This document shows, piece by piece, positions 1 to 64,000 of a DNA stretch of 64,000 bases (position 1 is its first letter; every line of letters begins with the position of its first letter). The stretch comes from Lamprocystis purpurea DSM 4197 (GTDB lineage Bacteria > Pseudomonadota > Gammaproteobacteria > Chromatiales > Chromatiaceae): positions 154,846 to 218,845 of the forward strand of contig NZ_KB902362.1 in NCBI RefSeq assembly GCF_000379525.1. The letters run 5' to 3'. The notes under the pieces are model-generated. The model was not told where the DNA came from and made no database searches. It saw nothing but the letters and a program-made list of their open reading frames with translations. Position numbers and translations under genes: made by a program.

Positions 1-2689
<2,689 letters not shown>

Positions 2690-3053
2690 TCGGGCTCGCG
2701 CATCTGGATGGAATTGATCGGTAGACCGCGAGTATAACCCGTGTCACCGATCCTTGTGACCAGTGGTGCCGCGGCCAGGCCGCGACCGGTGTTGGCGACC
2801 TGCGTTGGCGACCTGCGTTGGTTCGGTCGCAGCGCGCGCTGAACCATATAGAACAGTGGCGTGGCTCGGACTGGATGCGTTGTCAGGCGATCTCCGACAC
2901 ATCATGCGCCCGCTCGCGCGTCCTGTCGCCCGCCGGCTGCGGCGCGCCGACAGTCACACAGCCCGGCCATGCTCCTGTCGGCGCCCCTTGAAGGCGGACG
3001 AAAATCCTTCGCGATGAGGACGATGATGTTTCGCCGATCGCCTTAGCCGACGC
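2690..3053. other. Intergenic region with a short tandem repeat
   Basis: A 364-base gap upstream of zipA. Short open frames here have no recognisable protein features. Around 2791-2821 a 13-base unit (gttggcgacctgc) occurs twice in tandem with a partial third copy. The zipA promoter presumably lies here, but I see no convincing -35/-10 pair. Confidence 0.5.
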
Positions 3054-3608
3054 TTAAGGCACGGCCTTTTGGGGTTTGACGGACTCCTCGACGATCTTGC
3101 TCAGATCGGCCGGGGTCAGCGTGTCGTCGTAAATCCCGGCGCCCACCTGGATATCGGACTTGAACGAGACCGGGGCGCTGTGGACGTAAGAGATCTTACG
3201 CGACGCCTTCGCCTCGCCCGGCTTCGGCCACCAGTACTCGACCCAGCCGCCGTCAGGGTTGCCCGCCGCTTTGCACATGTCCTGAAACAGCGGGTGATCC
3301 TTGTCATCGCGCATCTGCAGGATGGGCTTGCCCACCAGATCGGGGCGCAGGGGGTGTGCGATCATCACGTCGTCGAGGCAGCTATAGACAAACACGTAGC
3401 TGTCTTTCCAAACCCAGCGGGAATCCTTGTTGTTATTGAAATCCGCGAATCCGGCCAAGCCTTTCGCGTTCAGGTACTGGGCGGCCTCGCGGACCTTCGA
3501 CACCACCTCCTGGGCGGTCGCGGTGTCGGCGTCGGCAGCCCAGGTCATGGCCGGGGCAGTCCCCAGGGTCAGCACCAGGCCGGCGAGGGCAAACGGGTGT
3601 TTTTCCAT
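3054..3608 (-). CDS. Periplasmic single-Cache-domain protein
   Basis: A 184-residue exported protein. Residues 1-24 form a signal peptide ending in TWA-ADA. The rest fits a small Cache-type sensory fold: an N-terminal helix (VVSKVREAAQYLNAKG), then the typical sequence DSYVFVYSCLDDVMIAHPLRPDLVGK, and later a GGWVEYWWPKPGE motif with an ISYVHSAP strand. Such stand-alone Cache proteins bind small ligands, often carboxylates, in the periplasm; no output domain is attached. It is followed after 65 bases by the acetate permease gene on its upstream side, so a role in carboxylate sensing or binding is plausible but unproven. Confidence 0.75.
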   Translation of the reverse strand: MEKHPFALAGLVLTLGTAPAMTWAADADTATAQEVVSKVREAAQYLNAKGLAGFADFNNNKDSRWVWKDSYVFVYSCLDDVMIAHPLRPDLVGKPILQMRDDKDHPLFQDMCKAAGNPDGGWVEYWWPKPGEAKASRKISYVHSAPVSFKSDIQVGAGIYDDTLTPADLSKIVEESVKPQKAVP

Positions 3609-3673
3609 TGTTGAATCCTCTTGAGTCGATTGTTCTCAGGGAAGGGAGGCTGAGGGCGACAGCGATGCGACGC

Positions 3674-4240
3674 TCAGCTCAGCCAGGGCTTGCCGGCGGG
3701 CAGGAGTTCGCGCCCGTAAAGTTCGTTCAGGATGATACGGGCCATCATGTACCAGGCCGTCAGAGCGCAGACAATCAAGGTGTAGCCGGCAACGACGGTC
3801 ATTTGCGGATAACCGAAATGCGCCAGGTCCAGCAGGATGAATCCGGCCAGCAACAAGGTGAAGGTGATGGCCATGGCGCCGTGGATGCGCAGCGAGCCGA
3901 CCCAGAGAATCGCCGTGAACAATGTCCAGGCGACCAGGAACCAGCCGACATCTTGCGTGCTGGCCTTGAAAATGTCGAACTTGTTGGCGATCAGCATCAG
4001 GGCCAGGGCGATCCAGAAGGCTCCGTAAGACGTGAAGGCGCAATACCCGAAGTTGTTGCCGGTCTTCTGCTCCTGCAGCCCGGCGATGAGCTGCGCCAGA
4101 CCGCCGAAGATCAGCCCGAGCCACACCACAGGTCCGATGCTGGGCATCCAGCCGACATTGTGGAATTGGAGCACCAAGGTGGTAAGACCGAAGCCGGCGA
4201 GGCCGACCACGGCAGGGTTGCCGAGTTTTTGTTCTGCCAT
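3674..4240 (-). CDS. satP: Acetate/succinate permease, SatP (YaaH/GPR1/FUN34) family
   Basis: Small inner-membrane permease for acetate and related monocarboxylates. At 188 residues it has the usual family length and about six membrane segments. The family signature near the N-terminus is present (NPAVVGLAGFGLTTLVLQ, corresponding to the NPAPLGL motif), as are the conserved FGYCAFTSYGAFWIALAL and AMAITFTLLLAGFILLDLAHF segments. Acetate uptake suits a photoheterotroph or acetate-assimilating bacterium. The gene lies upstream of the Cache-domain gene on the same strand and may be cotranscribed with it. Confidence 0.9.
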   Translation of the reverse strand: MAEQKLGNPAVVGLAGFGLTTLVLQFHNVGWMPSIGPVVWLGLIFGGLAQLIAGLQEQKTGNNFGYCAFTSYGAFWIALALMLIANKFDIFKASTQDVGWFLVAWTLFTAILWVGSLRIHGAMAITFTLLLAGFILLDLAHFGYPQMTVVAGYTLIVCALTAWYMMARIILNELYGRELLPAGKPWLS

Positions 4241-4545
4241 TATGTCAATCCCAAACGCGTATTAGAGAGGATCAGTGCCCCCGCGTGACCGCGGGGCGCC
4301 CGATCTTAACCTAACTTTGAGAAACGCGCAGGTGCGACGTGCGGCGGTCGCCGCGGCGGCGTCCTGGCCGCGCCGGATTTCGTCTCGTTGAGCCGTTTTC
4401 CCGATCTGCCGGACACCGGCGATGGGCGTGGCGGCCGATGCCGAGAGTCGACGCATCAAGAATATCTTATATGCTTATTCGCTTATCCAGTGGTTCCACG
4501 AAGACGCGAAATGACGAGATAAGCACAAGGGAAATACGAACACAA

Positions 4546-4660
4546 TCGTTGTCGTTGTCGCAATCGGATAAGCGATTCAAGTTTGGCATGCGCAGCCCGC
4601 TGTCTTTCTCGCGGGGATCATCAGCTCGATTACGATTACGATTACGACAACGACAACGAC
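4546..4660. repeat. Inverted simple-sequence repeat (tcgttgtcgttgtcg / cgacaacgacaacga)
   Basis: The left arm tcgttgtcgttgtcg (4546-4560) is matched by its reverse complement at 4645-4660, with an 84-base spacer. The right arm is preceded by three tandem gattac-type hexamers (about 4627-4644). The same 15-base word occurs once more in this window at 33215-33229, again between genes. Confidence 0.7.
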
Positions 4661-4696
4661 GCGATCGTTCAGAAAAGAAAATGATTCGACTGGAGT

Positions 4697-4739
4697 CCAA
4701 GGCTTCAGCCTTGGCAGGCGCCGCGCATCCCTGCGCGGC
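4697..4739. repeat. Two adjacent hairpins downstream of sucB
   Basis: ccaaggcttcagccttgg (4697-4714) forms a 7-bp stem with a 4-base loop. The sequence 4720-4739 forms an 8-bp stem (gccgcgca/tgcgcggc) with a tccc loop. They lie 16-58 bases past the sucB stop on the minus strand. They may end or stabilise the sucAB transcript, but no adjacent T-run makes them a classical terminator. Confidence 0.5.
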
Positions 4740-4754
4740 TGAATCGGCCGGAGG

Positions 4755-8875
<4,121 letters not shown>

Positions 8876-9047
8876 ACTCGGTGTCGTTCTGCCCCTGGGC
8901 TTAGCTGACGATCAAACTTGATGATCCCATAACGGCCGTTTATAGCACAGCCTGAATGCCGCGGGTTGGTTGCGTGATCTGCCCCGGCACTGGACAATTG
9001 ACGACAGTTCCGCAACACCACAGACACCGCGCCGCACACCGAGAACC

Positions 9048-9269
9048 ATGGCCAGTCCGGAATCCGTGATCAGCGACGAGCGCCGCCGCCGCCGTGTCAG
9101 CTTGGCGCGGCTGGAAGCCGATATGGCCTATTTTCAGGCGCGGCTGGAGATGATCGGCGACCCCGGGAGCACCAACCAGATGGCCCAGCGCAAGGTCTTC
9201 AAGCTGTTGCACAAGACGATCGGGGCCAAAGTCCTGCTGGCCAAGCGGGATACGCCGGAGCCGCACTGA
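9048..9269 (+). CDS. Small conserved-looking hypothetical protein
   Basis: Open frame of 73 residues from the ATG at 9048; an upstream in-frame start at 8970 would add 26 low-complexity residues. The product is basic and mostly helical (a run of Arg at about 12-16, then LARLEADMAYFQARLEMIG and RKVFKLLHKTIGAKVLLAKR). There is no signal peptide or membrane segment. Its stop abuts the ATG of the NRDE gene with no gap, so the two are probably cotranslated. I do not recognise a family. Confidence 0.6.
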   Translation: MASPESVISDERRRRRVSLARLEADMAYFQARLEMIGDPGSTNQMAQRKVFKLLHKTIGAKVLLAKRDTPEPH

Positions 9270-9674
9270 ATGTGCACCCTGGTCTGCCTGCGGCGGCCCG
9301 ATCACCCCTGGCCGGTTCTGATCGCGGCCAACCGCGACGAACACCGCGGGCGGCGCTCCGCCCCGCCGGTCCGACACTGGCCCGACCGTCCCCAGGTGGT
9401 GGCCGGGCTCGACGTCGCCGGCGGGGGCAGTTGGCTCGGGATCAACGATGACGGCCTGGTGGCCGCGGTCATGAACCGCACCGGGACCCTGGGGGCGCAG
9501 CCGGGTAAGCGCAGTCGGGTGCAGGACCGTGCGGACGGCTTCGGCACCCGGTCGGGCGCTTTGATCGCCCTGCCGGCCTATCCGGGTCCGAACGCCTTGC
9601 CCCGCTGGCGCCATGCCGAGGGCCGGCCGGACCGCACGGCGTTTGTCCCCGTATGGTTGGGCACCGCGCCCTGA
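9270..9674 (+). CDS. NRDE/TANGO2-family protein with a large internal deletion
   Basis: The start is typical of the NRDE (TANGO2) family: Met-Cys with the presumptive nucleophile Cys2, then LIAANRDEHRGR, GGGSWLGINDDGLVAAVMNR and TGTLGAQPGKRSR. The end also looks like the family C-terminus (GFGTRSGALIALP ... PRWRHAEGRPDRTAF). The protein is only 134 residues where the family is usually about 250, and the junction falls right after RSR near residue 75. An in-frame loss of roughly 110-130 residues is the simplest explanation. The reading frame stays open, but activity is doubtful. Directly follows the 73-residue gene. Confidence 0.75.
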   Translation: MCTLVCLRRPDHPWPVLIAANRDEHRGRRSAPPVRHWPDRPQVVAGLDVAGGGSWLGINDDGLVAAVMNRTGTLGAQPGKRSRVQDRADGFGTRSGALIALPAYPGPNALPRWRHAEGRPDRTAFVPVWLGTAP

Positions 9675-9677
9675 ATC

Positions 9678-11228
9678 ATGATTGCCATCCGACTTGGCGC
9701 CATCCTCTTACTTGCCATCGCCTTGCGTTGGGCGGCATTCGTCGGGCTGGTGGGCGCGGATGACATCGCGATCGCCGACAACGCGTTGCGACTCTTGGAG
9801 AGCGGCCCCTGGTTGCCGATGAACCACTACGCGGCCCGCGTCGGTTTGATCTATCCGCTTGCCGGAATCTATGCGCTGATGGGTGTCGGCGAGTGGCAGA
9901 CCGTCGTCATGCCGTTTTTCTATAGCCTGCTGTCCATCGTGCTGGCCTATCTGATCGGCGCGCGCCTGGCCGGGACCCCCGCCGGTTTGTGGGCCGCCTT
10001 GTTCCTCGCGCTGTTTCCGCTGGACGTGGCGGGCGCCTCCCAGTTGATGCCCGATCTCCCTCAAGGGGCCACCATGGCCCTGACCTTCTATCTGGCGCTG
10101 CGGGTCGGCGATGCGCAGCGACCCATCCTCTGGGCGATTTTCGCCGGCCTGGCCTGGGGTCTGAGCTACCTGATCAAGGTGGAGGCGCCGCTGCTGGCGC
10201 TGCCCATGCTCGTCCTGCTGATCATGAACCGCGAACACTGGCGGGCCATGCTCCTGGTCTTTGTCGTACTGGGCGCCGTCATCGCGCTGGAAAGCCTGAT
10301 TTACTGGAGTGCGGGCGGCGGGATCGTCCATCGACTGTACGCGGTGCAGCACCACGGTGACGGCAAGGTTATGGCGGCCTACAGTGCGGTCCAGTTGTGG
10401 GTTTTCCCCAAAGCCTGGTTTATTACCGTGTACGAATTTGGGCTGCACTATTACCTGATGTTCGGCGCCATGCTATGGGTGATGGCGACCCGGCAGTCGC
10501 GGCTGTACGTCATCGTCGTCTGGGCCCTGGTATTACTCCTCTGGCTGCAATTCGGCGGCAATCCCTTCGCCGCCGACTATTCGGTCAAGTCGCACCTCAA
10601 TCGCTACTGCGAGATGCTCGCTGTTCCAATGGCCGTCTTGATCGGTGCCTTCGTCGCCCGGCTGTGGTCTTTGCGGTCGAACACCGCCGCGCTGATGGTG
10701 ACTGCAGCGGCCTTGAGTGCCGGGCTGTTTTTCATCAATTTCAATACGTTGAGTCATGAGTCGGAGCACGCGACAAAGCGCGCGATCGACTATGTCAGAG
10801 CCCACGACTTGTTTCCTGTCTATATGGATCGCAAGAGCTACGACCTGGCAACGATCTATCTGCATGGCGACCCTCGACTGGTTCAGGTCCACCCATTGCA
10901 GGTGCAGGACGTAAAGACCAACGAGACCGCCGGCGTCGGCCCGGACGCCGCGGCGGCCTACCTCCTTCTCAACCGGGATTTTATGCTCTACGGATGGCGC
11001 CGCTATGAGATTGAGCCGGTGGATGCCGGCCAGTTCAAGGATCGGGAGTTGGTGTTTCAGGTCGACAATCCCGGCAATCGGCTCGCCTACCTCCAGGCGC
11101 GGTTCCTCGGCGCCGTTGGTCGGCTGCTGCCGGTCGCGTTTTTGCGGGAGAAGATCGGCGGTACCGCTGATGAGTTGCTTGCACCTGAGGATGTCCTCCT
11201 GTTCGGCAAGGCGCCGACCAGGGGCTGA
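9678..11228 (+). CDS. GT-C fold membrane glycosyltransferase (PMT/GT39-like)
   Basis: Integral membrane protein of 516 residues with about ten hydrophobic segments in residues 1-360 and a soluble C-terminal part. An acidic pair near the end of the first membrane helix (GADDIAIADNALRLL) is the position of the catalytic acid in the GT-C enzymes that use polyprenyl-phosphate sugars. The layout (HYAARVGLIYPLAGIYALMG, then FALFPLDVAGASQLMPD-like loop) matches the ArnT/PMT_2 group. The acceptor is unknown; it could be surface glycan, lipid A or protein. Starts 3 bases after the NRDE gene stop, so it may be cotranscribed. Confidence 0.75.
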   Translation: MIAIRLGAILLLAIALRWAAFVGLVGADDIAIADNALRLLESGPWLPMNHYAARVGLIYPLAGIYALMGVGEWQTVVMPFFYSLLSIVLAYLIGARLAGTPAGLWAALFLALFPLDVAGASQLMPDLPQGATMALTFYLALRVGDAQRPILWAIFAGLAWGLSYLIKVEAPLLALPMLVLLIMNREHWRAMLLVFVVLGAVIALESLIYWSAGGGIVHRLYAVQHHGDGKVMAAYSAVQLWVFPKAWFITVYEFGLHYYLMFGAMLWVMATRQSRLYVIVVWALVLLLWLQFGGNPFAADYSVKSHLNRYCEMLAVPMAVLIGAFVARLWSLRSNTAALMVTAAALSAGLFFINFNTLSHESEHATKRAIDYVRAHDLFPVYMDRKSYDLATIYLHGDPRLVQVHPLQVQDVKTNETAGVGPDAAAAYLLLNRDFMLYGWRRYEIEPVDAGQFKDRELVFQVDNPGNRLAYLQARFLGAVGRLLPVAFLREKIGGTADELLAPEDVLLFGKAPTRG

Positions 11229-11363
11229 TTCGCACGCCCTCCCGGAATCCCGCCTGACCCGTGCCGAGCGACCCGCCGGACCGCCTTGGGCAGCGAACGC
11301 GCGGATCACGCTTCCGGCTTCCTGTTAGCATATGCAGCTTCGTCGTGATTCCAGGACCCTAAC

Positions 11364-12302
11364 ATGCCCGAGACCTTGCGTATCGCCACCCGTAAATCCC
11401 CCCTGGCCATGTGGCAGGCCGAGCACGTCGCTGCCGCGCTGACGGCCCTCCACCCCGGACTGCAGGTCGAAATCCTGGGAATGACCACCAAAGGCGACCG
11501 TATCCTCGACGCACCGCTTGCCAAGGTGGGCGGCAAGGGGCTGTTCGTCAAGGAGTTGGAGCAGGGAATGTTGAACGGTGAGGCGGATATCGCCGTGCAC
11601 TCGCTGAAGGATGTCCCGGTGGAGTTCCCCGCCGGGCTGCACCTGGCGGTGATCATGGAGCGGGAGGACCCGCGGGATGCCTTCGTGTCGAACCGCTTCG
11701 AGTCCCTGGACCAGTTACCCCAGGGGGCCTGCGTCGGCACCTCCAGCCTGCGTCGCCAGTGCCAGCTCGCCGAGCGTCGTCCGGACCTGCGCATCGAACC
11801 CTTGCGCGGCAATGTCAACACCCGGCTGGCCAAGCTCGACGCGGGGGAGTATGACGCCATCATCCTGGCTGCTGCCGGGCTGATCCGGCTCGGTTTCGGG
11901 TCGCGTATCCGCGGTACCATCGCCCCCGCGGACAGTCTGCCCGCGATTGCCCAGGGCGCGATCGGCATCGAGTGTCGCATCGAGGACCCGCGCACCAATG
12001 CCCTGATCGCCCCGCTGCATCATGGGGAGACGGCCCTGCGCATTCGTGCCGAACGGGCGATGAACGCGCGTCTGCACGGCGGTTGCCAGGTACCGATCGC
12101 CGGGCACGCGACGCTCGAGGGCGATCACCTGATCCTCCAGGGGTTGGTCGGCACCACGGACGGAACGCTGATCCTGCGGGCGCGGGCGGAAGGTCCACGC
12201 GACACCGCGGAGGCGCTCGGTACCCAGGTGGCGGATGACCTGCTGGCTCAAGGGGCGGCCGAAATCTTGAGTGCCCTGCAAATGCCCGAAGACGCGTCGT
12301 GA
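11364..12302 (+). CDS. hemC: Hydroxymethylbilane synthase (porphobilinogen deaminase)
   Basis: Condenses four porphobilinogen molecules to hydroxymethylbilane in haem, sirohaem and bacteriochlorophyll synthesis. The 312-residue length is standard. Clear family blocks are [55 protein letters not shown] and [27 protein letters not shown]. The dipyrromethane-cofactor cysteine is in [15 protein letters not shown]. Its stop overlaps the GTG start of hemD, as in many gammaproteobacteria. Confidence 0.97.
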
Positions 12303-13057
12303 GTCCGACCGGTGCACTGGCGGGAGTGGGGGTGCTGGTCACCCGGCCGGCGGGGCAGGCGCGGCCGCTCTGCGACCTGATCGAATCCGCCGGTGGGCGG
12401 CCCCTGCCGTTCCCGACCATCGAGATTTTACCCGCTGCCGATCCGGAACCAGCCCGCGCTCTGCTGGCCGCGGAGTGGGACCTGATGGTCTTCACCAGCC
12501 GCAACGCGGTGGAGTTCTCACTGGCCCTGGGGTGTGCCGGGGCTTGGCCGAACGCCACCCTGCTTGCCGCGGTGGGGCGGGCGACGGCGGTCGCCCTGAC
12601 AGCGGCCGGGCGGGCCCCCGATCTGGTTCCGCCCGAACGTTACGACAGCGAGTCGCTGACCGCGCTGCCCGGCCTGGCGGAGATGGCTGGCCGCCGGGTG
12701 TTGATCGTGCGGGGAGAGGGCGGCCGGGCGCTGCTCGGGGACGTACTCACCGAGCGCGGTGCACGGGTGTCATTCGCGGAGGTCTATCGGCGGGTGCGTC
12801 CAATGCACGATGCGCGCCCGCTGCTCGAACGTTGGCGCGCCGATCTGGGGCTGGTGATCGCCACCAGCGACGAGGTCCTGCTCAATCTGGTCGAAATCCT
12901 GGGCGCCGCCGGGCGCGCGTTGCTGGTTTCGACACCGTTGGTTGTGATCAGCGAGCGCACCGCGCAGACCGCGCGGGGGCTGGGTTTTCGGACGGTGCGG
13001 GTGGCTGAGCGTGCAGATGACCCTGCGATTCTCAAGGCGTTGATCGAATGCAGATAA
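12299..13057 (+). CDS. hemD: Uroporphyrinogen-III synthase
   Basis: Closes and inverts ring D of hydroxymethylbilane to give uroporphyrinogen III. The family is poorly conserved, but the 252-residue length, the opening [23 protein letters not shown], the PTIEILPA segment, [13 protein letters not shown] and the later [13 protein letters not shown] and [15 protein letters not shown] match it. Placement directly after hemC with a 4-base overlap (GTGA) makes the call firm. The hemX/hemY genes that commonly follow are absent. Confidence 0.93.
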
Positions 13058-13170
13058 GAGCGGTCGATGCCCTTCTCGATCAGCACCCGCGCCGCCTGGG
13101 TCAGCAACCGGAGTGCCGTGGGTGACCTTGGCACCATGACCTCGGCTGGGGCCGACAGGTGCAGGTTCGG

Positions 13171-13395
13171 TCATTCCGCCAGACGGGCCACGCTCGCCTC
13201 ATCCAGGTCCAGGGTAGCGATACCGTGCCGCGCGCGTTGAATTTGGCAGATAAGTCTCGGGGCGATCCGGCAACGGTAATTTGCCTAGGCGATACTTGAC
13301 CAATGCCTCCCAGACGGTTACCGGGCTTAGAAATACGTTGTTATCCGGGTCGCGTAGGGTACGCGTTCCTCGGCGAGCTTGTAGGGCTTCGCTGC
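13171..13395 (-). pseudogene. Remnant of a VapC-like PIN-domain toxin
   Basis: On the minus strand, downstream of the tRNA, one frame reads DPDNNVFLSPVTVWEALVKYRLGKLPLP, the central part of a PIN-domain toxin of the common type with the (S)VWE motif. A frameshift near 13230 moves the match to another frame, which continues RARHGIATLDLDEASVARLAE to a stop at 13171. The N-terminal LLDTH part is missing: the fragment begins beside the tRNA 3' end. No antitoxin gene is seen. Most likely a decayed toxin left by an old insertion at the tRNA. Confidence 0.55.
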
Positions 13396-13407
13396 GAAAC
13401 GTTGGTT

Positions 13408-13484
13408 TGGTGCCCTCGGCGGGAGTTGAACCCACGACCTATCGCTTAGGAGGCGATTGCTCTATCCAACTGAGCTACGAGGGC
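13408..13484 (-). tRNA. tRNA-Arg (anticodon CCU)
   Basis: Read on the minus strand this is a 77-base cloverleaf including encoded CCA. The acceptor stem is GCCCTCG/CGAGGGC, the D arm is AGCTCAGTTGGATAGAGCA, the anticodon loop is CTCCTAA within an ATCGC/GCGAT stem, and the T arm is GGGTTCAACTCCC. Anticodon CCU decodes AGG arginine codons. Confidence 0.95.
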
Positions 13485-13649
13485 AAGCGTGAAGAGGGCC
13501 GACCCATAAGCCAGCCCGACGACCAGTGATCCTAGTGTAACCGAGTCGCCCCGGCAGGGCACCCGCGAGATGACGGACGCGCGGGTCACAGACGGAGCAG
13601 CCGTCTGCTGCGATTCGCCCCGGACCGTCCGGACCCAGAGGACAAGACC

Positions 13650-14063
13650 ATGACAGCCTTCGTATATATCAAGCTCTACCTGCTTACGGTACCGGTTTTC
13701 TTCGCCGTTGACCTGCTGTGGCTCGGCGTCATCGCGCGGGATTTTTATCGCGACAACCTGGGCCACCTACTGGCCGCAACCGTGAACTGGCCTGCCGCCA
13801 TCGTCTTCTATCTTTTGTTTATCGTCGGTATCCTCTACTTTGCCGTGGCCCCGGCGCTGACCCAGGGGTCTTTGTGGCGGGCGATAATCAACGGATTGTT
13901 GTTCGGCTTTTTCACCTACGTAACCTATGAGCTGACCAATCTGGCGACCCTGCCGGATTGGCCAATCAAGGTCGTCCTGGTCGACACCGCCTGGGGTATG
14001 GTCTTGTGTGCCGCCGTGGCTGGATTAAGCTATGGCATCGGGCGGTGGCTCCAGAACGTGTGA
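13650..14063 (+). CDS. DUF2177 family inner-membrane protein
   Basis: A 137-residue protein with four predicted membrane helices. It matches the DUF2177 pattern: an N-terminal YLLTVPVFFAVDLLWLGVIARDFYR, a central LFGFFTYVTYELTNLATLPDWP and a final VDTAWGMVLCA helix. Function unknown. The start is preceded by a good Shine-Dalgarno sequence (agagga). It sits alone, divergent from tRNA-Arg. Confidence 0.85.
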   Translation: MTAFVYIKLYLLTVPVFFAVDLLWLGVIARDFYRDNLGHLLAATVNWPAAIVFYLLFIVGILYFAVAPALTQGSLWRAIINGLLFGFFTYVTYELTNLATLPDWPIKVVLVDTAWGMVLCAAVAGLSYGIGRWLQNV

Positions 14064-14177
14064 CGCTCGGTATCAAGAACGGCGCAGGGACCGGACCGGA
14101 CCGAACCGGATCAGGTTTGCCCGGATCAGCGCCATCCGTCATTCGATCGTTAGAAGTATGCACGCGGAGCTAGTGTC

Positions 14178-15215
14178 ATGCCGAATATTCCAGGCGCGGG
14201 CGACCTCACCGACCCCTTCGCCCCTGACCTGCCACTTGCCCAGCGGCTGCGCGCCCTGGAGTCGGCCGATGCCGAGTCGGTGACCTGGCCTGAACAGGAC
14301 GCACGGATGCACGCCTGCGCGCTCCGGGTTCAGGCTCTGGCCGAGGAACTCGCCGCCCATCAGACGCACATGCGGGACCAGGAGAAGGCGCTCGTTGAAC
14401 GTATCGCCGATGTCGATGACGACCGCCGCCTGGCGATCGCCCATCTCCAACGCGGCTGGCAGACCCAACGCGACGACATCGCTGCACGTTTGCGCGGCCC
14501 AAGTTGGCTTGCGGCCGCGGCCCTGATGTTGGCGCTGGCCCTCGGCGTCGGCATGGCCGCCCTCTACTACGATGCGCAGGCTACGCGGGCGACTCTGGTG
14601 ACCGCCATCGAGCGGGTGACGGCGGAACAGCAACGCCTGGCCGCCGCGTTGGAGATGCTCGGGCAAGCCGGCGACGCGGCGCCGATCGCGAGACAGCCCG
14701 AGCAGGAACAGGCTGTCCCGGCCGACCTGGCAGCGCCGACCACACCCGCGGTACCGATGGAGGCGACCGATCCGACGCCGCCGCCGGGCGATCCGGCGCC
14801 CGCCGCTCCCGACCTGGCGCCGGCGTCATCAGTGAATACCGAGGCGAACGCGGCGCCGGAAGCGCTACCCCTCGCCGTCGTTCCTGCAATGCCGGACCAA
14901 CAGGCTGAATCAGGGACGACCGTTCGGGTCAACGAGCGTCCATTCGCCCTCCAGCTCGTCGGCTCCCACTACCGGGAACGGCTCATGGAGCTGACGGACC
15001 GGGCGGACCTTCCCGAGTTTGTCTATTTGCATCAGGAGACCAGGCGCGGGCGTCCTTGGTTCGTATTGATCCACAGCCTGCACGGAAGCGTCGAGGAGGC
15101 GCGGGAGGCGCTCGCGCAACTCCCGCCGCCACTGCGTGCGCCATTGCCCTGGGTGCGTGAACTGGCCCCGGAAACCAGCCTCGATCGCATCTCCACACGC
15201 GCTTCAACCAGATGA
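14178..15215 (+). CDS. Single-pass membrane protein with C-terminal SPOR-like domain
   Basis: 345 residues. Residues 1-105 are cytoplasmic and helical, rich in Ala, Glu and Gln. One membrane helix follows at about 109-131 (WLAAAALMLALALGVGMAAL), then a short coiled coil and a long Pro/Ala/Thr-rich periplasmic linker (about 170-250). The C-terminal 85 residues (FALQLVGSHYRERLMELTDRA ... PWFVLIHSLHGSVEEAREAL) fit a SPOR fold, which binds denuded peptidoglycan at division septa. The arrangement is like DamX without its AAA domain. A GGAG Shine-Dalgarno precedes the ATG. Confidence 0.7.
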   Translation: MPNIPGAGDLTDPFAPDLPLAQRLRALESADAESVTWPEQDARMHACALRVQALAEELAAHQTHMRDQEKALVERIADVDDDRRLAIAHLQRGWQTQRDDIAARLRGPSWLAAAALMLALALGVGMAALYYDAQATRATLVTAIERVTAEQQRLAAALEMLGQAGDAAPIARQPEQEQAVPADLAAPTTPAVPMEATDPTPPPGDPAPAAPDLAPASSVNTEANAAPEALPLAVVPAMPDQQAESGTTVRVNERPFALQLVGSHYRERLMELTDRADLPEFVYLHQETRRGRPWFVLIHSLHGSVEEAREALAQLPPPLRAPLPWVRELAPETSLDRISTRASTR

Positions 15216-15332
15216 ACTGGCCCGCTCACGAACCAATCGTGGTGGCCGGTTGCGGCGACAATGTCATGTCACTTGGAAATCAAGGCATGATCCGCACCGC
15301 AACTCGCCGGATCGGTGTGTCCCCGCCGCCTG

Positions 15333-16166
15333 TCATGCCGCGGTCCGCAGCAATGTGACGCCATAGGTAGAGACAAGAATTTCGGGATCCGCTTTCCCGA
15401 GGGCTAAACGTGTGCACTTTAGCATCTCCCGCGCCACGCGGGAAATGCCGGTCCGTTTCGGGTACAGGGGATAGTGGCTGTTATAGGTGTTGAGTACCCT
15501 GCTGGGGTGTACGATTCGCCTTGGGCTGATTTCGACGAATCCGTCCCGCAGGGTCTCCAGCAACCGGCGAAAAGCGGCTGGCTGCAAATCGTGATTCGAC
15601 CGCTCCGACACATCGAAGGTCAGCACGAAAAGCCCGCCTGGCTTGAGAACACGGCGAACTTCACGGATTGCTTCCCATGGTTCCGGCAAGTGCTCCAAGA
15701 CGCTGATGCAGTATGCATGGTCGAGGCTGCCATCCTCCAGTGGCAGCGCCGCGATATCCGACCGCAGGAATCGAACAGACCCCGGCTGAGTAGGCATCGT
15801 TCCGATCGCACGATGAAGCGCTTGCTCGGCCGCCGCATCAGTATCAATTGCCCGGACGTCAAACCCGAGCCTTGCCAGGGCGAAAGGGAAGAATGTCGCA
15901 CCGCTTCCCAGGTCCGCGACCGTTTCAGCGCTATTCGCCGCGGTGGCTGACAGAACGGCGAACTGTTGGTATACAAAGGGGTATTCCCATACCCGAATGC
16001 AATTATAAAGGGGCTCTCTGGGCCACCGGTACTCTACGCCGTGGGATTCCAGCCCGGTAAATTCCTGTTGGACCTTTTCCAAATGGGGAAAGATTGCTTT
16101 CCAGCGGTCGGAGTCGAGGTCGTCAAGTGACGCGAAGCCGGTTGTATCAAATGGAAGCTGAGTCAT
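15333..16166 (-). CDS. Class I SAM-dependent methyltransferase (surface-glycan cluster)
   Basis: About 277 residues from the ATG at 16166; a longer frame starting at 16286 would run into the upstream methyltransferase gene, so I prefer the shorter one. The Rossmann motif I is VADLGSGATFFPFALARLG, the acidic residue of motif II is in DVRAIDTD, and the later ISVLEHLPEPWEAIREVRRVLKPGGLF is typical of Methyltransf_11 enzymes. The substrate is unknown. Last gene of the 15.3-25.2 kb minus-strand glycan cluster, so sugar methylation or chain capping is plausible. Confidence 0.8.
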   Translation of the reverse strand: MTQLPFDTTGFASLDDLDSDRWKAIFPHLEKVQQEFTGLESHGVEYRWPREPLYNCIRVWEYPFVYQQFAVLSATAANSAETVADLGSGATFFPFALARLGFDVRAIDTDAAAEQALHRAIGTMPTQPGSVRFLRSDIAALPLEDGSLDHAYCISVLEHLPEPWEAIREVRRVLKPGGLFVLTFDVSERSNHDLQPAAFRRLLETLRDGFVEISPRRIVHPSRVLNTYNSHYPLYPKRTGISRVAREMLKCTRLALGKADPEILVSTYGVTLLRTAA

Positions 16167-16212
16167 TAGCGCCGCCGAAAAATCTCTTTTTTCACAGTGT
16201 GATGTGCTCGTT

Positions 16213-17283
16213 CTAAGTCTTCTTTCGCATGATCGAAAAAAGGTGATAATCGCCGGATCTGACATCCAGAGTCGCACGCTTTTCACTCGAAAGGGCTGCC
16301 ATCGCCAGCGCCTGATAGAGGTTTCCGGCGGTGGTGCGGAGGTTGGCGATGGTGCGTATCTGCATGACCGAAACCGCCAGTCGCCTTCTCCAGGTCAGGA
16401 TCCCTTGCCGGCCTCTCCGCGATGACGCGGGGCGTTGTTCGATTCCTGCGAAGTCCGGAAATCCGAGCGTCTCCAAGTGCTCTACAGCTAGATTACACTG
16501 GTTGCTTAAGCGGATGATGGCAGCAGGTGAAAAATATTGCATGTGTTCGAGGTCGACACGGAAGCCAACCCAGTCGCGGGCGACTGCCGGATCTGCTCCG
16601 GCCGCCCCGCCATTAGGCGTCCAGAGCAGCAACAATCCACCTGGCTTCAACATGTTCAGGGATCTGTGCAGGAGGTTCAGGGGACGCAAAGGATGCTCGA
16701 TGACATCGCTCATCACGACCACATCAAAACTCCCGAGATGGTCTTGACAGTTCTCAAGCATGTCTTCGCACACATTGAGATGCAAGCAGGTCTGCGCAAA
16801 TCGCACCGCTTCCGGAGCCGGATCCTGCCCGGCCACGTGCGCCCCGAGCGATTGCGCCTGCAGCATGAAGTATCCGAGTCCGCAACCAACGTCGAGCAGC
16901 CGCTTGCCAACGAGTGAGCGAGCGATGACATTGAGTCGCTGGAGGCGGATATCCTGCGGAGCAAAGCGCGCCGCATTCTGGCGCATTTCGTTCGCCCGAT
17001 CCTGATTCAAGCTGGAGGGACGGGTCGAGATCCAATAGCCCTCGCGATAATACTCACCGAGCGCCTTCTCGGAAGGCGTCGCGACCAGGTACCAAAGTGC
17101 ACAGGCCGAACAGTAGGCAAGCGGAAGTCCATCTGGCCGAAGCAACGCTGGTGCGTTTGTTGCTTCGCAGAGCGGGCAGTGTCGTTCTTGGAGGTGTTTT
17201 GCAGTCCATGGCGGCATCCGCGCATCAAGAGGTTCCAGTTTCGGCAGCGACATTGGCAATGTGCTTCGAGTAGATTCATCCAT
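16213..17283 (-). CDS. SAM-dependent methyltransferase with N-terminal zinc-ribbon-like module
   Basis: 356 residues. A Cys4 pair near residues 36-63 (CPLC ... YCSAC) resembles the putative zinc-binding lead-in common in sugar C-methyltransferases and related enzymes. The catalytic Rossmann domain follows: LLDVGCGLGYFMLQAQSLGAHV, then VVMSDVIEHPLRPLNLLHRSLNMLKPGGLLLLWTP. Overlaps the 3' end of the flippase gene by 8 bases, so it is cotranslated within the glycan operon. Exact substrate cannot be read from the sequence. Confidence 0.82.
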   Translation of the reverse strand: MDESTRSTLPMSLPKLEPLDARMPPWTAKHLQERHCPLCEATNAPALLRPDGLPLAYCSACALWYLVATPSEKALGEYYREGYWISTRPSSLNQDRANEMRQNAARFAPQDIRLQRLNVIARSLVGKRLLDVGCGLGYFMLQAQSLGAHVAGQDPAPEAVRFAQTCLHLNVCEDMLENCQDHLGSFDVVVMSDVIEHPLRPLNLLHRSLNMLKPGGLLLLWTPNGGAAGADPAVARDWVGFRVDLEHMQYFSPAAIIRLSNQCNLAVEHLETLGFPDFAGIEQRPASSRRGRQGILTWRRRLAVSVMQIRTIANLRTTAGNLYQALAMAALSSEKRATLDVRSGDYHLFSIMRKKT

Positions 17284-18655
17284 AGCGCCGACTGCTCAGC
17301 AGCTGAGATCGTGCATAGCTGACTGTCCATATCGTGTGCGCTATATACCCAAGTAAGTAGGCGCCAGCCAACCCCCGGCTTCCAAAGCCGTTCCCCAGTA
17401 ACCACCAAGCCGATATGAGAACAACGACGGCCCACCCGAGATTCATCATCAATCCTAACCACATCCTGCCGGATGCAGTGATGAAATGTCCTACCGGGGT
17501 TAAAATAGCCAGTAACCCCGCGGTCAGCGCAATCAGCCACAGCAAAGTGCCTTGGCCTGAGAACTCCTGACCGTATAGGGATAGCACCTCGTCACCCCAG
17601 ATACCCAGCATCCCAGCAATCGGCAGCGTGACGATTGCTGTCCCGCCCATGGCGGCGAAAAGCACCTTGCGGGCGGCACGAAGATCACCTTGTGCCAACA
17701 CCGAAGACAGGATCGGTATTGTCACCGCTCCAAGAACACTTGGAAGCAAGAGTAGAGCCATCCGCCACTGATTTGCCGCATTGAAGAGTCCCATCTCCCG
17801 ATAGCCGTCGGGCTGATTGACCAGCATCGCATTGGCAAGCCAGGTTACCGGCGCAACCATGGCTGCCGCCAGGCAGGCGGGAAGTGCAAAACGCCACAGA
17901 ATATCCGCCTCTGCCGCAAGGGACGTGAAACTGCGGCGGATACCAAACCGCCGACATTCCCTTACCACTGCAACTTCCATCATAACGCAACTCATCCCCG
18001 CGGCAAGCCCCGCACCCGCCACCGCCCCCGCGACCCCGTGAAGCCACGCACCAAGCAGCGTGAGCGTCGCACTGAACGCGCCGCAGGCGATGTTCAGAGA
18101 AGCGGCTGTCCGGAAGGCTTCAAGCCCTGCGAGCGCGCCTGATTGGACGCCGATAAGGCTGTTGAAGAAAAGCAATACGGTGCCAATCTGAAGGGTTCTT
18201 GCCAACGCCGGGGCAGCGAGTACCTGTTCGGCCAGAGCCGGCGCGGCAGCCAAGGTGCCGGCCGTGACGAGCGTCGCCAGCGCAAGGGATGCGGCATAGG
18301 CCAGTCCAAGTACGCTTCCGGCGCGGGCCGGGTCGGACTGACGCAGATCCGCGAGGTACTTGGTGACTGTTGTGCCGAGGCCGAGGCCGGCCAGGACCCC
18401 GAGCATGCCAAGGGTGCTGTTGACAACGCCAAGCGCGCCATATCCGTCAGCACCAAGGCAACGTGCCGCCAGAATTCCTCCAATTAGCATAAGACCTTGG
18501 ACGCCTGCGGTCCCCGCGGCCGACCAGCAGGCTCCAGTCAGCAGACGCCGACGAAGAGAGCCAACAGATCCGAACTGCAGGAAAGGGCCACGGGGTACCA
18601 GTCGCGCCCATGCGTGGACGGGAGATTCCGCTTCGCAACGATTAATAGCAATCAC
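17276..18655 (-). CDS. Wzx-type oligosaccharide flippase
   Basis: 459 residues and about twelve to fourteen hydrophobic segments, typical of the MATE/MOP-superfamily polysaccharide flippases that move undecaprenyl-diphosphate-linked glycans across the inner membrane. Characteristic early block: ILAARCLGADGYGALGVVNSTLGMLGVLAGLGLGT, then TKYLADLR. The first 30 or so residues before the first helix may not be translated; a downstream GTG is possible. It is the only exporter in the cluster, which implies the glycan is built on a lipid carrier. Confidence 0.85.
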   Translation of the reverse strand: MIAINRCEAESPVHAWARLVPRGPFLQFGSVGSLRRRLLTGACWSAAGTAGVQGLMLIGGILAARCLGADGYGALGVVNSTLGMLGVLAGLGLGTTVTKYLADLRQSDPARAGSVLGLAYAASLALATLVTAGTLAAAPALAEQVLAAPALARTLQIGTVLLFFNSLIGVQSGALAGLEAFRTAASLNIACGAFSATLTLLGAWLHGVAGAVAGAGLAAGMSCVMMEVAVVRECRRFGIRRSFTSLAAEADILWRFALPACLAAAMVAPVTWLANAMLVNQPDGYREMGLFNAANQWRMALLLLPSVLGAVTIPILSSVLAQGDLRAARKVLFAAMGGTAIVTLPIAGMLGIWGDEVLSLYGQEFSGQGTLLWLIALTAGLLAILTPVGHFITASGRMWLGLMMNLGWAVVVLISAWWLLGNGFGSRGLAGAYLLGYIAHTIWTVSYARSQLLSSRRYG

Positions 18656-18667
18656 CGTTTAGGCCGA

Positions 18668-19837
18668 TCACGCGTGCAAGCCCTTGACCAACGGTGAGCA
18701 GGTTTGGCTTCCTTCCTCATCATGAGAAACGGAGATCGGTCGCAGGCGGCGGTAGGCAGCCAGCGTTTCGGCCGCGGCATGGTCCCAGGTGAATTCGCTT
18801 TTCAAACGTGCGCCAAGGTCGGAACGCGGCGGCGCATCCCACGCGGATAGTACAGAAGACCGAATCGAATCAGCGTCTCCAGGGTCACAGCACCAGACTG
18901 CGCTGCCGAAATACTCACCAATAGGGCCATGGCAGCTAACAACACAGTTCGCGCCACAGACTGCAGCTTCCATTGTCGCGAGTCCAGGGCTTTCACGAAA
19001 ACTGGGGAGTACGTGAACCTTCGCGTTGCGATAGATCGCGGGAAGCTCATCGTGCGGTCTGTGTTCTACAAACCAGGTATTCCCTCTTATCCTGGCAGCG
19101 CGGCGGCACGCATCGAGATACCTTGCGCAAGTCGGCTGGCCGACCAGCACAAGCGGAATCTCGGGGTGATTGGTCAGTGCCTGGATCAAACGCAACTGAT
19201 TCTTGACCGGCTCTACTCGTCCAACCTGCAACACGTACGGCTCGGCAGGTATGCCTGCCGGTCGTATGGCACTATGCTGATGACGTTCCGTTGCAGACCT
19301 TTCAATACCGTTACGCACGACAGTCGCCTTACAGCGAATGCTCGGAACATTGAAAAAATTAACGATGCTCTCAAGCTCCGCGTACGAATTTGGAAGCAGA
19401 GCATCCGCTAGCGTCAGCATCTCACGGGCCGCGGAGTTACGGCGTCGCGCCCGTGAAGTATGAGGCGCAATCAGGCCGGCGAGCCTGGGGAACACGGACG
19501 CCAAGATACGGCCGGGCCAATGTGCACCGTACCGAATGACATGAGGGTCGCATTGCGCCGGACGTGAATCCCAGAATATGGGTGACAAGACCAGCGGGAG
19601 GCCGGCTGAGACGGCGTTTGCGCATTGTCTTACGCTATAGACGCTGGTCTGAATGTTAAAAACGTGAATAATGTCGTAGCCACTGATGTCAGGGGCAAGT
19701 TCGAGAGATACATCCACAGCTAATTCGCGACGGAGCAGGGCCGCCCGCGTATGCTCCATCTGGATGGTATCGCCGCCTGGGCGGAGAAAGGTATCCGGAC
19801 GGTTTTGGAAGAGCACTTTCAACATGCGGGATTTCAC
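18668..19837 (-). CDS. Glycosyltransferase family 4
   Basis: 389 residues with the GT-B layout. The N-terminal half has PGGDTIQMEHTRAAL and YDIIHVFNIQTS. The C-terminal nucleotide-sugar half has VLQVGRVEPVKNQLRLIQAL, VHVLPSFRESPGLATMEAAVCGANCVVS (the E-x7-E-like region) and a closing ERLAAYRRL-like helix. The start overlaps the stop of the next upstream gene by 4 bases (ATGA), which fixes the start at 19837. Sugar specificity unknown. Confidence 0.87.
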   Translation of the reverse strand: MKSRMLKVLFQNRPDTFLRPGGDTIQMEHTRAALLRRELAVDVSLELAPDISGYDIIHVFNIQTSVYSVRQCANAVSAGLPLVLSPIFWDSRPAQCDPHVIRYGAHWPGRILASVFPRLAGLIAPHTSRARRRNSAAREMLTLADALLPNSYAELESIVNFFNVPSIRCKATVVRNGIERSATERHQHSAIRPAGIPAEPYVLQVGRVEPVKNQLRLIQALTNHPEIPLVLVGQPTCARYLDACRRAARIRGNTWFVEHRPHDELPAIYRNAKVHVLPSFRESPGLATMEAAVCGANCVVSCHGPIGEYFGSAVWCCDPGDADSIRSSVLSAWDAPPRSDLGARLKSEFTWDHAAAETLAAYRRLRPISVSHDEEGSQTCSPLVKGLHA

Positions 19838-20784
19838 CGGTTGGTTGGGCTCGCTGATGAAAGCGATGCAGTGGACCTGTTATCATGCGGCGCGGCACTT
19901 TCAAGGGGCGTGTTGACGGCCCGTCCGGTCCATGCCAACAGCAGCGCCCGTATCGGTGTGCGGCGACGATACCGCAGGCTGCGCACCATCGCCCGAGCCG
20001 TCAGATAGAGCGCACGACCGGCCGTGAACAAGATTCTGGTCACGCGATGGTCGGCCAGTTTTCCCGCCAGGAGCACATGTCCGCGCGCCACCTGGTATTC
20101 GTAGAACAGGCCGCCGTGGCGCGATGAACCTGATCCCTCGTGGATGACGAGCAAATGTTCCACGCAGACAATGGCGCGGCCGGTGCGGACCGCTCGGGCG
20201 GTCAGGTCGATATCCTCACCGTACATGAAAAAATCCTCGTCGAAGAGCGCTCCGTTGTGAGCGAGTGCGGCATCGACAAGGAGGCAGCAGCCGCTCAGAT
20301 AAGAAAACGAGCCGGGCCACGGCACGCGGGATACATGGCCAAGGAAAGGCTGGTACCAGTAGTAGCCGACGTCGTCATCGCCCCACCGGATGCGTGGGGA
20401 AACAAGTGCGGCGTCCGGATGAGTGGCAGCCGCAAGCAGGAGTCCGGCAACCAGTCCGGGCGTTGCCTCGGCGTCATTGTTGATCAACAGATAGTAATCG
20501 TGGCCTCCGGTGCTCTCCTGGTCATCCCGGATGACTTGATTGATGGCTTTGCCGAAACCGAGATTAGTGTCGTTGAACCGGGTTCTAATGATGAAGCGGC
20601 AGCGTCTGTCGTTCAAGGACGAGAGGATTGCTTCGAGTCTGTGCCGTTCATCCTGGTCGGCGGAGTTATCGACCAGGACGAGGGTATCGATGGCCTGGCC
20701 GGATAAGGACGCCAGACAGCGCTCGGTCTTATCGGCGCCGAAATAGTTGATGACGATCGCACATAAAAGACCGGACGCCCCCAT
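19834..20784 (-). CDS. Glycosyltransferase family 2 (rhamnosyltransferase-like)
   Basis: About 316 residues from the ATG at 20784. A longer frame would run more than 100 bases into the next upstream gene and adds no family sequence. GT-A motifs are clear: CAIVINYFGADKTERCLASL, LVLVDNSADQDE, NLGFGKAINQ, YYLLINNDAEATPGLV (DxD-type metal site at NND) and the acceptor-side GEDIDLTARAVRTG. Resembles dTDP-rhamnosyltransferases and similar O-antigen enzymes. Confidence 0.85.
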   Translation of the reverse strand: MGASGLLCAIVINYFGADKTERCLASLSGQAIDTLVLVDNSADQDERHRLEAILSSLNDRRCRFIIRTRFNDTNLGFGKAINQVIRDDQESTGGHDYYLLINNDAEATPGLVAGLLLAAATHPDAALVSPRIRWGDDDVGYYWYQPFLGHVSRVPWPGSFSYLSGCCLLVDAALAHNGALFDEDFFMYGEDIDLTARAVRTGRAIVCVEHLLVIHEGSGSSRHGGLFYEYQVARGHVLLAGKLADHRVTRILFTAGRALYLTARAMVRSLRYRRRTPIRALLLAWTGRAVNTPLESAAPHDNRSTASLSSASPTNR

Positions 20785-20833
20785 GATGAGAGGCTGATGC
20801 CGCGGGTCGTATGGAGTGCATGGGCTCAAGGCG

Positions 20834-21850
20834 TTAACCGGCGGCCCCATGGGCGAAGCGTAAGAGGGTGACATATTCGTCCACCATGCGGCGGATGCTA
20901 AAACGTGCCACCGCCGCTTGTCGGGCCGCGTGGCCCATACGAACGAGAGCATCGGGTTGCGCCGCTAACTCACGGATGGCGGACGCAAAGGCCGCCGGAT
21001 CGTCTTGTGAGCAAAGCCGGCCGGTCACGCCATCGTCGATGACCTCGGGTAGTGCTGAGGTTCGGGTTGCAACGACGGGGGTGGCGCAAGCCATCGCTTC
21101 AATCGCCACTAAACCTAACCCTTCAAGCCGGGTGGGGAACAGCAGCAGATCTGCCCGACGATAAGCCTCCCTGATTGACAACTGGTCCAGACGCCCGAGA
21201 ACGCGGGCATTCGGGATAGCTGCCAGGCCGGCGGTGGTGCGCAGACCGACAGTATAATCGAGATCAAAACCGGCACCAAGTTCCCGCATAATGGGTGCAA
21301 TAAGGTCAACCCCTTTTCGTCGGGTGAGATTCCCGACAAAGAGCAGTCGCACTGGCCGGTTGCCAAGCCGGTCGTGACCTGCGGGGGGCGGGGTAAAAAA
21401 GTCCGTGTCGATACCGTTAATAATGACCTGTGGCCTGGACCCATGCAAGACACGATGATGCGCGTTTGCCGTATACTCACTGACTGCGACCTGTACGTCG
21501 GAAGCACGCATGCTTGCCTTCTCGAAATGGCGCACCAGTGTCTCGTGGAAGATCGCCTGCGCGAAGCTGCGATAAGATCGCAATGCCGGGTCTAAGACGA
21601 ACAGGTGCTCGACGGTGATCAGGGGCACTGGCGGGCGATGAAAAGCAAAGCCATTCCAGGTGTTGGCAATAATGCAATCGGTTCGGGACGGTGGCGTGAC
21701 GCTTTTCAGTGCCCAGGGAACATACTGCCAGTGGTGTTTGAAGGCTTGCTCGATCGCTTCATGTCCGGCGGTTGTTAACCCGTCGGCGAGGGTGTGGGTA
21801 AAGACGTCGCTTCCACTTCCGCCCTGAGTATAAGGAAGCCACACTTTCAT
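20834..21850 (-). CDS. Glycosyltransferase family 4
   Basis: 338 residues from the ATG at 21850 (MKVWLPYTQGGSGSDVFTH). A longer frame extends upstream but carries no family sequence. GT-B motifs: PYTQGGSGSDVFTHTLADGL, VSEYTANAHHRV, INGIDTDFFTPP, LLFVGNLTRRKGVDLIAPIM, and the conserved RLEGLGLVAIEAMACATPVVATRTSALPEVI. The gene is separated from the methyltransferase upstream by a long inverted repeat (21932-22080). Confidence 0.87.
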   Translation of the reverse strand: MKVWLPYTQGGSGSDVFTHTLADGLTTAGHEAIEQAFKHHWQYVPWALKSVTPPSRTDCIIANTWNGFAFHRPPVPLITVEHLFVLDPALRSYRSFAQAIFHETLVRHFEKASMRASDVQVAVSEYTANAHHRVLHGSRPQVIINGIDTDFFTPPPAGHDRLGNRPVRLLFVGNLTRRKGVDLIAPIMRELGAGFDLDYTVGLRTTAGLAAIPNARVLGRLDQLSIREAYRRADLLLFPTRLEGLGLVAIEAMACATPVVATRTSALPEVIDDGVTGRLCSQDDPAAFASAIRELAAQPDALVRMGHAARQAAVARFSIRRMVDEYVTLLRFAHGAAG

Positions 21851-21931
21851 GGTGTGACTCGGATTTCCGGTCCGTTTGGTGATCCAGAAGATGGACGACA
21901 CCGAGGGCTCATACCACGAAGGTTCGTGTTG

Positions 21932-22080
21932 ACCGGGGTGGCCTTGATCATCGTTCCGGCCGTAGGGTGGACAAGCGCTAGCGCAGTCCACCGAATCCCG
22001 TGCCGCCGCTGGTGGACTGCGCTGCGCTTGTCCACCCTACGATGTCCGGTGGCCGGAACCGTGATCAAGGCCACCGGGGT
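21932..22080. repeat. Long imperfect inverted repeat (about 70-base arms)
   Basis: Left arm 21932-21992 and right arm 22011-22080 are reverse complements apart from two small substitutions, a one-base difference in the tip arm (agcgctagcgc versus agcgcagcgc) and a 9-10 base insertion (accggacatc when read in the left-arm direction). The loop is 18 bases. The inner arms carry gtagggtggacaagcgc and gcgcagtccacc, a palindromic word of the REP/MITE type. The right arm touches the stop codon of the methyltransferase gene at 22080. It could be a mobile palindromic element or a strong RNA hairpin that tunes expression between the two glycan genes. Confidence 0.85.
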
Positions 22081-22847
22081 CATGAGGCGCTCGTGCGAGC
22101 AGATGGCGCTCGCGGTTCAGGATGCGTCATCAGAAAGGTCATGGTGGGATAGGTTGGACTGCAGGTCTTGAGGACGACGTCGGGCAGACGCCGGACCACG
22201 TCGGACACCAACCAAGGTTTTTCGATTTGTACCATCAGTCGCAATGCCGGCGCGGCAACATCCTGAAAGCGAAGACCAGCACGACGAATCAACGAACGAA
22301 TACGACGCGGCCCCGGCGGGTCGCAGTCATAGCAGGGTCCGCGACGGCGGGCACGAAGATAGGGGCTGCGCAGAAAGTGCGGCAACCAACTCAGAAACCA
22401 GAGGCCGAAATGCGGCTCGCGCAGTGCCCAGCGATTCGGAACCGCAAGGTAAGCAAGGCCGTCCGGGCGCAAGACGCGTGCGATTTCCGTGAGATGCGCG
22501 AGTTGTTCGGTGAGGCCGCCGACATGCTCCAGCACGTGGTTGGATACCACGACGTCGAATGATCGGGCCGCAAACGGGAGCTGCACTCCGGTGACCGGGA
22601 TGAATTGGTATCCATCACACATGACGCGTTGGTCGACGCGGTCCACGGCGATCACCTGGCCTTGACTCCCGACCCGTTCGGCAAGCGCCGTCGTGATAAC
22701 GGCCGAACCGGCGCCAACTTCAAGTACGGTCAGACCACGTAACGACCGATTCAGCTCCAGAATGCGGACGATCTTCTCAGCCTTGCGACGGCGATGCGCA
22801 ATATCCAGATAGGCATGGGTTTGCCGTGAAGGCGCTGCGTTGATCAT
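22080..22847 (-). CDS. SAM-dependent methyltransferase (surface-glycan cluster)
   Basis: 255 residues from the ATG at 22847, which overlaps the stop of the upstream glycosyltransferase by 4 bases (ATGA); a longer frame has no family sequence. Motif I is LTVLEVGAGSAVITTALAERVG; VISVDR-type motif II follows (QVIAVDRVDQ). The post-motifs are VVVSNHVLEHVGGLTEQL and IARVLRPDGLAYLAVPNRWALREPHFGLWFLSWLP, typical of Methyltransf_11 proteins in polysaccharide loci. The stop codon lies at the edge of the long inverted repeat. Confidence 0.83.
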   Translation of the reverse strand: MINAAPSRQTHAYLDIAHRRRKAEKIVRILELNRSLRGLTVLEVGAGSAVITTALAERVGSQGQVIAVDRVDQRVMCDGYQFIPVTGVQLPFAARSFDVVVSNHVLEHVGGLTEQLAHLTEIARVLRPDGLAYLAVPNRWALREPHFGLWFLSWLPHFLRSPYLRARRRGPCYDCDPPGPRRIRSLIRRAGLRFQDVAAPALRLMVQIEKPWLVSDVVRRLPDVVLKTCSPTYPTMTFLMTHPEPRAPSARTSAS

Positions 22848-24112
22848 GACGGCCGGCACTGCGTAACAGCCGTGAGCGACGCAAACAGATCGGAGAAAGC
22901 CGCAGCGCTGGTTTTTCGGGAGAAATTGCGGATGACATGCGCGCGGGCGCGACTGGTCAGGGCCGGTGCCAGTGCAGCGTCGGACTGCAAGCGGCAAATG
23001 GCGTCGGCGATTTGCTCGGGTGAACGCTCATCGACCAACAGCCCCGTCTGCTCATGGATCACCGCGTCCGGAACCCCGCCAAGGCGCGTGGCAATGACGG
23101 GCACACCTGTGCTCATCGCCTCGATCAGCGTCAACCCCTGGGCCTCGACCCAGCCGTTGGCAGCGCGCCGTGATGGCCCGATGAACGCGTCGGCAGCCGC
23201 GAGATAGGCCGGGACCGTGTCGGATGCGATCCAGCCGGTGAAGGTCAGACGGTCACGGATGCCGAGTGCGGCGGCACAGTGCTCCAGGTCGCCTCGATCC
23301 TGGCCGTCGCCGACGATGAGCGCGGTGGTATCAGGTAACCGATTGTGCAGAAGTGCGACGGCGCGCAGCAGATCCTCAACGCCCTTCTCATTGACGAGAC
23401 GCCCTAAGAACACCAGCAGAGGTCCCTGCCCACGGCGATGACGTTGGCGGATCTCGACCGCGGCCTGATGCTGCGACTCATTCAATGGGTCCGTGGCGAC
23501 TCCCATCGGGATGCGGTGGGGCCGTTTGAGTGCGGGCACGAGATCCAGCACGGCACGTTCAGTGCAGGAGCTATTGACGGTCACCGCTGATGCGTTCTTG
23601 AGAGCGGCGCGCTTGGCCGCGGCCATCAAGTGTCCCCGCAACCCGAAGATGTCGCCTCCATGTACCGTGACGACCCATGGCGTCCGCCTCACCCGCTGTG
23701 CCAGCATTGCGGTGAACCCCTGAGGTAAGATCCAATGGGCATGGATGACGTCATAGCGCTGTGCCAGCAAGCGCCTCGCGACGGCGACTGTTTCAGCACC
23801 CACGAGGGCCGGAAGCTTGAGTCTGTTCAGCGGATGCTTGCGAAGATTGATCAGCGCACCCCCTTGGTAGCAGACGGTCTGCGCAGACTCGGGTAGCAGA
23901 TAACGGAAACGGATGACCGGCAGACCGCCAAGCAACTCACGCCGCGCGGCCCCTGGCGCGTGGGGCGCCAGGACGTCGACGTCCCACCCGAGTGTCTGAA
24001 GGTCCTGGGCGAGATGCAATACGAAGGGCGTCGTACTGTCGCCCTCCCATCGCGGGAAATTCGAGGTGATGCAAAGAATACGGCCAAGCCGTGTCCCCGG
24101 CGCTTGCATCAT
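22844..24112 (-). CDS. Glycosyltransferase family 4
   Basis: About 422 residues from the ATG at 24112; an alternative ATG follows immediately at 24109. A longer open frame upstream lies over the preceding GT2 gene and is discarded. GT-B signature: ILCITSNFPRWEGDSTTPFVLHLAQDLQTLG, VIHAHWILPQGFTAML, VTVHGGDIFGLRG, VTVNSSCTERAVLDL, LLVFLGRLVNEKGVEDLLRAV, and the donor-site GWVEAQGLTLIEAMSTGVPVIATRLGGVPDAV. Similar to enzymes that extend exopolysaccharide or colanic-acid-like chains. Confidence 0.88.
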   Translation of the reverse strand: MMQAPGTRLGRILCITSNFPRWEGDSTTPFVLHLAQDLQTLGWDVDVLAPHAPGAARRELLGGLPVIRFRYLLPESAQTVCYQGGALINLRKHPLNRLKLPALVGAETVAVARRLLAQRYDVIHAHWILPQGFTAMLAQRVRRTPWVVTVHGGDIFGLRGHLMAAAKRAALKNASAVTVNSSCTERAVLDLVPALKRPHRIPMGVATDPLNESQHQAAVEIRQRHRRGQGPLLVFLGRLVNEKGVEDLLRAVALLHNRLPDTTALIVGDGQDRGDLEHCAAALGIRDRLTFTGWIASDTVPAYLAAADAFIGPSRRAANGWVEAQGLTLIEAMSTGVPVIATRLGGVPDAVIHEQTGLLVDERSPEQIADAICRLQSDAALAPALTSRARAHVIRNFSRKTSAAAFSDLFASLTAVTQCRPS

Positions 24113-24123
24113 GCGGTCGCCGG

Positions 24124-25203
24124 TCACGCGCGTCCGCCACGGGGATGCGGCCCCGGCGGGTGAGGCGTCTCGGATCGCTCCGGCCGCTGCTCGATCGCAC
24201 CAGGTGGCGCGAGCGACGCTGCTGACTGATGGCCCCGGCCATGGCAGGCCTCGGTGCCGCGACCTGCGGCAAGCTCCATCCGCCTGACGCGCTCCAGTGT
24301 CATTTCCAGCAATTGCCGGTTGAATCCGATGAGATCGGCAACCAGACCGATCAGATAGGCGATGAATCCCATCATCAGAAAGACGGCACCGAAGATCAGG
24401 GATTGAATATGTCCGTCGCCGACCCCGGTCATGTAGTAATAAAAGAACCGCAGAACCGGGAGCAGTCCGAGCACGGTCAGGAGGGTCCCGATCATGAAAA
24501 AGACCCACAACGGTTGATACATCGCGTACATCCGCACCATGGTCCCCAGTGAACATTGCACGAAGTGTCGAATGTTCTTGAAGAGACGCGAGTCGCGGGT
24601 TTTCGGGTTCGTGCGGACCGGCACCGAGGTGACTGCCAGGTGGCGCTTACCGGCCTGAATCACCGTCTCGATCGTATAGCTGAAGGACGACACGACGTTG
24701 AGGCGGATGGCCGCCTCGCGGGAGAATGCACGAAAACCACTGACGGTATCGGGGACCCAAATCCCGGCGAGTTTCCGCACCACGCCGCTGCCGAACCACT
24801 GAAGGAACTTCTTGGCGGCCGAAAAATGGGCGATTTTGTCGGTCTCGCGGTCACCGATCACGATATCCGCCTCGCCATCGAGGATCGGTCGCACGAGCTT
24901 CGGGATGTCGCGACCGTCGTACTGGTTATCGCCGTCGGTGTTGACGATGATATCGGCGCCAAGTTCCAGGCAGGCTTCCAGACCATTGCGAAAACTACGC
25001 GCAAGCCCCTGGTTGCGCTTGTTGCGTACGATGTGGTGGACGCCGAGCGCCCGCGCGACCGCGAGCGTCTGGTCCGAACTGCCGTCGTCAATGATCAGGA
25101 TCTCGATGACGTCGATGCCGGAAATCGCACCTGGGATCGCCCCGATCGTTTTCGCAAGAGTCAATTCTTCATTGTAGCAAGGAATCTGGACGATCAGCTT
25201 CAC
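24124..25203 (-). CDS. Glycosyltransferase family 2, polyprenyl-phosphate type, with C-terminal membrane helices
   Basis: 359 residues from a GTG at 25203 (V/MKLIVQIPCYNEELTL), preceded by GGGAG at a good distance. Longer frames lack family sequence. GT-A domain: IPCYNEE, ILIIDDGSSDQTLAVA, NQGLARSFRNGLEACLELGADIIVNTDGDNQYD (DxD at TDGD), and GFRAFSREAAIRL. Two to three membrane helices follow at about residues 225-320, as in DPM1/ArnC-like enzymes that charge polyprenyl phosphate. As the first gene of the nine-gene minus-strand cluster, it may start or feed lipid-linked glycan assembly. Confidence 0.87.
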   Translation of the reverse strand: MKLIVQIPCYNEELTLAKTIGAIPGAISGIDVIEILIIDDGSSDQTLAVARALGVHHIVRNKRNQGLARSFRNGLEACLELGADIIVNTDGDNQYDGRDIPKLVRPILDGEADIVIGDRETDKIAHFSAAKKFLQWFGSGVVRKLAGIWVPDTVSGFRAFSREAAIRLNVVSSFSYTIETVIQAGKRHLAVTSVPVRTNPKTRDSRLFKNIRHFVQCSLGTMVRMYAMYQPLWVFFMIGTLLTVLGLLPVLRFFYYYMTGVGDGHIQSLIFGAVFLMMGFIAYLIGLVADLIGFNRQLLEMTLERVRRMELAAGRGTEACHGRGHQSAASLAPPGAIEQRPERSETPHPPGPHPRGGRA

Positions 25204-25511
25204 AGAGTCGCTCCCGCGGAACGGGGTCCGCCGTGATCGGATTATACAGAAGCTTGCCGACAGCGGTTTGGCGACGGAGCTGGTGCGGGGGTGGCGGGTC
25301 CGGGCGGTCCGGCGGAAACCTGGCTTGCGACAGCCAAATCGAGCGGCTGGAGGCGTCGGCGAACGCAAGTCCGATCGGCCGCCGCGGACTTTCAGGCCAC
25401 GAGCCAGGCCATCGACCCGATCATTTCGTGCCATTGCTCCCATAACCATGGGCAACGGCCCCCATACCGGCGACAATAGACGGCTGTTCCGCAACTGCCT
25501 GGTCCAACACC
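25204..25511. other. Divergent intergenic region (glycan cluster / SNF2 helicase)
   Basis: 308 bases between two divergently read genes. It must carry the promoter of the glycan operon and of the helicase gene. No clear core promoter, operator palindrome or small gene could be picked out; base composition is like the coding surroundings. Confidence 0.5.
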
Positions 25512-28500
25512 ATGCCACGCCCCCTGAGTCGTGACGACATCCGCCACGCGATCGACCTGAGTTCCTTCAACCGGGGCCTCGCCTACTATCAGCAAGGAAT
25601 GGTGATCGAACTGGAGGAGGAGCGGCGGGACGACTCCGGGATCAGCCTGCGGGCACGGGTCCGCGGCAGTGCCGGCCGTATCTACCGGCAGTCCATTTTT
25701 ATCCCGGCGGACCCCGCCAAGCGCGACATCACCGGTTCCTGCGGCTGCCCGATCGGCTACAACTGTAAGCATGTGGCGGCGGCCTGTCTGGCCTTCGAGG
25801 AACGGGAGCGCCAATCGCAGCCGAGCGACGGTTCGGCCGGCACCGAGTTCATGAAACGCTGGCTGAACCGCGTGGTGTTGGCCGGCCAGGATAAAGCAGC
25901 CGACACGGCGGGGGAGCGGCTGGTCTATGTGCTCCAGCAAAACCCGGCCGACGTCCACGCCGCCGCGGCGGAGCTGCGGGTCGCCAAGCCCCTGCTGCGC
26001 GGCACCGGGCTCTCCAAAGGGCGACAGGTCAATCCGTTCAACCTGCTGCACGGCTACTCCGCACCCACCTATCTGCTCAGCGCGGACCAAGACATTCTGG
26101 CGATCCTGCGCGCGCTGGCCGGCGGTCAATGGGTCACCAGCGTAGCGCTCGCCGGCCAGACCGGCTATTTGGCACTGTTGCGCATGATCGGAACCGGGCG
26201 CTGCTACTGGCAGGGCATCGAGGCGGCGCCCTTGAGTCTGGGTGAGACACGCTCCCTGGATCTCAGTTGGCGGGAAAACAAGGACGGATCACTCGACCTG
26301 AAGGTCGAGGTGACCCCGTCGGCCCGCCTGCTGCTGGTCGATCCTCCCATGTACCTGGACCCCGCCAAGCACCAGGCCGGCCCGCTGGACACCCAGGGGC
26401 TGCGCACGGCCCAAGTGCGCGAACTGCTGGCCGCGCCGCGGCTGCGCGCCAACGAGGCCGAGACGCTGTCACGGACGCTGGTGCTGGAATTCCCCCAGTT
26501 ACCGCTGCCGGTCCCCCGCCCGGTGCCGGTCAAGGAGGTCACCGCGGCTGTCGTCGTTCCCTGGCTGACGCTGCGCTGTGAATCCTTGTCCGGAACCGAC
26601 ACTCATCTGCTGAGCCTGGATTTCGACTACGACGGTTACCAGGTCCCTGGTCTTCCCGCGCTGCCGTACACCGTCCTGCCCGACGGCTCCGGGACCGTCC
26701 GCATCCACCGCGACCTGGTGGCTGAACAGTGGGCCTTGGACACCCTGGCGGCGCACGGCTTTATCCCGATCGCCGTCACCGGCACCGCCGCGGGCAGCCA
26801 TCGGGTCGTCCCGGCGACCGCCAATCCGCTGGAACGGGCAGGGCGCTGGTCGGCCCTGCTGCGCGACGGTATCCCCGCACTGGAAGCGGCCGGCTGGCGG
26901 GTGGAACGCGAGGACGCCTTCCGGCTGCAATTCGAGTCCGCGGACTGGGATCTGGAACTCGAAGACCCGGCGGAAGGGGGCGGCAACGACTGGTTCGGCC
27001 TGCGCTTCGACCTGGATCTCGGCGGGCGCCGCTTGCCCCTGCTGCCCATCATCGCGCCCTTGCTGGAGTTGGGGATGGGCAGTGAAATCCCCGCCATCAT
27101 CACCCTGCCGCTCGACCCGACGGGCACCGACCCGGACGCCGCGCATCGCTATATCGATCTGCCGGGAGCGCGGCTCTTGCCGTTCATCGAGATCCTGCGC
27201 GATCTGTTCGACCGGGCCGCGCCCGGGGCGGACGGCCGGCTGCGGGTATCGCGCTTCGATGCTGCCGCCCTGGCCGACCTTGAAGCCCAGGGTTATGCGA
27301 TCCGCGGGGCCGAGCGGCTGCGTGAACTGGCGCGGCGACTGACGGCATTCGCCGGGATCGAGCCGGTCGAACCGCCGACCGGGCTCACGGTCGAATTGCG
27401 CGGGTATCAACGACGCGGGCTCGATTGGCTCCAGTTCCTGCGCGCCTGGGGCCTGGCCGGCATCCTGGCCGACGACATGGGTCTCGGCAAGACCGTCCAG
27501 GCCCTTGCCCACCTGCTGCTGGAGAAGGAGTCCGGACGGCTGGAGCGCCCCGCCCTGGTGGTCGCCCCCACCAGCCTGATGGGCAACTGGCGGCGCGAGG
27601 CGGCGCGTTTTACCCCGGGCCTGCGCACTTTGGTTCTGCACGGGGCCGACCGTCACGTCCATTTCGATGCCATCCCGGATCACGATCTGATCCTGACGAC
27701 TTACCCGCTGTTGTCCCGTGACCAGGAGCGGCTCCAGGAGCAGTCATTCCACTCACTGATCCTGGACGAGGCCCAGTCGGTCAAGAACCCCAAATCGCAG
27801 GCTGCGGCCGTGGTCCGGGCACTCAATGCCGATCACCGGTTGTGCCTCACCGGCACCCCGATGGAAAACCATTTGGGCGAACTCTGGACTCAATTCGACT
27901 TTCTCATGCCCGGGTTCCTCGGTGACCAAGCCAATTTCAAGCGTCACTGGCGCACGCCGATCGAGCAGCATCGGGACCGGGACCGCCAGGACCGTCTCGC
28001 GCGCCGCGTCGCCCCCTTCATGCTGCGCCGCCGCAAGCAGGATGTCGCGGCCGAGTTGCCGCCCAAGACTGAGATCATCAAGAGTGTGACCCTGGGCGAA
28101 GCGCAGGCCGCGCTCTACGAGAGCATCCGGCTGTCGATGGAAAAACGGGTGCGCGACGCCATCGCCGCCCAGGGCCTGGCGCGCAGCCATATCACCATTC
28201 TCGATGCCTTGCTGAAACTGCGTCAGACCTGCTGCGACCCGCGCCTGCTCAAGCTCCCGGCCGCCGCTCGGGTCAAGGAATCGGCCAAACTGGAGCTGCT
28301 GATGGATCTGGTACCGGAGCAACTGGATGAGGGCCGGCGCATCCTGCTGTTTTCCCAGTTCACGTCCATGCTCGCACTGATCGAGGCCGAACTGGATCAG
28401 CGCGGCATCACCAGCGCCAAGCTCACCGGTCAGACCCGCAAGCGCGACGAGGCCATCGACACCTTCCGTTCGGGTGAGGCCAACCTGTTTCTCATCAGCC

Positions 28501-28802
28501 TCAAGGCCGGCGGGGTCGGCTTGAACCTCACGGAAGCCGATACCGTGATCCTCTACGACCCCTGGTGGAATCCGGCGGTCGAGGCGCAGGCGGCGGACCG
28601 CGCCCACCGCATCGGTCAGGACAAGCCGGTCTTCGTTTACAAGCTGGTGACCGAGCAGACGGTCGAGGAGCGCATCCTGACCATGCAGGAGCGCAAGCGG
28701 GCGCTGGCCGCCGGGGTCTATCAGGAGAGCGAGGGCGAACCGGAGCCGCGCCTGAGCGGGCAGGACTTGCAGGAACTATTCGCGCCGTTCGGCGAGCGCT
28801 GA
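25512..28802 (+). CDS. SWIM zinc-finger plus SNF2/Rad54-type helicase
   Basis: 1096 residues. A SWIM zinc finger near the N-terminus has the CxCx5CxH pattern (Cys77, Cys79, Cys85, His87 in CGCPIGYNCKHVAA). A long middle region of unknown fold follows (about 100-610). The SNF2 ATPase occupies about 620-1080: Walker A in ILADDMGLGKTVQALAHLL (about 655), DEAQ box in LILDEAQSVKNPKSQ (about 750), LTGTPMENHLGELW, and helicase motif VI DRAHRIGQ (about 1030). Family members translocate on double-stranded DNA and remodel protein-DNA or polymerase complexes. It stands alone. Confidence 0.92.
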   Translation: MPRPLSRDDIRHAIDLSSFNRGLAYYQQGMVIELEEERRDDSGISLRARVRGSAGRIYRQSIFIPADPAKRDITGSCGCPIGYNCKHVAAACLAFEERERQSQPSDGSAGTEFMKRWLNRVVLAGQDKAADTAGERLVYVLQQNPADVHAAAAELRVAKPLLRGTGLSKGRQVNPFNLLHGYSAPTYLLSADQDILAILRALAGGQWVTSVALAGQTGYLALLRMIGTGRCYWQGIEAAPLSLGETRSLDLSWRENKDGSLDLKVEVTPSARLLLVDPPMYLDPAKHQAGPLDTQGLRTAQVRELLAAPRLRANEAETLSRTLVLEFPQLPLPVPRPVPVKEVTAAVVVPWLTLRCESLSGTDTHLLSLDFDYDGYQVPGLPALPYTVLPDGSGTVRIHRDLVAEQWALDTLAAHGFIPIAVTGTAAGSHRVVPATANPLERAGRWSALLRDGIPALEAAGWRVEREDAFRLQFESADWDLELEDPAEGGGNDWFGLRFDLDLGGRRLPLLPIIAPLLELGMGSEIPAIITLPLDPTGTDPDAAHRYIDLPGARLLPFIEILRDLFDRAAPGADGRLRVSRFDAAALADLEAQGYAIRGAERLRELARRLTAFAGIEPVEPPTGLTVELRGYQRRGLDWLQFLRAWGLAGILADDMGLGKTVQALAHLLLEKESGRLERPALVVAPTSLMGNWRREAARFTPGLRTLVLHGADRHVHFDAIPDHDLILTTYPLLSRDQERLQEQSFHSLILDEAQSVKNPKSQAAAVVRALNADHRLCLTGTPMENHLGELWTQFDFLMPGFLGDQANFKRHWRTPIEQHRDRDRQDRLARRVAPFMLRRRKQDVAAELPPKTEIIKSVTLGEAQAALYESIRLSMEKRVRDAIAAQGLARSHITILDALLKLRQTCCDPRLLKLPAAARVKESAKLELLMDLVPEQLDEGRRILLFSQFTSMLALIEAELDQRGITSAKLTGQTRKRDEAIDTFRSGEANLFLISLKAGGVGLNLTEADTVILYDPWWNPAVEAQAADRAHRIGQDKPVFVYKLVTEQTVEERILTMQERKRALAAGVYQESEGEPEPRLSGQDLQELFAPFGER

Positions 28803-28907
28803 GCCGATCAGCGGCCTGGTACAGGTCGCGCTCAGGGAACCACCGCCCCGAGTCCGGGTTCCAATGGAGTCGCTCGCCCTCGCCGGCCGACTCAATAAGG
28901 ACTCACA

Positions 28908-31583
28908 GTGAACACGCTCCCCGCCACAGTTCCCCCACGCGTCTGGTATGCCGAAACGCCTGAACGCGTCGCGGCTGATCTACAGGTTGACATGAGCGTC
29001 GGCCTGTCCACTGCCGCCGCCGAAGCCGGGCTCGGGGTCCATGGCCCCAACCGCATCAGCGGTCGGCCGCCGCGCCCGGCATGGAAGAAGTTTCTCGACC
29101 AGTTCCGTAACGTGCTGGTCCTGGTGCTGATCGGCGCCGCACTGCTGGCGGGCGTCGTGGGTGACCTCAAAGATGCGATCGTCATTGCCGTGGTGGTGCT
29201 GTTGAACGCCACACTGGGGTTTTTTCAGGAGCACCGCGCCGAGGCGGCCTTGTCCGCCTTGAAAAAGATGCTCGCTCCCGTTGCCCGGGTGCGGCGCGAC
29301 GGGCATCCGGCGGAGATTCCCGCGGAAGCGCTGGTGCCGGGAGACATCCTGCTGCTCGAAGCGGGTGATCGCATCCCGGCCGATGCGCGGGTGATGCGTG
29401 CCCATGCGGCCGAGGTTGCGGAAGCGGCGCTCACGGGAGAGTCACAGGCCGTTGCAAAAACCCCCGCGGCGATTCCCGGTACACCCCCGCTGGCCGAGCA
29501 GCACAACATGGTCTTCATGAACACCGTGGTCACCCGCGGCCGCATTGAGGCCATCGTCTGCGCCACCGGGATGCGCACCGAAATGGGCAAGCTCGCGAGC
29601 TTGCTGGCCGAGACCCCCGAGTCGGCCACCCCCTTGCAGGTGCAGTTGGATGCGCTCGGCACCCGGTTGGCCGCCATCGCCGGGTTGGTCGTGTGCTTGA
29701 TCTTCGCCATTGGCATCCTGCGCGGCGATGCGCTGATCGACACCGTGCTGACCGCCATTGCGCTGGCCGTGGCGGCGATCCCCGAAGGTCTGCCGGCAGT
29801 CGTCACGGTGACGCTGGCGCTGGGCATGCACCGCATGGCCAAACGTCATGCCATCGTCAAGAAACTGGCGGCGGTGGAAACCCTTGGCTGTACCACGGTC
29901 ATCTGCTCGGACAAGACCGGGACTCTCACCCTGAATCAGATGACCGCGCGTCGCGCCTGGTTTCTCGGCCGCCGCTTTGCCGTCACGGGCGACGGCTACG
30001 CGGGTGCCGGCACCATCATGCCGGAGGATGATGCGCCGCCGCCGGACTGGCTGCCCTTGCTGGCCTGCGCCGCACTGTGCACGGATGCCCGGATCCGTGA
30101 CGGCGAACTGATCGGCGACCCGACTGAAGGCGCCCTGTTGGCCTTGGCCGCGCGCGGCGGGGTGGACGCGCCGACCCTGGCCGGGCAGCAACCGCGGATT
30201 GCCGAAATCCCGTTCGACTCCACGCATAAATTCATGGCGACCTTCCATCATGACGGCGCCCTGGTGCGGATGTGGGTCAAGGGCGCGCCTGATGTCTTGC
30301 TGACGCGCGCGTGTGCTCACTTGACGGCTGCCGGCGAAGTCGCACTCGACACGGCCGCCCGGGAGGACTTCGCCGCGCACAATACGGCCTTCGCGCAGGA
30401 CGCGCTGCGCGTGCTCATGCTGGCCGGCCGCACCATCCCGGCGGAGGATTTCGACCCGGCGGGCGATTTGATGGTCTGGGCCGACGGGCTGACCCTCCTC
30501 GGTCTGGTCGGCATCATCGATCCGCCGCGTCCGGAGGCGCGCGACGCCATCCGCATCTGCCAACACGCCGGCGTGGCGGTGAAAATGATCACCGGTGATC
30601 ACCGGGCGACGGCAGCCGCCATCGCCCGTGACCTCGGGTTGACGGGCGAGGTCCGCGAAGGCCGCGAAATCGAGGGTCTGACCCAGCCGGCGCTCGCCAC
30701 CTTGGTGGAAGGCAGCGCGGTCTTCGCGCGTGTCTCGCCCGAGCACAAACTGCATATCGTCGAGGCGCTGAAGGCGCGGGGCCATGTCGTCGCGATGACC
30801 GGCGACGGCGTGAATGACGCCCCGGCGCTCAAGACCGCCGACATCGGTGTGGCGATGGGCATCACCGGTACCGAAGTGTCCAAAGAAGCGGCAACACTGG
30901 TCCTCACCGACGACAACTTCGCGACCATCGTGGGCGCCGTCAAGGAGGGGCGCACCATCTACGACAACATCGTCAAGTTCGTGCGGTTCCAGTTGTCCAC
31001 CAATATCGGGGCCATCCTGACCGTCGTCGGTGCGCCGCTCTTCGGGATGCCGACCCCCTTTACCGCGATCCAGATTCTGTGGGTGAACATCATCATGGAT
31101 GGTCCGCCCGCCATGACGTTGGGCGTGGAACCGCCGCGGCCCGGCATCATGGACGCGCCGCCCCGACCTGCGGACGGCCCCATCCTGACGCGGGATCGCC
31201 TCTGGCGTCTTGGCCTGTATGGCCTGACGATGGCGGCCGGAACACTGGCCGCCTACGCCTGGGGCGAGCATCACGGCGGTCACGACTATGCGGTCACGCT
31301 GGCCTTCACCACCTTTGTGCTATTCCAATTCTTCAATATTTTCAACGCGCGTGCCGAGCATGAAAGCGCCTTTAACCGGCACTTCCTGAGCAACGGCAAA
31401 CTGTGGTCGGCACTGTTCTGCGTGGTTGCTTTGCAGATCCTGGTGGTGCACTGGGGCCCGGCGCAGGCCATTTTTGACACGGTGGATTTGAGCCTCGCCG
31501 ATTGGGGTCTCGCGACCCTGGTGGCCGCCGGCGTCTTAGTGCTGGAAGAAATTCGAAAGCTGTTCAGTCGGTGGGGGCGCTGA
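28908..31583 (+). CDS. P-type cation-transporting ATPase (P2A, Ca2+-type)
   Basis: 891 residues, inner membrane, about ten helices. Ordered motifs: N-terminal cation-ATPase region, AEVAEAALTGESQAVAKT (actuator TGES, about residue 174), IPEGLPAVVTVTLALGMHRMAKR (TM4 PEGLPA), CSDKTGTLTLNQMT (phosphorylated Asp about 335), KGAPDVLLTRA (nucleotide site), MTGDGVNDAPALKTADIGVAMG (hinge), and ILWVNIIMDGPPAMTLGVEPP (TM6). PEGLPA and the TM6 pattern point to Ca2+/Mn2+-like P2A pumps, but Na+ or K+ specificity is not excluded. Its 3' end overlaps the convergent ArnT-like gene by 48 bases. Confidence 0.92.
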   Translation: MNTLPATVPPRVWYAETPERVAADLQVDMSVGLSTAAAEAGLGVHGPNRISGRPPRPAWKKFLDQFRNVLVLVLIGAALLAGVVGDLKDAIVIAVVVLLNATLGFFQEHRAEAALSALKKMLAPVARVRRDGHPAEIPAEALVPGDILLLEAGDRIPADARVMRAHAAEVAEAALTGESQAVAKTPAAIPGTPPLAEQHNMVFMNTVVTRGRIEAIVCATGMRTEMGKLASLLAETPESATPLQVQLDALGTRLAAIAGLVVCLIFAIGILRGDALIDTVLTAIALAVAAIPEGLPAVVTVTLALGMHRMAKRHAIVKKLAAVETLGCTTVICSDKTGTLTLNQMTARRAWFLGRRFAVTGDGYAGAGTIMPEDDAPPPDWLPLLACAALCTDARIRDGELIGDPTEGALLALAARGGVDAPTLAGQQPRIAEIPFDSTHKFMATFHHDGALVRMWVKGAPDVLLTRACAHLTAAGEVALDTAAREDFAAHNTAFAQDALRVLMLAGRTIPAEDFDPAGDLMVWADGLTLLGLVGIIDPPRPEARDAIRICQHAGVAVKMITGDHRATAAAIARDLGLTGEVREGREIEGLTQPALATLVEGSAVFARVSPEHKLHIVEALKARGHVVAMTGDGVNDAPALKTADIGVAMGITGTEVSKEAATLVLTDDNFATIVGAVKEGRTIYDNIVKFVRFQLSTNIGAILTVVGAPLFGMPTPFTAIQILWVNIIMDGPPAMTLGVEPPRPGIMDAPPRPADGPILTRDRLWRLGLYGLTMAAGTLAAYAWGEHHGGHDYAVTLAFTTFVLFQFFNIFNARAEHESAFNRHFLSNGKLWSALFCVVALQILVVHWGPAQAIFDTVDLSLADWGLATLVAAGVLVLEEIRKLFSRWGR

Positions 31584-33158
31584 ACCGTCCGGTCGATCCG
31601 GTCGATCCGGTCGATAGTGATGCAGGAACCAGGTATGCAGCGGGCGCGCGCAAGGGGGCGCGGCGGTCTCGACCAGACCCTGGTCGGCGCAGTCGAAGAA
31701 GGTGCGCATGGTGTCGCTGGTGAAGTTCCCGACCGCCGGCGGCTGCGGGTGCTGGGTGATGATCCAGAAGGCCTCACGCTGGGCGTTTGGCTCGACGCGG
31801 GGCGCGATCTGCCCCACCAGGTATTCGGACGGGCGCGTAAGTCCCGGCCATTGGCCGGCGGCGAGTTCGGGTTGGTAGAAACGCAGCATGGCCGTGAGCT
31901 GGTAACGGTCGGCATAGACCGGCCCGGGCAGCCCGGCGGCCACGGCGGCCAATGCCGCAAACCCGTGGGTCTCGCGCAGGATGCGGTTCTGGCTGTCCGG
32001 CAGCGGCAGGGCGGCGGTGGCGGCATGATAGACGTAGAGGGTCACCAGCAGCAGGTTGGCCGCGGCAGCGCCCAGTACCCAACGGCGCAGACCGCGCAAC
32101 GGCCGCGCCAGCAGGGCCGGGGCCGCGAGCAGGTACATGGCCGGCCAGTTCGCCTCCACCTCGCTGCCGAGGGAGACCAAGGCGAAGAACCCGAGCGGAA
32201 ACCAGGCGGCGGTCTGCAGCAAAGGCCTGGCATGGGTCGCCGGGACGGGGCCGGGATCGGCGGTCGCAGAGCGGCGAAAGAAGCGGGGGATTGCGGCCAG
32301 CAGCGGCAGCGCGATCAGTCCCCAGAGTGCCAGTTGTCCGGCGACGAACGCACCGAGATTGGCGGCACGCTCCGCCAGTGTCACCGGCCCCGAGTGCGTA
32401 ATGGCCTTCGCCGCGGCTCCGTTGGCCGGGGTGAGTGCACCGGCATCCAGAGCGAATCCATGGCCGAACTGGAAGCGCAAGGCCAGCCAGTCGTGACCGG
32501 CGTTCCACCATAGATTGGGGCTGAACACCAGCACGGCGAGCAGCGCTCCGAGATAGGGCCAGGGCGTGCGCAGGGCGCGCGGGTCGGTGCGCAGGATGGC
32601 CCAGAGTAAGATGGGCCCGATCAGCATCATGGTGTACTTGCCGAGCAAACCCAGACCGACGGCGATGCCGACCGTGAGCCAACGGCGCCGATCGCCGGCC
32701 AGCGCCCGCTCGGCCTCGTGCAGGGCCAGCGCCCAGGCGAGCATGAGCGCGGCATCCGGCGTCGTGAGGATGCCGCCCGCCAGCGCGGGCAGGCTGGCGA
32801 ACAGGAGCGCCAGGGCGAGCGTGAGATCGTCGCGTCGCAGCAACCCGCTGTTGGCATAGAGCCGGGCCAGCACGATCAGGCTCAGGGTGCCGGCCGCCAA
32901 TCCCCCGAGCCGGGCGGCCAGGGCGGAACCCGGCACGAACCAGGTGCCGATCCCCAGCAGGGCCACCCCGGGCGGATGATCGAAATAGCCCCAGGAAAGG
33001 GTGCGGGCCCAATCGAAATAGTAGGCCTCGTCCTGGGTCACCGGCAGCAGGGCCGCCGCGCCAAACCGCCAGGCCGTCATCGCGATGATCAGCCCCAGGA
33101 TCAGCAGCCAGGGTGACTGGACGGGTTCAGCGCGGCTGGGTGGGTGTTGCGTGGTCAT
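31536..33158 (-). CDS. ArnT-like GT39 family membrane glycosyltransferase
   Basis: 540 residues, about twelve membrane helices. The first periplasmic loop holds the family hallmark DEAYYFDWARTLSWGYFDHPPG, with the catalytic Asp in VTQDEAYY. Later blocks GGILTTPDAALMLAWALALHEAER and GLGLLGKYTMMLIGPILLWA fit polyprenyl-phosphate-sugar transferases of the ArnT/GT39 group. The acceptor (lipid A, protein or glycan) is not evident. The C-terminus is HYRPDRPDRPDG, written by a 9-base tandem repeat at 31588-31616, and the last 16 codons overlap the P-type ATPase gene on the other strand. Confidence 0.87.
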   Translation of the reverse strand: MTTQHPPSRAEPVQSPWLLILGLIIAMTAWRFGAAALLPVTQDEAYYFDWARTLSWGYFDHPPGVALLGIGTWFVPGSALAARLGGLAAGTLSLIVLARLYANSGLLRRDDLTLALALLFASLPALAGGILTTPDAALMLAWALALHEAERALAGDRRRWLTVGIAVGLGLLGKYTMMLIGPILLWAILRTDPRALRTPWPYLGALLAVLVFSPNLWWNAGHDWLALRFQFGHGFALDAGALTPANGAAAKAITHSGPVTLAERAANLGAFVAGQLALWGLIALPLLAAIPRFFRRSATADPGPVPATHARPLLQTAAWFPLGFFALVSLGSEVEANWPAMYLLAAPALLARPLRGLRRWVLGAAAANLLLVTLYVYHAATAALPLPDSQNRILRETHGFAALAAVAAGLPGPVYADRYQLTAMLRFYQPELAAGQWPGLTRPSEYLVGQIAPRVEPNAQREAFWIITQHPQPPAVGNFTSDTMRTFFDCADQGLVETAAPPCARPLHTWFLHHYRPDRPDRPDGSAPPPTEQLSNFFQH

Positions 33159-33214
33159 CCTGAGGAGCGGTTCGCTAACAATTTAGATCAGTCCGTTAGG
33201 GAGTGCCTGTAGCA

Positions 33215-33229
33215 TCGTTGTCGTTGTCG
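33215..33229. repeat. Second copy of the 15-base word tcgttgtcgttgtcg
   Basis: Identical to the left arm at 4546-4560 and again intergenic, just downstream of the OmpA-family gene (stop at 33232). There is no opposing arm here. Confidence 0.6.
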
Positions 33230-33231
33230 CT

Positions 33232-34800
33232 TTAGGGCTCGATCACCAGCACCTCGACCCGGCGGTTCTTGAGGCGGCCGGCCGGGGTCGCGTTGTCACC
33301 TACCGGCCGCGCCTCGCCCAGCCCCTCGGCCGTCAACCGCTCCGGGGCCACCCCACGCTCGATCAGACCCTGCTTGACTGCCTCGGCCCGTGCCTTGGAC
33401 AGCGCCAGGTTGATCGCCTCGGATCCCGAGGAGTCCGTATGCCCATCGATGATGACCGTCAACTGGGGGTATTGCTGGAGCAGTGCGGCGATCTGATCCA
33501 GGCTGGGGATGGCACCTTTGGGCAGCGTCGAGGCCCCGCTGGCGAAAAGCAGTTCCTGTTCCGCAAGGCTGATCAGCATGCCGCGCTCGGTCTTCTGGGC
33601 ATGCAGCTCGGCATAGCGCTCGAACAGGCCGCGGGTGTGGGTCAGCGCCTGATCTTTCGCTTGCAGTTGGGCGGCCTGTGCCTCCTCGAACTCTTTGCGC
33701 AAGGCCGCCAGGGACTGCTCGGCGCGGGCGCGTTCAGTTTTCAGTTCCTCTTCCAGTGCGTGCTTCTCCTGCGTCGCCGCCGCCACCGCGGCACTGCATT
33801 GCGCACGCACATCCTCCAGGGTGCGGTTCACCTCGGCGAGCTCGGCGACGCGTTGCGCCTGCGTCTGTTCGAGCGCCGCGCGCGTGCCGCGTTCGCTCTG
33901 CACTTCCTCGGTGAGGGCGAAGACCTTGCCGCGTAACTCGCTCGCCGCCGCCTCGTGTGACGTCGTGGTCGTCGTCAGCGTCTGGGCGTGCTCCTCGGCG
34001 CGACCCTCGGCTGCCGCCAGCCGCGTGGTGAGGTCTTCGACGTTGCGCTCGGCGTTGGCCAACTGGTCGGCCAGTGCCGTGCGCGCTGCCGCGGCCTCTT
34101 GCCCGGCCTGCTCCAGGGTGGCGCGCAGTTCGGTCAGTTGTTGCTCCAGCCCGGCGATCAGGGCGGCGCGGTCGGGGTCGCTGCCCTCGAGCGCCGAGCG
34201 GTAGAATCGCACCCGTTCATTGACCTTGGACTCCAGTGCCGTGCATTGCGCGGTATTTTTCGCTTCGGCCGCGGCACCCATTTGACGCAGGCGGGTGACC
34301 TCGGCCTCCAACTCCTTGACGCGCGCCTTGGCCGCCTGGTCTTCGCTTTCCAGAGAGGCCCAGGCCGCGTGGGCCGCATCCAGTTTGTTGACCACCGCTT
34401 TGCTGGCCTGTGTGTACTGGACGCTGAGATCCCGAATCTGATCGTTCAGTTCCTGCTCACGGGCGGCTGCTTGCGCAATTTCCTGCCGATGCCGCTCGAC
34501 CTGCGCGGTGACCGTCTCGTGCTGCGCCACCAGTGCCTGGTGCTCACCCTGGACCGCCTCGAGACGGGCCTTGAGGTCATCATTCTGCGCCTTCAGCGTC
34601 TGTTCGGTCACCGCGGCGGCCTGGAGTTGCTGCTCCGCGGCGGACTGGCGCTGCGACGCTTGGGCGAGCTCCGCGCGCTGTGCGGCGATGTTCTGGCGTA
34701 ACCCGCCGGTGTACCAGTGGTAAAGCCCGTAGACCCCGATCAGGGCCGCAAGCAAGACCCAGGTCAACAGCTTGTAGAGCGAGGAACGGGACTCGGACAT
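33232..34800 (-). CDS. Inner-membrane-anchored coiled-coil protein with OmpA domain
   Basis: 522 residues. One N-terminal membrane helix (about 9-28, LLTWVLLAALIGVYGLYHW) without a cleavage site is followed by about 360 residues of heptad-rich coiled coil (Ala, Glu, Gln, Arg). The C-terminal OmpA-like peptidoglycan-binding domain spans about 405-522: LFASGASTLPKGAIPSLDQIA, VIIDGHTDSSGSEAINLALSKARAEAV and a final NRRVEVLV. It probably spans the periplasm from the inner membrane to the cell wall, as in MotB/TolR-like or cell-envelope organising proteins. No MotA partner is adjacent. Confidence 0.85.
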   Translation of the reverse strand: MSESRSSLYKLLTWVLLAALIGVYGLYHWYTGGLRQNIAAQRAELAQASQRQSAAEQQLQAAAVTEQTLKAQNDDLKARLEAVQGEHQALVAQHETVTAQVERHRQEIAQAAAREQELNDQIRDLSVQYTQASKAVVNKLDAAHAAWASLESEDQAAKARVKELEAEVTRLRQMGAAAEAKNTAQCTALESKVNERVRFYRSALEGSDPDRAALIAGLEQQLTELRATLEQAGQEAAAARTALADQLANAERNVEDLTTRLAAAEGRAEEHAQTLTTTTTSHEAAASELRGKVFALTEEVQSERGTRAALEQTQAQRVAELAEVNRTLEDVRAQCSAAVAAATQEKHALEEELKTERARAEQSLAALRKEFEEAQAAQLQAKDQALTHTRGLFERYAELHAQKTERGMLISLAEQELLFASGASTLPKGAIPSLDQIAALLQQYPQLTVIIDGHTDSSGSEAINLALSKARAEAVKQGLIERGVAPERLTAEGLGEARPVGDNATPAGRLKNRRVEVLVIEP

Positions 34801-34904
34801 CAGGGACTCCGGGAGGTGATGGGGTCAGGCCGCTTCTTAGCGGTGCGGCGCACAGGATACCTGAACCGCGGCCGGGATCGGCAGCGGGATCATTGCCGAT
34901 ACGC

Positions 34905-36281
34905 TCAAACCGTCAGGTCTTTGATGAACACCTGAGAGTTACGCCGCAGGTTGTAGAGCGCCTGTTTTTCAGTCGGCAGAGCTTCCAGGGACGCCGGGAC
35001 GAAGCCGCGCTCCTGGAACCAATGCGCCGTCTGGGTGGTGAGGACGAAGAGCCGGGTGAACCCACGGGTCCGGGCGATGGCTTCCATGTGCTCCAGCAGT
35101 TTGTCGCCGCGTCCGTGGTTGCGATAGTCCTGATGGACAGCCACGCTGGCGAGTTCGGCCATGCGCTGCGCCGGATAGGGGTGCAGCGCCGCGCAGGCAA
35201 TGACCAGACCGTCGCGCTCCATCAGGTAAAACCGGTCGATCTCGGTTTCCAGACGCTCCCGCGAGCGGGGAACCAGCACGCCGCGCTCCTCCAGCGGCCG
35301 CAAGAGTTCGAGGACCCCGGTCACATCCTCGCTGCGCGCTGGCCGCAGCCCCTCGTAAGGTTGTCCGGTGATCAGGGTGCCGCTGCCGTCGCGGGTATAG
35401 AGCTCGCGCAGCAGGGCGTCGTCGCGGCGCCGGTCGATCAGATGCGCGCGGGCGACCCCATGGATACAGGCGTCCGCCCCGGCCCGCAATGCCTGGGCCA
35501 AGTCCTCGGGAAGTTCGGGGGCCGCGGCGAGCAAGGTTTCCACCTCGCCGCTCAAAACGTTGGAGAGGAGGGCGCCGGTGGCGTCACAAACCCCCGGTTC
35601 CTCGATCAAGAAGATCAGCTTATCGGCCTTCAGCGCAATTGCGGCCGAGCGCGCGACATCGGCGGCACTGAGGTTGAAGACCTCGCCGGTCGGCGAGTAG
35701 CCCAGCGGCGGCATCAGCACCACCGCCCCGGCATCCAAGCGCTGGATCAGTGACTGGCGGTCCACCCGCCGTACCACACCGGTGTGTTCGTAGTCGATGC
35801 CGTCCAGGACACCGATCGGCTTGGCGGTCACAAAGTTGCCGGAGGCTACCGGGATGCGCACCCCGGCCATGGGCGAGTTGGCGAGTCCCATGGAGAGCAG
35901 GGCCTCGACCTCCACGCGCGCCACCCCGGCCGCTTCCTTGACGCAGGCCAGCGCGGTATCGTCGGTGATGCGCAGTCCGTTGACATAGCGCAATTCAATC
36001 TGCTGCTCCCGCAGCCGTTCCTCGATCTGCGGACGCGCACCATGAACCAGCACCAGGCGCACCCCCAAACCGTGGAGCAGCGCGATGTCATGGACCAGGT
36101 CGGGGAAGCGCGGGTCGGCGACCGCCTCCCCGCCGAAGGCGATCACGAAGGTACGCCCACGGTGGGCATGGATATAGGGCGTGGCCTGGCGCACCCAGGC
36201 GACGAAAGGGTCGCGCTCGGGGTGCGGCCCGCCGGCCGTGGCAGGTGGCGGCGTCGCGCGCCGCCGGGTGCGATCGGTCAC
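34905..36281 (-). CDS. argA: Amino-acid N-acetyltransferase (N-acetylglutamate synthase)
   Basis: First step of arginine synthesis: acetyl-CoA plus glutamate to N-acetylglutamate. 458 residues with an N-terminal amino-acid-kinase-like domain (about 25-310; FVIAFGGEAVADPRF, RLVLVHGARPQIEERL, LANSPMAGVRIPVASGNFVTAKP) and a C-terminal GNAT domain (about 315-458; ASVAVHQDYRNHGRGDKLLEHMEAIARTRG). This is the classical ArgA architecture, subject to arginine feedback in relatives. It starts 9 bases after the pilR stop codon and may be cotranscribed. Confidence 0.95.
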   Translation of the reverse strand: MTDRTRRRATPPPATAGGPHPERDPFVAWVRQATPYIHAHRGRTFVIAFGGEAVADPRFPDLVHDIALLHGLGVRLVLVHGARPQIEERLREQQIELRYVNGLRITDDTALACVKEAAGVARVEVEALLSMGLANSPMAGVRIPVASGNFVTAKPIGVLDGIDYEHTGVVRRVDRQSLIQRLDAGAVVLMPPLGYSPTGEVFNLSAADVARSAAIALKADKLIFLIEEPGVCDATGALLSNVLSGEVETLLAAAPELPEDLAQALRAGADACIHGVARAHLIDRRRDDALLRELYTRDGSGTLITGQPYEGLRPARSEDVTGVLELLRPLEERGVLVPRSRERLETEIDRFYLMERDGLVIACAALHPYPAQRMAELASVAVHQDYRNHGRGDKLLEHMEAIARTRGFTRLFVLTTQTAHWFQERGFVPASLEALPTEKQALYNLRRNSQVFIKDLTV

Positions 36282-36290
36282 GACGGCTCC

Positions 36291-37637
36291 TTACTCGATG
36301 CCGAGTTTGGCGAGGCGGTAGCGCAGTGAGCGCAGGGTCATGCCAAGCTTCTTGGCGGCGGCGGTGCGGTTCCAGCGTGTTTCATCGAGTGCCTTGAGGA
36401 TCGCCTGGCGCTCGATCTCGCCCAGGTAATTTTCGAGGGGGACGGCGGAGTCCGGACCCGTGTCGCCCGCGGCTGCCGCCTCGGTCTGCGGCAAATAGAG
36501 ATCATGAGCACCAATGATGGCACCGTCACAGAGCGCGGTGGCACGCTCAAGCACATTCTCCAGTTCGCGCACATTCCCCGGGAAGGGGTGCTGCGCGAGT
36601 GCCTCCAGCGCCTCGTCCGCGAGCTTCATCGGGCCGCGCTCGGTATGTTCCCGGGCGATCCGGTCGAAAATGCGCGCGGCCAGCAGTGGGATATCCTGGG
36701 GGTGCTCACGCAACGACGGCATCCGCAACTCGATGACGTTGATACGGTAGAACAGGTCCTGGCGGAACCGCCCATGCTCGACCTCTTCCGTGAGGTCGCG
36801 GTGGCTGGCGCTGATGATCCGCGCGTCCACCGGCACCTCCTGTTGGGCGCCGACCGGCCGGACGCGCTTTTCCTGAATCGCCCGCAACAACTTGACTTGG
36901 GCAGGCAGCGGCAGGTCGGCGACTTCATCGAGGAACAGGGTGCCGCCCTCGGCCGCCTGGAACAGGCCCTCCTTATCCGCCACGGCGCCGGTGAAACTGC
37001 CCTTCTTGTGGCCGAAGAGCTCGCTCTCCACCAGTTCTTGGGGAATGGCACCGCAGTTGACCGCGACGAAATCCCCCTCGCAGCGCGGCCCCTGGGCATG
37101 AATCAGCCGGGCCGCCAACTCCTTGCCGGTACCGCTTTCACCGGTGATGAACACCGGCGCCTGGTTGCGGGCGAGCTTGGCGATCAGTCGGCGGATCTCC
37201 TCGATCTTCGCCGAGTCCCCGAGCAGGCGCCCCCCGGCGACGTTGACTTCGCCACCGGCTCCACTCTGCGAGCGCAGCTTCAGCGCCGAGCCGACCAGGC
37301 GGCGCAACAGTTGAAGATCGACCGGTTTGGGCACGAAGTCGAAGGCTCCAGCCTTCATCGCGGCCACCGCGGACTCCATGTTTCCATGCGCGGTGATCAT
37401 TGCAACCGGCAGGTCGGGACAGTGCTCGACGATGTAGCGGACCAAATCGATCCCGCTCCCGTCAGGCAGGTTCATGTCCGTGAGGCACAGGTCGAAACGC
37501 CCCATGTCGAGGTGGCGCCTGGCCTCGTCGACCGTCATCGCGGTGGTCGCCTGCACATCCATGCGCCCGAGCGTGATCTTGAGCAGATCGAGGATATCGG
37601 CTTCGTCATCGACGACGAGTGCGTGCGCCTTGTTCAT
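36291..37637 (-). CDS. pilR: Sigma-54-dependent response regulator PilR
   Basis: NtrC-class activator. 448 residues: receiver domain 1-120 with phospho-acceptor Asp54 (CLTDMNLPDG), AAA+ domain about 140-375 with Walker A GESGTGKE, the sigma-54-contacting loop KGSFTGA and GGTLFLDEVADLP, and a Fis-type helix-turn-helix at the C-terminus (RTAAAKKLGMTLRSLRYRL). The GSFTGA variant and the close pairing with a PilS-like kinase identify it as PilR, which activates type IV pilin transcription. No pilin gene is in this window. Confidence 0.92.
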   Translation of the reverse strand: MNKAHALVVDDEADILDLLKITLGRMDVQATTAMTVDEARRHLDMGRFDLCLTDMNLPDGSGIDLVRYIVEHCPDLPVAMITAHGNMESAVAAMKAGAFDFVPKPVDLQLLRRLVGSALKLRSQSGAGGEVNVAGGRLLGDSAKIEEIRRLIAKLARNQAPVFITGESGTGKELAARLIHAQGPRCEGDFVAVNCGAIPQELVESELFGHKKGSFTGAVADKEGLFQAAEGGTLFLDEVADLPLPAQVKLLRAIQEKRVRPVGAQQEVPVDARIISASHRDLTEEVEHGRFRQDLFYRINVIELRMPSLREHPQDIPLLAARIFDRIAREHTERGPMKLADEALEALAQHPFPGNVRELENVLERATALCDGAIIGAHDLYLPQTEAAAAGDTGPDSAVPLENYLGEIERQAILKALDETRWNRTAAAKKLGMTLRSLRYRLAKLGIE

Positions 37638-37809
37638 ACCGGCTCGCTTCCAGTTCTGGTGTGGTTCTGATCATCCGCCGATCGATCCGCGAGGCGTTTC
37701 CGCGGTTGATAGCGGGCCGCGCCGCGGGTGTGCAGACCCCGACAATGTTACACCGCCGCGCCGAGCACCGCGTCGCGTCCCGGCTGGAAGCAACGCATGG
37801 CTCATAAAC

Positions 37810-39450
37810 TCAGGCGAACACGAGCCGGAAGCAACTGCCCCTGGGGTGCCGGCGTTCATACTGAAGCCGGATGCCGTTGGTTTCCGCCAGTTCGCGGGCA
37901 ATGTAGAGTCCGAGACCGGTGCCGCTGGCCTTGGTGGTGAAAAATGGGTTGAAGATATCGCGGGCGGACGCCTCGTCGATGCCGGGGCCATCGTCGGTCA
38001 CCTCCACCAGGGCGCGCACTGACGCCTGGCCACGCCCGACCCGTACGAGAATCTGCGCGGGCTGATCCGGTTGCCCGCCGTGCAGCAGGGCGTTCTCGCA
38101 CAGGTTCGCGATGATCTGATGCAGATGCCGCGGATCGACCTCGACCGCAATGGGCGGTGACTCGAACTCCAGCAGGAAACGGGCCTCAGGTAGACCGTGG
38201 GATTCCCGGAATTCGTCGCAGAAGGCTTCAAGCCAGGCGACCAGTTCGGTCACCTGCAATTCCACCTGATTGCGGCGCGACAGTTGCAGCACGCTACGGA
38301 TAATCTCATCGATCCGCCCGCTGTTGCGACGGATGATATCGAGCAGGTGGTGGTCGTCCGGCGACAGACCTCGGGCCTCCGCCAGCAGTTGACCGGCGTG
38401 GGAGATCGCGCTCAGGGGGTTGCGAATATTGTGCGCGATGCTGGCGGTCAGGGTTCCCAGCGATGCCAGCTTGATCTGCTGGGCCTCCTTTACCAATTCC
38501 TGCTGGTCTCGCAGATAGAGCAGCACGCCGGCGGCGCGGTAGTCGCCGAGCAGTTGGCGCGTGGGCTTGATGTCCCGATCGCCGACCCGAATGAGCCCAC
38601 CCTGGGGCGCGGTCGGACGCACCCGCTCCGCCAGCCAGACATCCAGCTCCGGGCAGACCGCCTTCAGCGTGGTCCCGGCCTGCTCTCCAGCGACATTGAT
38701 CAGATCGCGGGCCGACTGGTTCATCAGCCGCACCCGCCGCTCCCCGTCCACCACCATCACCCCGGTGCCCATATCCTGGATGATGAAGGCGTTGAGTTTG
38801 GAGAGGTCATCGATGTCGACTTTGCGGCGGGCGACCAGCTCCTCCATCGTACGGACGCGGCGATAGAGCACATGGGCCAGCAAGGCCAAGGCAAAGAACA
38901 CGACGCCGAGCAGCCCGGCCTGGGTGAAGTCCGCGGCTACCGCATCGCCCTGCAGTGACACGTAAGTCTGTTCGGTGATGACCGCCAGCGTTGCAAAGGC
39001 GGCGTACAGGAGTGCCAGCCGACCCTCCATCATCAGCGCGGCGGCGGCCACGGCCACCGCCAGCAGAACGCCGAGACCGCTGCCGACGCCGCCGCCCGCG
39101 TGCATCACCAGGGTGAACACGACGAGGTCGACAAAGATCGCCACATAGACCTGATTTTCACGGCTGGGCCACCGGGCGTAGAGGGAAAGCCCGCTGGCGA
39201 GGACCAGGAGAGCGTAGACGACCAGCACCCGCCACGCCAAGGCCGCATCGACCCGCGTGATCAGCGGATCATCCACCGCGGGGGAGAACACCAGGACCAG
39301 CCCCACCACCATCAGCAGACGGAACAGAAACAGCCAGCGCAGCGACTCCCAGGTGGGGAAGCGCGCGAGCACCTTGCCACCAGGCCGCGGAGCGGGAAGT
39401 GCCGTCTCGACGCTCGGTGTGCCTGAAACCGGACTCTTATCACTGGGCAT
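37810..39450 (-). CDS. pilS: Sensor histidine kinase PilS
   Basis: About 546 residues from the ATG at 39450; an upstream start at 39516 would add 22 residues without family sequence. Six membrane helices (about residues 35-200) form the PilS sensor, followed by a PAS-like domain ([33 protein letters not shown]). The HisKA domain has the phosphorylated His in [17 protein letters not shown]. The ATPase domain has [10 protein letters not shown] (N box), [11 protein letters not shown] (G1) and [14 protein letters not shown] (G2). Partner of the adjacent PilR. Confidence 0.9.
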
Positions 39451-39685
39451 GGCATCTACTCTCGCAGCAATGGACGACCCGTGTCGGGGCTTGGCGAGTC
39501 CCATGCAACGGGACAACGCAACGCGGAACCTGCGTCGATCGCCGTGCGTCTCATCAGCGCATCCGACCCGTAACGCGCGGGGCCGGATCTGCGCGGAAGC
39601 TGCTTCTTTGGCAGCTTGTCGGGAATTCGATCAGAATAGGGCGAATCCGACCATCAGGTCGCCAGGATTGCCCGCTCGAGTCTCC

Positions 39686-40855
<1,170 letters not shown>

Positions 40856-40867
40856 GAGACTGAAACT

Positions 40868-41743
40868 ATGAGCGTTCTGATCGACAAAGAGACCCGGGTC
40901 ATCTGCCAGGGTTTCACCGGCCAGCAGGGCACCTTCCATAGCGCCCAGGCGATCGCCTACGGCACCAACCTGGTCGGGGGCGTGACTCCCGGCAAAGGCG
41001 GGCAGCGTCACCTGGACCGGCCGGTCTTCGATACCGTCCACGATGCGGTCAGCGCGACCGGGGCGGACGCCACCATGATCTATGTCCCGGCTGCCTATGC
41101 GGCGGACGCCATCCTGGAGGCCGCGGATGCCGGGATCAGGGTCATCGTCTGTATCACCGAGGGCATCCCGGTCTTGGATATGCTGCGGGTCAAGGCCGCG
41201 CTGGCGGGCCACCCGGCGATCCTGATCGGCCCCAATTGTCCGGGCGTCATCACCCCGGGCGAGTGCAAGATCGGCATCATGCCGGGCCATATCCACACTC
41301 CCGGCCGGGTCGGCATCATTTCGCGTTCGGGTACCCTGACCTACGAGGCCGTGTTCCAGGTCACCAATGCCGGTTTAGGCCAAAGCACCTGTATCGGCAT
41401 CGGCGGCGATCCCATCCAGGGACTGGACTTCGTCGCCTGCCTGTCCTTGTTCGAGGCCGATCCCGGCACCGACGGCGTCATCCTGGTCGGCGAGATCGGC
41501 GGCGGGGCAGAGGAGGCAGCGGCCCGGTATATCCAGGCGCACATGACCAAGCCGGTGGTCGCCTATATTGCCGGAGTCACGGCCCCGGCCGGGAAACGGA
41601 TGGGGCACGCGGGTGCCATCGTGACCGGCGGCAAAGGGACCGCGGAAGACAAGTTCACCGCCCTGGAAGCGGCCGGGGTGACGACCGTGCGTTCACCCGC
41701 CCAAATGGGCGTGCGCATGTCGCAACTGCTCGGGAGTGCATAG
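40868..41743 (+). CDS. sucD: Succinyl-CoA synthetase alpha subunit
   Basis: 291 residues. CoA-binding N-terminal domain ([35 protein letters not shown]) and the phosphohistidine region [16 protein letters not shown], where the phosphorylated His is that of GHAGA. Other blocks: [20 protein letters not shown] and [13 protein letters not shown]. It starts 12 bases after sucC, so it is the second gene of the operon. nadE follows with a short gap or overlap depending on its start. Confidence 0.97.
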
Positions 41744-41783
41744 GGTGGATCAGCGTAGCGCGGCCGCGAACCGGGGGTCCAAG

Positions 41784-43406
41784 GTGGCTTGTCGTCTCCA
41801 GATCGCACAATTGAACCTCCTGGTTGGTGACGTGCCGGGCAATGCGCAGCGCGTCATCACCACCGCGCGGGAGGCGCTGGCCGCCGGCGCGGATTTGGTG
41901 GTCTTTCCGGAGCTGACGCTGACCGGCTACCCGCCGGAGGACTTACTGCTGCGCCCGGAACTGCTCGAGCGGGTCGATGCCGCCCTGGTTCAAGTCTGTG
42001 CCGAGACCCGCGGCATCACCCTGGTGCTGGGTTATCCGCGTGCCGCGCCCGACGGCTTGCTCAACGCCGCCGGAGTGATCCGTGACGGCGCTCTGGTGAC
42101 CGAGTATGCCAAACAGGAATTGCCCAATTACAGCGTCTTCGACGAGAAGCGCTATTTCCAGCCCGGCGCGTCGGCGGTGGTCTTTGAGCACCGCGGGTTG
42201 CGCATGGGCCTGAGCGTCTGCGAGGACATCTGGCGCAAGGCACCGACGGCGGCGGCCGCCGCGGCCGGGGCCCAGGTGCTGATCAACATCAATGCCTCAC
42301 CCTTCCATGCGGGCAAGCAGGCCGAGCGCGAGGCCCTGGTCGCCCGCCGCGCCGGCACCCACGGATTGACCATCCTCTACGCCAATCTGGTCGGCGGCCA
42401 GGATGAGCTGGTGTTCGACGGGGGCTCATTTGTGGTCGATCGGGAGGGTCGGGTCCAGGCCCGGTCACCCCAGTTTCAGGAGCATGCACTCCTGGTCGAC
42501 CTGGCCGCGGACGGCACGCCCTGTGAGAGTGGCGCACCCCGGCATGGCGCGGTCGCTGCTGGGTCGGCGCAAGACGAGGCGGCGATCTACAGTGCCCTGG
42601 TGCTCGGCGTGCGCGACTATGTGCGAAAGAACGGTTTCAGCGGCGCTGTACTCGGCCTCTCCGGCGGGGTCGACTCGGCCCTGACCCTGGCCATCGCGGT
42701 CGACGCCCTGGGGGCCGATCAGGTGGAAGCGGTGCTGATGCCGTCGCGCTACACCGCGGACATGAGCAATGAGGACGCGCTGGAGCAGGCCCGCCGGCTG
42801 GGAGTCCGAACCCATACGATCCCCATCGAGCCGGCCTTTGACAGCTTTCTCGCCATGCTCAAACCCGCCTTCGGTGATCGCGCGCCCGACGTCACGGAAG
42901 AGAATATCCAGGCCCGCTGTCGCGGTGTCATCCTCATGGCGCTCAGCAACAAACACGGCCGCATCCTGCTCACCACCGGCAACAAGAGCGAAATGTCGGT
43001 CGGCTATGCCACCCTCTATGGCGACATGGCCGGCGGTTTCGCACCCATCAAGGACGTGCCCAAGATCCTGGTCTATCGTCTCGCCCACTACCGCAACGGG
43101 CTGGCCCCGATCATCCCGGAGCGGGTGCTGACCCGCGCGCCATCGGCCGAATTGCGCCCGGATCAGACCGATCAGGACAGCCTGCCGCCCTACGAAATCC
43201 TGGACCCGATTCTGCGGCTCTATATCGAGGAAGACCAAAGCGTGGATGCCATCGTCGCCCAAGGCTTCGCCGCGTCTGAAGTGCGCCGGGTCGTACGCCT
43301 GGTGGACCGCAATGAATACAAGCGCCGTCAGGCCCCGCCGGGGGTGCGGATTTCCCGACGGGCCTTTGGCCGCGATCGGCGTTACCCGATCACCAGCGGG
43401 TTCTGA
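41784..43406 (+). CDS. nadE: Glutamine-dependent NAD+ synthetase
   Basis: Final step of NAD+ synthesis. 540 residues from the GTG at 41784 (CRLQIAQLNLLVGDVPGN matches the family start). GTG codons at 41736 and 41745 are also in frame, and the first would overlap sucD. N-terminal nitrilase-type glutaminase with its Glu-Lys-Cys triad: FPELTLTGYPPEDLLLR, KQELPNYSVFDEKRYF, LSVCEDIW. C-terminal ATP-pyrophosphatase domain with LGLSGGVDSALTLAIAVDALG and NKSEMSVGYATLYGDMAGGFAPIKD. Probably transcribed with sucCD. Confidence 0.95.
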   Translation: MACRLQIAQLNLLVGDVPGNAQRVITTAREALAAGADLVVFPELTLTGYPPEDLLLRPELLERVDAALVQVCAETRGITLVLGYPRAAPDGLLNAAGVIRDGALVTEYAKQELPNYSVFDEKRYFQPGASAVVFEHRGLRMGLSVCEDIWRKAPTAAAAAAGAQVLININASPFHAGKQAEREALVARRAGTHGLTILYANLVGGQDELVFDGGSFVVDREGRVQARSPQFQEHALLVDLAADGTPCESGAPRHGAVAAGSAQDEAAIYSALVLGVRDYVRKNGFSGAVLGLSGGVDSALTLAIAVDALGADQVEAVLMPSRYTADMSNEDALEQARRLGVRTHTIPIEPAFDSFLAMLKPAFGDRAPDVTEENIQARCRGVILMALSNKHGRILLTTGNKSEMSVGYATLYGDMAGGFAPIKDVPKILVYRLAHYRNGLAPIIPERVLTRAPSAELRPDQTDQDSLPPYEILDPILRLYIEEDQSVDAIVAQGFAASEVRRVVRLVDRNEYKRRQAPPGVRISRRAFGRDRRYPITSGF

Positions 43407-43408
43407 TC

Positions 43409-44719
43409 TCAGCGGGCGGCCACCGCGCTCTCGGCGACGCCGATCAAGACCGGGGACCGCACCTCGTCCGGCAGATTGGTGAACTTCTCGGCCAGGGCCG
43501 GCCACAGCAGATTGTAGTAAAGCTCGCCGCGCACCAACACCACGCCCTTGGCCGGAATCTGATAGCTCAGCTCACGTACCTCATGCGGCTTGAGGCGGGT
43601 GTCGTCACCGGCCTTGGTCGCGGTCGGGGGCGGCGCCGGCATGCCCTTGTCGTCGACCATGTTATAAGAGAAATAGGCTTTTGGATCATCCTTGGATGGA
43701 TGGCCCTCGGCGTTCTGCCAGACCAGTTCCCCGGCCGCATCATAGGCGGCAAGCTTCAGGTACAGATTGCGAAACGGCGCGCCGGTGGGCATGGAATGCG
43801 GCTGCAGGTTCTGCAACCGGACCTTGGTCTTGACCTTGCCGTCCGCCGCGTCGGTGGTGAGGGTGAACACGACACTGCGCTTGAGCATGCCGCCATTGTG
43901 ACCGCCGCCCATGGTGTGGTCCGAGATGCCGCCCGCGACCGGCATATGGCAGGATTGGCATACGGCCTTCGAGGCACCCTCCAGATACTCGTTGCCGGTC
44001 TGACAGAGCGGGACGCCCTGAGGATTGTTGCGCTGGTCGTGGCAGCCCATGCAGGCATCGGAGGTCTTGAATTGAATCGCGTTGGCCTCGAGCGGCAGGG
44101 CCGGCACCGGTTGACCGCGGAACTCGACCGGCTCGCCCAGGTGTGGGTTGGGTTTCTGATCGGTACCGTCGCCCACGGCTCCGCCGAACAGGTCGCCGGC
44201 GGCGCTGAGTTTTTGCAGCCCGCGCGGGAAGCCGGCGGGGCCTTGGAGCGTATCGCTCAGCGTGTAGGCGGCAAGCCCCAGACGCAGCTTGCCGTCCTCG
44301 CCTTTGACGCCCTTGAAGCCCGCGATGGTGTGGCAGGCCACACAGTTCACCCCCTCGCTATAGGCCGGCATGGCATCGAGCTTGGTGGTCTTGTCGCGGG
44401 CGGCATTGGGGGCATGACAGGAGAGACAAACCGGAAACGTCTTCGTCTTCTGGTGAACCTGCCCCTCGGCCTGGGGATCGCCGACCTCTTGGCGGTAAAA
44501 AGTCCCGTGGATCGGGTCGCTGAGGGCCGTACTCTTGGCATGCATCGATCCCTGCCATTGACGGTAGATCTCCTGATGGCAATCCTTGCAGATTTCCGCC
44601 GAGACCTGGTGCATCGGGGGTTGCGGGTCGGCCGCGGAGAGTGCGGCAGGGCCGCCGATGCAGGCCAGGGCCAGCAGCAGCGTCCGGGACAAGTCGCGAT
44701 TGGCGCCGAAAATACGCAT
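43409..44719 (-). CDS. Pentaheme c-type cytochrome (cytochrome c554-like N-terminal domain)
   Basis: 436 residues, periplasmic: signal peptide (about 1-30, ending LSAA-DP). Five CxxCH haem sites at residues 44 (CKDCH), 98 (CLSCH), 126 (CVACH), 223 (CMGCH) and 254 (CQSCH). ICKDCHQEIYRQWQGSMHAKS is the pattern seen at the start of cytochrome-c554-type multiheme proteins. The last 170 residues contain no haem sites and look beta-rich, an unusual extension that may bind a partner. It is divergent from the octaheme HAO-like gene, with 216 bases between starts, so a joint role in electron transfer to or from that enzyme is likely but inferred. Confidence 0.85.
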   Translation of the reverse strand: MRIFGANRDLSRTLLLALACIGGPAALSAADPQPPMHQVSAEICKDCHQEIYRQWQGSMHAKSTALSDPIHGTFYRQEVGDPQAEGQVHQKTKTFPVCLSCHAPNAARDKTTKLDAMPAYSEGVNCVACHTIAGFKGVKGEDGKLRLGLAAYTLSDTLQGPAGFPRGLQKLSAAGDLFGGAVGDGTDQKPNPHLGEPVEFRGQPVPALPLEANAIQFKTSDACMGCHDQRNNPQGVPLCQTGNEYLEGASKAVCQSCHMPVAGGISDHTMGGGHNGGMLKRSVVFTLTTDAADGKVKTKVRLQNLQPHSMPTGAPFRNLYLKLAAYDAAGELVWQNAEGHPSKDDPKAYFSYNMVDDKGMPAPPPTATKAGDDTRLKPHEVRELSYQIPAKGVVLVRGELYYNLLWPALAEKFTNLPDEVRSPVLIGVAESAVAAR

Positions 44720-44935
44720 CGGGTGTCACTCCTCTGGGTCGTTAGGTCTGCATCAGCCCCTTGTCACCAGCGGGGTGCTGCGGGGATGATTCAGCGCGGT
44801 TCTTGTTGGCCGCGGATGTTGGCAATGGAAAAGCCCCTGGTCAACAGAAAAAATGCGCCGGGCCGCAGGATCGGCGACGCACCGGCGGGATCTGTTCAGC
44901 GAGGCCTGACGGCAAAAAGAGTAACTAAGAAAATA

Positions 44936-46423
44936 ATGAATCTACGAATTGTTTATCGATTGATTCACTCTGTTCCACACTACGGCATTGCATTTTCAGT
45001 ACTGATGGCGTTGTCGTTGAGTCCCGCAGACGCGGCTAAGGTCGCCCTCGATCCAGGGCAATGGGGACATCCGGCGGGTGAGGCCTGTGTGAGTTGTCAT
45101 CTCAAGGCGTCGAGCGGCCTGGCGGCGCAGTGGCAAGCGAGCGCCCATCAGCGGGCCGGCGTGAATTGCATGGATTGCCATCAGGCGACCGCGGCGGATG
45201 CGGACGCCCGCGAGCACGAGGGTCAAGTGATCGCCACCATCGTCTCACCCAAGGACTGCGGGCGCTGCCATACCCAGGAATTCGTGGAACAACAAGGCTC
45301 GGTCCACGCGGAAGCCTATGCCATCATCAAGGATCGGGTGCCCGCCCTGGCGCAGAACCTGACCGGCGCGGCGGTCCAGGCGGCGGGCTGCGATCAGTGC
45401 CACGGCTCGTTGGTCAAGGTGCGCGGCGACGGTAGCCTGGATCCGGCGACCTGGCCCAACTCGGGGATCGGACGTGTCAACCCCGATGGATCCAAGGGCT
45501 CCTGCTCGGCCTGTCACGGCCGGCACCTGTTCTCCAAGGCTCAGGCGCGCGAACCGGAGGCCTGCGTACGCTGCCACGCGGGTCCGGATTCGCCGGACAA
45601 AGAGATCTTCGAAGCCTCGAAGCACGGGATGCTCTATGCATCCCAACGCGACCGCATGAATCTGGACGCAGCGCAGTGGGTCGCCGGCCGCGACTATACG
45701 GCCGCCCCCACCTGCGTCACCTGCCACATGGGCGCCGCCGGCAAGCTCCCCGCCACCCATGACGTCGGTCTGCGCAATGCCTGGAGCCTCAACAGCCCGG
45801 TTTCGCAACGGCAACTGCTCGTCGTGCTGGAGGATGGCGGCAAGCTCGAGTTACCGGCGAGCGCACCGGTCCCTAAGCGCGGGGCCGAGATCACCAAGGC
45901 CGACGGCACGCTCGGCAAGGTCAAGTCGGTGGGGACGCCGGAGCGCCGCCGTCAGGCGATGTCCATGGTCTGCCAGGAATGCCATGGCAAACCCTTCACC
46001 GACGCCTTCATGAAGCAGTTCGACGCCGTGGTGGACCTGTTCAACGGCAAGTTCGCGGAGCCCGCGCGGGCGATCATGGCCGGACTCTACGCCCAGGGTC
46101 GGCTGACCCCGCTGCCCTTCGACGAGCCGATCGAATTCACCTATTGGGAACTCTGGCACGACGAGGGCGCCCGCGCCCGTCACGGCGCGGCCATGGCCAG
46201 CCCGAACCATACCTGGTGGGAGGGGATGTATCTGGTCGGACGCAACTTCTACAGTCGGTTCCTGCCGCAGGCGCGGGCCGCGGCCGGTGACCGGTCAGCC
46301 GCGTTGGTGGATGCGCAACTGACCGGCGACCATCATCAGTGGCTGACCGATCCAGCCGCAGGCAATCCCATCCTCGGGATCGACATCCCCCTTGGGACCG
46401 ACGCAGTGGAGGCGCCGCGATGA
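44936..46423 (+). CDS. Octaheme cytochrome of the hydroxylamine oxidoreductase (HAO) family
   Basis: 495 residues from the ATG at 44936; the open frame extends far upstream but there covers the divergent cytochrome gene. Signal peptide about 1-34. Eight CxxCH sites start at residues 51, 78, 108, 152, 190, 210, 260 and 346. Family blocks include SKHGMLYASQRDRMNLDAAQWVAGRDYTAAPTCVTCHMG around haems 6-7 (quoted in parts: SKHGMLYASQ, MNLDAAQW, DYTAAPTCVTCHMG) and the C-terminal YWELWHDEGARARHGAAM. Near residue 424, SPNHTWWEG stands where oxidative HAOs have an Asp-Tyr pair whose Tyr crosslinks the catalytic haem, which argues for a reductive (epsilon-type) enzyme. The next gene is a NapC-type quinol dehydrogenase, overlapping by 4 bases. 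Confidence 0.85.
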   Translation: MNLRIVYRLIHSVPHYGIAFSVLMALSLSPADAAKVALDPGQWGHPAGEACVSCHLKASSGLAAQWQASAHQRAGVNCMDCHQATAADADAREHEGQVIATIVSPKDCGRCHTQEFVEQQGSVHAEAYAIIKDRVPALAQNLTGAAVQAAGCDQCHGSLVKVRGDGSLDPATWPNSGIGRVNPDGSKGSCSACHGRHLFSKAQAREPEACVRCHAGPDSPDKEIFEASKHGMLYASQRDRMNLDAAQWVAGRDYTAAPTCVTCHMGAAGKLPATHDVGLRNAWSLNSPVSQRQLLVVLEDGGKLELPASAPVPKRGAEITKADGTLGKVKSVGTPERRRQAMSMVCQECHGKPFTDAFMKQFDAVVDLFNGKFAEPARAIMAGLYAQGRLTPLPFDEPIEFTYWELWHDEGARARHGAAMASPNHTWWEGMYLVGRNFYSRFLPQARAAAGDRSAALVDAQLTGDHHQWLTDPAAGNPILGIDIPLGTDAVEAPR

Positions 46424-47049
46424 GCCGGCTGGGTGTACCGCTCTTCATCACCCGACACGTTCTGATCGCCCTGGTGGTGGGTGGCATCGGCGGTCTGACC
46501 TTTGCGGGATTTCTGCTCGAGTTCGATCGCTTCACCAGCCGCAATGCCTTTTGTACCGCGTGCCACTCCATGACCTACGCCGAGACCGCCTACCAGCGCT
46601 CGTCACACTACAACTCGGCCTCTGGGGTTCGTGCCACCTGTGGCGATTGCCATGTCTCACCCGGCATGTTGGCAGCCACCTGGGATCACCTGATCGGCGG
46701 TAAGGATTTACTCAAACAGTGGTTTGGGCCAGACTATGACGATCCGGTAGTCAACGCCCTGCTGTTACCGGAGGCTGCCTTCGCCGCGCGCGCCTGGTTC
46801 CGCGACCGTGACTCGGCCACCTGCAAGCGCTGTCATACCATGGAGGCAATCCAAGGCAAACGCGCCGATACCGCGGCGATCCATCGGGAAGAGACCGCGG
46901 GCAAGACCTGCATCGACTGCCACTACAACCTGGTTCACCGACCGGTCCCCGACCAAAGCACCTTCAAGCGTGACGCCTGGAATCGCATGATCGAGGAGGA
47001 GTTTGGTCTGGCTCCCGGCATGGCCGGCCAGATGATGGCGGACGACTGA
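46420..47049 (+). CDS. NapC/NirT-type tetraheme quinol dehydrogenase
   Basis: 209 residues. One uncleaved N-terminal membrane helix (about 12-32) anchors a periplasmic tetraheme domain with CxxCH at residues 45 (CTACH), 74 (CGDCH), 135 (CKRCH) and 164 (CIDCH). The TSRNAFCTACHSMTYAETAYQ and CGDCHVSPGML segments are typical of the NapC/NirT/NrfH family, which pass electrons from menaquinol or ubiquinol to periplasmic reductases. The ATGA overlap with the octaheme gene indicates a tight functional pair, comparable to haoC-haoA pairs of epsilonproteobacteria or cycB partners of ammonia oxidisers. Confidence 0.9.
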   Translation: MSRLGVPLFITRHVLIALVVGGIGGLTFAGFLLEFDRFTSRNAFCTACHSMTYAETAYQRSSHYNSASGVRATCGDCHVSPGMLAATWDHLIGGKDLLKQWFGPDYDDPVVNALLLPEAAFAARAWFRDRDSATCKRCHTMEAIQGKRADTAAIHREETAGKTCIDCHYNLVHRPVPDQSTFKRDAWNRMIEEEFGLAPGMAGQMMADD

Positions 47050-47065
47050 TCGGTGGAGGCGCGGT

Positions 47066-47287
47066 TTAATGCAGACACTCGGTCAGGCGTCGGGCGTTGC
47101 CCGGCCAGAGTGCGATCAGCACGGCAACCACCAGGGTGACGGCCGCCCCCAGCACCAGCAGCAGCGCGAGTTGGCTGGCGGGCACGGCCCACCCGGTGAA
47201 CTCGGCGAAGGCGAGCATCAGAGAACCCGCCAGAAACAGGCCGGCGGACAGCATCACGGCCGACCGCATCGTCGTACAAGTCGTCAC
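47066..47287 (-). CDS. Small two-helix membrane protein
   Basis: 73 residues from a GTG at 47287 with GGAG 7 bases upstream; an ATG at 47269 is an alternative. Two hydrophobic segments, SAVMLSAGLFLAGSLMLAF and LALLLVLGAAVTLVVAVLIALW, separated by a short polar turn. No recognisable family. Convergent with the NapC-type gene, 16 bases apart. The clear Shine-Dalgarno and membrane pattern make it more likely real than chance. Confidence 0.5.
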   Translation of the reverse strand: MTTCTTMRSAVMLSAGLFLAGSLMLAFAEFTGWAVPASQLALLLVLGAAVTLVVAVLIALWPGNARRLTECLH

Positions 47288-47438
47288 GTTACATCTCCGT
47301 GTGAAGGTATTTTAGCTAATACTAATACAATTACGGAAAAATGGAAGGCACGAAGCGACGAAAGGGCCTTTTGGCGGTACCGGACGTTGGTGCTGCGTTG
47401 CTGGGCAACACCGCGGAAGTCGGCGGCTGACCCCGCAG

Positions 47439-48017
47439 TCAGGCCAAATCCGCGGCCAACGCCTGCCGCACGGCCGCAACCGCCTGAACTTGGAAGCTGT
47501 AATCCGGATGGTCGATCCCGAGGGCCAGTTCCGCTCCGGCCTTCATGGCCGCCGCCATCGGCGCCGTGAGTTCGAAACGCAGGAAATGGACAGCGGAGGT
47601 CTTGGTCGCGTCGTCCCGCTCCAAGTCCTCATCGGCAATGCCGTGGACGCGTTCGCCGCCGTTCACCTTGACCCAGACCCGATTCTCGATTCCGCGCAGA
47701 CGGGCCAGCGCCGTGTGTCGCTCGCTCGCGTCCTCATACTCGATCATGAAGGTCGCCTTCCAGTTGCTCCCGTCCGGAATCAGCGGGTTGTAGGCGTCCA
47801 ACTCGTCCTGGATGCCGGCGGCCTCAAAGATGCGCTCGGCTCGCAACATCTCCTGGATCTGGTACTGGACGGTCAGCCGATCTTCGAAATACAAGGTCGC
47901 GTGGGCGCCGATCGCCACTTGACGATGCTTCTTATGGGCCATCACCCGGGTGCGGAAGTCCGGACGGATGCGGGCGTAGTGTTCGAGGCTGTAGAGGTCG
48001 TCGCGCTGAAGCGGCAT
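47439..48017 (-). CDS. DUF3501 family protein
   Basis: 192 residues, soluble, acidic. Matches DUF3501: it starts MPLQRDDLYSLEHYARIRPDFR and continues VMAHKKHRQVAIGAHATLYFEDRLTVQYQIQEMLRAERIF, NPLIPDGSNWKATFMIEYED, and a C-terminal VHFLRFELT. The biochemical role is unknown. In many proteobacteria DUF3501 is encoded with a heterodisulfide-reductase-like Fe-S protein and a rubrerythrin; the Fe-S partner is the next gene upstream here, 69 bases away, but no rubrerythrin is present. Confidence 0.88.
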   Translation of the reverse strand: MPLQRDDLYSLEHYARIRPDFRTRVMAHKKHRQVAIGAHATLYFEDRLTVQYQIQEMLRAERIFEAAGIQDELDAYNPLIPDGSNWKATFMIEYEDASERHTALARLRGIENRVWVKVNGGERVHGIADEDLERDDATKTSAVHFLRFELTAPMAAAMKAGAELALGIDHPDYSFQVQAVAAVRQALAADLA

Positions 48018-48086
48018 GTGCGTCTCCGATTGCGGTGACGGCGGTCCCGGCCCGGCGCAGGCGCGGCCGGCTGACCGCCGCTGATT

Positions 48087-49427
48087 TCAGATACCGTAGG
48101 CCAGGCGCAGCAGGCGCAGCGGATGCTGCTGCTGCCCGTCGCGGCCGAGCGCATGGGCGATGTGTGCGCCAGCCATCGGGCAGTCGCTGCCGAAATGATC
48201 GGGAGCCGCCTTGTCCACGCGGTTCGCCACGGGTTTCACGATCTTCATCGCGGCCGCGTAGCTCTCCTTCTTCACTGCATAGGTCCCGTCGTGCCCGGAA
48301 CAGCGCTCGATGATCTCCACGGTTGTCTCCGGTATCAGGGCCAGCACCTCGCGGGTTTTCTGTCCGATGTTCTGCACCCGTTGATGGCAGGACGCCTGAT
48401 AGACGACGCTCCCCAAGGGGTGCGTGAAATCCAGATTCATCTTGCCGTGCTTATGCCGGAGCATCAGATACTCGAAGGGGTCATACATGGCCTCCTTGAC
48501 CGCTTGGATATCCGGGTCGTCCGGGAACATCAGCGGGAGTTCCTGTTTGAACATGAGCACACAGGATGGCACCATCGCCACGATGTCCCAACCCGCATCC
48601 ACCAGCCCTTTGAGCACCGGGATGTTGAACTCCTTGGCGGTCTTGACCGCTTCCAGATCGCCTAATTCCAGCTTGGGCATGCCGCAGCAGCGCTCCTGCC
48701 GTGCCAAGGTGACCGGGATGCCGTTGTGCTCGAAGACCGCGATCAGATCCTCGTTCACCTCGGGCTCGTTATAGTTGCCGTAACAGGTCACGAACAGCGC
48801 CACCTTGCCGGTGGTCGCGCCCACCGGTTCGCCCGCCGCGTCGCGCCCGATCCGCGACCGTTCCGCTTTCCGTAGCGTCTCGCTATGGTACTCCGGCACC
48901 CGCGCATCTTGGTGGACCTCCAGTACCGCCTCCAGCGCCTTGCGGGCCAGTTGGTTCCTGTTGGCGGCATTCACCATCCCGCTGATCACCGGAATGCCGG
49001 CGAGCGTCCCCACGCGGTCCGTACCGGTCAGCACACGGTCGCGGAATTTCACGTTACCGTGTTTGAACTTGAAGGCCTTGGCTCGTAACATCAAGTGAGG
49101 GAAATCCAGGTTCCACGCGTGCGGCGGCACGTACGGACACTTGGTCATATAGCAGAGATCGCAGAGATAGCAGTGGTCCACCACCTTCCAGTAATCCTGC
49201 TTGGCGACTCCGTCGACCTCCAGCGACGCCGAGGAGTCGACCAGATCGAAGAGTGTAGGAAATGACTGACAGAGACTCACGCAGCGTCGACAGCCGTGGC
49301 AAATATCGAACACGCGCTCCAGTTCCCCGAATAAAGGCGAAGGATCGTAGAACATGGGATGCTGCCAGTCGAGGGGCTGCCGTGTCGGAGCCTCAAGACT
49401 GCCTTCGCGGGGGATCTGGGCGGACAT
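48087..49427 (-). CDS. Fe-S oxidoreductase, heterodisulfide-reductase/GlpC-like
   Basis: 446 residues. Two N-terminal [4Fe-4S] motifs, Cys43/46/49/53 (CHGCRRCVSLC) and Cys86/89/92/97 (CYLCDLCYMTKC), are followed by two CCG-type domains (RCCGMPKLELG; SCHQRVQNIG ... CSGHDG). No signal or membrane segment is seen, so it is cytoplasmic or membrane-associated through partners. Proteins of this type pass electrons between donors and a redox protein. Pairing with DUF3501 is a recurrent gene arrangement connected to oxidative-stress or sulfur/nitrogen respiration loci. First gene of the two-gene minus-strand unit. Confidence 0.88.
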   Translation of the reverse strand: MSAQIPREGSLEAPTRQPLDWQHPMFYDPSPLFGELERVFDICHGCRRCVSLCQSFPTLFDLVDSSASLEVDGVAKQDYWKVVDHCYLCDLCYMTKCPYVPPHAWNLDFPHLMLRAKAFKFKHGNVKFRDRVLTGTDRVGTLAGIPVISGMVNAANRNQLARKALEAVLEVHQDARVPEYHSETLRKAERSRIGRDAAGEPVGATTGKVALFVTCYGNYNEPEVNEDLIAVFEHNGIPVTLARQERCCGMPKLELGDLEAVKTAKEFNIPVLKGLVDAGWDIVAMVPSCVLMFKQELPLMFPDDPDIQAVKEAMYDPFEYLMLRHKHGKMNLDFTHPLGSVVYQASCHQRVQNIGQKTREVLALIPETTVEIIERCSGHDGTYAVKKESYAAAMKIVKPVANRVDKAAPDHFGSDCPMAGAHIAHALGRDGQQQHPLRLLRLAYGI

Positions 49428-49772
49428 GGTTGCGGTCTCCTCATCGCTGCCGGGTGTTCACTGCCCGAGGTTCGAGCCTTGACAGAGTGCGCGAGATGCA
49501 TCGACTTTCACAATGGATTGTGCGGATCGAATCGATTGAGACAACCCATCGCGATGCGTGTCGGCACGCCGATCCTTTGACACGGCTAGCCCATGAGTCC
49601 AACCGTCAGTTTTTTTTACACATCCATCATGGCAGCGTCCGATGTTTTTGAAAATTTTATTATAAAACAATAGAGTATGAGAAGATATAGATAGGGCTCG
49701 ATTTTTGCTTATAACCTGGGGGACGCCTCGGTGAGGCTCGTTCGACCGTCGGCATTGTTTGGATATCAAGAA
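49428..49772. other. AT-rich intergenic region
   Basis: 345 bases between the divergent Fe-S oxidoreductase and the exported PEP-CTERM-like protein. Positions 49600-49720 are the most AT-rich stretch in the window, with poly-T and poly-A runs. It holds a candidate promoter (listed separately) and no credible gene. Confidence 0.6.
49648..49676 (+). promoter_or_regulatory. Candidate sigma-70 promoter
   Basis: TTGAAA (49648-49653), 17-base spacer, TAGAGT (49671-49676), in an AT-rich context about 100 bases before the ATG at 49773. Consistent with a housekeeping promoter for the exported protein gene. Confidence 0.4.
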
Positions 49773-50549
49773 ATGCGTACGTTGAAAAAGTTCGTAGTAC
49801 TACTAATCCTGGCTGCCTTCGCGCTGCCGGCGTCTGCTGTCATTGTGCTGAACCCCACCGCGCCGCCTTTGGCGATCACGCCCTTTACACCGAACTTCTA
49901 TCCAAATCCTCCCAGCAACGACCCCCTCCCGATCGGCAATAGTGCCTTCGCGTCCTCGTTGTTCGCCGGACAGGGCTGGCGCTACACCACCGAGAAGGAT
50001 CCCCAAACACTCGCCCCTTGGGAGTTACCCGATGGCACCCCAACCGCGCTGACCGATCTCGCCCTTCTAGGTCAGTTTGGTGTGACGCCGCCGGGATCCC
50101 CCGCCGTGGATGAAACGAAGCTCCAAAATGTGGTCTCATTCGATCCGGGGGCGGGTTTTTTGGACCGGTTTGGCGGTATGGTTGACAACAGTTACCAAGG
50201 TGTGACTTCGATCCTCTTTCTGGAGAACCTCAACGCGTTCTCCCTTCAGGTGCTGGACGCTGGAATCAATGAGTCACAAGTCGATGCCGGCCCGCTTCAT
50301 TTTGCTTTTTACGGGCGACAGGGGAACTTGCTTCAAGAGTTCGATATGACGGCAAGCAATGGCACGCTCAATTTCCTGTCAACCGATATCGACATCGCGG
50401 GCGTACAGATCTGGCATCAGGATCCGCGCGGGCTGGAATTCCGTACACTGCAGTTCGGCGTCGTAGCGACTCCAGAAACACTGGGCTTGATCTTGCTGGG
50501 CTTGGCCGCTTTAAGGCTGGCATCGCGAGCGTCACCCACCGAACCGTAA
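49773..50549 (+). CDS. Exported protein with PEP-CTERM-like C-terminus
   Basis: 258 residues from the ATG at 49773 (MRTLKKFVVLLILAAFALP), which gives a clean signal peptide cleaved after ASA; 14 extra upstream codons are possible but spoil it. The mature part is beta-rich with no recognised domain. The C-terminus ATPETLGLILLGLAALRLAS has the shape of a PEP-CTERM sorting signal (short motif, hydrophobic helix, Arg), but the motif is Thr-Pro-Glu-Thr rather than Pro-Glu-Pro, so exosortase processing is uncertain. It precedes the lasso-peptide cluster by 200 bases; a link is not evident. Confidence 0.7.
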   Translation: MRTLKKFVVLLILAAFALPASAVIVLNPTAPPLAITPFTPNFYPNPPSNDPLPIGNSAFASSLFAGQGWRYTTEKDPQTLAPWELPDGTPTALTDLALLGQFGVTPPGSPAVDETKLQNVVSFDPGAGFLDRFGGMVDNSYQGVTSILFLENLNAFSLQVLDAGINESQVDAGPLHFAFYGRQGNLLQEFDMTASNGTLNFLSTDIDIAGVQIWHQDPRGLEFRTLQFGVVATPETLGLILLGLAALRLASRASPTEP

Positions 50550-50748
50550 CGCGGCGCAAGGGTTTCAGTTGTTGGTACCGTTCATCGCGTCAAGCCTTGG
50601 CCTTGATTATCGCTTATCCGCCCCTGACGGCCCCCCGGTCTAGGTTTCTTGATCAAGGGTCCGGTCGCCCCCGCAGGGCAACCTGCGCGGATTCTGATTG
50701 TGCCGGGCCGTTTCATTTCGTGTTCGCGCCCCGCCCTGAGAAGCGGCC

Positions 50749-52635
50749 GTGACCGGACTGGCGGGAGTCTTTTTCCGCGATGGCCGCTGTGCCAGCCCGG
50801 CGGAACTAAAAGGGCCACTCGCGGCCGTTGTTGCACGCGGCCTTGATCCCCCGACGATTCAGGTCGACGGTCCATGCGGAGTCGGTATTGCCAGTCGGCC
50901 GACCACTCCAGAGGAAGCCCAGTTTCCTCAGCCGGCAATCGACCGCCAATCGGGCGTTCTCGTCGTGCTGGACGGGCGACTGGATGATCCAGAGCGACTC
51001 ACCGGATACCACTGCGAGGCACCCGGCAATAAGATCGACCATTCGGATGCACAGCGCGTACTCCGCGCGTATCTTCATTTGGGAGCAGCATTCGCGGCTA
51101 GGCTGATCGGTGATTACGCGCTGGCCATCTGGGACCCACGCTGCCAGCAACTTATCTGCGTGCGGGACGCGTTGGGCATCCGGCCGCTCTACTACGCAAT
51201 CAGTCGTGATCGTTTTGTCTTCGGGTCCAATGTGCGGTCGGTCCTGTCGTGGCCAGGCGTTCCCAATACCCCTAATCTAGGGATGTTGGGAGAATACCTG
51301 GCGTTCGCTTTTTGTAGTCGTGACGAAACCCTTTACACGGCGGTGCGTCGTCTGCCGCCCGCACATTTGCTCATCATAACTCGATCGCAGGTTTCGATTA
51401 CGCGTTACTGGGATATCGATCCTCACTACCGGATTCGTTACCGCGATCCCGACGATTACACGCAACACTTCCAAACGTTGTTCCGGCAGGCCGTGTCGGA
51501 TCGGCTGCGCGGAGTCGGTCCGGTTGGTGTCTCCCTCAGCGGCGGATTGGATTCATCAGCCGTTGCTGGTGTGGCTCAACAGGTCTTGGATGCCGATGAG
51601 CCGGGCACGCGGTTGCGCGCTTACTCGATGACCTATCCCGGTGAGGATTGTGATGAAACCCCGTTCATTGCGGCCGTCGCGGAGCGTTGGCGTCTGTCCT
51701 CAAGATGCTTCCCTTGGACGTGTTTCGCATCGTATCCGTGGGCTGACCAGGCCGCCGCCTACCGTGACATTCCCGAGTATCCGTCGGACACGCGAACGAC
51801 TCCCCTATATCAGGGGGCGAGCGCCGATGGGGTAAGCGTACTACTGACTGGAGAAGGCGGAGATTACTGGCAAAGCGGTAGCAGCTTACCCCACAGCCAC
51901 CTGTTGGAAGCGCTGGACTTGACCGGACTGATCCGCGAGTTGCGATGCGAGGCCGGGTACACGGGGTATTTGAACGCCCTGCGTTTGCTCGCCGGCGGTT
52001 TCCTGTGGAGGGTGACCCCCGGTCAGCTAAGGCAATGGCTCGAATCCAGGCGTCGTCGTACCCCATCGACATCCGTCCTGTCGCCAAGATTCATTGAGGA
52101 CATCGGCCTGGAGCACAGGCTCCATTGCGGTGACTGCGCCGGGCGGTTCTCGGACGCATCCCAGTGGCAGATCGCGAAGTTCGGGCTCAGCGGTATCGTC
52201 TCGCACTTCTACGAGATGATTGAACGGAGTGCCGCGTATCATGGCATGGAGCTTCGACACCCGTTCCTGGACCGGCGGCTGATCGAATTTTCTGTTGCGA
52301 TCCCCGACCACATCCGCCGTCGTGGCTGCATCAACCGCCACCTGCTGCGTCAAGCGATGGCTGATGTGTATCCGGCGGCAGTGCGTGAGCGGCGGGACAA
52401 GGCCAGCTTCGGTATTGTATCGGCGCGGGCGCTGATGATGAAACAAGTACAGCAGGTGTTGCAGTCACCCAGCCTCCTCGAACGGCCCTGGATCGCGCCA
52501 GACCGCTATCGCAGACTCCTGCGCGAAACGTTCTCTGAAGGGGCGCCCGCCACGCTCTTACCGCCGCGATTGAGGCACTCTTTGTGGATACTGTTCGCAG
52601 TCGAAATCTGGTATCGGGAGGTCTTCGGGACTTGA
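50749..52635 (+). CDS. Lasso peptide macrolactam synthetase (C protein, asparagine-synthetase-like)
   Basis: Adenylates an Asp/Glu side chain of the core peptide and closes the macrolactam ring with its N-terminus. 628 residues from a GTG at 50749. The N-terminal class-II amidotransferase-like domain (GLAGVFFRDGR ... DGRLDDPERL ... RLIGDYALAIWDPRCQQLICVRD) has Thr, not Cys, at position 2, so it cannot use glutamine in the normal way; this fits lasso cyclases. The synthetase domain has the ATP-binding PP-loop SLSGGLDSSAVAGVA, LLTGEGGDYW and MELRHPFLDRRLIEF. Followed 76 bases later by a lasso precursor gene. Confidence 0.88.
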   Translation: MTGLAGVFFRDGRCASPAELKGPLAAVVARGLDPPTIQVDGPCGVGIASRPTTPEEAQFPQPAIDRQSGVLVVLDGRLDDPERLTGYHCEAPGNKIDHSDAQRVLRAYLHLGAAFAARLIGDYALAIWDPRCQQLICVRDALGIRPLYYAISRDRFVFGSNVRSVLSWPGVPNTPNLGMLGEYLAFAFCSRDETLYTAVRRLPPAHLLIITRSQVSITRYWDIDPHYRIRYRDPDDYTQHFQTLFRQAVSDRLRGVGPVGVSLSGGLDSSAVAGVAQQVLDADEPGTRLRAYSMTYPGEDCDETPFIAAVAERWRLSSRCFPWTCFASYPWADQAAAYRDIPEYPSDTRTTPLYQGASADGVSVLLTGEGGDYWQSGSSLPHSHLLEALDLTGLIRELRCEAGYTGYLNALRLLAGGFLWRVTPGQLRQWLESRRRRTPSTSVLSPRFIEDIGLEHRLHCGDCAGRFSDASQWQIAKFGLSGIVSHFYEMIERSAAYHGMELRHPFLDRRLIEFSVAIPDHIRRRGCINRHLLRQAMADVYPAAVRERRDKASFGIVSARALMMKQVQQVLQSPSLLERPWIAPDRYRRLLRETFSEGAPATLLPPRLRHSLWILFAVEIWYREVFGT

Positions 52636-52711
52636 GCGAATCGCCGCGAGCCCGTCGAACAACGCTGTGGTAAACTTGAGGGTATGGGAAATGTCGTCAA
52701 GAGGCAGCTGC

Positions 52712-52894
52712 ATGACCAGCGATCCTGAAACCCCGGCCGAGCAACGTCCGCTCCGCGCAGATCGCCCCGAGGCCGCTCGTCTACCCTACGACCCGGCGCG
52801 TCTTGTCCATCTGGGCTCATTCAGAGAACTGACCAAGGGGGGTGGACTGACTGGTGACGACATTGGCGCACCCTTCGGGACCCGGCCCGGATAG
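52712..52894 (+). CDS. Lasso peptide precursor (A protein)
   Basis: 60 residues from the ATG at 52712 (agagg Shine-Dalgarno); starts at 52691 or GTG 52667 are possible and only lengthen the leader. The leader ends with YDPARLVHLGSFRELTK, which lines up with the proteobacterial leader pattern YxxPxLxxLGxxRxLT except that the Pro is one place early. Thr at position -2 marks the cleavage point, giving the core GGGLTGDDIGAPFGTRPG (18 residues). Gly1 can be joined to Asp8 (8-residue ring) or Asp7 (7-residue ring). Phe13 and Arg16 are the bulky candidates for plugs. There is no Ser, Lys, Cys or Trp in the core. It sits between the cyclase and kinase genes on the same strand. Confidence 0.85.
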   Translation: MTSDPETPAEQRPLRADRPEAARLPYDPARLVHLGSFRELTKGGGLTGDDIGAPFGTRPG

Positions 52895-52914
52895 CAGCCG
52901 AGATCTCGCAGTTC

Positions 52915-53862
52915 TTGTACTTCGGAATCTTCGATTCGATCATCCGGTGTAATCGGGCACTCCCGGAGCTTGCCCAAGCGCCGCCGGACAGTTCACCCAG
53001 CCAGCCGCTGAACATCTGGTTTCGTACCCCCAGATTACTGCCCGCGGCCACTCCCGGCATCAGACTTCAAGCGTGGCTGGATGGCACGGATCGCGTCGCT
53101 CAAGGTCAGCGTGGTGACCTCACCCTGATCCGGGTGCGGGGCTTGGCTGATTTCCTGGTGCGGCCGGCCGCGTGCTCGGTTGAATGTCGGTCGTGCCCGC
53201 AAGCGCCAGCGTCTTCCGTCAGGCACTTTCTCTTGAACCAGGTACTACCGCGCATGATCAGCGTGCGTGATCCGCTGGTCATTCACGCCAGTGCCGTGGC
53301 GACGGATCACGGGGCGCTCGCCCTCATCGGTCCGGCCGGGTGCGGGAAATCCACCCTTGCCGCAAGCTTCGTGCTGAGCGGCGCTGATACACTCATCGCT
53401 GATGACAGCATCCTCGTGCGTCTTGCCGGACCTTCCCCCTGTCTGGTCGGCGCTTACACCCGCTCCCGGCTGCGGCCTGATTCATTCGGCGCCCTGGGGT
53501 TCGATGCACAATCCATTCACGGCGGTATACCTGTCGGGGGAAAGCACGTCCTGGAGTTCGCGCCCGGCCAACGCGTGCCAAGCGCACCGATGGCGATTCG
53601 TGGGCTCTTTCTGCTGCATCAGGCGCCGTCGGACCAGCAGTCCATTGAGGTGTGGCACTTGACGGGGACTGCCGCTGTCATCGCGCTGATTAAGAATAGT
53701 TTCCTCTTAGCGCCCAGCGATCATGACCTACTGCGGCGCCAGTTCGAAGCGGCCACTGCACTGATTCGAACCGGATGCCCCTGCTACGCTTTGACTTATC
53801 CAAAACGTTTTGCTGACCTGCCGCACGTGCGCGATCGAATACTCACCGTACTCGGGCATTAG
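52915..53862 (+). CDS. HprK-related kinase, probable lasso peptide tailoring kinase
   Basis: 315 residues from a TTG at 52915, 20 bases after the precursor stop; no ATG/GTG start keeps the whole N-terminus, so TTG is likely. P-loop HPr-kinase-like core: HASAVATDHGALALIGPAGCGKSTLAAS (Walker A GPAGCGKST) and the DD-containing strand LIADDSILVRL, followed by a GGKHVLEF region. Homologues in paeninodin-type clusters phosphorylate the C-terminal Ser of the precursor. The predicted core here has no Ser, so the target is open: Thr5, Thr15 or a terminal carboxyl. Confidence 0.78.
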   Translation: MYFGIFDSIIRCNRALPELAQAPPDSSPSQPLNIWFRTPRLLPAATPGIRLQAWLDGTDRVAQGQRGDLTLIRVRGLADFLVRPAACSVECRSCPQAPASSVRHFLLNQVLPRMISVRDPLVIHASAVATDHGALALIGPAGCGKSTLAASFVLSGADTLIADDSILVRLAGPSPCLVGAYTRSRLRPDSFGALGFDAQSIHGGIPVGGKHVLEFAPGQRVPSAPMAIRGLFLLHQAPSDQQSIEVWHLTGTAAVIALIKNSFLLAPSDHDLLRRQFEAATALIRTGCPCYALTYPKRFADLPHVRDRILTVLGH

Positions 53863-53897
53863 GCGATTTGCGGAAGAGAACAGCCATCGAGGACTTT

Positions 53898-53919
53898 AGG
53901 CGATTTCCGTCAATCGCCT
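53898..53919. terminator. Possible bidirectional terminator hairpin
   Basis: aggcgatt (53898-53905) and aatcgcct (53912-53919) form an 8-bp stem with a 6-base loop, in the gap between the convergent kinase and B2 genes. Flanked by short T and A runs only, so it is a weak candidate. Confidence 0.35.
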
Positions 53920-53950
53920 TAGGTCCAGCAGGATCTGTGGTCTTGATTCG

Positions 53951-54394
53951 TCAAGGATCCGCACCTGTCGATGGCCCAAGTGGCGGGAATCGGCGCGCGA
54001 TGTCGAGGTCGTCGTTCAGCACTTGGCCGTCATACTCCACCCAGGCGTGGGCCGACAGTCTGGAGCGCACCTGGCGCGCACCCACGCGAACCTGGCTCAC
54101 GATCGCCTCATCGCGTAGCAGGGACCACAGCGTCAGGGAGCGCGTCAGGCAGGCCGGCTTTCGAGGGCTCAAGCGGGAGGCACCTGCTACGGCCCAGACC
54201 CAGTCTGCGACCCGCGCCGTGTCGGCAGCAGAATTGGAATCCGCCGACGCGAGCAGGCTGCGTTCAATGAGCCAGTGCTCCGTGGCGCTGAAGCCGCACC
54301 AGCGCAGACGCAGCCCCACCATAGTCAGCCGCAGCATGGCGCGAGGCAGCATCCAAAGGCGCAGACGCATCGCGTTAATCCGCGTCATCCCCAT
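53951..54394 (-). CDS. Lasso peptide leader peptidase (B2, transglutaminase-like)
   Basis: 147 residues (start at 54394 by the longest frame; ATGs at 54388 and 54370 are alternatives). Matches the McjB C-terminal/B2 family: the catalytic Cys in RKPACLTRSLTLWSLLRDE, His in LSAHAWVEYDGQVLND and the following Asp. It removes the leader after the Thr-x site so that the freed Gly can be cyclised. Overlaps the 3' end of the B1 gene by 20 bases. It is read towards the kinase gene, opposite in direction to the precursor and cyclase. Confidence 0.88.
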   Translation of the reverse strand: MGMTRINAMRLRLWMLPRAMLRLTMVGLRLRWCGFSATEHWLIERSLLASADSNSAADTARVADWVWAVAGASRLSPRKPACLTRSLTLWSLLRDEAIVSQVRVGARQVRSRLSAHAWVEYDGQVLNDDLDIARRFPPLGPSTGADP

Positions 54395-54677
54395 CGGGAG
54401 ACAGCACCTGGATTAGCCCGGAAGAATGCAAGGCATCGACCAGGTTGAGGAGGTCTCGTTCGAGCGGCTCCGGCTCCACGGCGTACTCGCCGAGGATCAA
54501 AGCGTGAATGCCGCGTAGCGTCAGGCCCGCCTGGAGACGCTGCCAGACGAGCGTGCCCAGCGGGTTGAGCCCAAAGTAGGATTCGGTACCAAGATGCAGT
54601 AGAACGCTCTCACCTTGCACCTGTTGGTCGAGGACATCGGGGGCGATACGAATCGGTGAATCCAGCGTCGTCATCAA
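54375..54677 (-). CDS. PqqD-like precursor recognition protein (lasso B1)
   Basis: 100 residues with a GGAG Shine-Dalgarno 8 bases before the ATG at 54677. RRE (PqqD) winged-helix fold: VLDQQVQGESVLLHLGTESYFGLNPLGTLVWQRLQ, then ALILGEYAVEPEPLERDLLNLVDALHSSGLI. In lasso clusters it binds the leader (the YxxPxL region) and presents it to B2. Forms the two-gene minus-strand unit B1-B2, divergent from the nucleotidyltransferase gene by 57 bases. Confidence 0.9.
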   Translation of the reverse strand: MMTTLDSPIRIAPDVLDQQVQGESVLLHLGTESYFGLNPLGTLVWQRLQAGLTLRGIHALILGEYAVEPEPLERDLLNLVDALHSSGLIQVLSPDGDDAD

Positions 54678-54734
54678 CTGACTCCGGAACTGAACATTAG
54701 ACCAAGCGGCAACCTGGCCGCGGATAGATTACGC

Positions 54735-55814
54735 ATGACAGTCAACTCGGTTTCACCTCACCCATCTAGTCAATACCAGAAGTCGTTGCTCGCACCCTGT
54801 CGCGGTGCTGTCGATTTGCCGCAACTCAGGAGCGCGGTGCACGATAACTCGGAACGCTTGCATAAGCAGTTGAGCCTGGATGGGCTTACTCCACTTTGGT
54901 CAGCATGGATCGAGCAAAATGACCTGAGCGGCAGTTTACCCTCGGCATTTCGCTCCCGGCTGAGGCGTGACCGGCAGGATGCCGCAGGACGCTATCTGCT
55001 ACAACGTCAAATGGCGGCTAAAGTCTGCAAGTGTCTCACCGCACACGGTATTCCACACGCAGTCTTCAAGGGGGTGGCGGTGCGCGAACGCCTCTATGCC
55101 GACCCTTGTCTGCGACCAGCCGACGATGTGGATCTGCTGATTCCATCGATATGCCGCGATGCCGCGATCAGCGCCCTGATCGAGGATGGCTTCAGGCTCG
55201 TCAGCGATCGGCGTACCGTCAGTCACCAAGTCAGCCTGAAAAGCGCCCTTGGGGTGGTGGACTTGCATTGGGCCTTATTTCGCCCCGGACGCAGTCGCCT
55301 CGAGCTGGCGCCCTTGTTGCTGCAAACAGCCCATCCACGCGGGATGTTCTCCGTCCTCAGCAGCGATGCCGACCTGTTGGTGATGCTCGTCCATCCCGCC
55401 TTTACCAAGTACGTCAACGGCCGCACATCCAGGTTAATCCGCGTGGTCGATCTTGACCGTACGCTACGCATGACCCGGCCAGATTGGAATTGGATCCTAC
55501 CGCTGATCGGTGCCGCGGGTCTGCGCACCGCTGCCTGGGCGGTGCTCCACTGGCAGCGCTCGTTGATGGACACACCCGTTGATCCGACCGTGCTGCGCTT
55601 CTTGGAGCCGGGCAGGCGTCAGCGCCGCTACCTGGCATCCTGGATCGATCACCGCCTGACCGCCCGGCTCGACATGGTTCCCGGCCTGGTCCAGTGGGCC
55701 TTTACCCTGGCACTGCACGAGCGACCCGCCGATGTACTGCGCGTCGTCATCCAGCTCGGCAAGGCCCGCCTGGAGGCCGGCAGTATTCTGAAACATCTGC
55801 AGCAGATCGCCTAA
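54735..55814 (+). CDS. Nucleotidyltransferase-family protein of the lasso cluster
   Basis: 359 residues, MNT/NTP_transf_5-like. The catalytic region has the DNA-polymerase-beta-type pattern FKGVAVRERLYADPCLRPADDVDLLIP (Gly-x-Ala and the paired Asp in DDVDLL), then ALIEDGFRLVSDRRTVSHQ and VVDLHWALF. Proteins of this type are encoded in lasso clusters next to HprK-like kinases; in pseudomycoidin the homologue decorates the added phosphate with sugar. Here it is convergent with and overlaps (4 bases) the PqiA-like gene. Confidence 0.78.
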   Translation: MTVNSVSPHPSSQYQKSLLAPCRGAVDLPQLRSAVHDNSERLHKQLSLDGLTPLWSAWIEQNDLSGSLPSAFRSRLRRDRQDAAGRYLLQRQMAAKVCKCLTAHGIPHAVFKGVAVRERLYADPCLRPADDVDLLIPSICRDAAISALIEDGFRLVSDRRTVSHQVSLKSALGVVDLHWALFRPGRSRLELAPLLLQTAHPRGMFSVLSSDADLLVMLVHPAFTKYVNGRTSRLIRVVDLDRTLRMTRPDWNWILPLIGAAGLRTAAWAVLHWQRSLMDTPVDPTVLRFLEPGRRQRRYLASWIDHRLTARLDMVPGLVQWAFTLALHERPADVLRVVIQLGKARLEAGSILKHLQQIA

Positions 55815-57160
55815 GTCGAATGCCCTTCGCCGATCCGGTTCTCGATCATGGTCGACAGCAGCAGGCTGGCCAACACGAAGCCCAGAAACAGGAAGAAACC
55901 GGGGGCCAGGGCGGTGCCGTTGGTGGTCAGCACCTCCAGCGCCGCGTTGGCCCGACGCAAACTGCCGAGCTGACTGTCCGCCAGACCATTGAAACCGATA
56001 TAGGCCATGAAAATGGCGATCACCATGACGTCGGCCATCGACCATTTTCCCGACTTGAGCGCAAAAAAGCGCACTGGTCCGGACTGTCGCAGGCCCCGAT
56101 AATCATAATAATACAGGTAGGTCGCGAGCACCTTGAGGGCCGGAAAGATGACGCTGAACGCGACCAGCAGCACCGCCACCAGAATCATGTCCGCGGCCTC
56201 GGTGCGCATCAGGATCGAGACCACATCGAAGACGCTCTTGGTCTGAAAATACAGCACCTGGTTGGTAAAGATCACCGGTTCCCCCAGCACCTGGAGGCTG
56301 AGCTGCGCAATGCGCGCCTCGATCTCGATCATGGGCGTCAGGATGCCCCCGGCGAGCAGGATCAGGGTCGCTCCAGTGAGCAGAAAGAGCCGGAATTGAT
56401 CGAAGCGCGGCGGCGCCGCAACCGCACCGGCCTCGTTCGTCCCTCCCTCCCGATGTCCTCCCGAGCTCAAGCAGACCGCGAACAGCAGGCCAACCAGGGC
56501 GAAGACCCCGAGCAGTTGTTGCAGGACCGGTAGTCGGGCCGACTCGATTCGAGCGCCGAGTTCCCGGTCGCAAGCCGGGACATCCATGCACCCGTGGGCC
56601 GTCAACAGCGCCTGGAGTCGGGACCGGTCGGTCTTGGCGAAGGTGGTATCTGCCGCGTTCTGCAGGAAGGCCACGAGTTGGGCCTTGATCTCCCGTTTTG
56701 CCTCGGGCTTGGAGAGTTCCTCCACCACCAGATCCGCGTACTGCGGCACCTTGCGGCGCAGGTCGTCGAAATCGATCAGCAAGTCCTGCACGCCCTGCTG
56801 CAAGACCCCCTTGAGCTGATCGACCCAGGAGCCGCCGGTCGCCTGGAGATTGCGTCGCCGCAGATAACGTTCCACTTCAACCAGCAAGGTGCTCAGCACC
56901 TGCTCCACTGCCCGCTTGACCTGCGGCCGGTTCTCGTCGGTCAGCTCGAAGGCATTGATCCGGTTTTCCACCACCGTGGACAAGCGGATCACCCATTGAT
57001 CCGCATCCAGCAGACCGTAGCGCACATTGTTGATCTCACCCAGGTCGCTCTTGAGCGCCTTGACCCGGTTCAGATCGGCGATCAGGTGCACCGCAAGCGC
57101 GAGCGCCCCGAAAAACACCAGCAGAGCGAGGGCGCGGCGGACGATGAGGGCAGTGGACAT
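55811..57160 (-). CDS. PqiA-family membrane protein
   Basis: 449 residues from the ATG at 57160; a longer frame adds 41 unrelated residues. An N-terminal membrane helix (about 8-28) is followed by a helical soluble domain (about 30-215). The PqiA-like four-helix domain follows (about 220-449; TPMIEIEARI, VLYFQTKSVFDVVSILM, VFPALKVLATYLYYYD-like segment, MADVMVIAIFMAYIGFNG). Most PqiA proteins have two such domains; here only one is seen, behind a periplasmic domain. PqiABC moves phospholipids between membranes, but pqiB/pqiC are not adjacent. Confidence 0.7.
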   Translation of the reverse strand: MSTALIVRRALALLVFFGALALAVHLIADLNRVKALKSDLGEINNVRYGLLDADQWVIRLSTVVENRINAFELTDENRPQVKRAVEQVLSTLLVEVERYLRRRNLQATGGSWVDQLKGVLQQGVQDLLIDFDDLRRKVPQYADLVVEELSKPEAKREIKAQLVAFLQNAADTTFAKTDRSRLQALLTAHGCMDVPACDRELGARIESARLPVLQQLLGVFALVGLLFAVCLSSGGHREGGTNEAGAVAAPPRFDQFRLFLLTGATLILLAGGILTPMIEIEARIAQLSLQVLGEPVIFTNQVLYFQTKSVFDVVSILMRTEAADMILVAVLLVAFSVIFPALKVLATYLYYYDYRGLRQSGPVRFFALKSGKWSMADVMVIAIFMAYIGFNGLADSQLGSLRRANAALEVLTTNGTALAPGFFLFLGFVLASLLLSTMIENRIGEGHST

Positions 57161-57234
57161 CCTGATGCTCCAACGGGACAAGACAGTGCATTGTAGCCCC
57201 GAAGCGTGTGGGAATTCATAGGCCGCGACGCGTC

Positions 57235-57777
57235 TCAAGCCGTCTGCGGGGGCCGCGGTCCGCTGAAGAGCAGCAGCCCGCAAGCGACCAGCACCAGGCC
57301 GAAACGCACCGTCTCGGCAATGAAATAGGCGCCGTGAACCCGCGCAAAGGTGTCAAGCATCGGCGGCGGCGGGTCGCGGGGGAGAAAGTCCAGTGCACGG
57401 CCGAGGTCGACGACCCGCGGTTCCAAGGCCAGATGAATGATGATCCCCAAGCCCAATCCGAGCGCGAGCAGGGCGAGGGGGAGCCGGCGGGCGCGACCGG
57501 CCAGCGCGAGCGCCAGGGCGATGACGCCGAGGACGATCTGCGTGCGATTCCAGGCGTGAAAAAAGACCCGGTTGAGTTCGGAGGCCTGGACCCACTGCAC
57601 ACTGGCCTTCTTGGCGACCGCATCCCGCGGGTCGAAGCCCGCCGCCTGGGCGAGCTTGGGGTTACGGTCGAACAGGTCCGTCAATCCTGCGAAGTTGTAG
57701 TAAACCACTGCGGTCATGAGCACGGAACCACCGAGCCAGCAGCCGAGGACGAAGGCGAGTAGTGAGTGCAGTTTCAT
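57235..57777 (-). CDS. Four-helix membrane protein, family uncertain
   Basis: 180 residues with about four membrane helices (HSLLAFVLGCWLGGSVLMTAVVYY; TQIVLGVIALALALAG; LPLALLALGLGLGIIIHLAL; AYFIAETVRFGLVLVACGLLLF). The polar loop after helix 1 contains NFAGLTDLFDRNPKLAQAAG, and LDTFARVHGAYF precedes the last helix. It resembles DUF4149-type proteins, but I cannot be sure. Encoded between the PqiA-like gene and pap on the same strand. Confidence 0.65.
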   Translation of the reverse strand: MKLHSLLAFVLGCWLGGSVLMTAVVYYNFAGLTDLFDRNPKLAQAAGFDPRDAVAKKASVQWVQASELNRVFFHAWNRTQIVLGVIALALALAGRARRLPLALLALGLGLGIIIHLALEPRVVDLGRALDFLPRDPPPPMLDTFARVHGAYFIAETVRFGLVLVACGLLLFSGPRPPQTA

Positions 57778-57852
57778 GGGCTTGGGTTTTCGTCATGGGT
57801 CAGCGTTCACTCCGGCATCCGGCCGAGATAACGGCGCAACTTCCGCGAGCAA

Positions 57853-59562
57853 TCAGCCGCTACTTTTCGGCTCTTTCGGCTCCTTCGCCGCTTTCACCGC
57901 CTTGTCCGCCTTCGCGTCCTTATCCGTCTTCGCGTCCTTATCCGTCTTCGCAACCTTATCCGCCTTCGCAGCCTTCTCCCCTCCGTTCGGCTTCGCGGTC
58001 GGCGCCGCACTGTCGATCGGCTCACGCGGTTGCTTGTCGCCGCACGGCACATAGCGGGTGGTCGCGCCGGCTCCGGCGGCGAGCGCCTCCTTCAGGGCCG
58101 CACAGATGGTGCGCATCACCTTGACCCGCGCATAATGTTTGTCGTTCCCCTCGACCAGGGTCCAGTGCGCATGCTCGGTGCTGGTGCGCGCGACCATCTC
58201 GTTGACCGCATCCTTGTAGAGTGGCCATTTTTCCCGGTTGCGCCAGTCCTCGGCCGTAATCTTGTAGCGCTTGTAGGCGACCTGTTCACGGTCCTGGAAG
58301 CGCCGCAGTTGCTCGTCCTGGTCGATGTGCACCCAGAATTTGAGCAGGATGATGCCGCTGCCGACCAGTTGTTCCTCGAACCCGTTGATTTCCGAATAGG
58401 CGCGCCGCCACTCCGCGTCGCTCGCGAAGCCCTCCACCCGCTCTACCAGAACGCGTCCGTACCAGGAACGGTCATAGAGCGTGATATATCCGGCGCGCGG
58501 CACATGACGCCAGAAGCGCCACAGATAGTGGTGCGCCTTTTCCTCATCGGTCGGGGCCGCGACCGGGATGGTCCGGTAGAGCCGGGCGTCGATCGTGCTG
58601 GTGATACGCCGGATGGTCCCGCCCTTGCCGCCTGCGTCGACGCCTTCGAACACCAGCACAGTGGAGCGTTTAGCATTGTAGGCGTGCCAGGCGAGTTCGT
58701 TGATCTCCACCTGGAGATCCTTCATCTGCGCCTTGTACTTCTCATCGGACAGCGACTTGGTGAGATCCAGTTGATCCAGCACGGTGGTGCGGGCGTGCGG
58801 ACCGCTCGGGAGTTCCGGACCGCCCGCGTTGGGGGTCAGATCCTCCGGACCCGGGTCGCTCAGGCGGGTACGGATCGCGTGCAGCAGGGTCTTGCCGACC
58901 GTGAGATCGCGGTAGCGCGGATCCTCGGCCTCCACCAGATACCAGGGCGAGATCCCCCGGTCGGTATGCAGGATGACCCGCTCGGCGACCTGCTCGAAGG
59001 CCTGGTAATGTTCGGAGAACTTCGCCTTTTGAGGCATCATCTTCCAACGGCTGCGATCGTCGCGCGACAGCGCCTGCAGACGCACTTTCTGGTCCTGCTC
59101 GGACATGTGGAACCAGAACTTGACGATCAGCGCCCCGTCCTGGATCAGCATCCGCTCGTAGTCGACGATGCGGTTCAGCTCCGCGTCCAGCTCCGCGTCG
59201 GTGCAGTGCCCCTGGAAGTGATACTCGATGGGGGTCATGTACCAGCCGCCGAACAGGATGGTGATCTCGCCGCGCGGCGGCAGGGTGCGCCAGAAGCGCC
59301 AGTAGCGGGGGCGGGCGCGTTCCTCGTCGGTCTCGTCCCAGAAGGCATGCGTGCGGACGCCGCGGGTGTCCAGCCATTCGTTGAGCCGGTTGACCACCTC
59401 GCCCTTGCCCGCCGCTTCCACGCCGGAGATGAGGATGATCACCGGGATGTCGGTCTGGCGCAGCTCGCGCTGGACCGCCAGCAGTTGGGTGCGCAACGCC
59501 TCCTGCTGCTCCTTGAAGTCGTCTTTGCTGACGGAACGTCCGACCTTGGTGGCTTCGAACAT
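57853..59562 (-). CDS. pap: Polyphosphate:AMP phosphotransferase (two-domain PPK2)
   Basis: Transfers phosphate from polyphosphate to AMP, making ADP. 569 residues with two PPK2 domains. The first (about 1-240) has ILISGVEAAGKGEVVNRLNEWLDTRGV and RPRYWRFWRTLPPRGEITILFGGWY. The second (about 265-510) has VLVFEGVDAGGKGGTIRRITSTIDARLY, HHYLWRFWRHVPRAGYITLYDRSWYGRVLVERVEG. Both have Walker A-like GxxAxGKG. The C-terminal 60 residues are a Lys/Asp/Ala-rich tail of near-repeats (AKTDK, DAKAD, KEPK), written by an 18-base tandem repeat at about 57910-57960. Confidence 0.92.
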   Translation of the reverse strand: MFEATKVGRSVSKDDFKEQQEALRTQLLAVQRELRQTDIPVIILISGVEAAGKGEVVNRLNEWLDTRGVRTHAFWDETDEERARPRYWRFWRTLPPRGEITILFGGWYMTPIEYHFQGHCTDAELDAELNRIVDYERMLIQDGALIVKFWFHMSEQDQKVRLQALSRDDRSRWKMMPQKAKFSEHYQAFEQVAERVILHTDRGISPWYLVEAEDPRYRDLTVGKTLLHAIRTRLSDPGPEDLTPNAGGPELPSGPHARTTVLDQLDLTKSLSDEKYKAQMKDLQVEINELAWHAYNAKRSTVLVFEGVDAGGKGGTIRRITSTIDARLYRTIPVAAPTDEEKAHHYLWRFWRHVPRAGYITLYDRSWYGRVLVERVEGFASDAEWRRAYSEINGFEEQLVGSGIILLKFWVHIDQDEQLRRFQDREQVAYKRYKITAEDWRNREKWPLYKDAVNEMVARTSTEHAHWTLVEGNDKHYARVKVMRTICAALKEALAAGAGATTRYVPCGDKQPREPIDSAAPTAKPNGGEKAAKADKVAKTDKDAKTDKDAKADKAVKAAKEPKEPKSSG

Positions 59563-59740
59563 AGCTTTGCTCTCTTCAGGCTATCGGCAGAGGCCGTGGA
59601 TCAGGGATTGAATCGGCGGCGGCCGGGATGGTTGCGACCGCACCGCGATGATAGCCGGGTACACTACCCTATTGCGTGCCGTTCGTGGTGAACCGCGCGT
59701 CTTTTTCCCGGCCACACCCTGGCAACCCGGAGACCGCCCA

Positions 59741-60133
59741 ATGCCCAGTGCCCCGAGTAAATCCCTGGAGACCTTCGAAAACCCGCAGCCGGAGCGCGAT
59801 TATACAATTCGCATCCGGGTTCCCGAGTTCACCTGCCTTTGCCCCAAGACCGGTCAGCCGGATTTCGCGGAACTCACGCTGGAGTACGTCCCCGATCGGC
59901 TATGCGTGGAACTCAAGGCGCTCAAGCTCTATGTCTGGTCCTACCGCGACGAGGGCGCCTTCCATGAGGCCGTGACCAACCGCATCCTCACCGATCTGGT
60001 CACGGTCACCGCGCCGCGCTTCATGCGGTTGAGTGCGGATTTCAACGTCCGCGGCGGGGTGTACACCACGGTGGTGGCCGAGCACCGCGCCCCCGGTTGG
60101 TCGGCGCCGCCGCCGGTCCAGCTTCCCGGCTGA
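59741..60133 (+). CDS. queF: NADPH-dependent 7-cyano-7-deazaguanine reductase QueF
   Basis: Reduces preQ0 to preQ1 in queuosine tRNA synthesis. 130 residues, the short single-domain type. The ATG at 59741 removes an unrelated upstream stretch. Catalytic Cys in [23 protein letters not shown], and the [27 protein letters not shown] block with [11 protein letters not shown]. No other queuosine gene is adjacent and I see no preQ1 riboswitch upstream. Confidence 0.95.
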
Positions 60134-60227
60134 ACCCGGCGATTGCGGACCGTGGTATAAAGGCCGCTTGCCGATCGACCCCGCGCGCCTCCCGAGTCTT
60201 ATTTCCGTGCGATCCGTCCCGCCGTTG

Positions 60228-60935
60228 ATGCCATCCGCTGTACCGGACGCTGCCGAGCGGCGCCGTCCGCTGCGCAGTTTCGTCCTGCGTCAGGGTCGGC
60301 TGACCGCTGCCCAGGAACGCGCCTTCGCCCAGCTTTGGCCGCGCTACGGCTTGGCCTGGTCGCCCGGCACCCCGCTGGACCTGTCCGACTGCTTCGACGG
60401 CGACCGGCCCGTGGTCCTGGAGATCGGTTTCGGCAACGGCGAGACCTTGGCGGCCATGGCCGCGGCCGTGCCGGCATGGCACTGGCTGGGGGTGGAGGTC
60501 CACGCGCCTGGGGTCGGGCACCTGCTGCTCGAGTGCGAGCGGCTGGGGCTGACCAACCTGCGGGTGATTCGCCACGATGCGATGGAGTTGCTCGCCCACG
60601 CCATCGCGCCGGGGTCGCTGGCGCGGGTTCAGCTCTTTTTTCCGGACCCCTGGCCCAAGACCCGCCACCATAAACGCCGGATCGTCAACCCCGCCTTTCG
60701 CGACCTGTTGGGTCGGGCACTGCGCTCCGGCGGCGTCTTTCACGCGGCCACCGACTGGGAGCCCTACGCTGTGCAGATGCTTGAAGTGCTGGAGGCGGCG
60801 GGGTCGCCATTGCGCAACACCGCGGGCCCGGGCGGTTTCGCCGACCGCCCGGACACCCGTCCCTTGACCCGTTTCGAACGGCGCGGCGAGCGTCTCGGTC
60901 ATCAGGTCCGCGACCTGGTGTTCGCGCGTCGCTGA
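60228..60935 (+). CDS. trmB: tRNA (guanine-N7-)-methyltransferase TrmB
   Basis: Makes m7G46 in tRNAs. 235 residues from the ATG at 60228; the frame is open further upstream over queF, without homology. Motifs: VLEIGFGNGETLAAMAA (SAM site), GVEVHAPGVGHLLLECERLGLTNLRVIRHDAMEL, the signature FFPDPWPKTRHHKRRIV and HAATDWEPYA. The stop overlaps the ABC ATPase start by one base (TGATG). Confidence 0.95.
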   Translation: MPSAVPDAAERRRPLRSFVLRQGRLTAAQERAFAQLWPRYGLAWSPGTPLDLSDCFDGDRPVVLEIGFGNGETLAAMAAAVPAWHWLGVEVHAPGVGHLLLECERLGLTNLRVIRHDAMELLAHAIAPGSLARVQLFFPDPWPKTRHHKRRIVNPAFRDLLGRALRSGGVFHAATDWEPYAVQMLEVLEAAGSPLRNTAGPGGFADRPDTRPLTRFERRGERLGHQVRDLVFARR

Positions 60936-61573
60936 TGGGCCTCCTGCGACTCGAGGCGCTGCGGCCGCGGGTGCTCGCCCCGGTGAGCCTGTGCGTGGAC
61001 AGTGGCGAACTGGTGTTCGTCTCCGGCCCCTCGGGCTCCGGCAAGAGCCTGTTGCTGCGCGCCGTGGCCGACCTGGACCCCCATCCCGGCGAGGTCTGGC
61101 TGGGCGCGGAGGCGCGCTCCGCCATGCCCCCCGCCCGCTGGCGTCGCCGGGTCGGCCTGCTCCCGGCCGAGGCGTTCTGGTGGACCGATACGGTGGGCGA
61201 TCATTTCCCGCAAGCGGCCGCCGTTGCAGGCGCGTCGGGGACGCCGCCGCCATCCGCTCTGCCCGCTCTGCTGAGCGCCTTGGGGTTCGAACCGGACGTC
61301 CTCGACTGGTCGGTCGGCCGGCTCTCCACCGGCGAGCGCCAACGCCTGGCCTTGGCGCGGCTGCTGGCCCAGGACCCGGAGGCCCTGTTGCTCGACGAGG
61401 CCACCGCCAACCTGGACCCGAGCAATCGCGAGCGGGTGGAGCATCTGGTGGCGGACTATCGCGCCAGCCGCGGCGCGGCGGTGCTCTGGGTCAGCCACGA
61501 CCCTGAGCAGCGCGTTCGCCTGGGCGGACGCCAGTTCGGCATCCATGACGGGCGCCTGGCCGCCATCACCTGA
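60935..61573 (+). CDS. fetA: ABC transporter ATP-binding protein, FetA (YbbL) type
   Basis: 212 residues: Walker A GPSGSGKSLLLRAVADLD, Q-loop-like LLPAEAFWWTDTV, signature LSTGERQRLALARLLAQDP, Walker B ALLLDEATANLD and the switch His in VSHDPEQ. The small size and pairing with a UPF0014 permease identify the FetAB type, proposed to export iron or other metals and help resist peroxide. It overlaps trmB by one base and fetB follows after 7 bases. Confidence 0.85.
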   Translation: MGLLRLEALRPRVLAPVSLCVDSGELVFVSGPSGSGKSLLLRAVADLDPHPGEVWLGAEARSAMPPARWRRRVGLLPAEAFWWTDTVGDHFPQAAAVAGASGTPPPSALPALLSALGFEPDVLDWSVGRLSTGERQRLALARLLAQDPEALLLDEATANLDPSNRERVEHLVADYRASRGAAVLWVSHDPEQRVRLGGRQFGIHDGRLAAIT

Positions 61574-61580
61574 GCATGCC

Positions 61581-62390
61581 ATGAGTCTCGTCTTGCTGAC
61601 TCCCCTCGATCTGGCCTTCGCCGCGCTGCTGGTGCTGCTGTTGGCCTTCATGTCGTGGCGGCTGCACCTGGGGGTGGAGCGGCGCCTGCTGATCGCCGCC
61701 GTGCGCAGCACGGTGCAGTTGCTGCTGGTCGGCCTGGTGCTCAAGGCCCTGTTCGCTCAGACCAATCCCTGGCTGATCGGGCTCATGGCGCTGTTCATGC
61801 TGACGGTCGCCGGATTCGAGGTCCTGCAACGCCAGAAACGGCGCTTCTGCGGCCCCTGGGGCTACGGGATCGGCGCGCTGTCCATGTTCATCTCTTCTTT
61901 CAGTGTGCTGCTGTTGACCTTGACGGTGATCATCCGGGTCGAGCCCTGGTACCAGCCCCAGTATCTGATTCCGCTGCTCGGCATGTTGCTCGGCAACACC
62001 ATGAGCGGTGCCGCCATCGCGCTCGACACCTTGACCCGCGGGGCCTGGGACGCCCGTGGGCGCATCGAGGCGCGCCTTCTGTCCGGCGGCACCTGGAACG
62101 ACGCCATCGCCGACATCCGCCGCGACTCACTGCGGGCCGGTCTGATTCCCATCGTCAACGCCATGGCTACCGCCGGCCTGGTCAGCCTGCCGGGGATGAT
62201 GACCGGTCAGATTCTAGCCGGCAGTCCGCCGATGGAGGCCGCCAAGTACCAACTCCTGATGATGTTCCTGATCTCCGCCGGGACTGGTCTCGGGTCCATG
62301 GCGGCGGTCTGGATCGGCTCGCGCCGACTTTTCGACGAGCGCGAGCGCCTGCGGCTGGACCGACTGCGCCCCGCGGAGAGCAAGCACTGA
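61581..62390 (+). CDS. fetB: ABC transporter permease, FetB (YbbM, UPF0014) type
   Basis: About 269 residues from the ATG at 61581; an in-frame GTG/ATG at 61545 would overlap fetA. Seven hydrophobic segments. UPF0014 signature AAVRSTVQLLLVGLVLKALF, GNTMSGAAIALDTLTR (the conserved GNTMSG), RDSLRAGLIPIVNAMATAGLVSLPGMMTGQILAGSPPMEAAKYQ. Forms an exporter with the preceding ATPase. Confidence 0.9.
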   Translation: MSLVLLTPLDLAFAALLVLLLAFMSWRLHLGVERRLLIAAVRSTVQLLLVGLVLKALFAQTNPWLIGLMALFMLTVAGFEVLQRQKRRFCGPWGYGIGALSMFISSFSVLLLTLTVIIRVEPWYQPQYLIPLLGMLLGNTMSGAAIALDTLTRGAWDARGRIEARLLSGGTWNDAIADIRRDSLRAGLIPIVNAMATAGLVSLPGMMTGQILAGSPPMEAAKYQLLMMFLISAGTGLGSMAAVWIGSRRLFDERERLRLDRLRPAESKH

Positions 62391-62501
62391 ATCAAGCACG
62401 GAATCCCTCAACACGGGGAGGCGAATCGCATTTCGCGAGCTATAATTGCAGGGATCGAACCGCCAACGCCTTCACGCCACACACGAGGTCGCTATCCGCC
62501 T

Positions 62502-63110
62502 ATGAACCGCAATCAGGTTCTCGTCAGGACTGCCAAGGGCCAGGATGAAGTTTTGACCAAGGCATACCATCTTCCGCCGGAATTGCGTCACCTGCTCATC
62601 CGGGTGGACGAGGATTGTTCGGTGGCTGAGACGCTGGACCAGTTCGCCGGGAGTGCGGACAAGACCGCATCGCAACTCGAGACCCTGGTTGCCGAGGGAT
62701 TCCTCGCCCCGCAGGAGTCCATGCCTGAAATGGACGGACTCAACGTCGATCAATGGGAATTGCTTGCGGCCGGCCTGCTTGACCCGCGGGATCTCCAGCC
62801 GGAAGGGGAAGCCATCCCCGAATGCGCCTTCAACCTGGAGAAAGCGAAGGATTACGCTCGCCTCATCCTGCTCGAATCCTTGTGCCCGGTCGATGCTTAC
62901 CATGTCGAGCGCATTGATGCGGCCAAAACCGTCGGCGAACTGCGTGTCGAACTCGATGACCTGCGGGAACTGCTCCCCAGACTCTTGCCGAAGCGCCAGG
63001 CCCGGCAGGTCTGGGAGCAACTCGAGCCGCTCATGCTGCCCCTGGGCGCCGATCCGGCCTGGCATTCGCCTCCGCCGAACCTGCTGGAGCGCTGGGCTCT
63101 GCGACCCTGA
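62502..63110 (+). CDS. Hypothetical protein, possible winged-helix-like N-terminus
   Basis: 202 residues, soluble, acidic. Residues 1-70 read as a small helical/winged region (LVRTAKGQDEVLTKAYHLPPELRHLLIRVD, then SQLETLVAEGFLAPQES, the shape of the last helix and wing of small recognition domains in signalling proteins). The middle (105-175) is helical: FNLEKAKDYARLILLESLCPVDAYHVERI and ELRVELDDLRELLPRLLPKRQARQVWEQLEPLM. No known catalytic motif. It stands alone before tatA. Confidence 0.6.
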   Translation: MNRNQVLVRTAKGQDEVLTKAYHLPPELRHLLIRVDEDCSVAETLDQFAGSADKTASQLETLVAEGFLAPQESMPEMDGLNVDQWELLAAGLLDPRDLQPEGEAIPECAFNLEKAKDYARLILLESLCPVDAYHVERIDAAKTVGELRVELDDLRELLPRLLPKRQARQVWEQLEPLMLPLGADPAWHSPPPNLLERWALRP

Positions 63111-63263
63111 GGCCAAGCTCCTCTGCGCGGAACAGCCTGAAATCCAAGGCCGCGGCTTGTCATTCGGCACAGCGGCCCGGTGGATCGCTTGGTCGCTTCG
63201 CATCGATCAGCGTCGAACGCGGCAACCGGACGGCGGGGTGGGTTTCACACCCGCCCCGATGAC

Positions 63264-63464
63264 TCAACGGTCTTGAGTCTGATCCTTGACGGGACCTTCA
63301 TCGTTGTCGTCACCCCGCCCGCCCGCCAGTGAGCGGCGCAAGTCATGCAGCGCGGTACCCAGGTCTGAGGCGATTCGGGGTAACTTCTTGGACCCGAACA
63401 GGAGCAGCAGAACAACCAGGACAAGGAGCAATTCGCCGAAACTGATTCCGGAAAAACCCATCAT
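63264..63464 (-). CDS. tatA: Sec-independent translocase subunit TatA/TatE
   Basis: 66 residues from the ATG at 63464 (GGGAG 5-8 bases upstream; a second ATG at 63461 is equally good). A longer frame upstream adds 60 unrelated residues. Typical TatA: N-terminal membrane helix FGELLLVLVVLLLLFG, the hinge SKKLPRIASDLGTALHDLRRSL amphipathic helix (FGSKKLP motif), and a short acidic tail. tatB and tatC are not adjacent, so this is an orphan copy. Divergent from trkA. Confidence 0.9.
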   Translation of the reverse strand: MMGFSGISFGELLLVLVVLLLLFGSKKLPRIASDLGTALHDLRRSLAGGRGDDNDEGPVKDQTQDR

Positions 63465-63630
63465 TTCAACTCCCAAGTAGACAACTGTTATCACGACGCC
63501 GAAGCCGGACAACATGACCAGCGGTTGGTCATGCGACAGCCATCGCCCGAAATCCGTGCAGTCGTTGGCCCGGCACCATACAACGCTGTAGCATGTCGGC
63601 GCATCGCACTTTTCGTCCCCGAACCCCACT

Positions 63631-64000
63631 ATGAAGATTGTCATCCTCGGCGCCGGTCAGGTCGGTTCATCGGTGGCCGAAAGTCTGGTCTCCGAGGCCA
63701 ACGAAATCACCATCGTCGACGCCGATATGTCGCGCCTGGCGCGTTTGCAGGAACGCCTCGACCTGCGTACGGTGGCCGGCAACGCGGCCCTGCCCTCGGT
63801 CCTGGAGCGGGCCGGACTGGCGGATGCGGACCTGCTGATCGCCGTCACGCAAAGCGACCAGACCAACCTCTGCGCCTGCCGCACCGCCGCCACCCTGTTT
63901 CGCACGCCGACCAAAATCGCCCGTCTGCGCTCATCGGACTATACCCGCTATCCGCAGCTTCTGGAGGCGAAGAACTTCGCGGTGGACTTCAGCATCTGCC
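63631..64000 (+). CDS. trkA: Trk potassium uptake regulator TrkA (5' part)
   Basis: First 123 residues, running off the right edge. The start MKIVILGAGQVGSSVAESLVSE has the Rossmann GxGxxG of the RCK domain; it continues NEITIVDADMSRLARLQERLDLRTVAGNAALPSVLERAG and ADADLLIAVTQSDQTNLCACRTAA. NAD-binding peripheral regulator of TrkH/TrkG potassium channels. ATG at 63631. Confidence 0.93.
   Translation, partial: MKIVILGAGQVGSSVAESLVSEANEITIVDADMSRLARLQERLDLRTVAGNAALPSVLERAGLADADLLIAVTQSDQTNLCACRTAATLFRTPTKIARLRSSDYTRYPQLLEAKNFAVDFSIC

What the first reader, a model, noticed from the sequence alone, without database searches (positions are those of the whole stretch)
50749..55814. Complete lasso-peptide gene cluster
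Six neighbouring genes supply every step for a lasso peptide: cyclase (C), precursor (A), leader-recognition (B1, PqqD-like), leader peptidase (B2), plus an HprK-like kinase and a nucleotidyltransferase. Catalytic motifs are intact in each (PP-loop in C, Cys-His in B2, Walker A in the kinase, DD pair in the transferase). The precursor is a 60-residue gene easily missed by automatic annotation. No transporter or isopeptidase gene is next to it. To my knowledge this particular product is not among the characterised lasso peptides.
Basis: partly seen in the sequence, partly recalled or inferred. Interest (0 to 1): 0.85.

Follow-up and report, generated by a model that had tools for sequence, protein, structure and literature searches.

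The report
Lasso-peptide cluster with exported partner protein

Summary
Confirmed: 50749-55814 holds an intact lasso-peptide cluster: cyclase C, 60-aa precursor A (core GGGLTGDDIGAPFGTRPG, ring probably Gly1-Asp8), HprK-like kinase K, B2, B1, nucleotidyltransferase N. K/N lasso clusters are a known kind.

Two things were missed. (1) The next gene upstream, P (49773-50549), looks like a secreted protein with a degenerate PEP-CTERM tail and is preceded by the two-part Prs/sigma-54 signature of PEP-CTERM genes (20 sites in 3.3 Mb of loci, 0 in three simulated sets). In 210 genomes of the order the P profile finds nine full-length members, all nine at lasso clusters. A second, unrelated PEP-CTERM family sits in four more clusters. 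Of 18 K-lasso clusters of the order with an identified precursor, a partner is present in 13 of 14 from exosortase-bearing genomes. Outside the order it is rare (1 of 46 and 1 of 20 loci with C and K). (2) K's catalytic motif is intact, but the precursor lacks the C-terminal Ser that studied lasso kinases phosphorylate; K sits in a branch whose precursors mostly lack it. Ring residue 5 is a candidate target, unproven.

Best reading: a phospho-/glyco-lasso peptide paired with an exosortase-sorted surface protein. P's function is inferred; a bystander role is not excluded.

The parts
49604..49620 (+). Prs motif 1 (17 nt ending TTTACA), CGTCAGTTTTTTTTACA
   Evidence: published signature of proteobacterial PEP-CTERM genes, PMC1569441 section 7
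49694..49709 (+). sigma-54-like site (GG-N10-GC), 73 nt after motif 1 and 63 nt before the ATG of P
   Evidence: alone it is not significant (shuffle p 0.12)
49773..50549 (+). P: predicted secreted protein with degenerate PEP-CTERM-like tail (open frame runs from GTG 49731)
   Evidence: no Pfam or NCBIfam match
50749..52635 (+). C: lasso cyclase, asparagine-synthetase-like (GTG start)
   Evidence: PP-loop SLSGGLDSS read from the translation
52712..52894 (+). A: precursor, 60 aa; leader residues 1-42
52838..52891 (+). core GGGLTGDDIGAPFGTRPG (after Thr at -2, Lys at -1); ring probably Gly1-Asp8
   Evidence: D8 inferred from relatives
52915..53862 (+). K: HprK-like lasso kinase (TTG start)
53951..54394 (-). 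B2: leader peptidase, transglutaminase-like fold
54375..54677 (-). B1: PqqD-like leader-recognition protein
54735..55814 (+). N: nucleotidyltransferase-like protein (PF14907)

Best explanation
A working lasso-peptide cluster of the kinase/nucleotidyltransferase type that carries a dedicated secreted partner. Inferred steps from family knowledge: B1 binds the leader (Y-P-L-G...LT), B2 cuts after Lys42, C closes Gly1 to Asp8 around the tail; K phosphorylates a hydroxyl residue that is not the C-terminal one (Thr5 or Thr15), and N adds a further group (a hexose in the one studied case, pseudomycoidin). New here: P, upstream of and co-directional with C-A-K, belongs to the PEP-CTERM/exosortase world by its regulatory signature and relatives, so it should be exported and sorted to the cell surface or matrix. 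The lasso genes and P are inherited together; in the window the lasso genes C-A-K may be read from the same Prs/sigma-54 promoter. I propose that the peptide acts outside the cell together with P (display, capture or self-recognition). Shown: gene content, P-lasso linkage in this order, the signature, absence of C-terminal Ser. Inferred: export of P, operon, modification sites, and what P does (my odds for a direct lasso-P interaction: about 0.35).
For: Lasso genes. P linkage: nine full-length members of the P profile in 210 genomes, nine of nine at lasso clusters, next best match 31.7 bits against 232.7 or more (the profile was built from these nine). P lies in different positions relative to C and K in genera g1, g50 and g60. 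A second PEP-CTERM family, unrelated by profile search, lies in the clusters L059, L068, L080 (this order) and L236 (another family of the class). 13 of 14 K-lasso clusters with identified precursor in exosortase-bearing genomes have a partner, 0 of 4 in genomes without. Seven of 17 partner genes pass a curated PEP-CTERM cut-off. Composite Prs/sigma-54 signature before 14 of 17 partner genes and, in L087, also before the precursor itself. The window's genome has an EpsH exosortase (E 1.0e-73) and PrsR over its cut-off (683.8 over 502.6). Kinase: H, K, D invariant in 52 of 52, last D in 51.
Against: The window's own P tail matches no PEP-CTERM model and PF07589 finds nothing in this genome. Two P relatives (82 bits) lie on short contigs (4.9 and 3.0 kb) without lasso genes, so P is a branch of a wider family. 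Outside the order partners are rare: 1 of 46 and 1 of 20 loci with C and K. L071 has an exosortase genome and no partner. In L040, L067, L075 P is on the other strand, so no shared promoter. With the stock PEP-CTERM model only 4 of 168 hits in the 50 B2-bearing genomes fall in lasso clusters (0.45 expected). The signature pattern was fixed after looking at these loci. The genomes in the counts are related.
Confidence: 0.65

Rival explanations
1. Ordinary K/N lasso cluster; P is a bystander. PEP-CTERM genes and lasso clusters merely share islands, and shared descent makes the linkage look strong.
For: In genus g1 the site itself is conserved with its flanks, so five of the nine P cases are one site. 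P relatives exist away from lasso genes. Partners are rare outside the order.
Against: Nine of nine P members in 210 genomes are at lasso clusters, in three genera and several arrangements; a second, unrelated family is linked as well, once outside the order; PEP-CTERM genes are few (168 by PF07589 in 50 genomes of 213.7 Mb).
Confidence: 0.25
2. Not a lasso cluster but part of an exopolysaccharide/PEP-CTERM locus: C is the XrtA-type amidotransferase and A a chance open frame.
For: C matches TIGR03108 at E 1.7e-48, and a PEP-CTERM-like gene is next to it.
Against: C scores twice as high with the lasso cyclase model; B1, B2 and a precursor with the lasso leader pattern are present and recur together in relatives.
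Confidence: 0.03
3. Lasso cluster in which K and N no longer act on the peptide (kept for another substrate, or in decay).
For: The C-terminal Ser, the only site shown so far for such kinases (PMC9266682, PMC8498205), is missing.
Against: H, K, D, D intact; kinases without a C-terminal-Ser partner form coherent branches spread over several phyla, which decay would not give.
Confidence: 0.07

Closest known systems
Paeninodin-type lasso clusters (PadeK/ThcoK/SyanK)
   Same: Precursor, B1, B2, C and an HprK-like kinase with the H-K-D-D residues (motif from PMC9266682).
   Different: Precursor ends in Gly, not Ser; different kinase branch; no transporter gene; gene P upstream.
Pseudomycoidin cluster (PsmK, PsmN)
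   Same: Kinase plus nucleotidyltransferase beside the lasso genes (PMC9266682 section 5, PMC8498205 passages).
   Different: There the phosphate and hexose sit on a C-terminal Ser, which is absent here; gene order and host phylum differ.
PEP-CTERM/EpsH (exosortase) system with Prs/sigma-54 control
   Same: P has the two-part upstream signature at the published spacing; relatives L033 and L040 pass PEP-CTERM cut-offs; exosortase and PrsR in the genome.
   Different: The window's tail is degenerate; I found no report of a lasso cluster as neighbour.

Membership tests
Lasso-peptide biosynthetic cluster | cyclase C | tested here: met
   best match NF033535, E 2.8e-97, but 326.9 bits is under the model's cut-off of 525
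Lasso-peptide biosynthetic cluster | B1 leader-recognition and B2 peptidase | tested here: met
   PF05402 and NF033537 over cut-off
Lasso-peptide biosynthetic cluster | precursor with Thr at -2 and an Asp/Glu at core 7-9 | tested here: met
   LTK|GGGLTGDD...; recurs in relatives
Lasso-peptide biosynthetic cluster | threaded lariat product | not testable with these tools
   needs mass spectrometry and NMR
Paeninodin-type phosphorylated lasso peptide | HprK-like kinase with H-K-D-D | tested here: met
Paeninodin-type phosphorylated lasso peptide | C-terminal Ser on the precursor | tested here: not met
   core ends in Gly
Pseudomycoidin-type phosphoglycosylated lasso peptide | nucleotidyltransferase-like N | tested here: met
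   PF14907, 115.8 bits over 31.2
PEP-CTERM protein (gene P) | PEP-CTERM tail by curated model | tested here: not met
   no match in the window; relatives L033 and L040 pass
PEP-CTERM protein (gene P) | upstream motif 1 plus sigma-54 site | tested here: met
   49604-49620 and 49694-49709
PEP-CTERM protein (gene P) | exosortase and PrsR in the genome | tested here: met
   PF09721 E 1.0e-73; TIGR02915 683.8 over 502.6
PEP-CTERM protein (gene P) | export and exosortase processing | not testable with these tools
   needs fractionation and mutants

The most novel reading that the evidence does not exclude
[quoted passage not shown] That would be the first lasso peptides tied to the exosortase system.
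Probability: 0.2. Interest if true: 0.8.

Novelty: new variant of a known kind. Interest (0 to 1): 0.6.

Why it matters
What lasso peptides do for the bacteria that make them is mostly unknown. A genetic link to a surface-protein sorting system and its promoter signature gives a place and a condition to look, and a candidate binding partner. A kinase branch whose precursors mostly lack the known target residue points to an unknown modification of lasso peptides that one expression experiment can test.

Tried and rejected
S/T at ring position 5 as kinase target: 12 of 15 partner clusters have Ser/Thr at 5 and Asp/Glu at 8, against 7 of 44 other K clusters (p 1.3e-5, not corrected for descent), but on the kinase tree only 2 to 5 independent pairs remain and show nothing; Ser/Thr 5 as such does not separate precursors without from those with C-terminal Ser (18 of 34 against 7 of 25, p 0.067). 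Kept as a candidate. In L034 residue 5 is the only hydroxyl residue of the core; in L038 it is the C-terminal Ser.

P as a lasso-only family: dropped after L092 and L093. Homology between the two partner families: tested by profile and hhalign, not found. Structure of P: single-sequence AlphaFold model with mean pLDDT 39.2, not used; no PDB chain matched the P profile at E up to 1. P in plasmids: no match at 1e-3; C in plasmids: one record at 1e-30, Halopiger. Sigma-54 sites alone are not significant for the window. Sigma-70-like and terminator-like sites are at chance level. The XrtA amidotransferase reading of C was rejected.

Rows dropped before counts: 8 of 57 B2 places, all under the model's cut-off, were not fetched; of 57 B2 rows in the phylum sample (own genome excluded) 40 were fetched; kinase L107 was too short for the tree, and kinases of L080, L087 and the loci were not in it; loci L044, L051, L076, L116, L122, L130, L135, L144, L155, L174, L179 and L215 had candidate precursors that I left out of the 59 as partial, doubled or atypical. 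Partner labels were set by hand.
Full report
OBSERVATION. The six genes are as described. C, B1, B2 and N are supported by family models; C is below the cut-off of the lasso cyclase model but matches it best by far. K matches no Pfam model at 1e-3 and HprK-related models only weakly. A is a 60-residue frame between C and K; its leader (YDPARLVHLGSFRELTK) and core start recur at the same place in relatives, e.g. L033 (YESPRLSDCGSLRELTN, core GGGHSGADYGVTWANHPDT). By comparison with relatives that have a single acidic residue at 8 (L033, L034) the ring is most likely Gly1-Asp8, with Asp7 the alternative (inference). The window is part of a 6.9-Mb genome, one of eight genomes of its genus in the set.

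A KNOWN KIND. Of 80 loci fetched from named genomes with a C alignment, 46 hold C and K together, in Nitrospira, Acidobacteriota, cyanobacteria, Mesorhizobium, Bacillota and others. B2 occurs in 50 of 210 genomes of the order, 15 of 369 of the class sample, own genome included, and 43 of 369 of the phylum sample. From reviews (PMC9266682, section 5 read; PMC8498205, passages): lasso kinases phosphorylate the C-terminal Ser, and in pseudomycoidin N adds hexoses to that phosphate. The primary papers are not held.

THE KINASE PUZZLE. The window's core ends in Gly. H, K and the first D are present in 52 of 52 kinases compared and the last D in 51. On a kinase tree of 52 rows (quick method, SH-aLRT only) the label 'C-terminal Ser' needs 7 changes against 17.3 for shuffled labels, 0 of 500 as low. 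The window lies in an 8-row set (support 96) with 7 non-Ser precursors, inside a 14-row set (93) with 13; the Bacillota kinases lie in a 25-row set (99) with 18 Ser. So there is a kinase branch, over several phyla, whose precursors mostly lack the known target. Ring residue 5 is a candidate: 12 of 15 partner clusters have Ser/Thr5 with an acid at 8, against 7 of 44 others, but descent explains this as well as function does, and the tree-controlled test has no power.

THE PARTNER. Comparing genes around 60 lasso-related loci of the order gave one further family shared by nine loci: P, in the window at 49773-50549. It has an N-terminal hydrophobic stretch and a C-terminal PEP-CTERM-like tail (TPETLGLILLGLAALRLASRA) that no model recognises in the window, although relatives L033 (PF07589, 22.6 over 20.7) and L040 (TIGR02595, 18.5 over 16) pass. 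A profile of the nine finds, in 210 genomes, these nine at 232.7 bits or more and nothing else above 31.7. In the class sample two more distant relatives (82 bits) lie on short contigs without visible lasso genes. In the window, L033 and L034 P is just upstream of C on the same strand (gaps 199, 66, 18 bases); in L040, L067, L075 it faces K from the other strand; in L037 and L039 it faces the end of C.

A second PEP-CTERM family, not related to P by profile search, is shared by L059, L068, L080 and, from another family of the class, L236. Three of these have nearly the same core, GF[AS]GS[VIL]PDEQG..TKRNPFQG. Of 18 clusters of the order with C, K, B1 or B2 and an identified precursor, 14 are in genomes with an exosortase and 13 of these have a partner (P in nine; L059, L068, L080, L087); L071 does not; 0 of 4 without exosortase have one (Fisher p 0.0016). 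The second contrast is partly trivial, since PEP-CTERM proteins need exosortase. Seven of 17 partner genes pass a curated PEP-CTERM cut-off: L033, L040, L059, L068, L086, L106, L236. With the stock model alone, 4 of 168 hits in the 50 B2-bearing genomes fall in lasso clusters, 0.45 expected if each of 57 places counts as 10 kb. Outside the order partners are rare: 1 of 46 loci with C and K (L106, Desulfocapsa) and 1 of 20 (L236).

THE SWITCH. Haft et al. 2006 (PMC1569441; abstract and section 7 read) report that proteobacterial PEP-CTERM genes follow a 17-nt motif ending in TTTACA, a spacer of about 63 nt (32-92) and a sigma-54 site about 71 nt before the start. The window has CGTCAGTTTTTTTTACA (49604-49620), 73 nt, GGGCTCGATTTTTGCT (49694-49709), 63 nt, then the ATG of P. 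I wrote a composite pattern after seeing these loci, so its form is post hoc; it occurs 20 times in 3.32 Mb and 0 times in three sets simulated with the same dinucleotide make-up. Fourteen sites precede partner genes (14 of 17; missing in L037, L080, L106; in L038 the sigma-54 part lies 246 nt from the start, beyond the published range). One precedes the precursor and kinase of L087 (weaker sigma-54 part). Four are near other PEP-CTERM-like genes (L093, L099, L101, L187), and one, in Metabacillus (L170), looks like chance. Most loci were fetched for lasso or P genes, so these proportions are no test of enrichment. PrsR and EpsH are in the window's genome.

A VARIABLE CASSETTE AT A FIXED SITE. 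In the genus, the gene downstream (PqiA-like) is shared by five loci and PPK2 by four. N is 56 to 63% identical to the window's in L033, L034, L037, L039, while C is 58, 38, 22 and 23% identical, the strand of C relative to K differs, and the cores differ. This suggests exchange of the lasso cassette beside a constant N and flank.

INTERPRETATION. Shown: an intact K/N lasso cluster; linkage to exosortase-type secreted proteins in this order; a PEP-CTERM promoter signature before P; no C-terminal Ser. Inferred: that P is exported, that C-A-K can be read from the P promoter in the window, that K and N modify another residue, and that peptide and P work together outside the cell. I found no paper in the held library that links lasso peptides with PEP-CTERM or exosortase: two papers hold both terms, and there PEP-CTERM and exosortase occur only in a cited title; of the wider searches I saw only the listed titles and abstract starts.

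Noticed in passing
L033, L034, L037, L039 against window 48000-60000: Same chromosomal site in the genus carries different lasso cassettes (C 58, 38, 22, 23% identical; N 56-63%), with C flipped relative to K in two: likely cassette exchange.
   Followed up: partly
L087:5658-5755: Composite Prs/sigma-54-like signature directly before a lasso precursor (core GGGGSALDADNTLSLPGGAAL, leader with Ile at -2) and kinase; a second signature precedes the PEP-CTERM-like gene.
   Followed up: partly
L047 (own genome, contig C129), about 6854-8981: A second kinase-like and N-like gene pair with a weak B1 match, no C or B2 seen: perhaps another HprK-related peptide system.
   Followed up: no
L048 (own genome, contig C25), about 7774-8430: Second Transglut_core3 gene of the genome, without lasso neighbours seen.
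   Followed up: no
L155 and L044: C- and K-like genes with short peptides of another pattern (no Gly in the leader motif, ending in Ser), perhaps a different peptide class.
   Followed up: no
window 43583-47049: Large multi-haem cytochrome and a NapC/NirT-type cytochrome upstream of the cluster.
   Followed up: no
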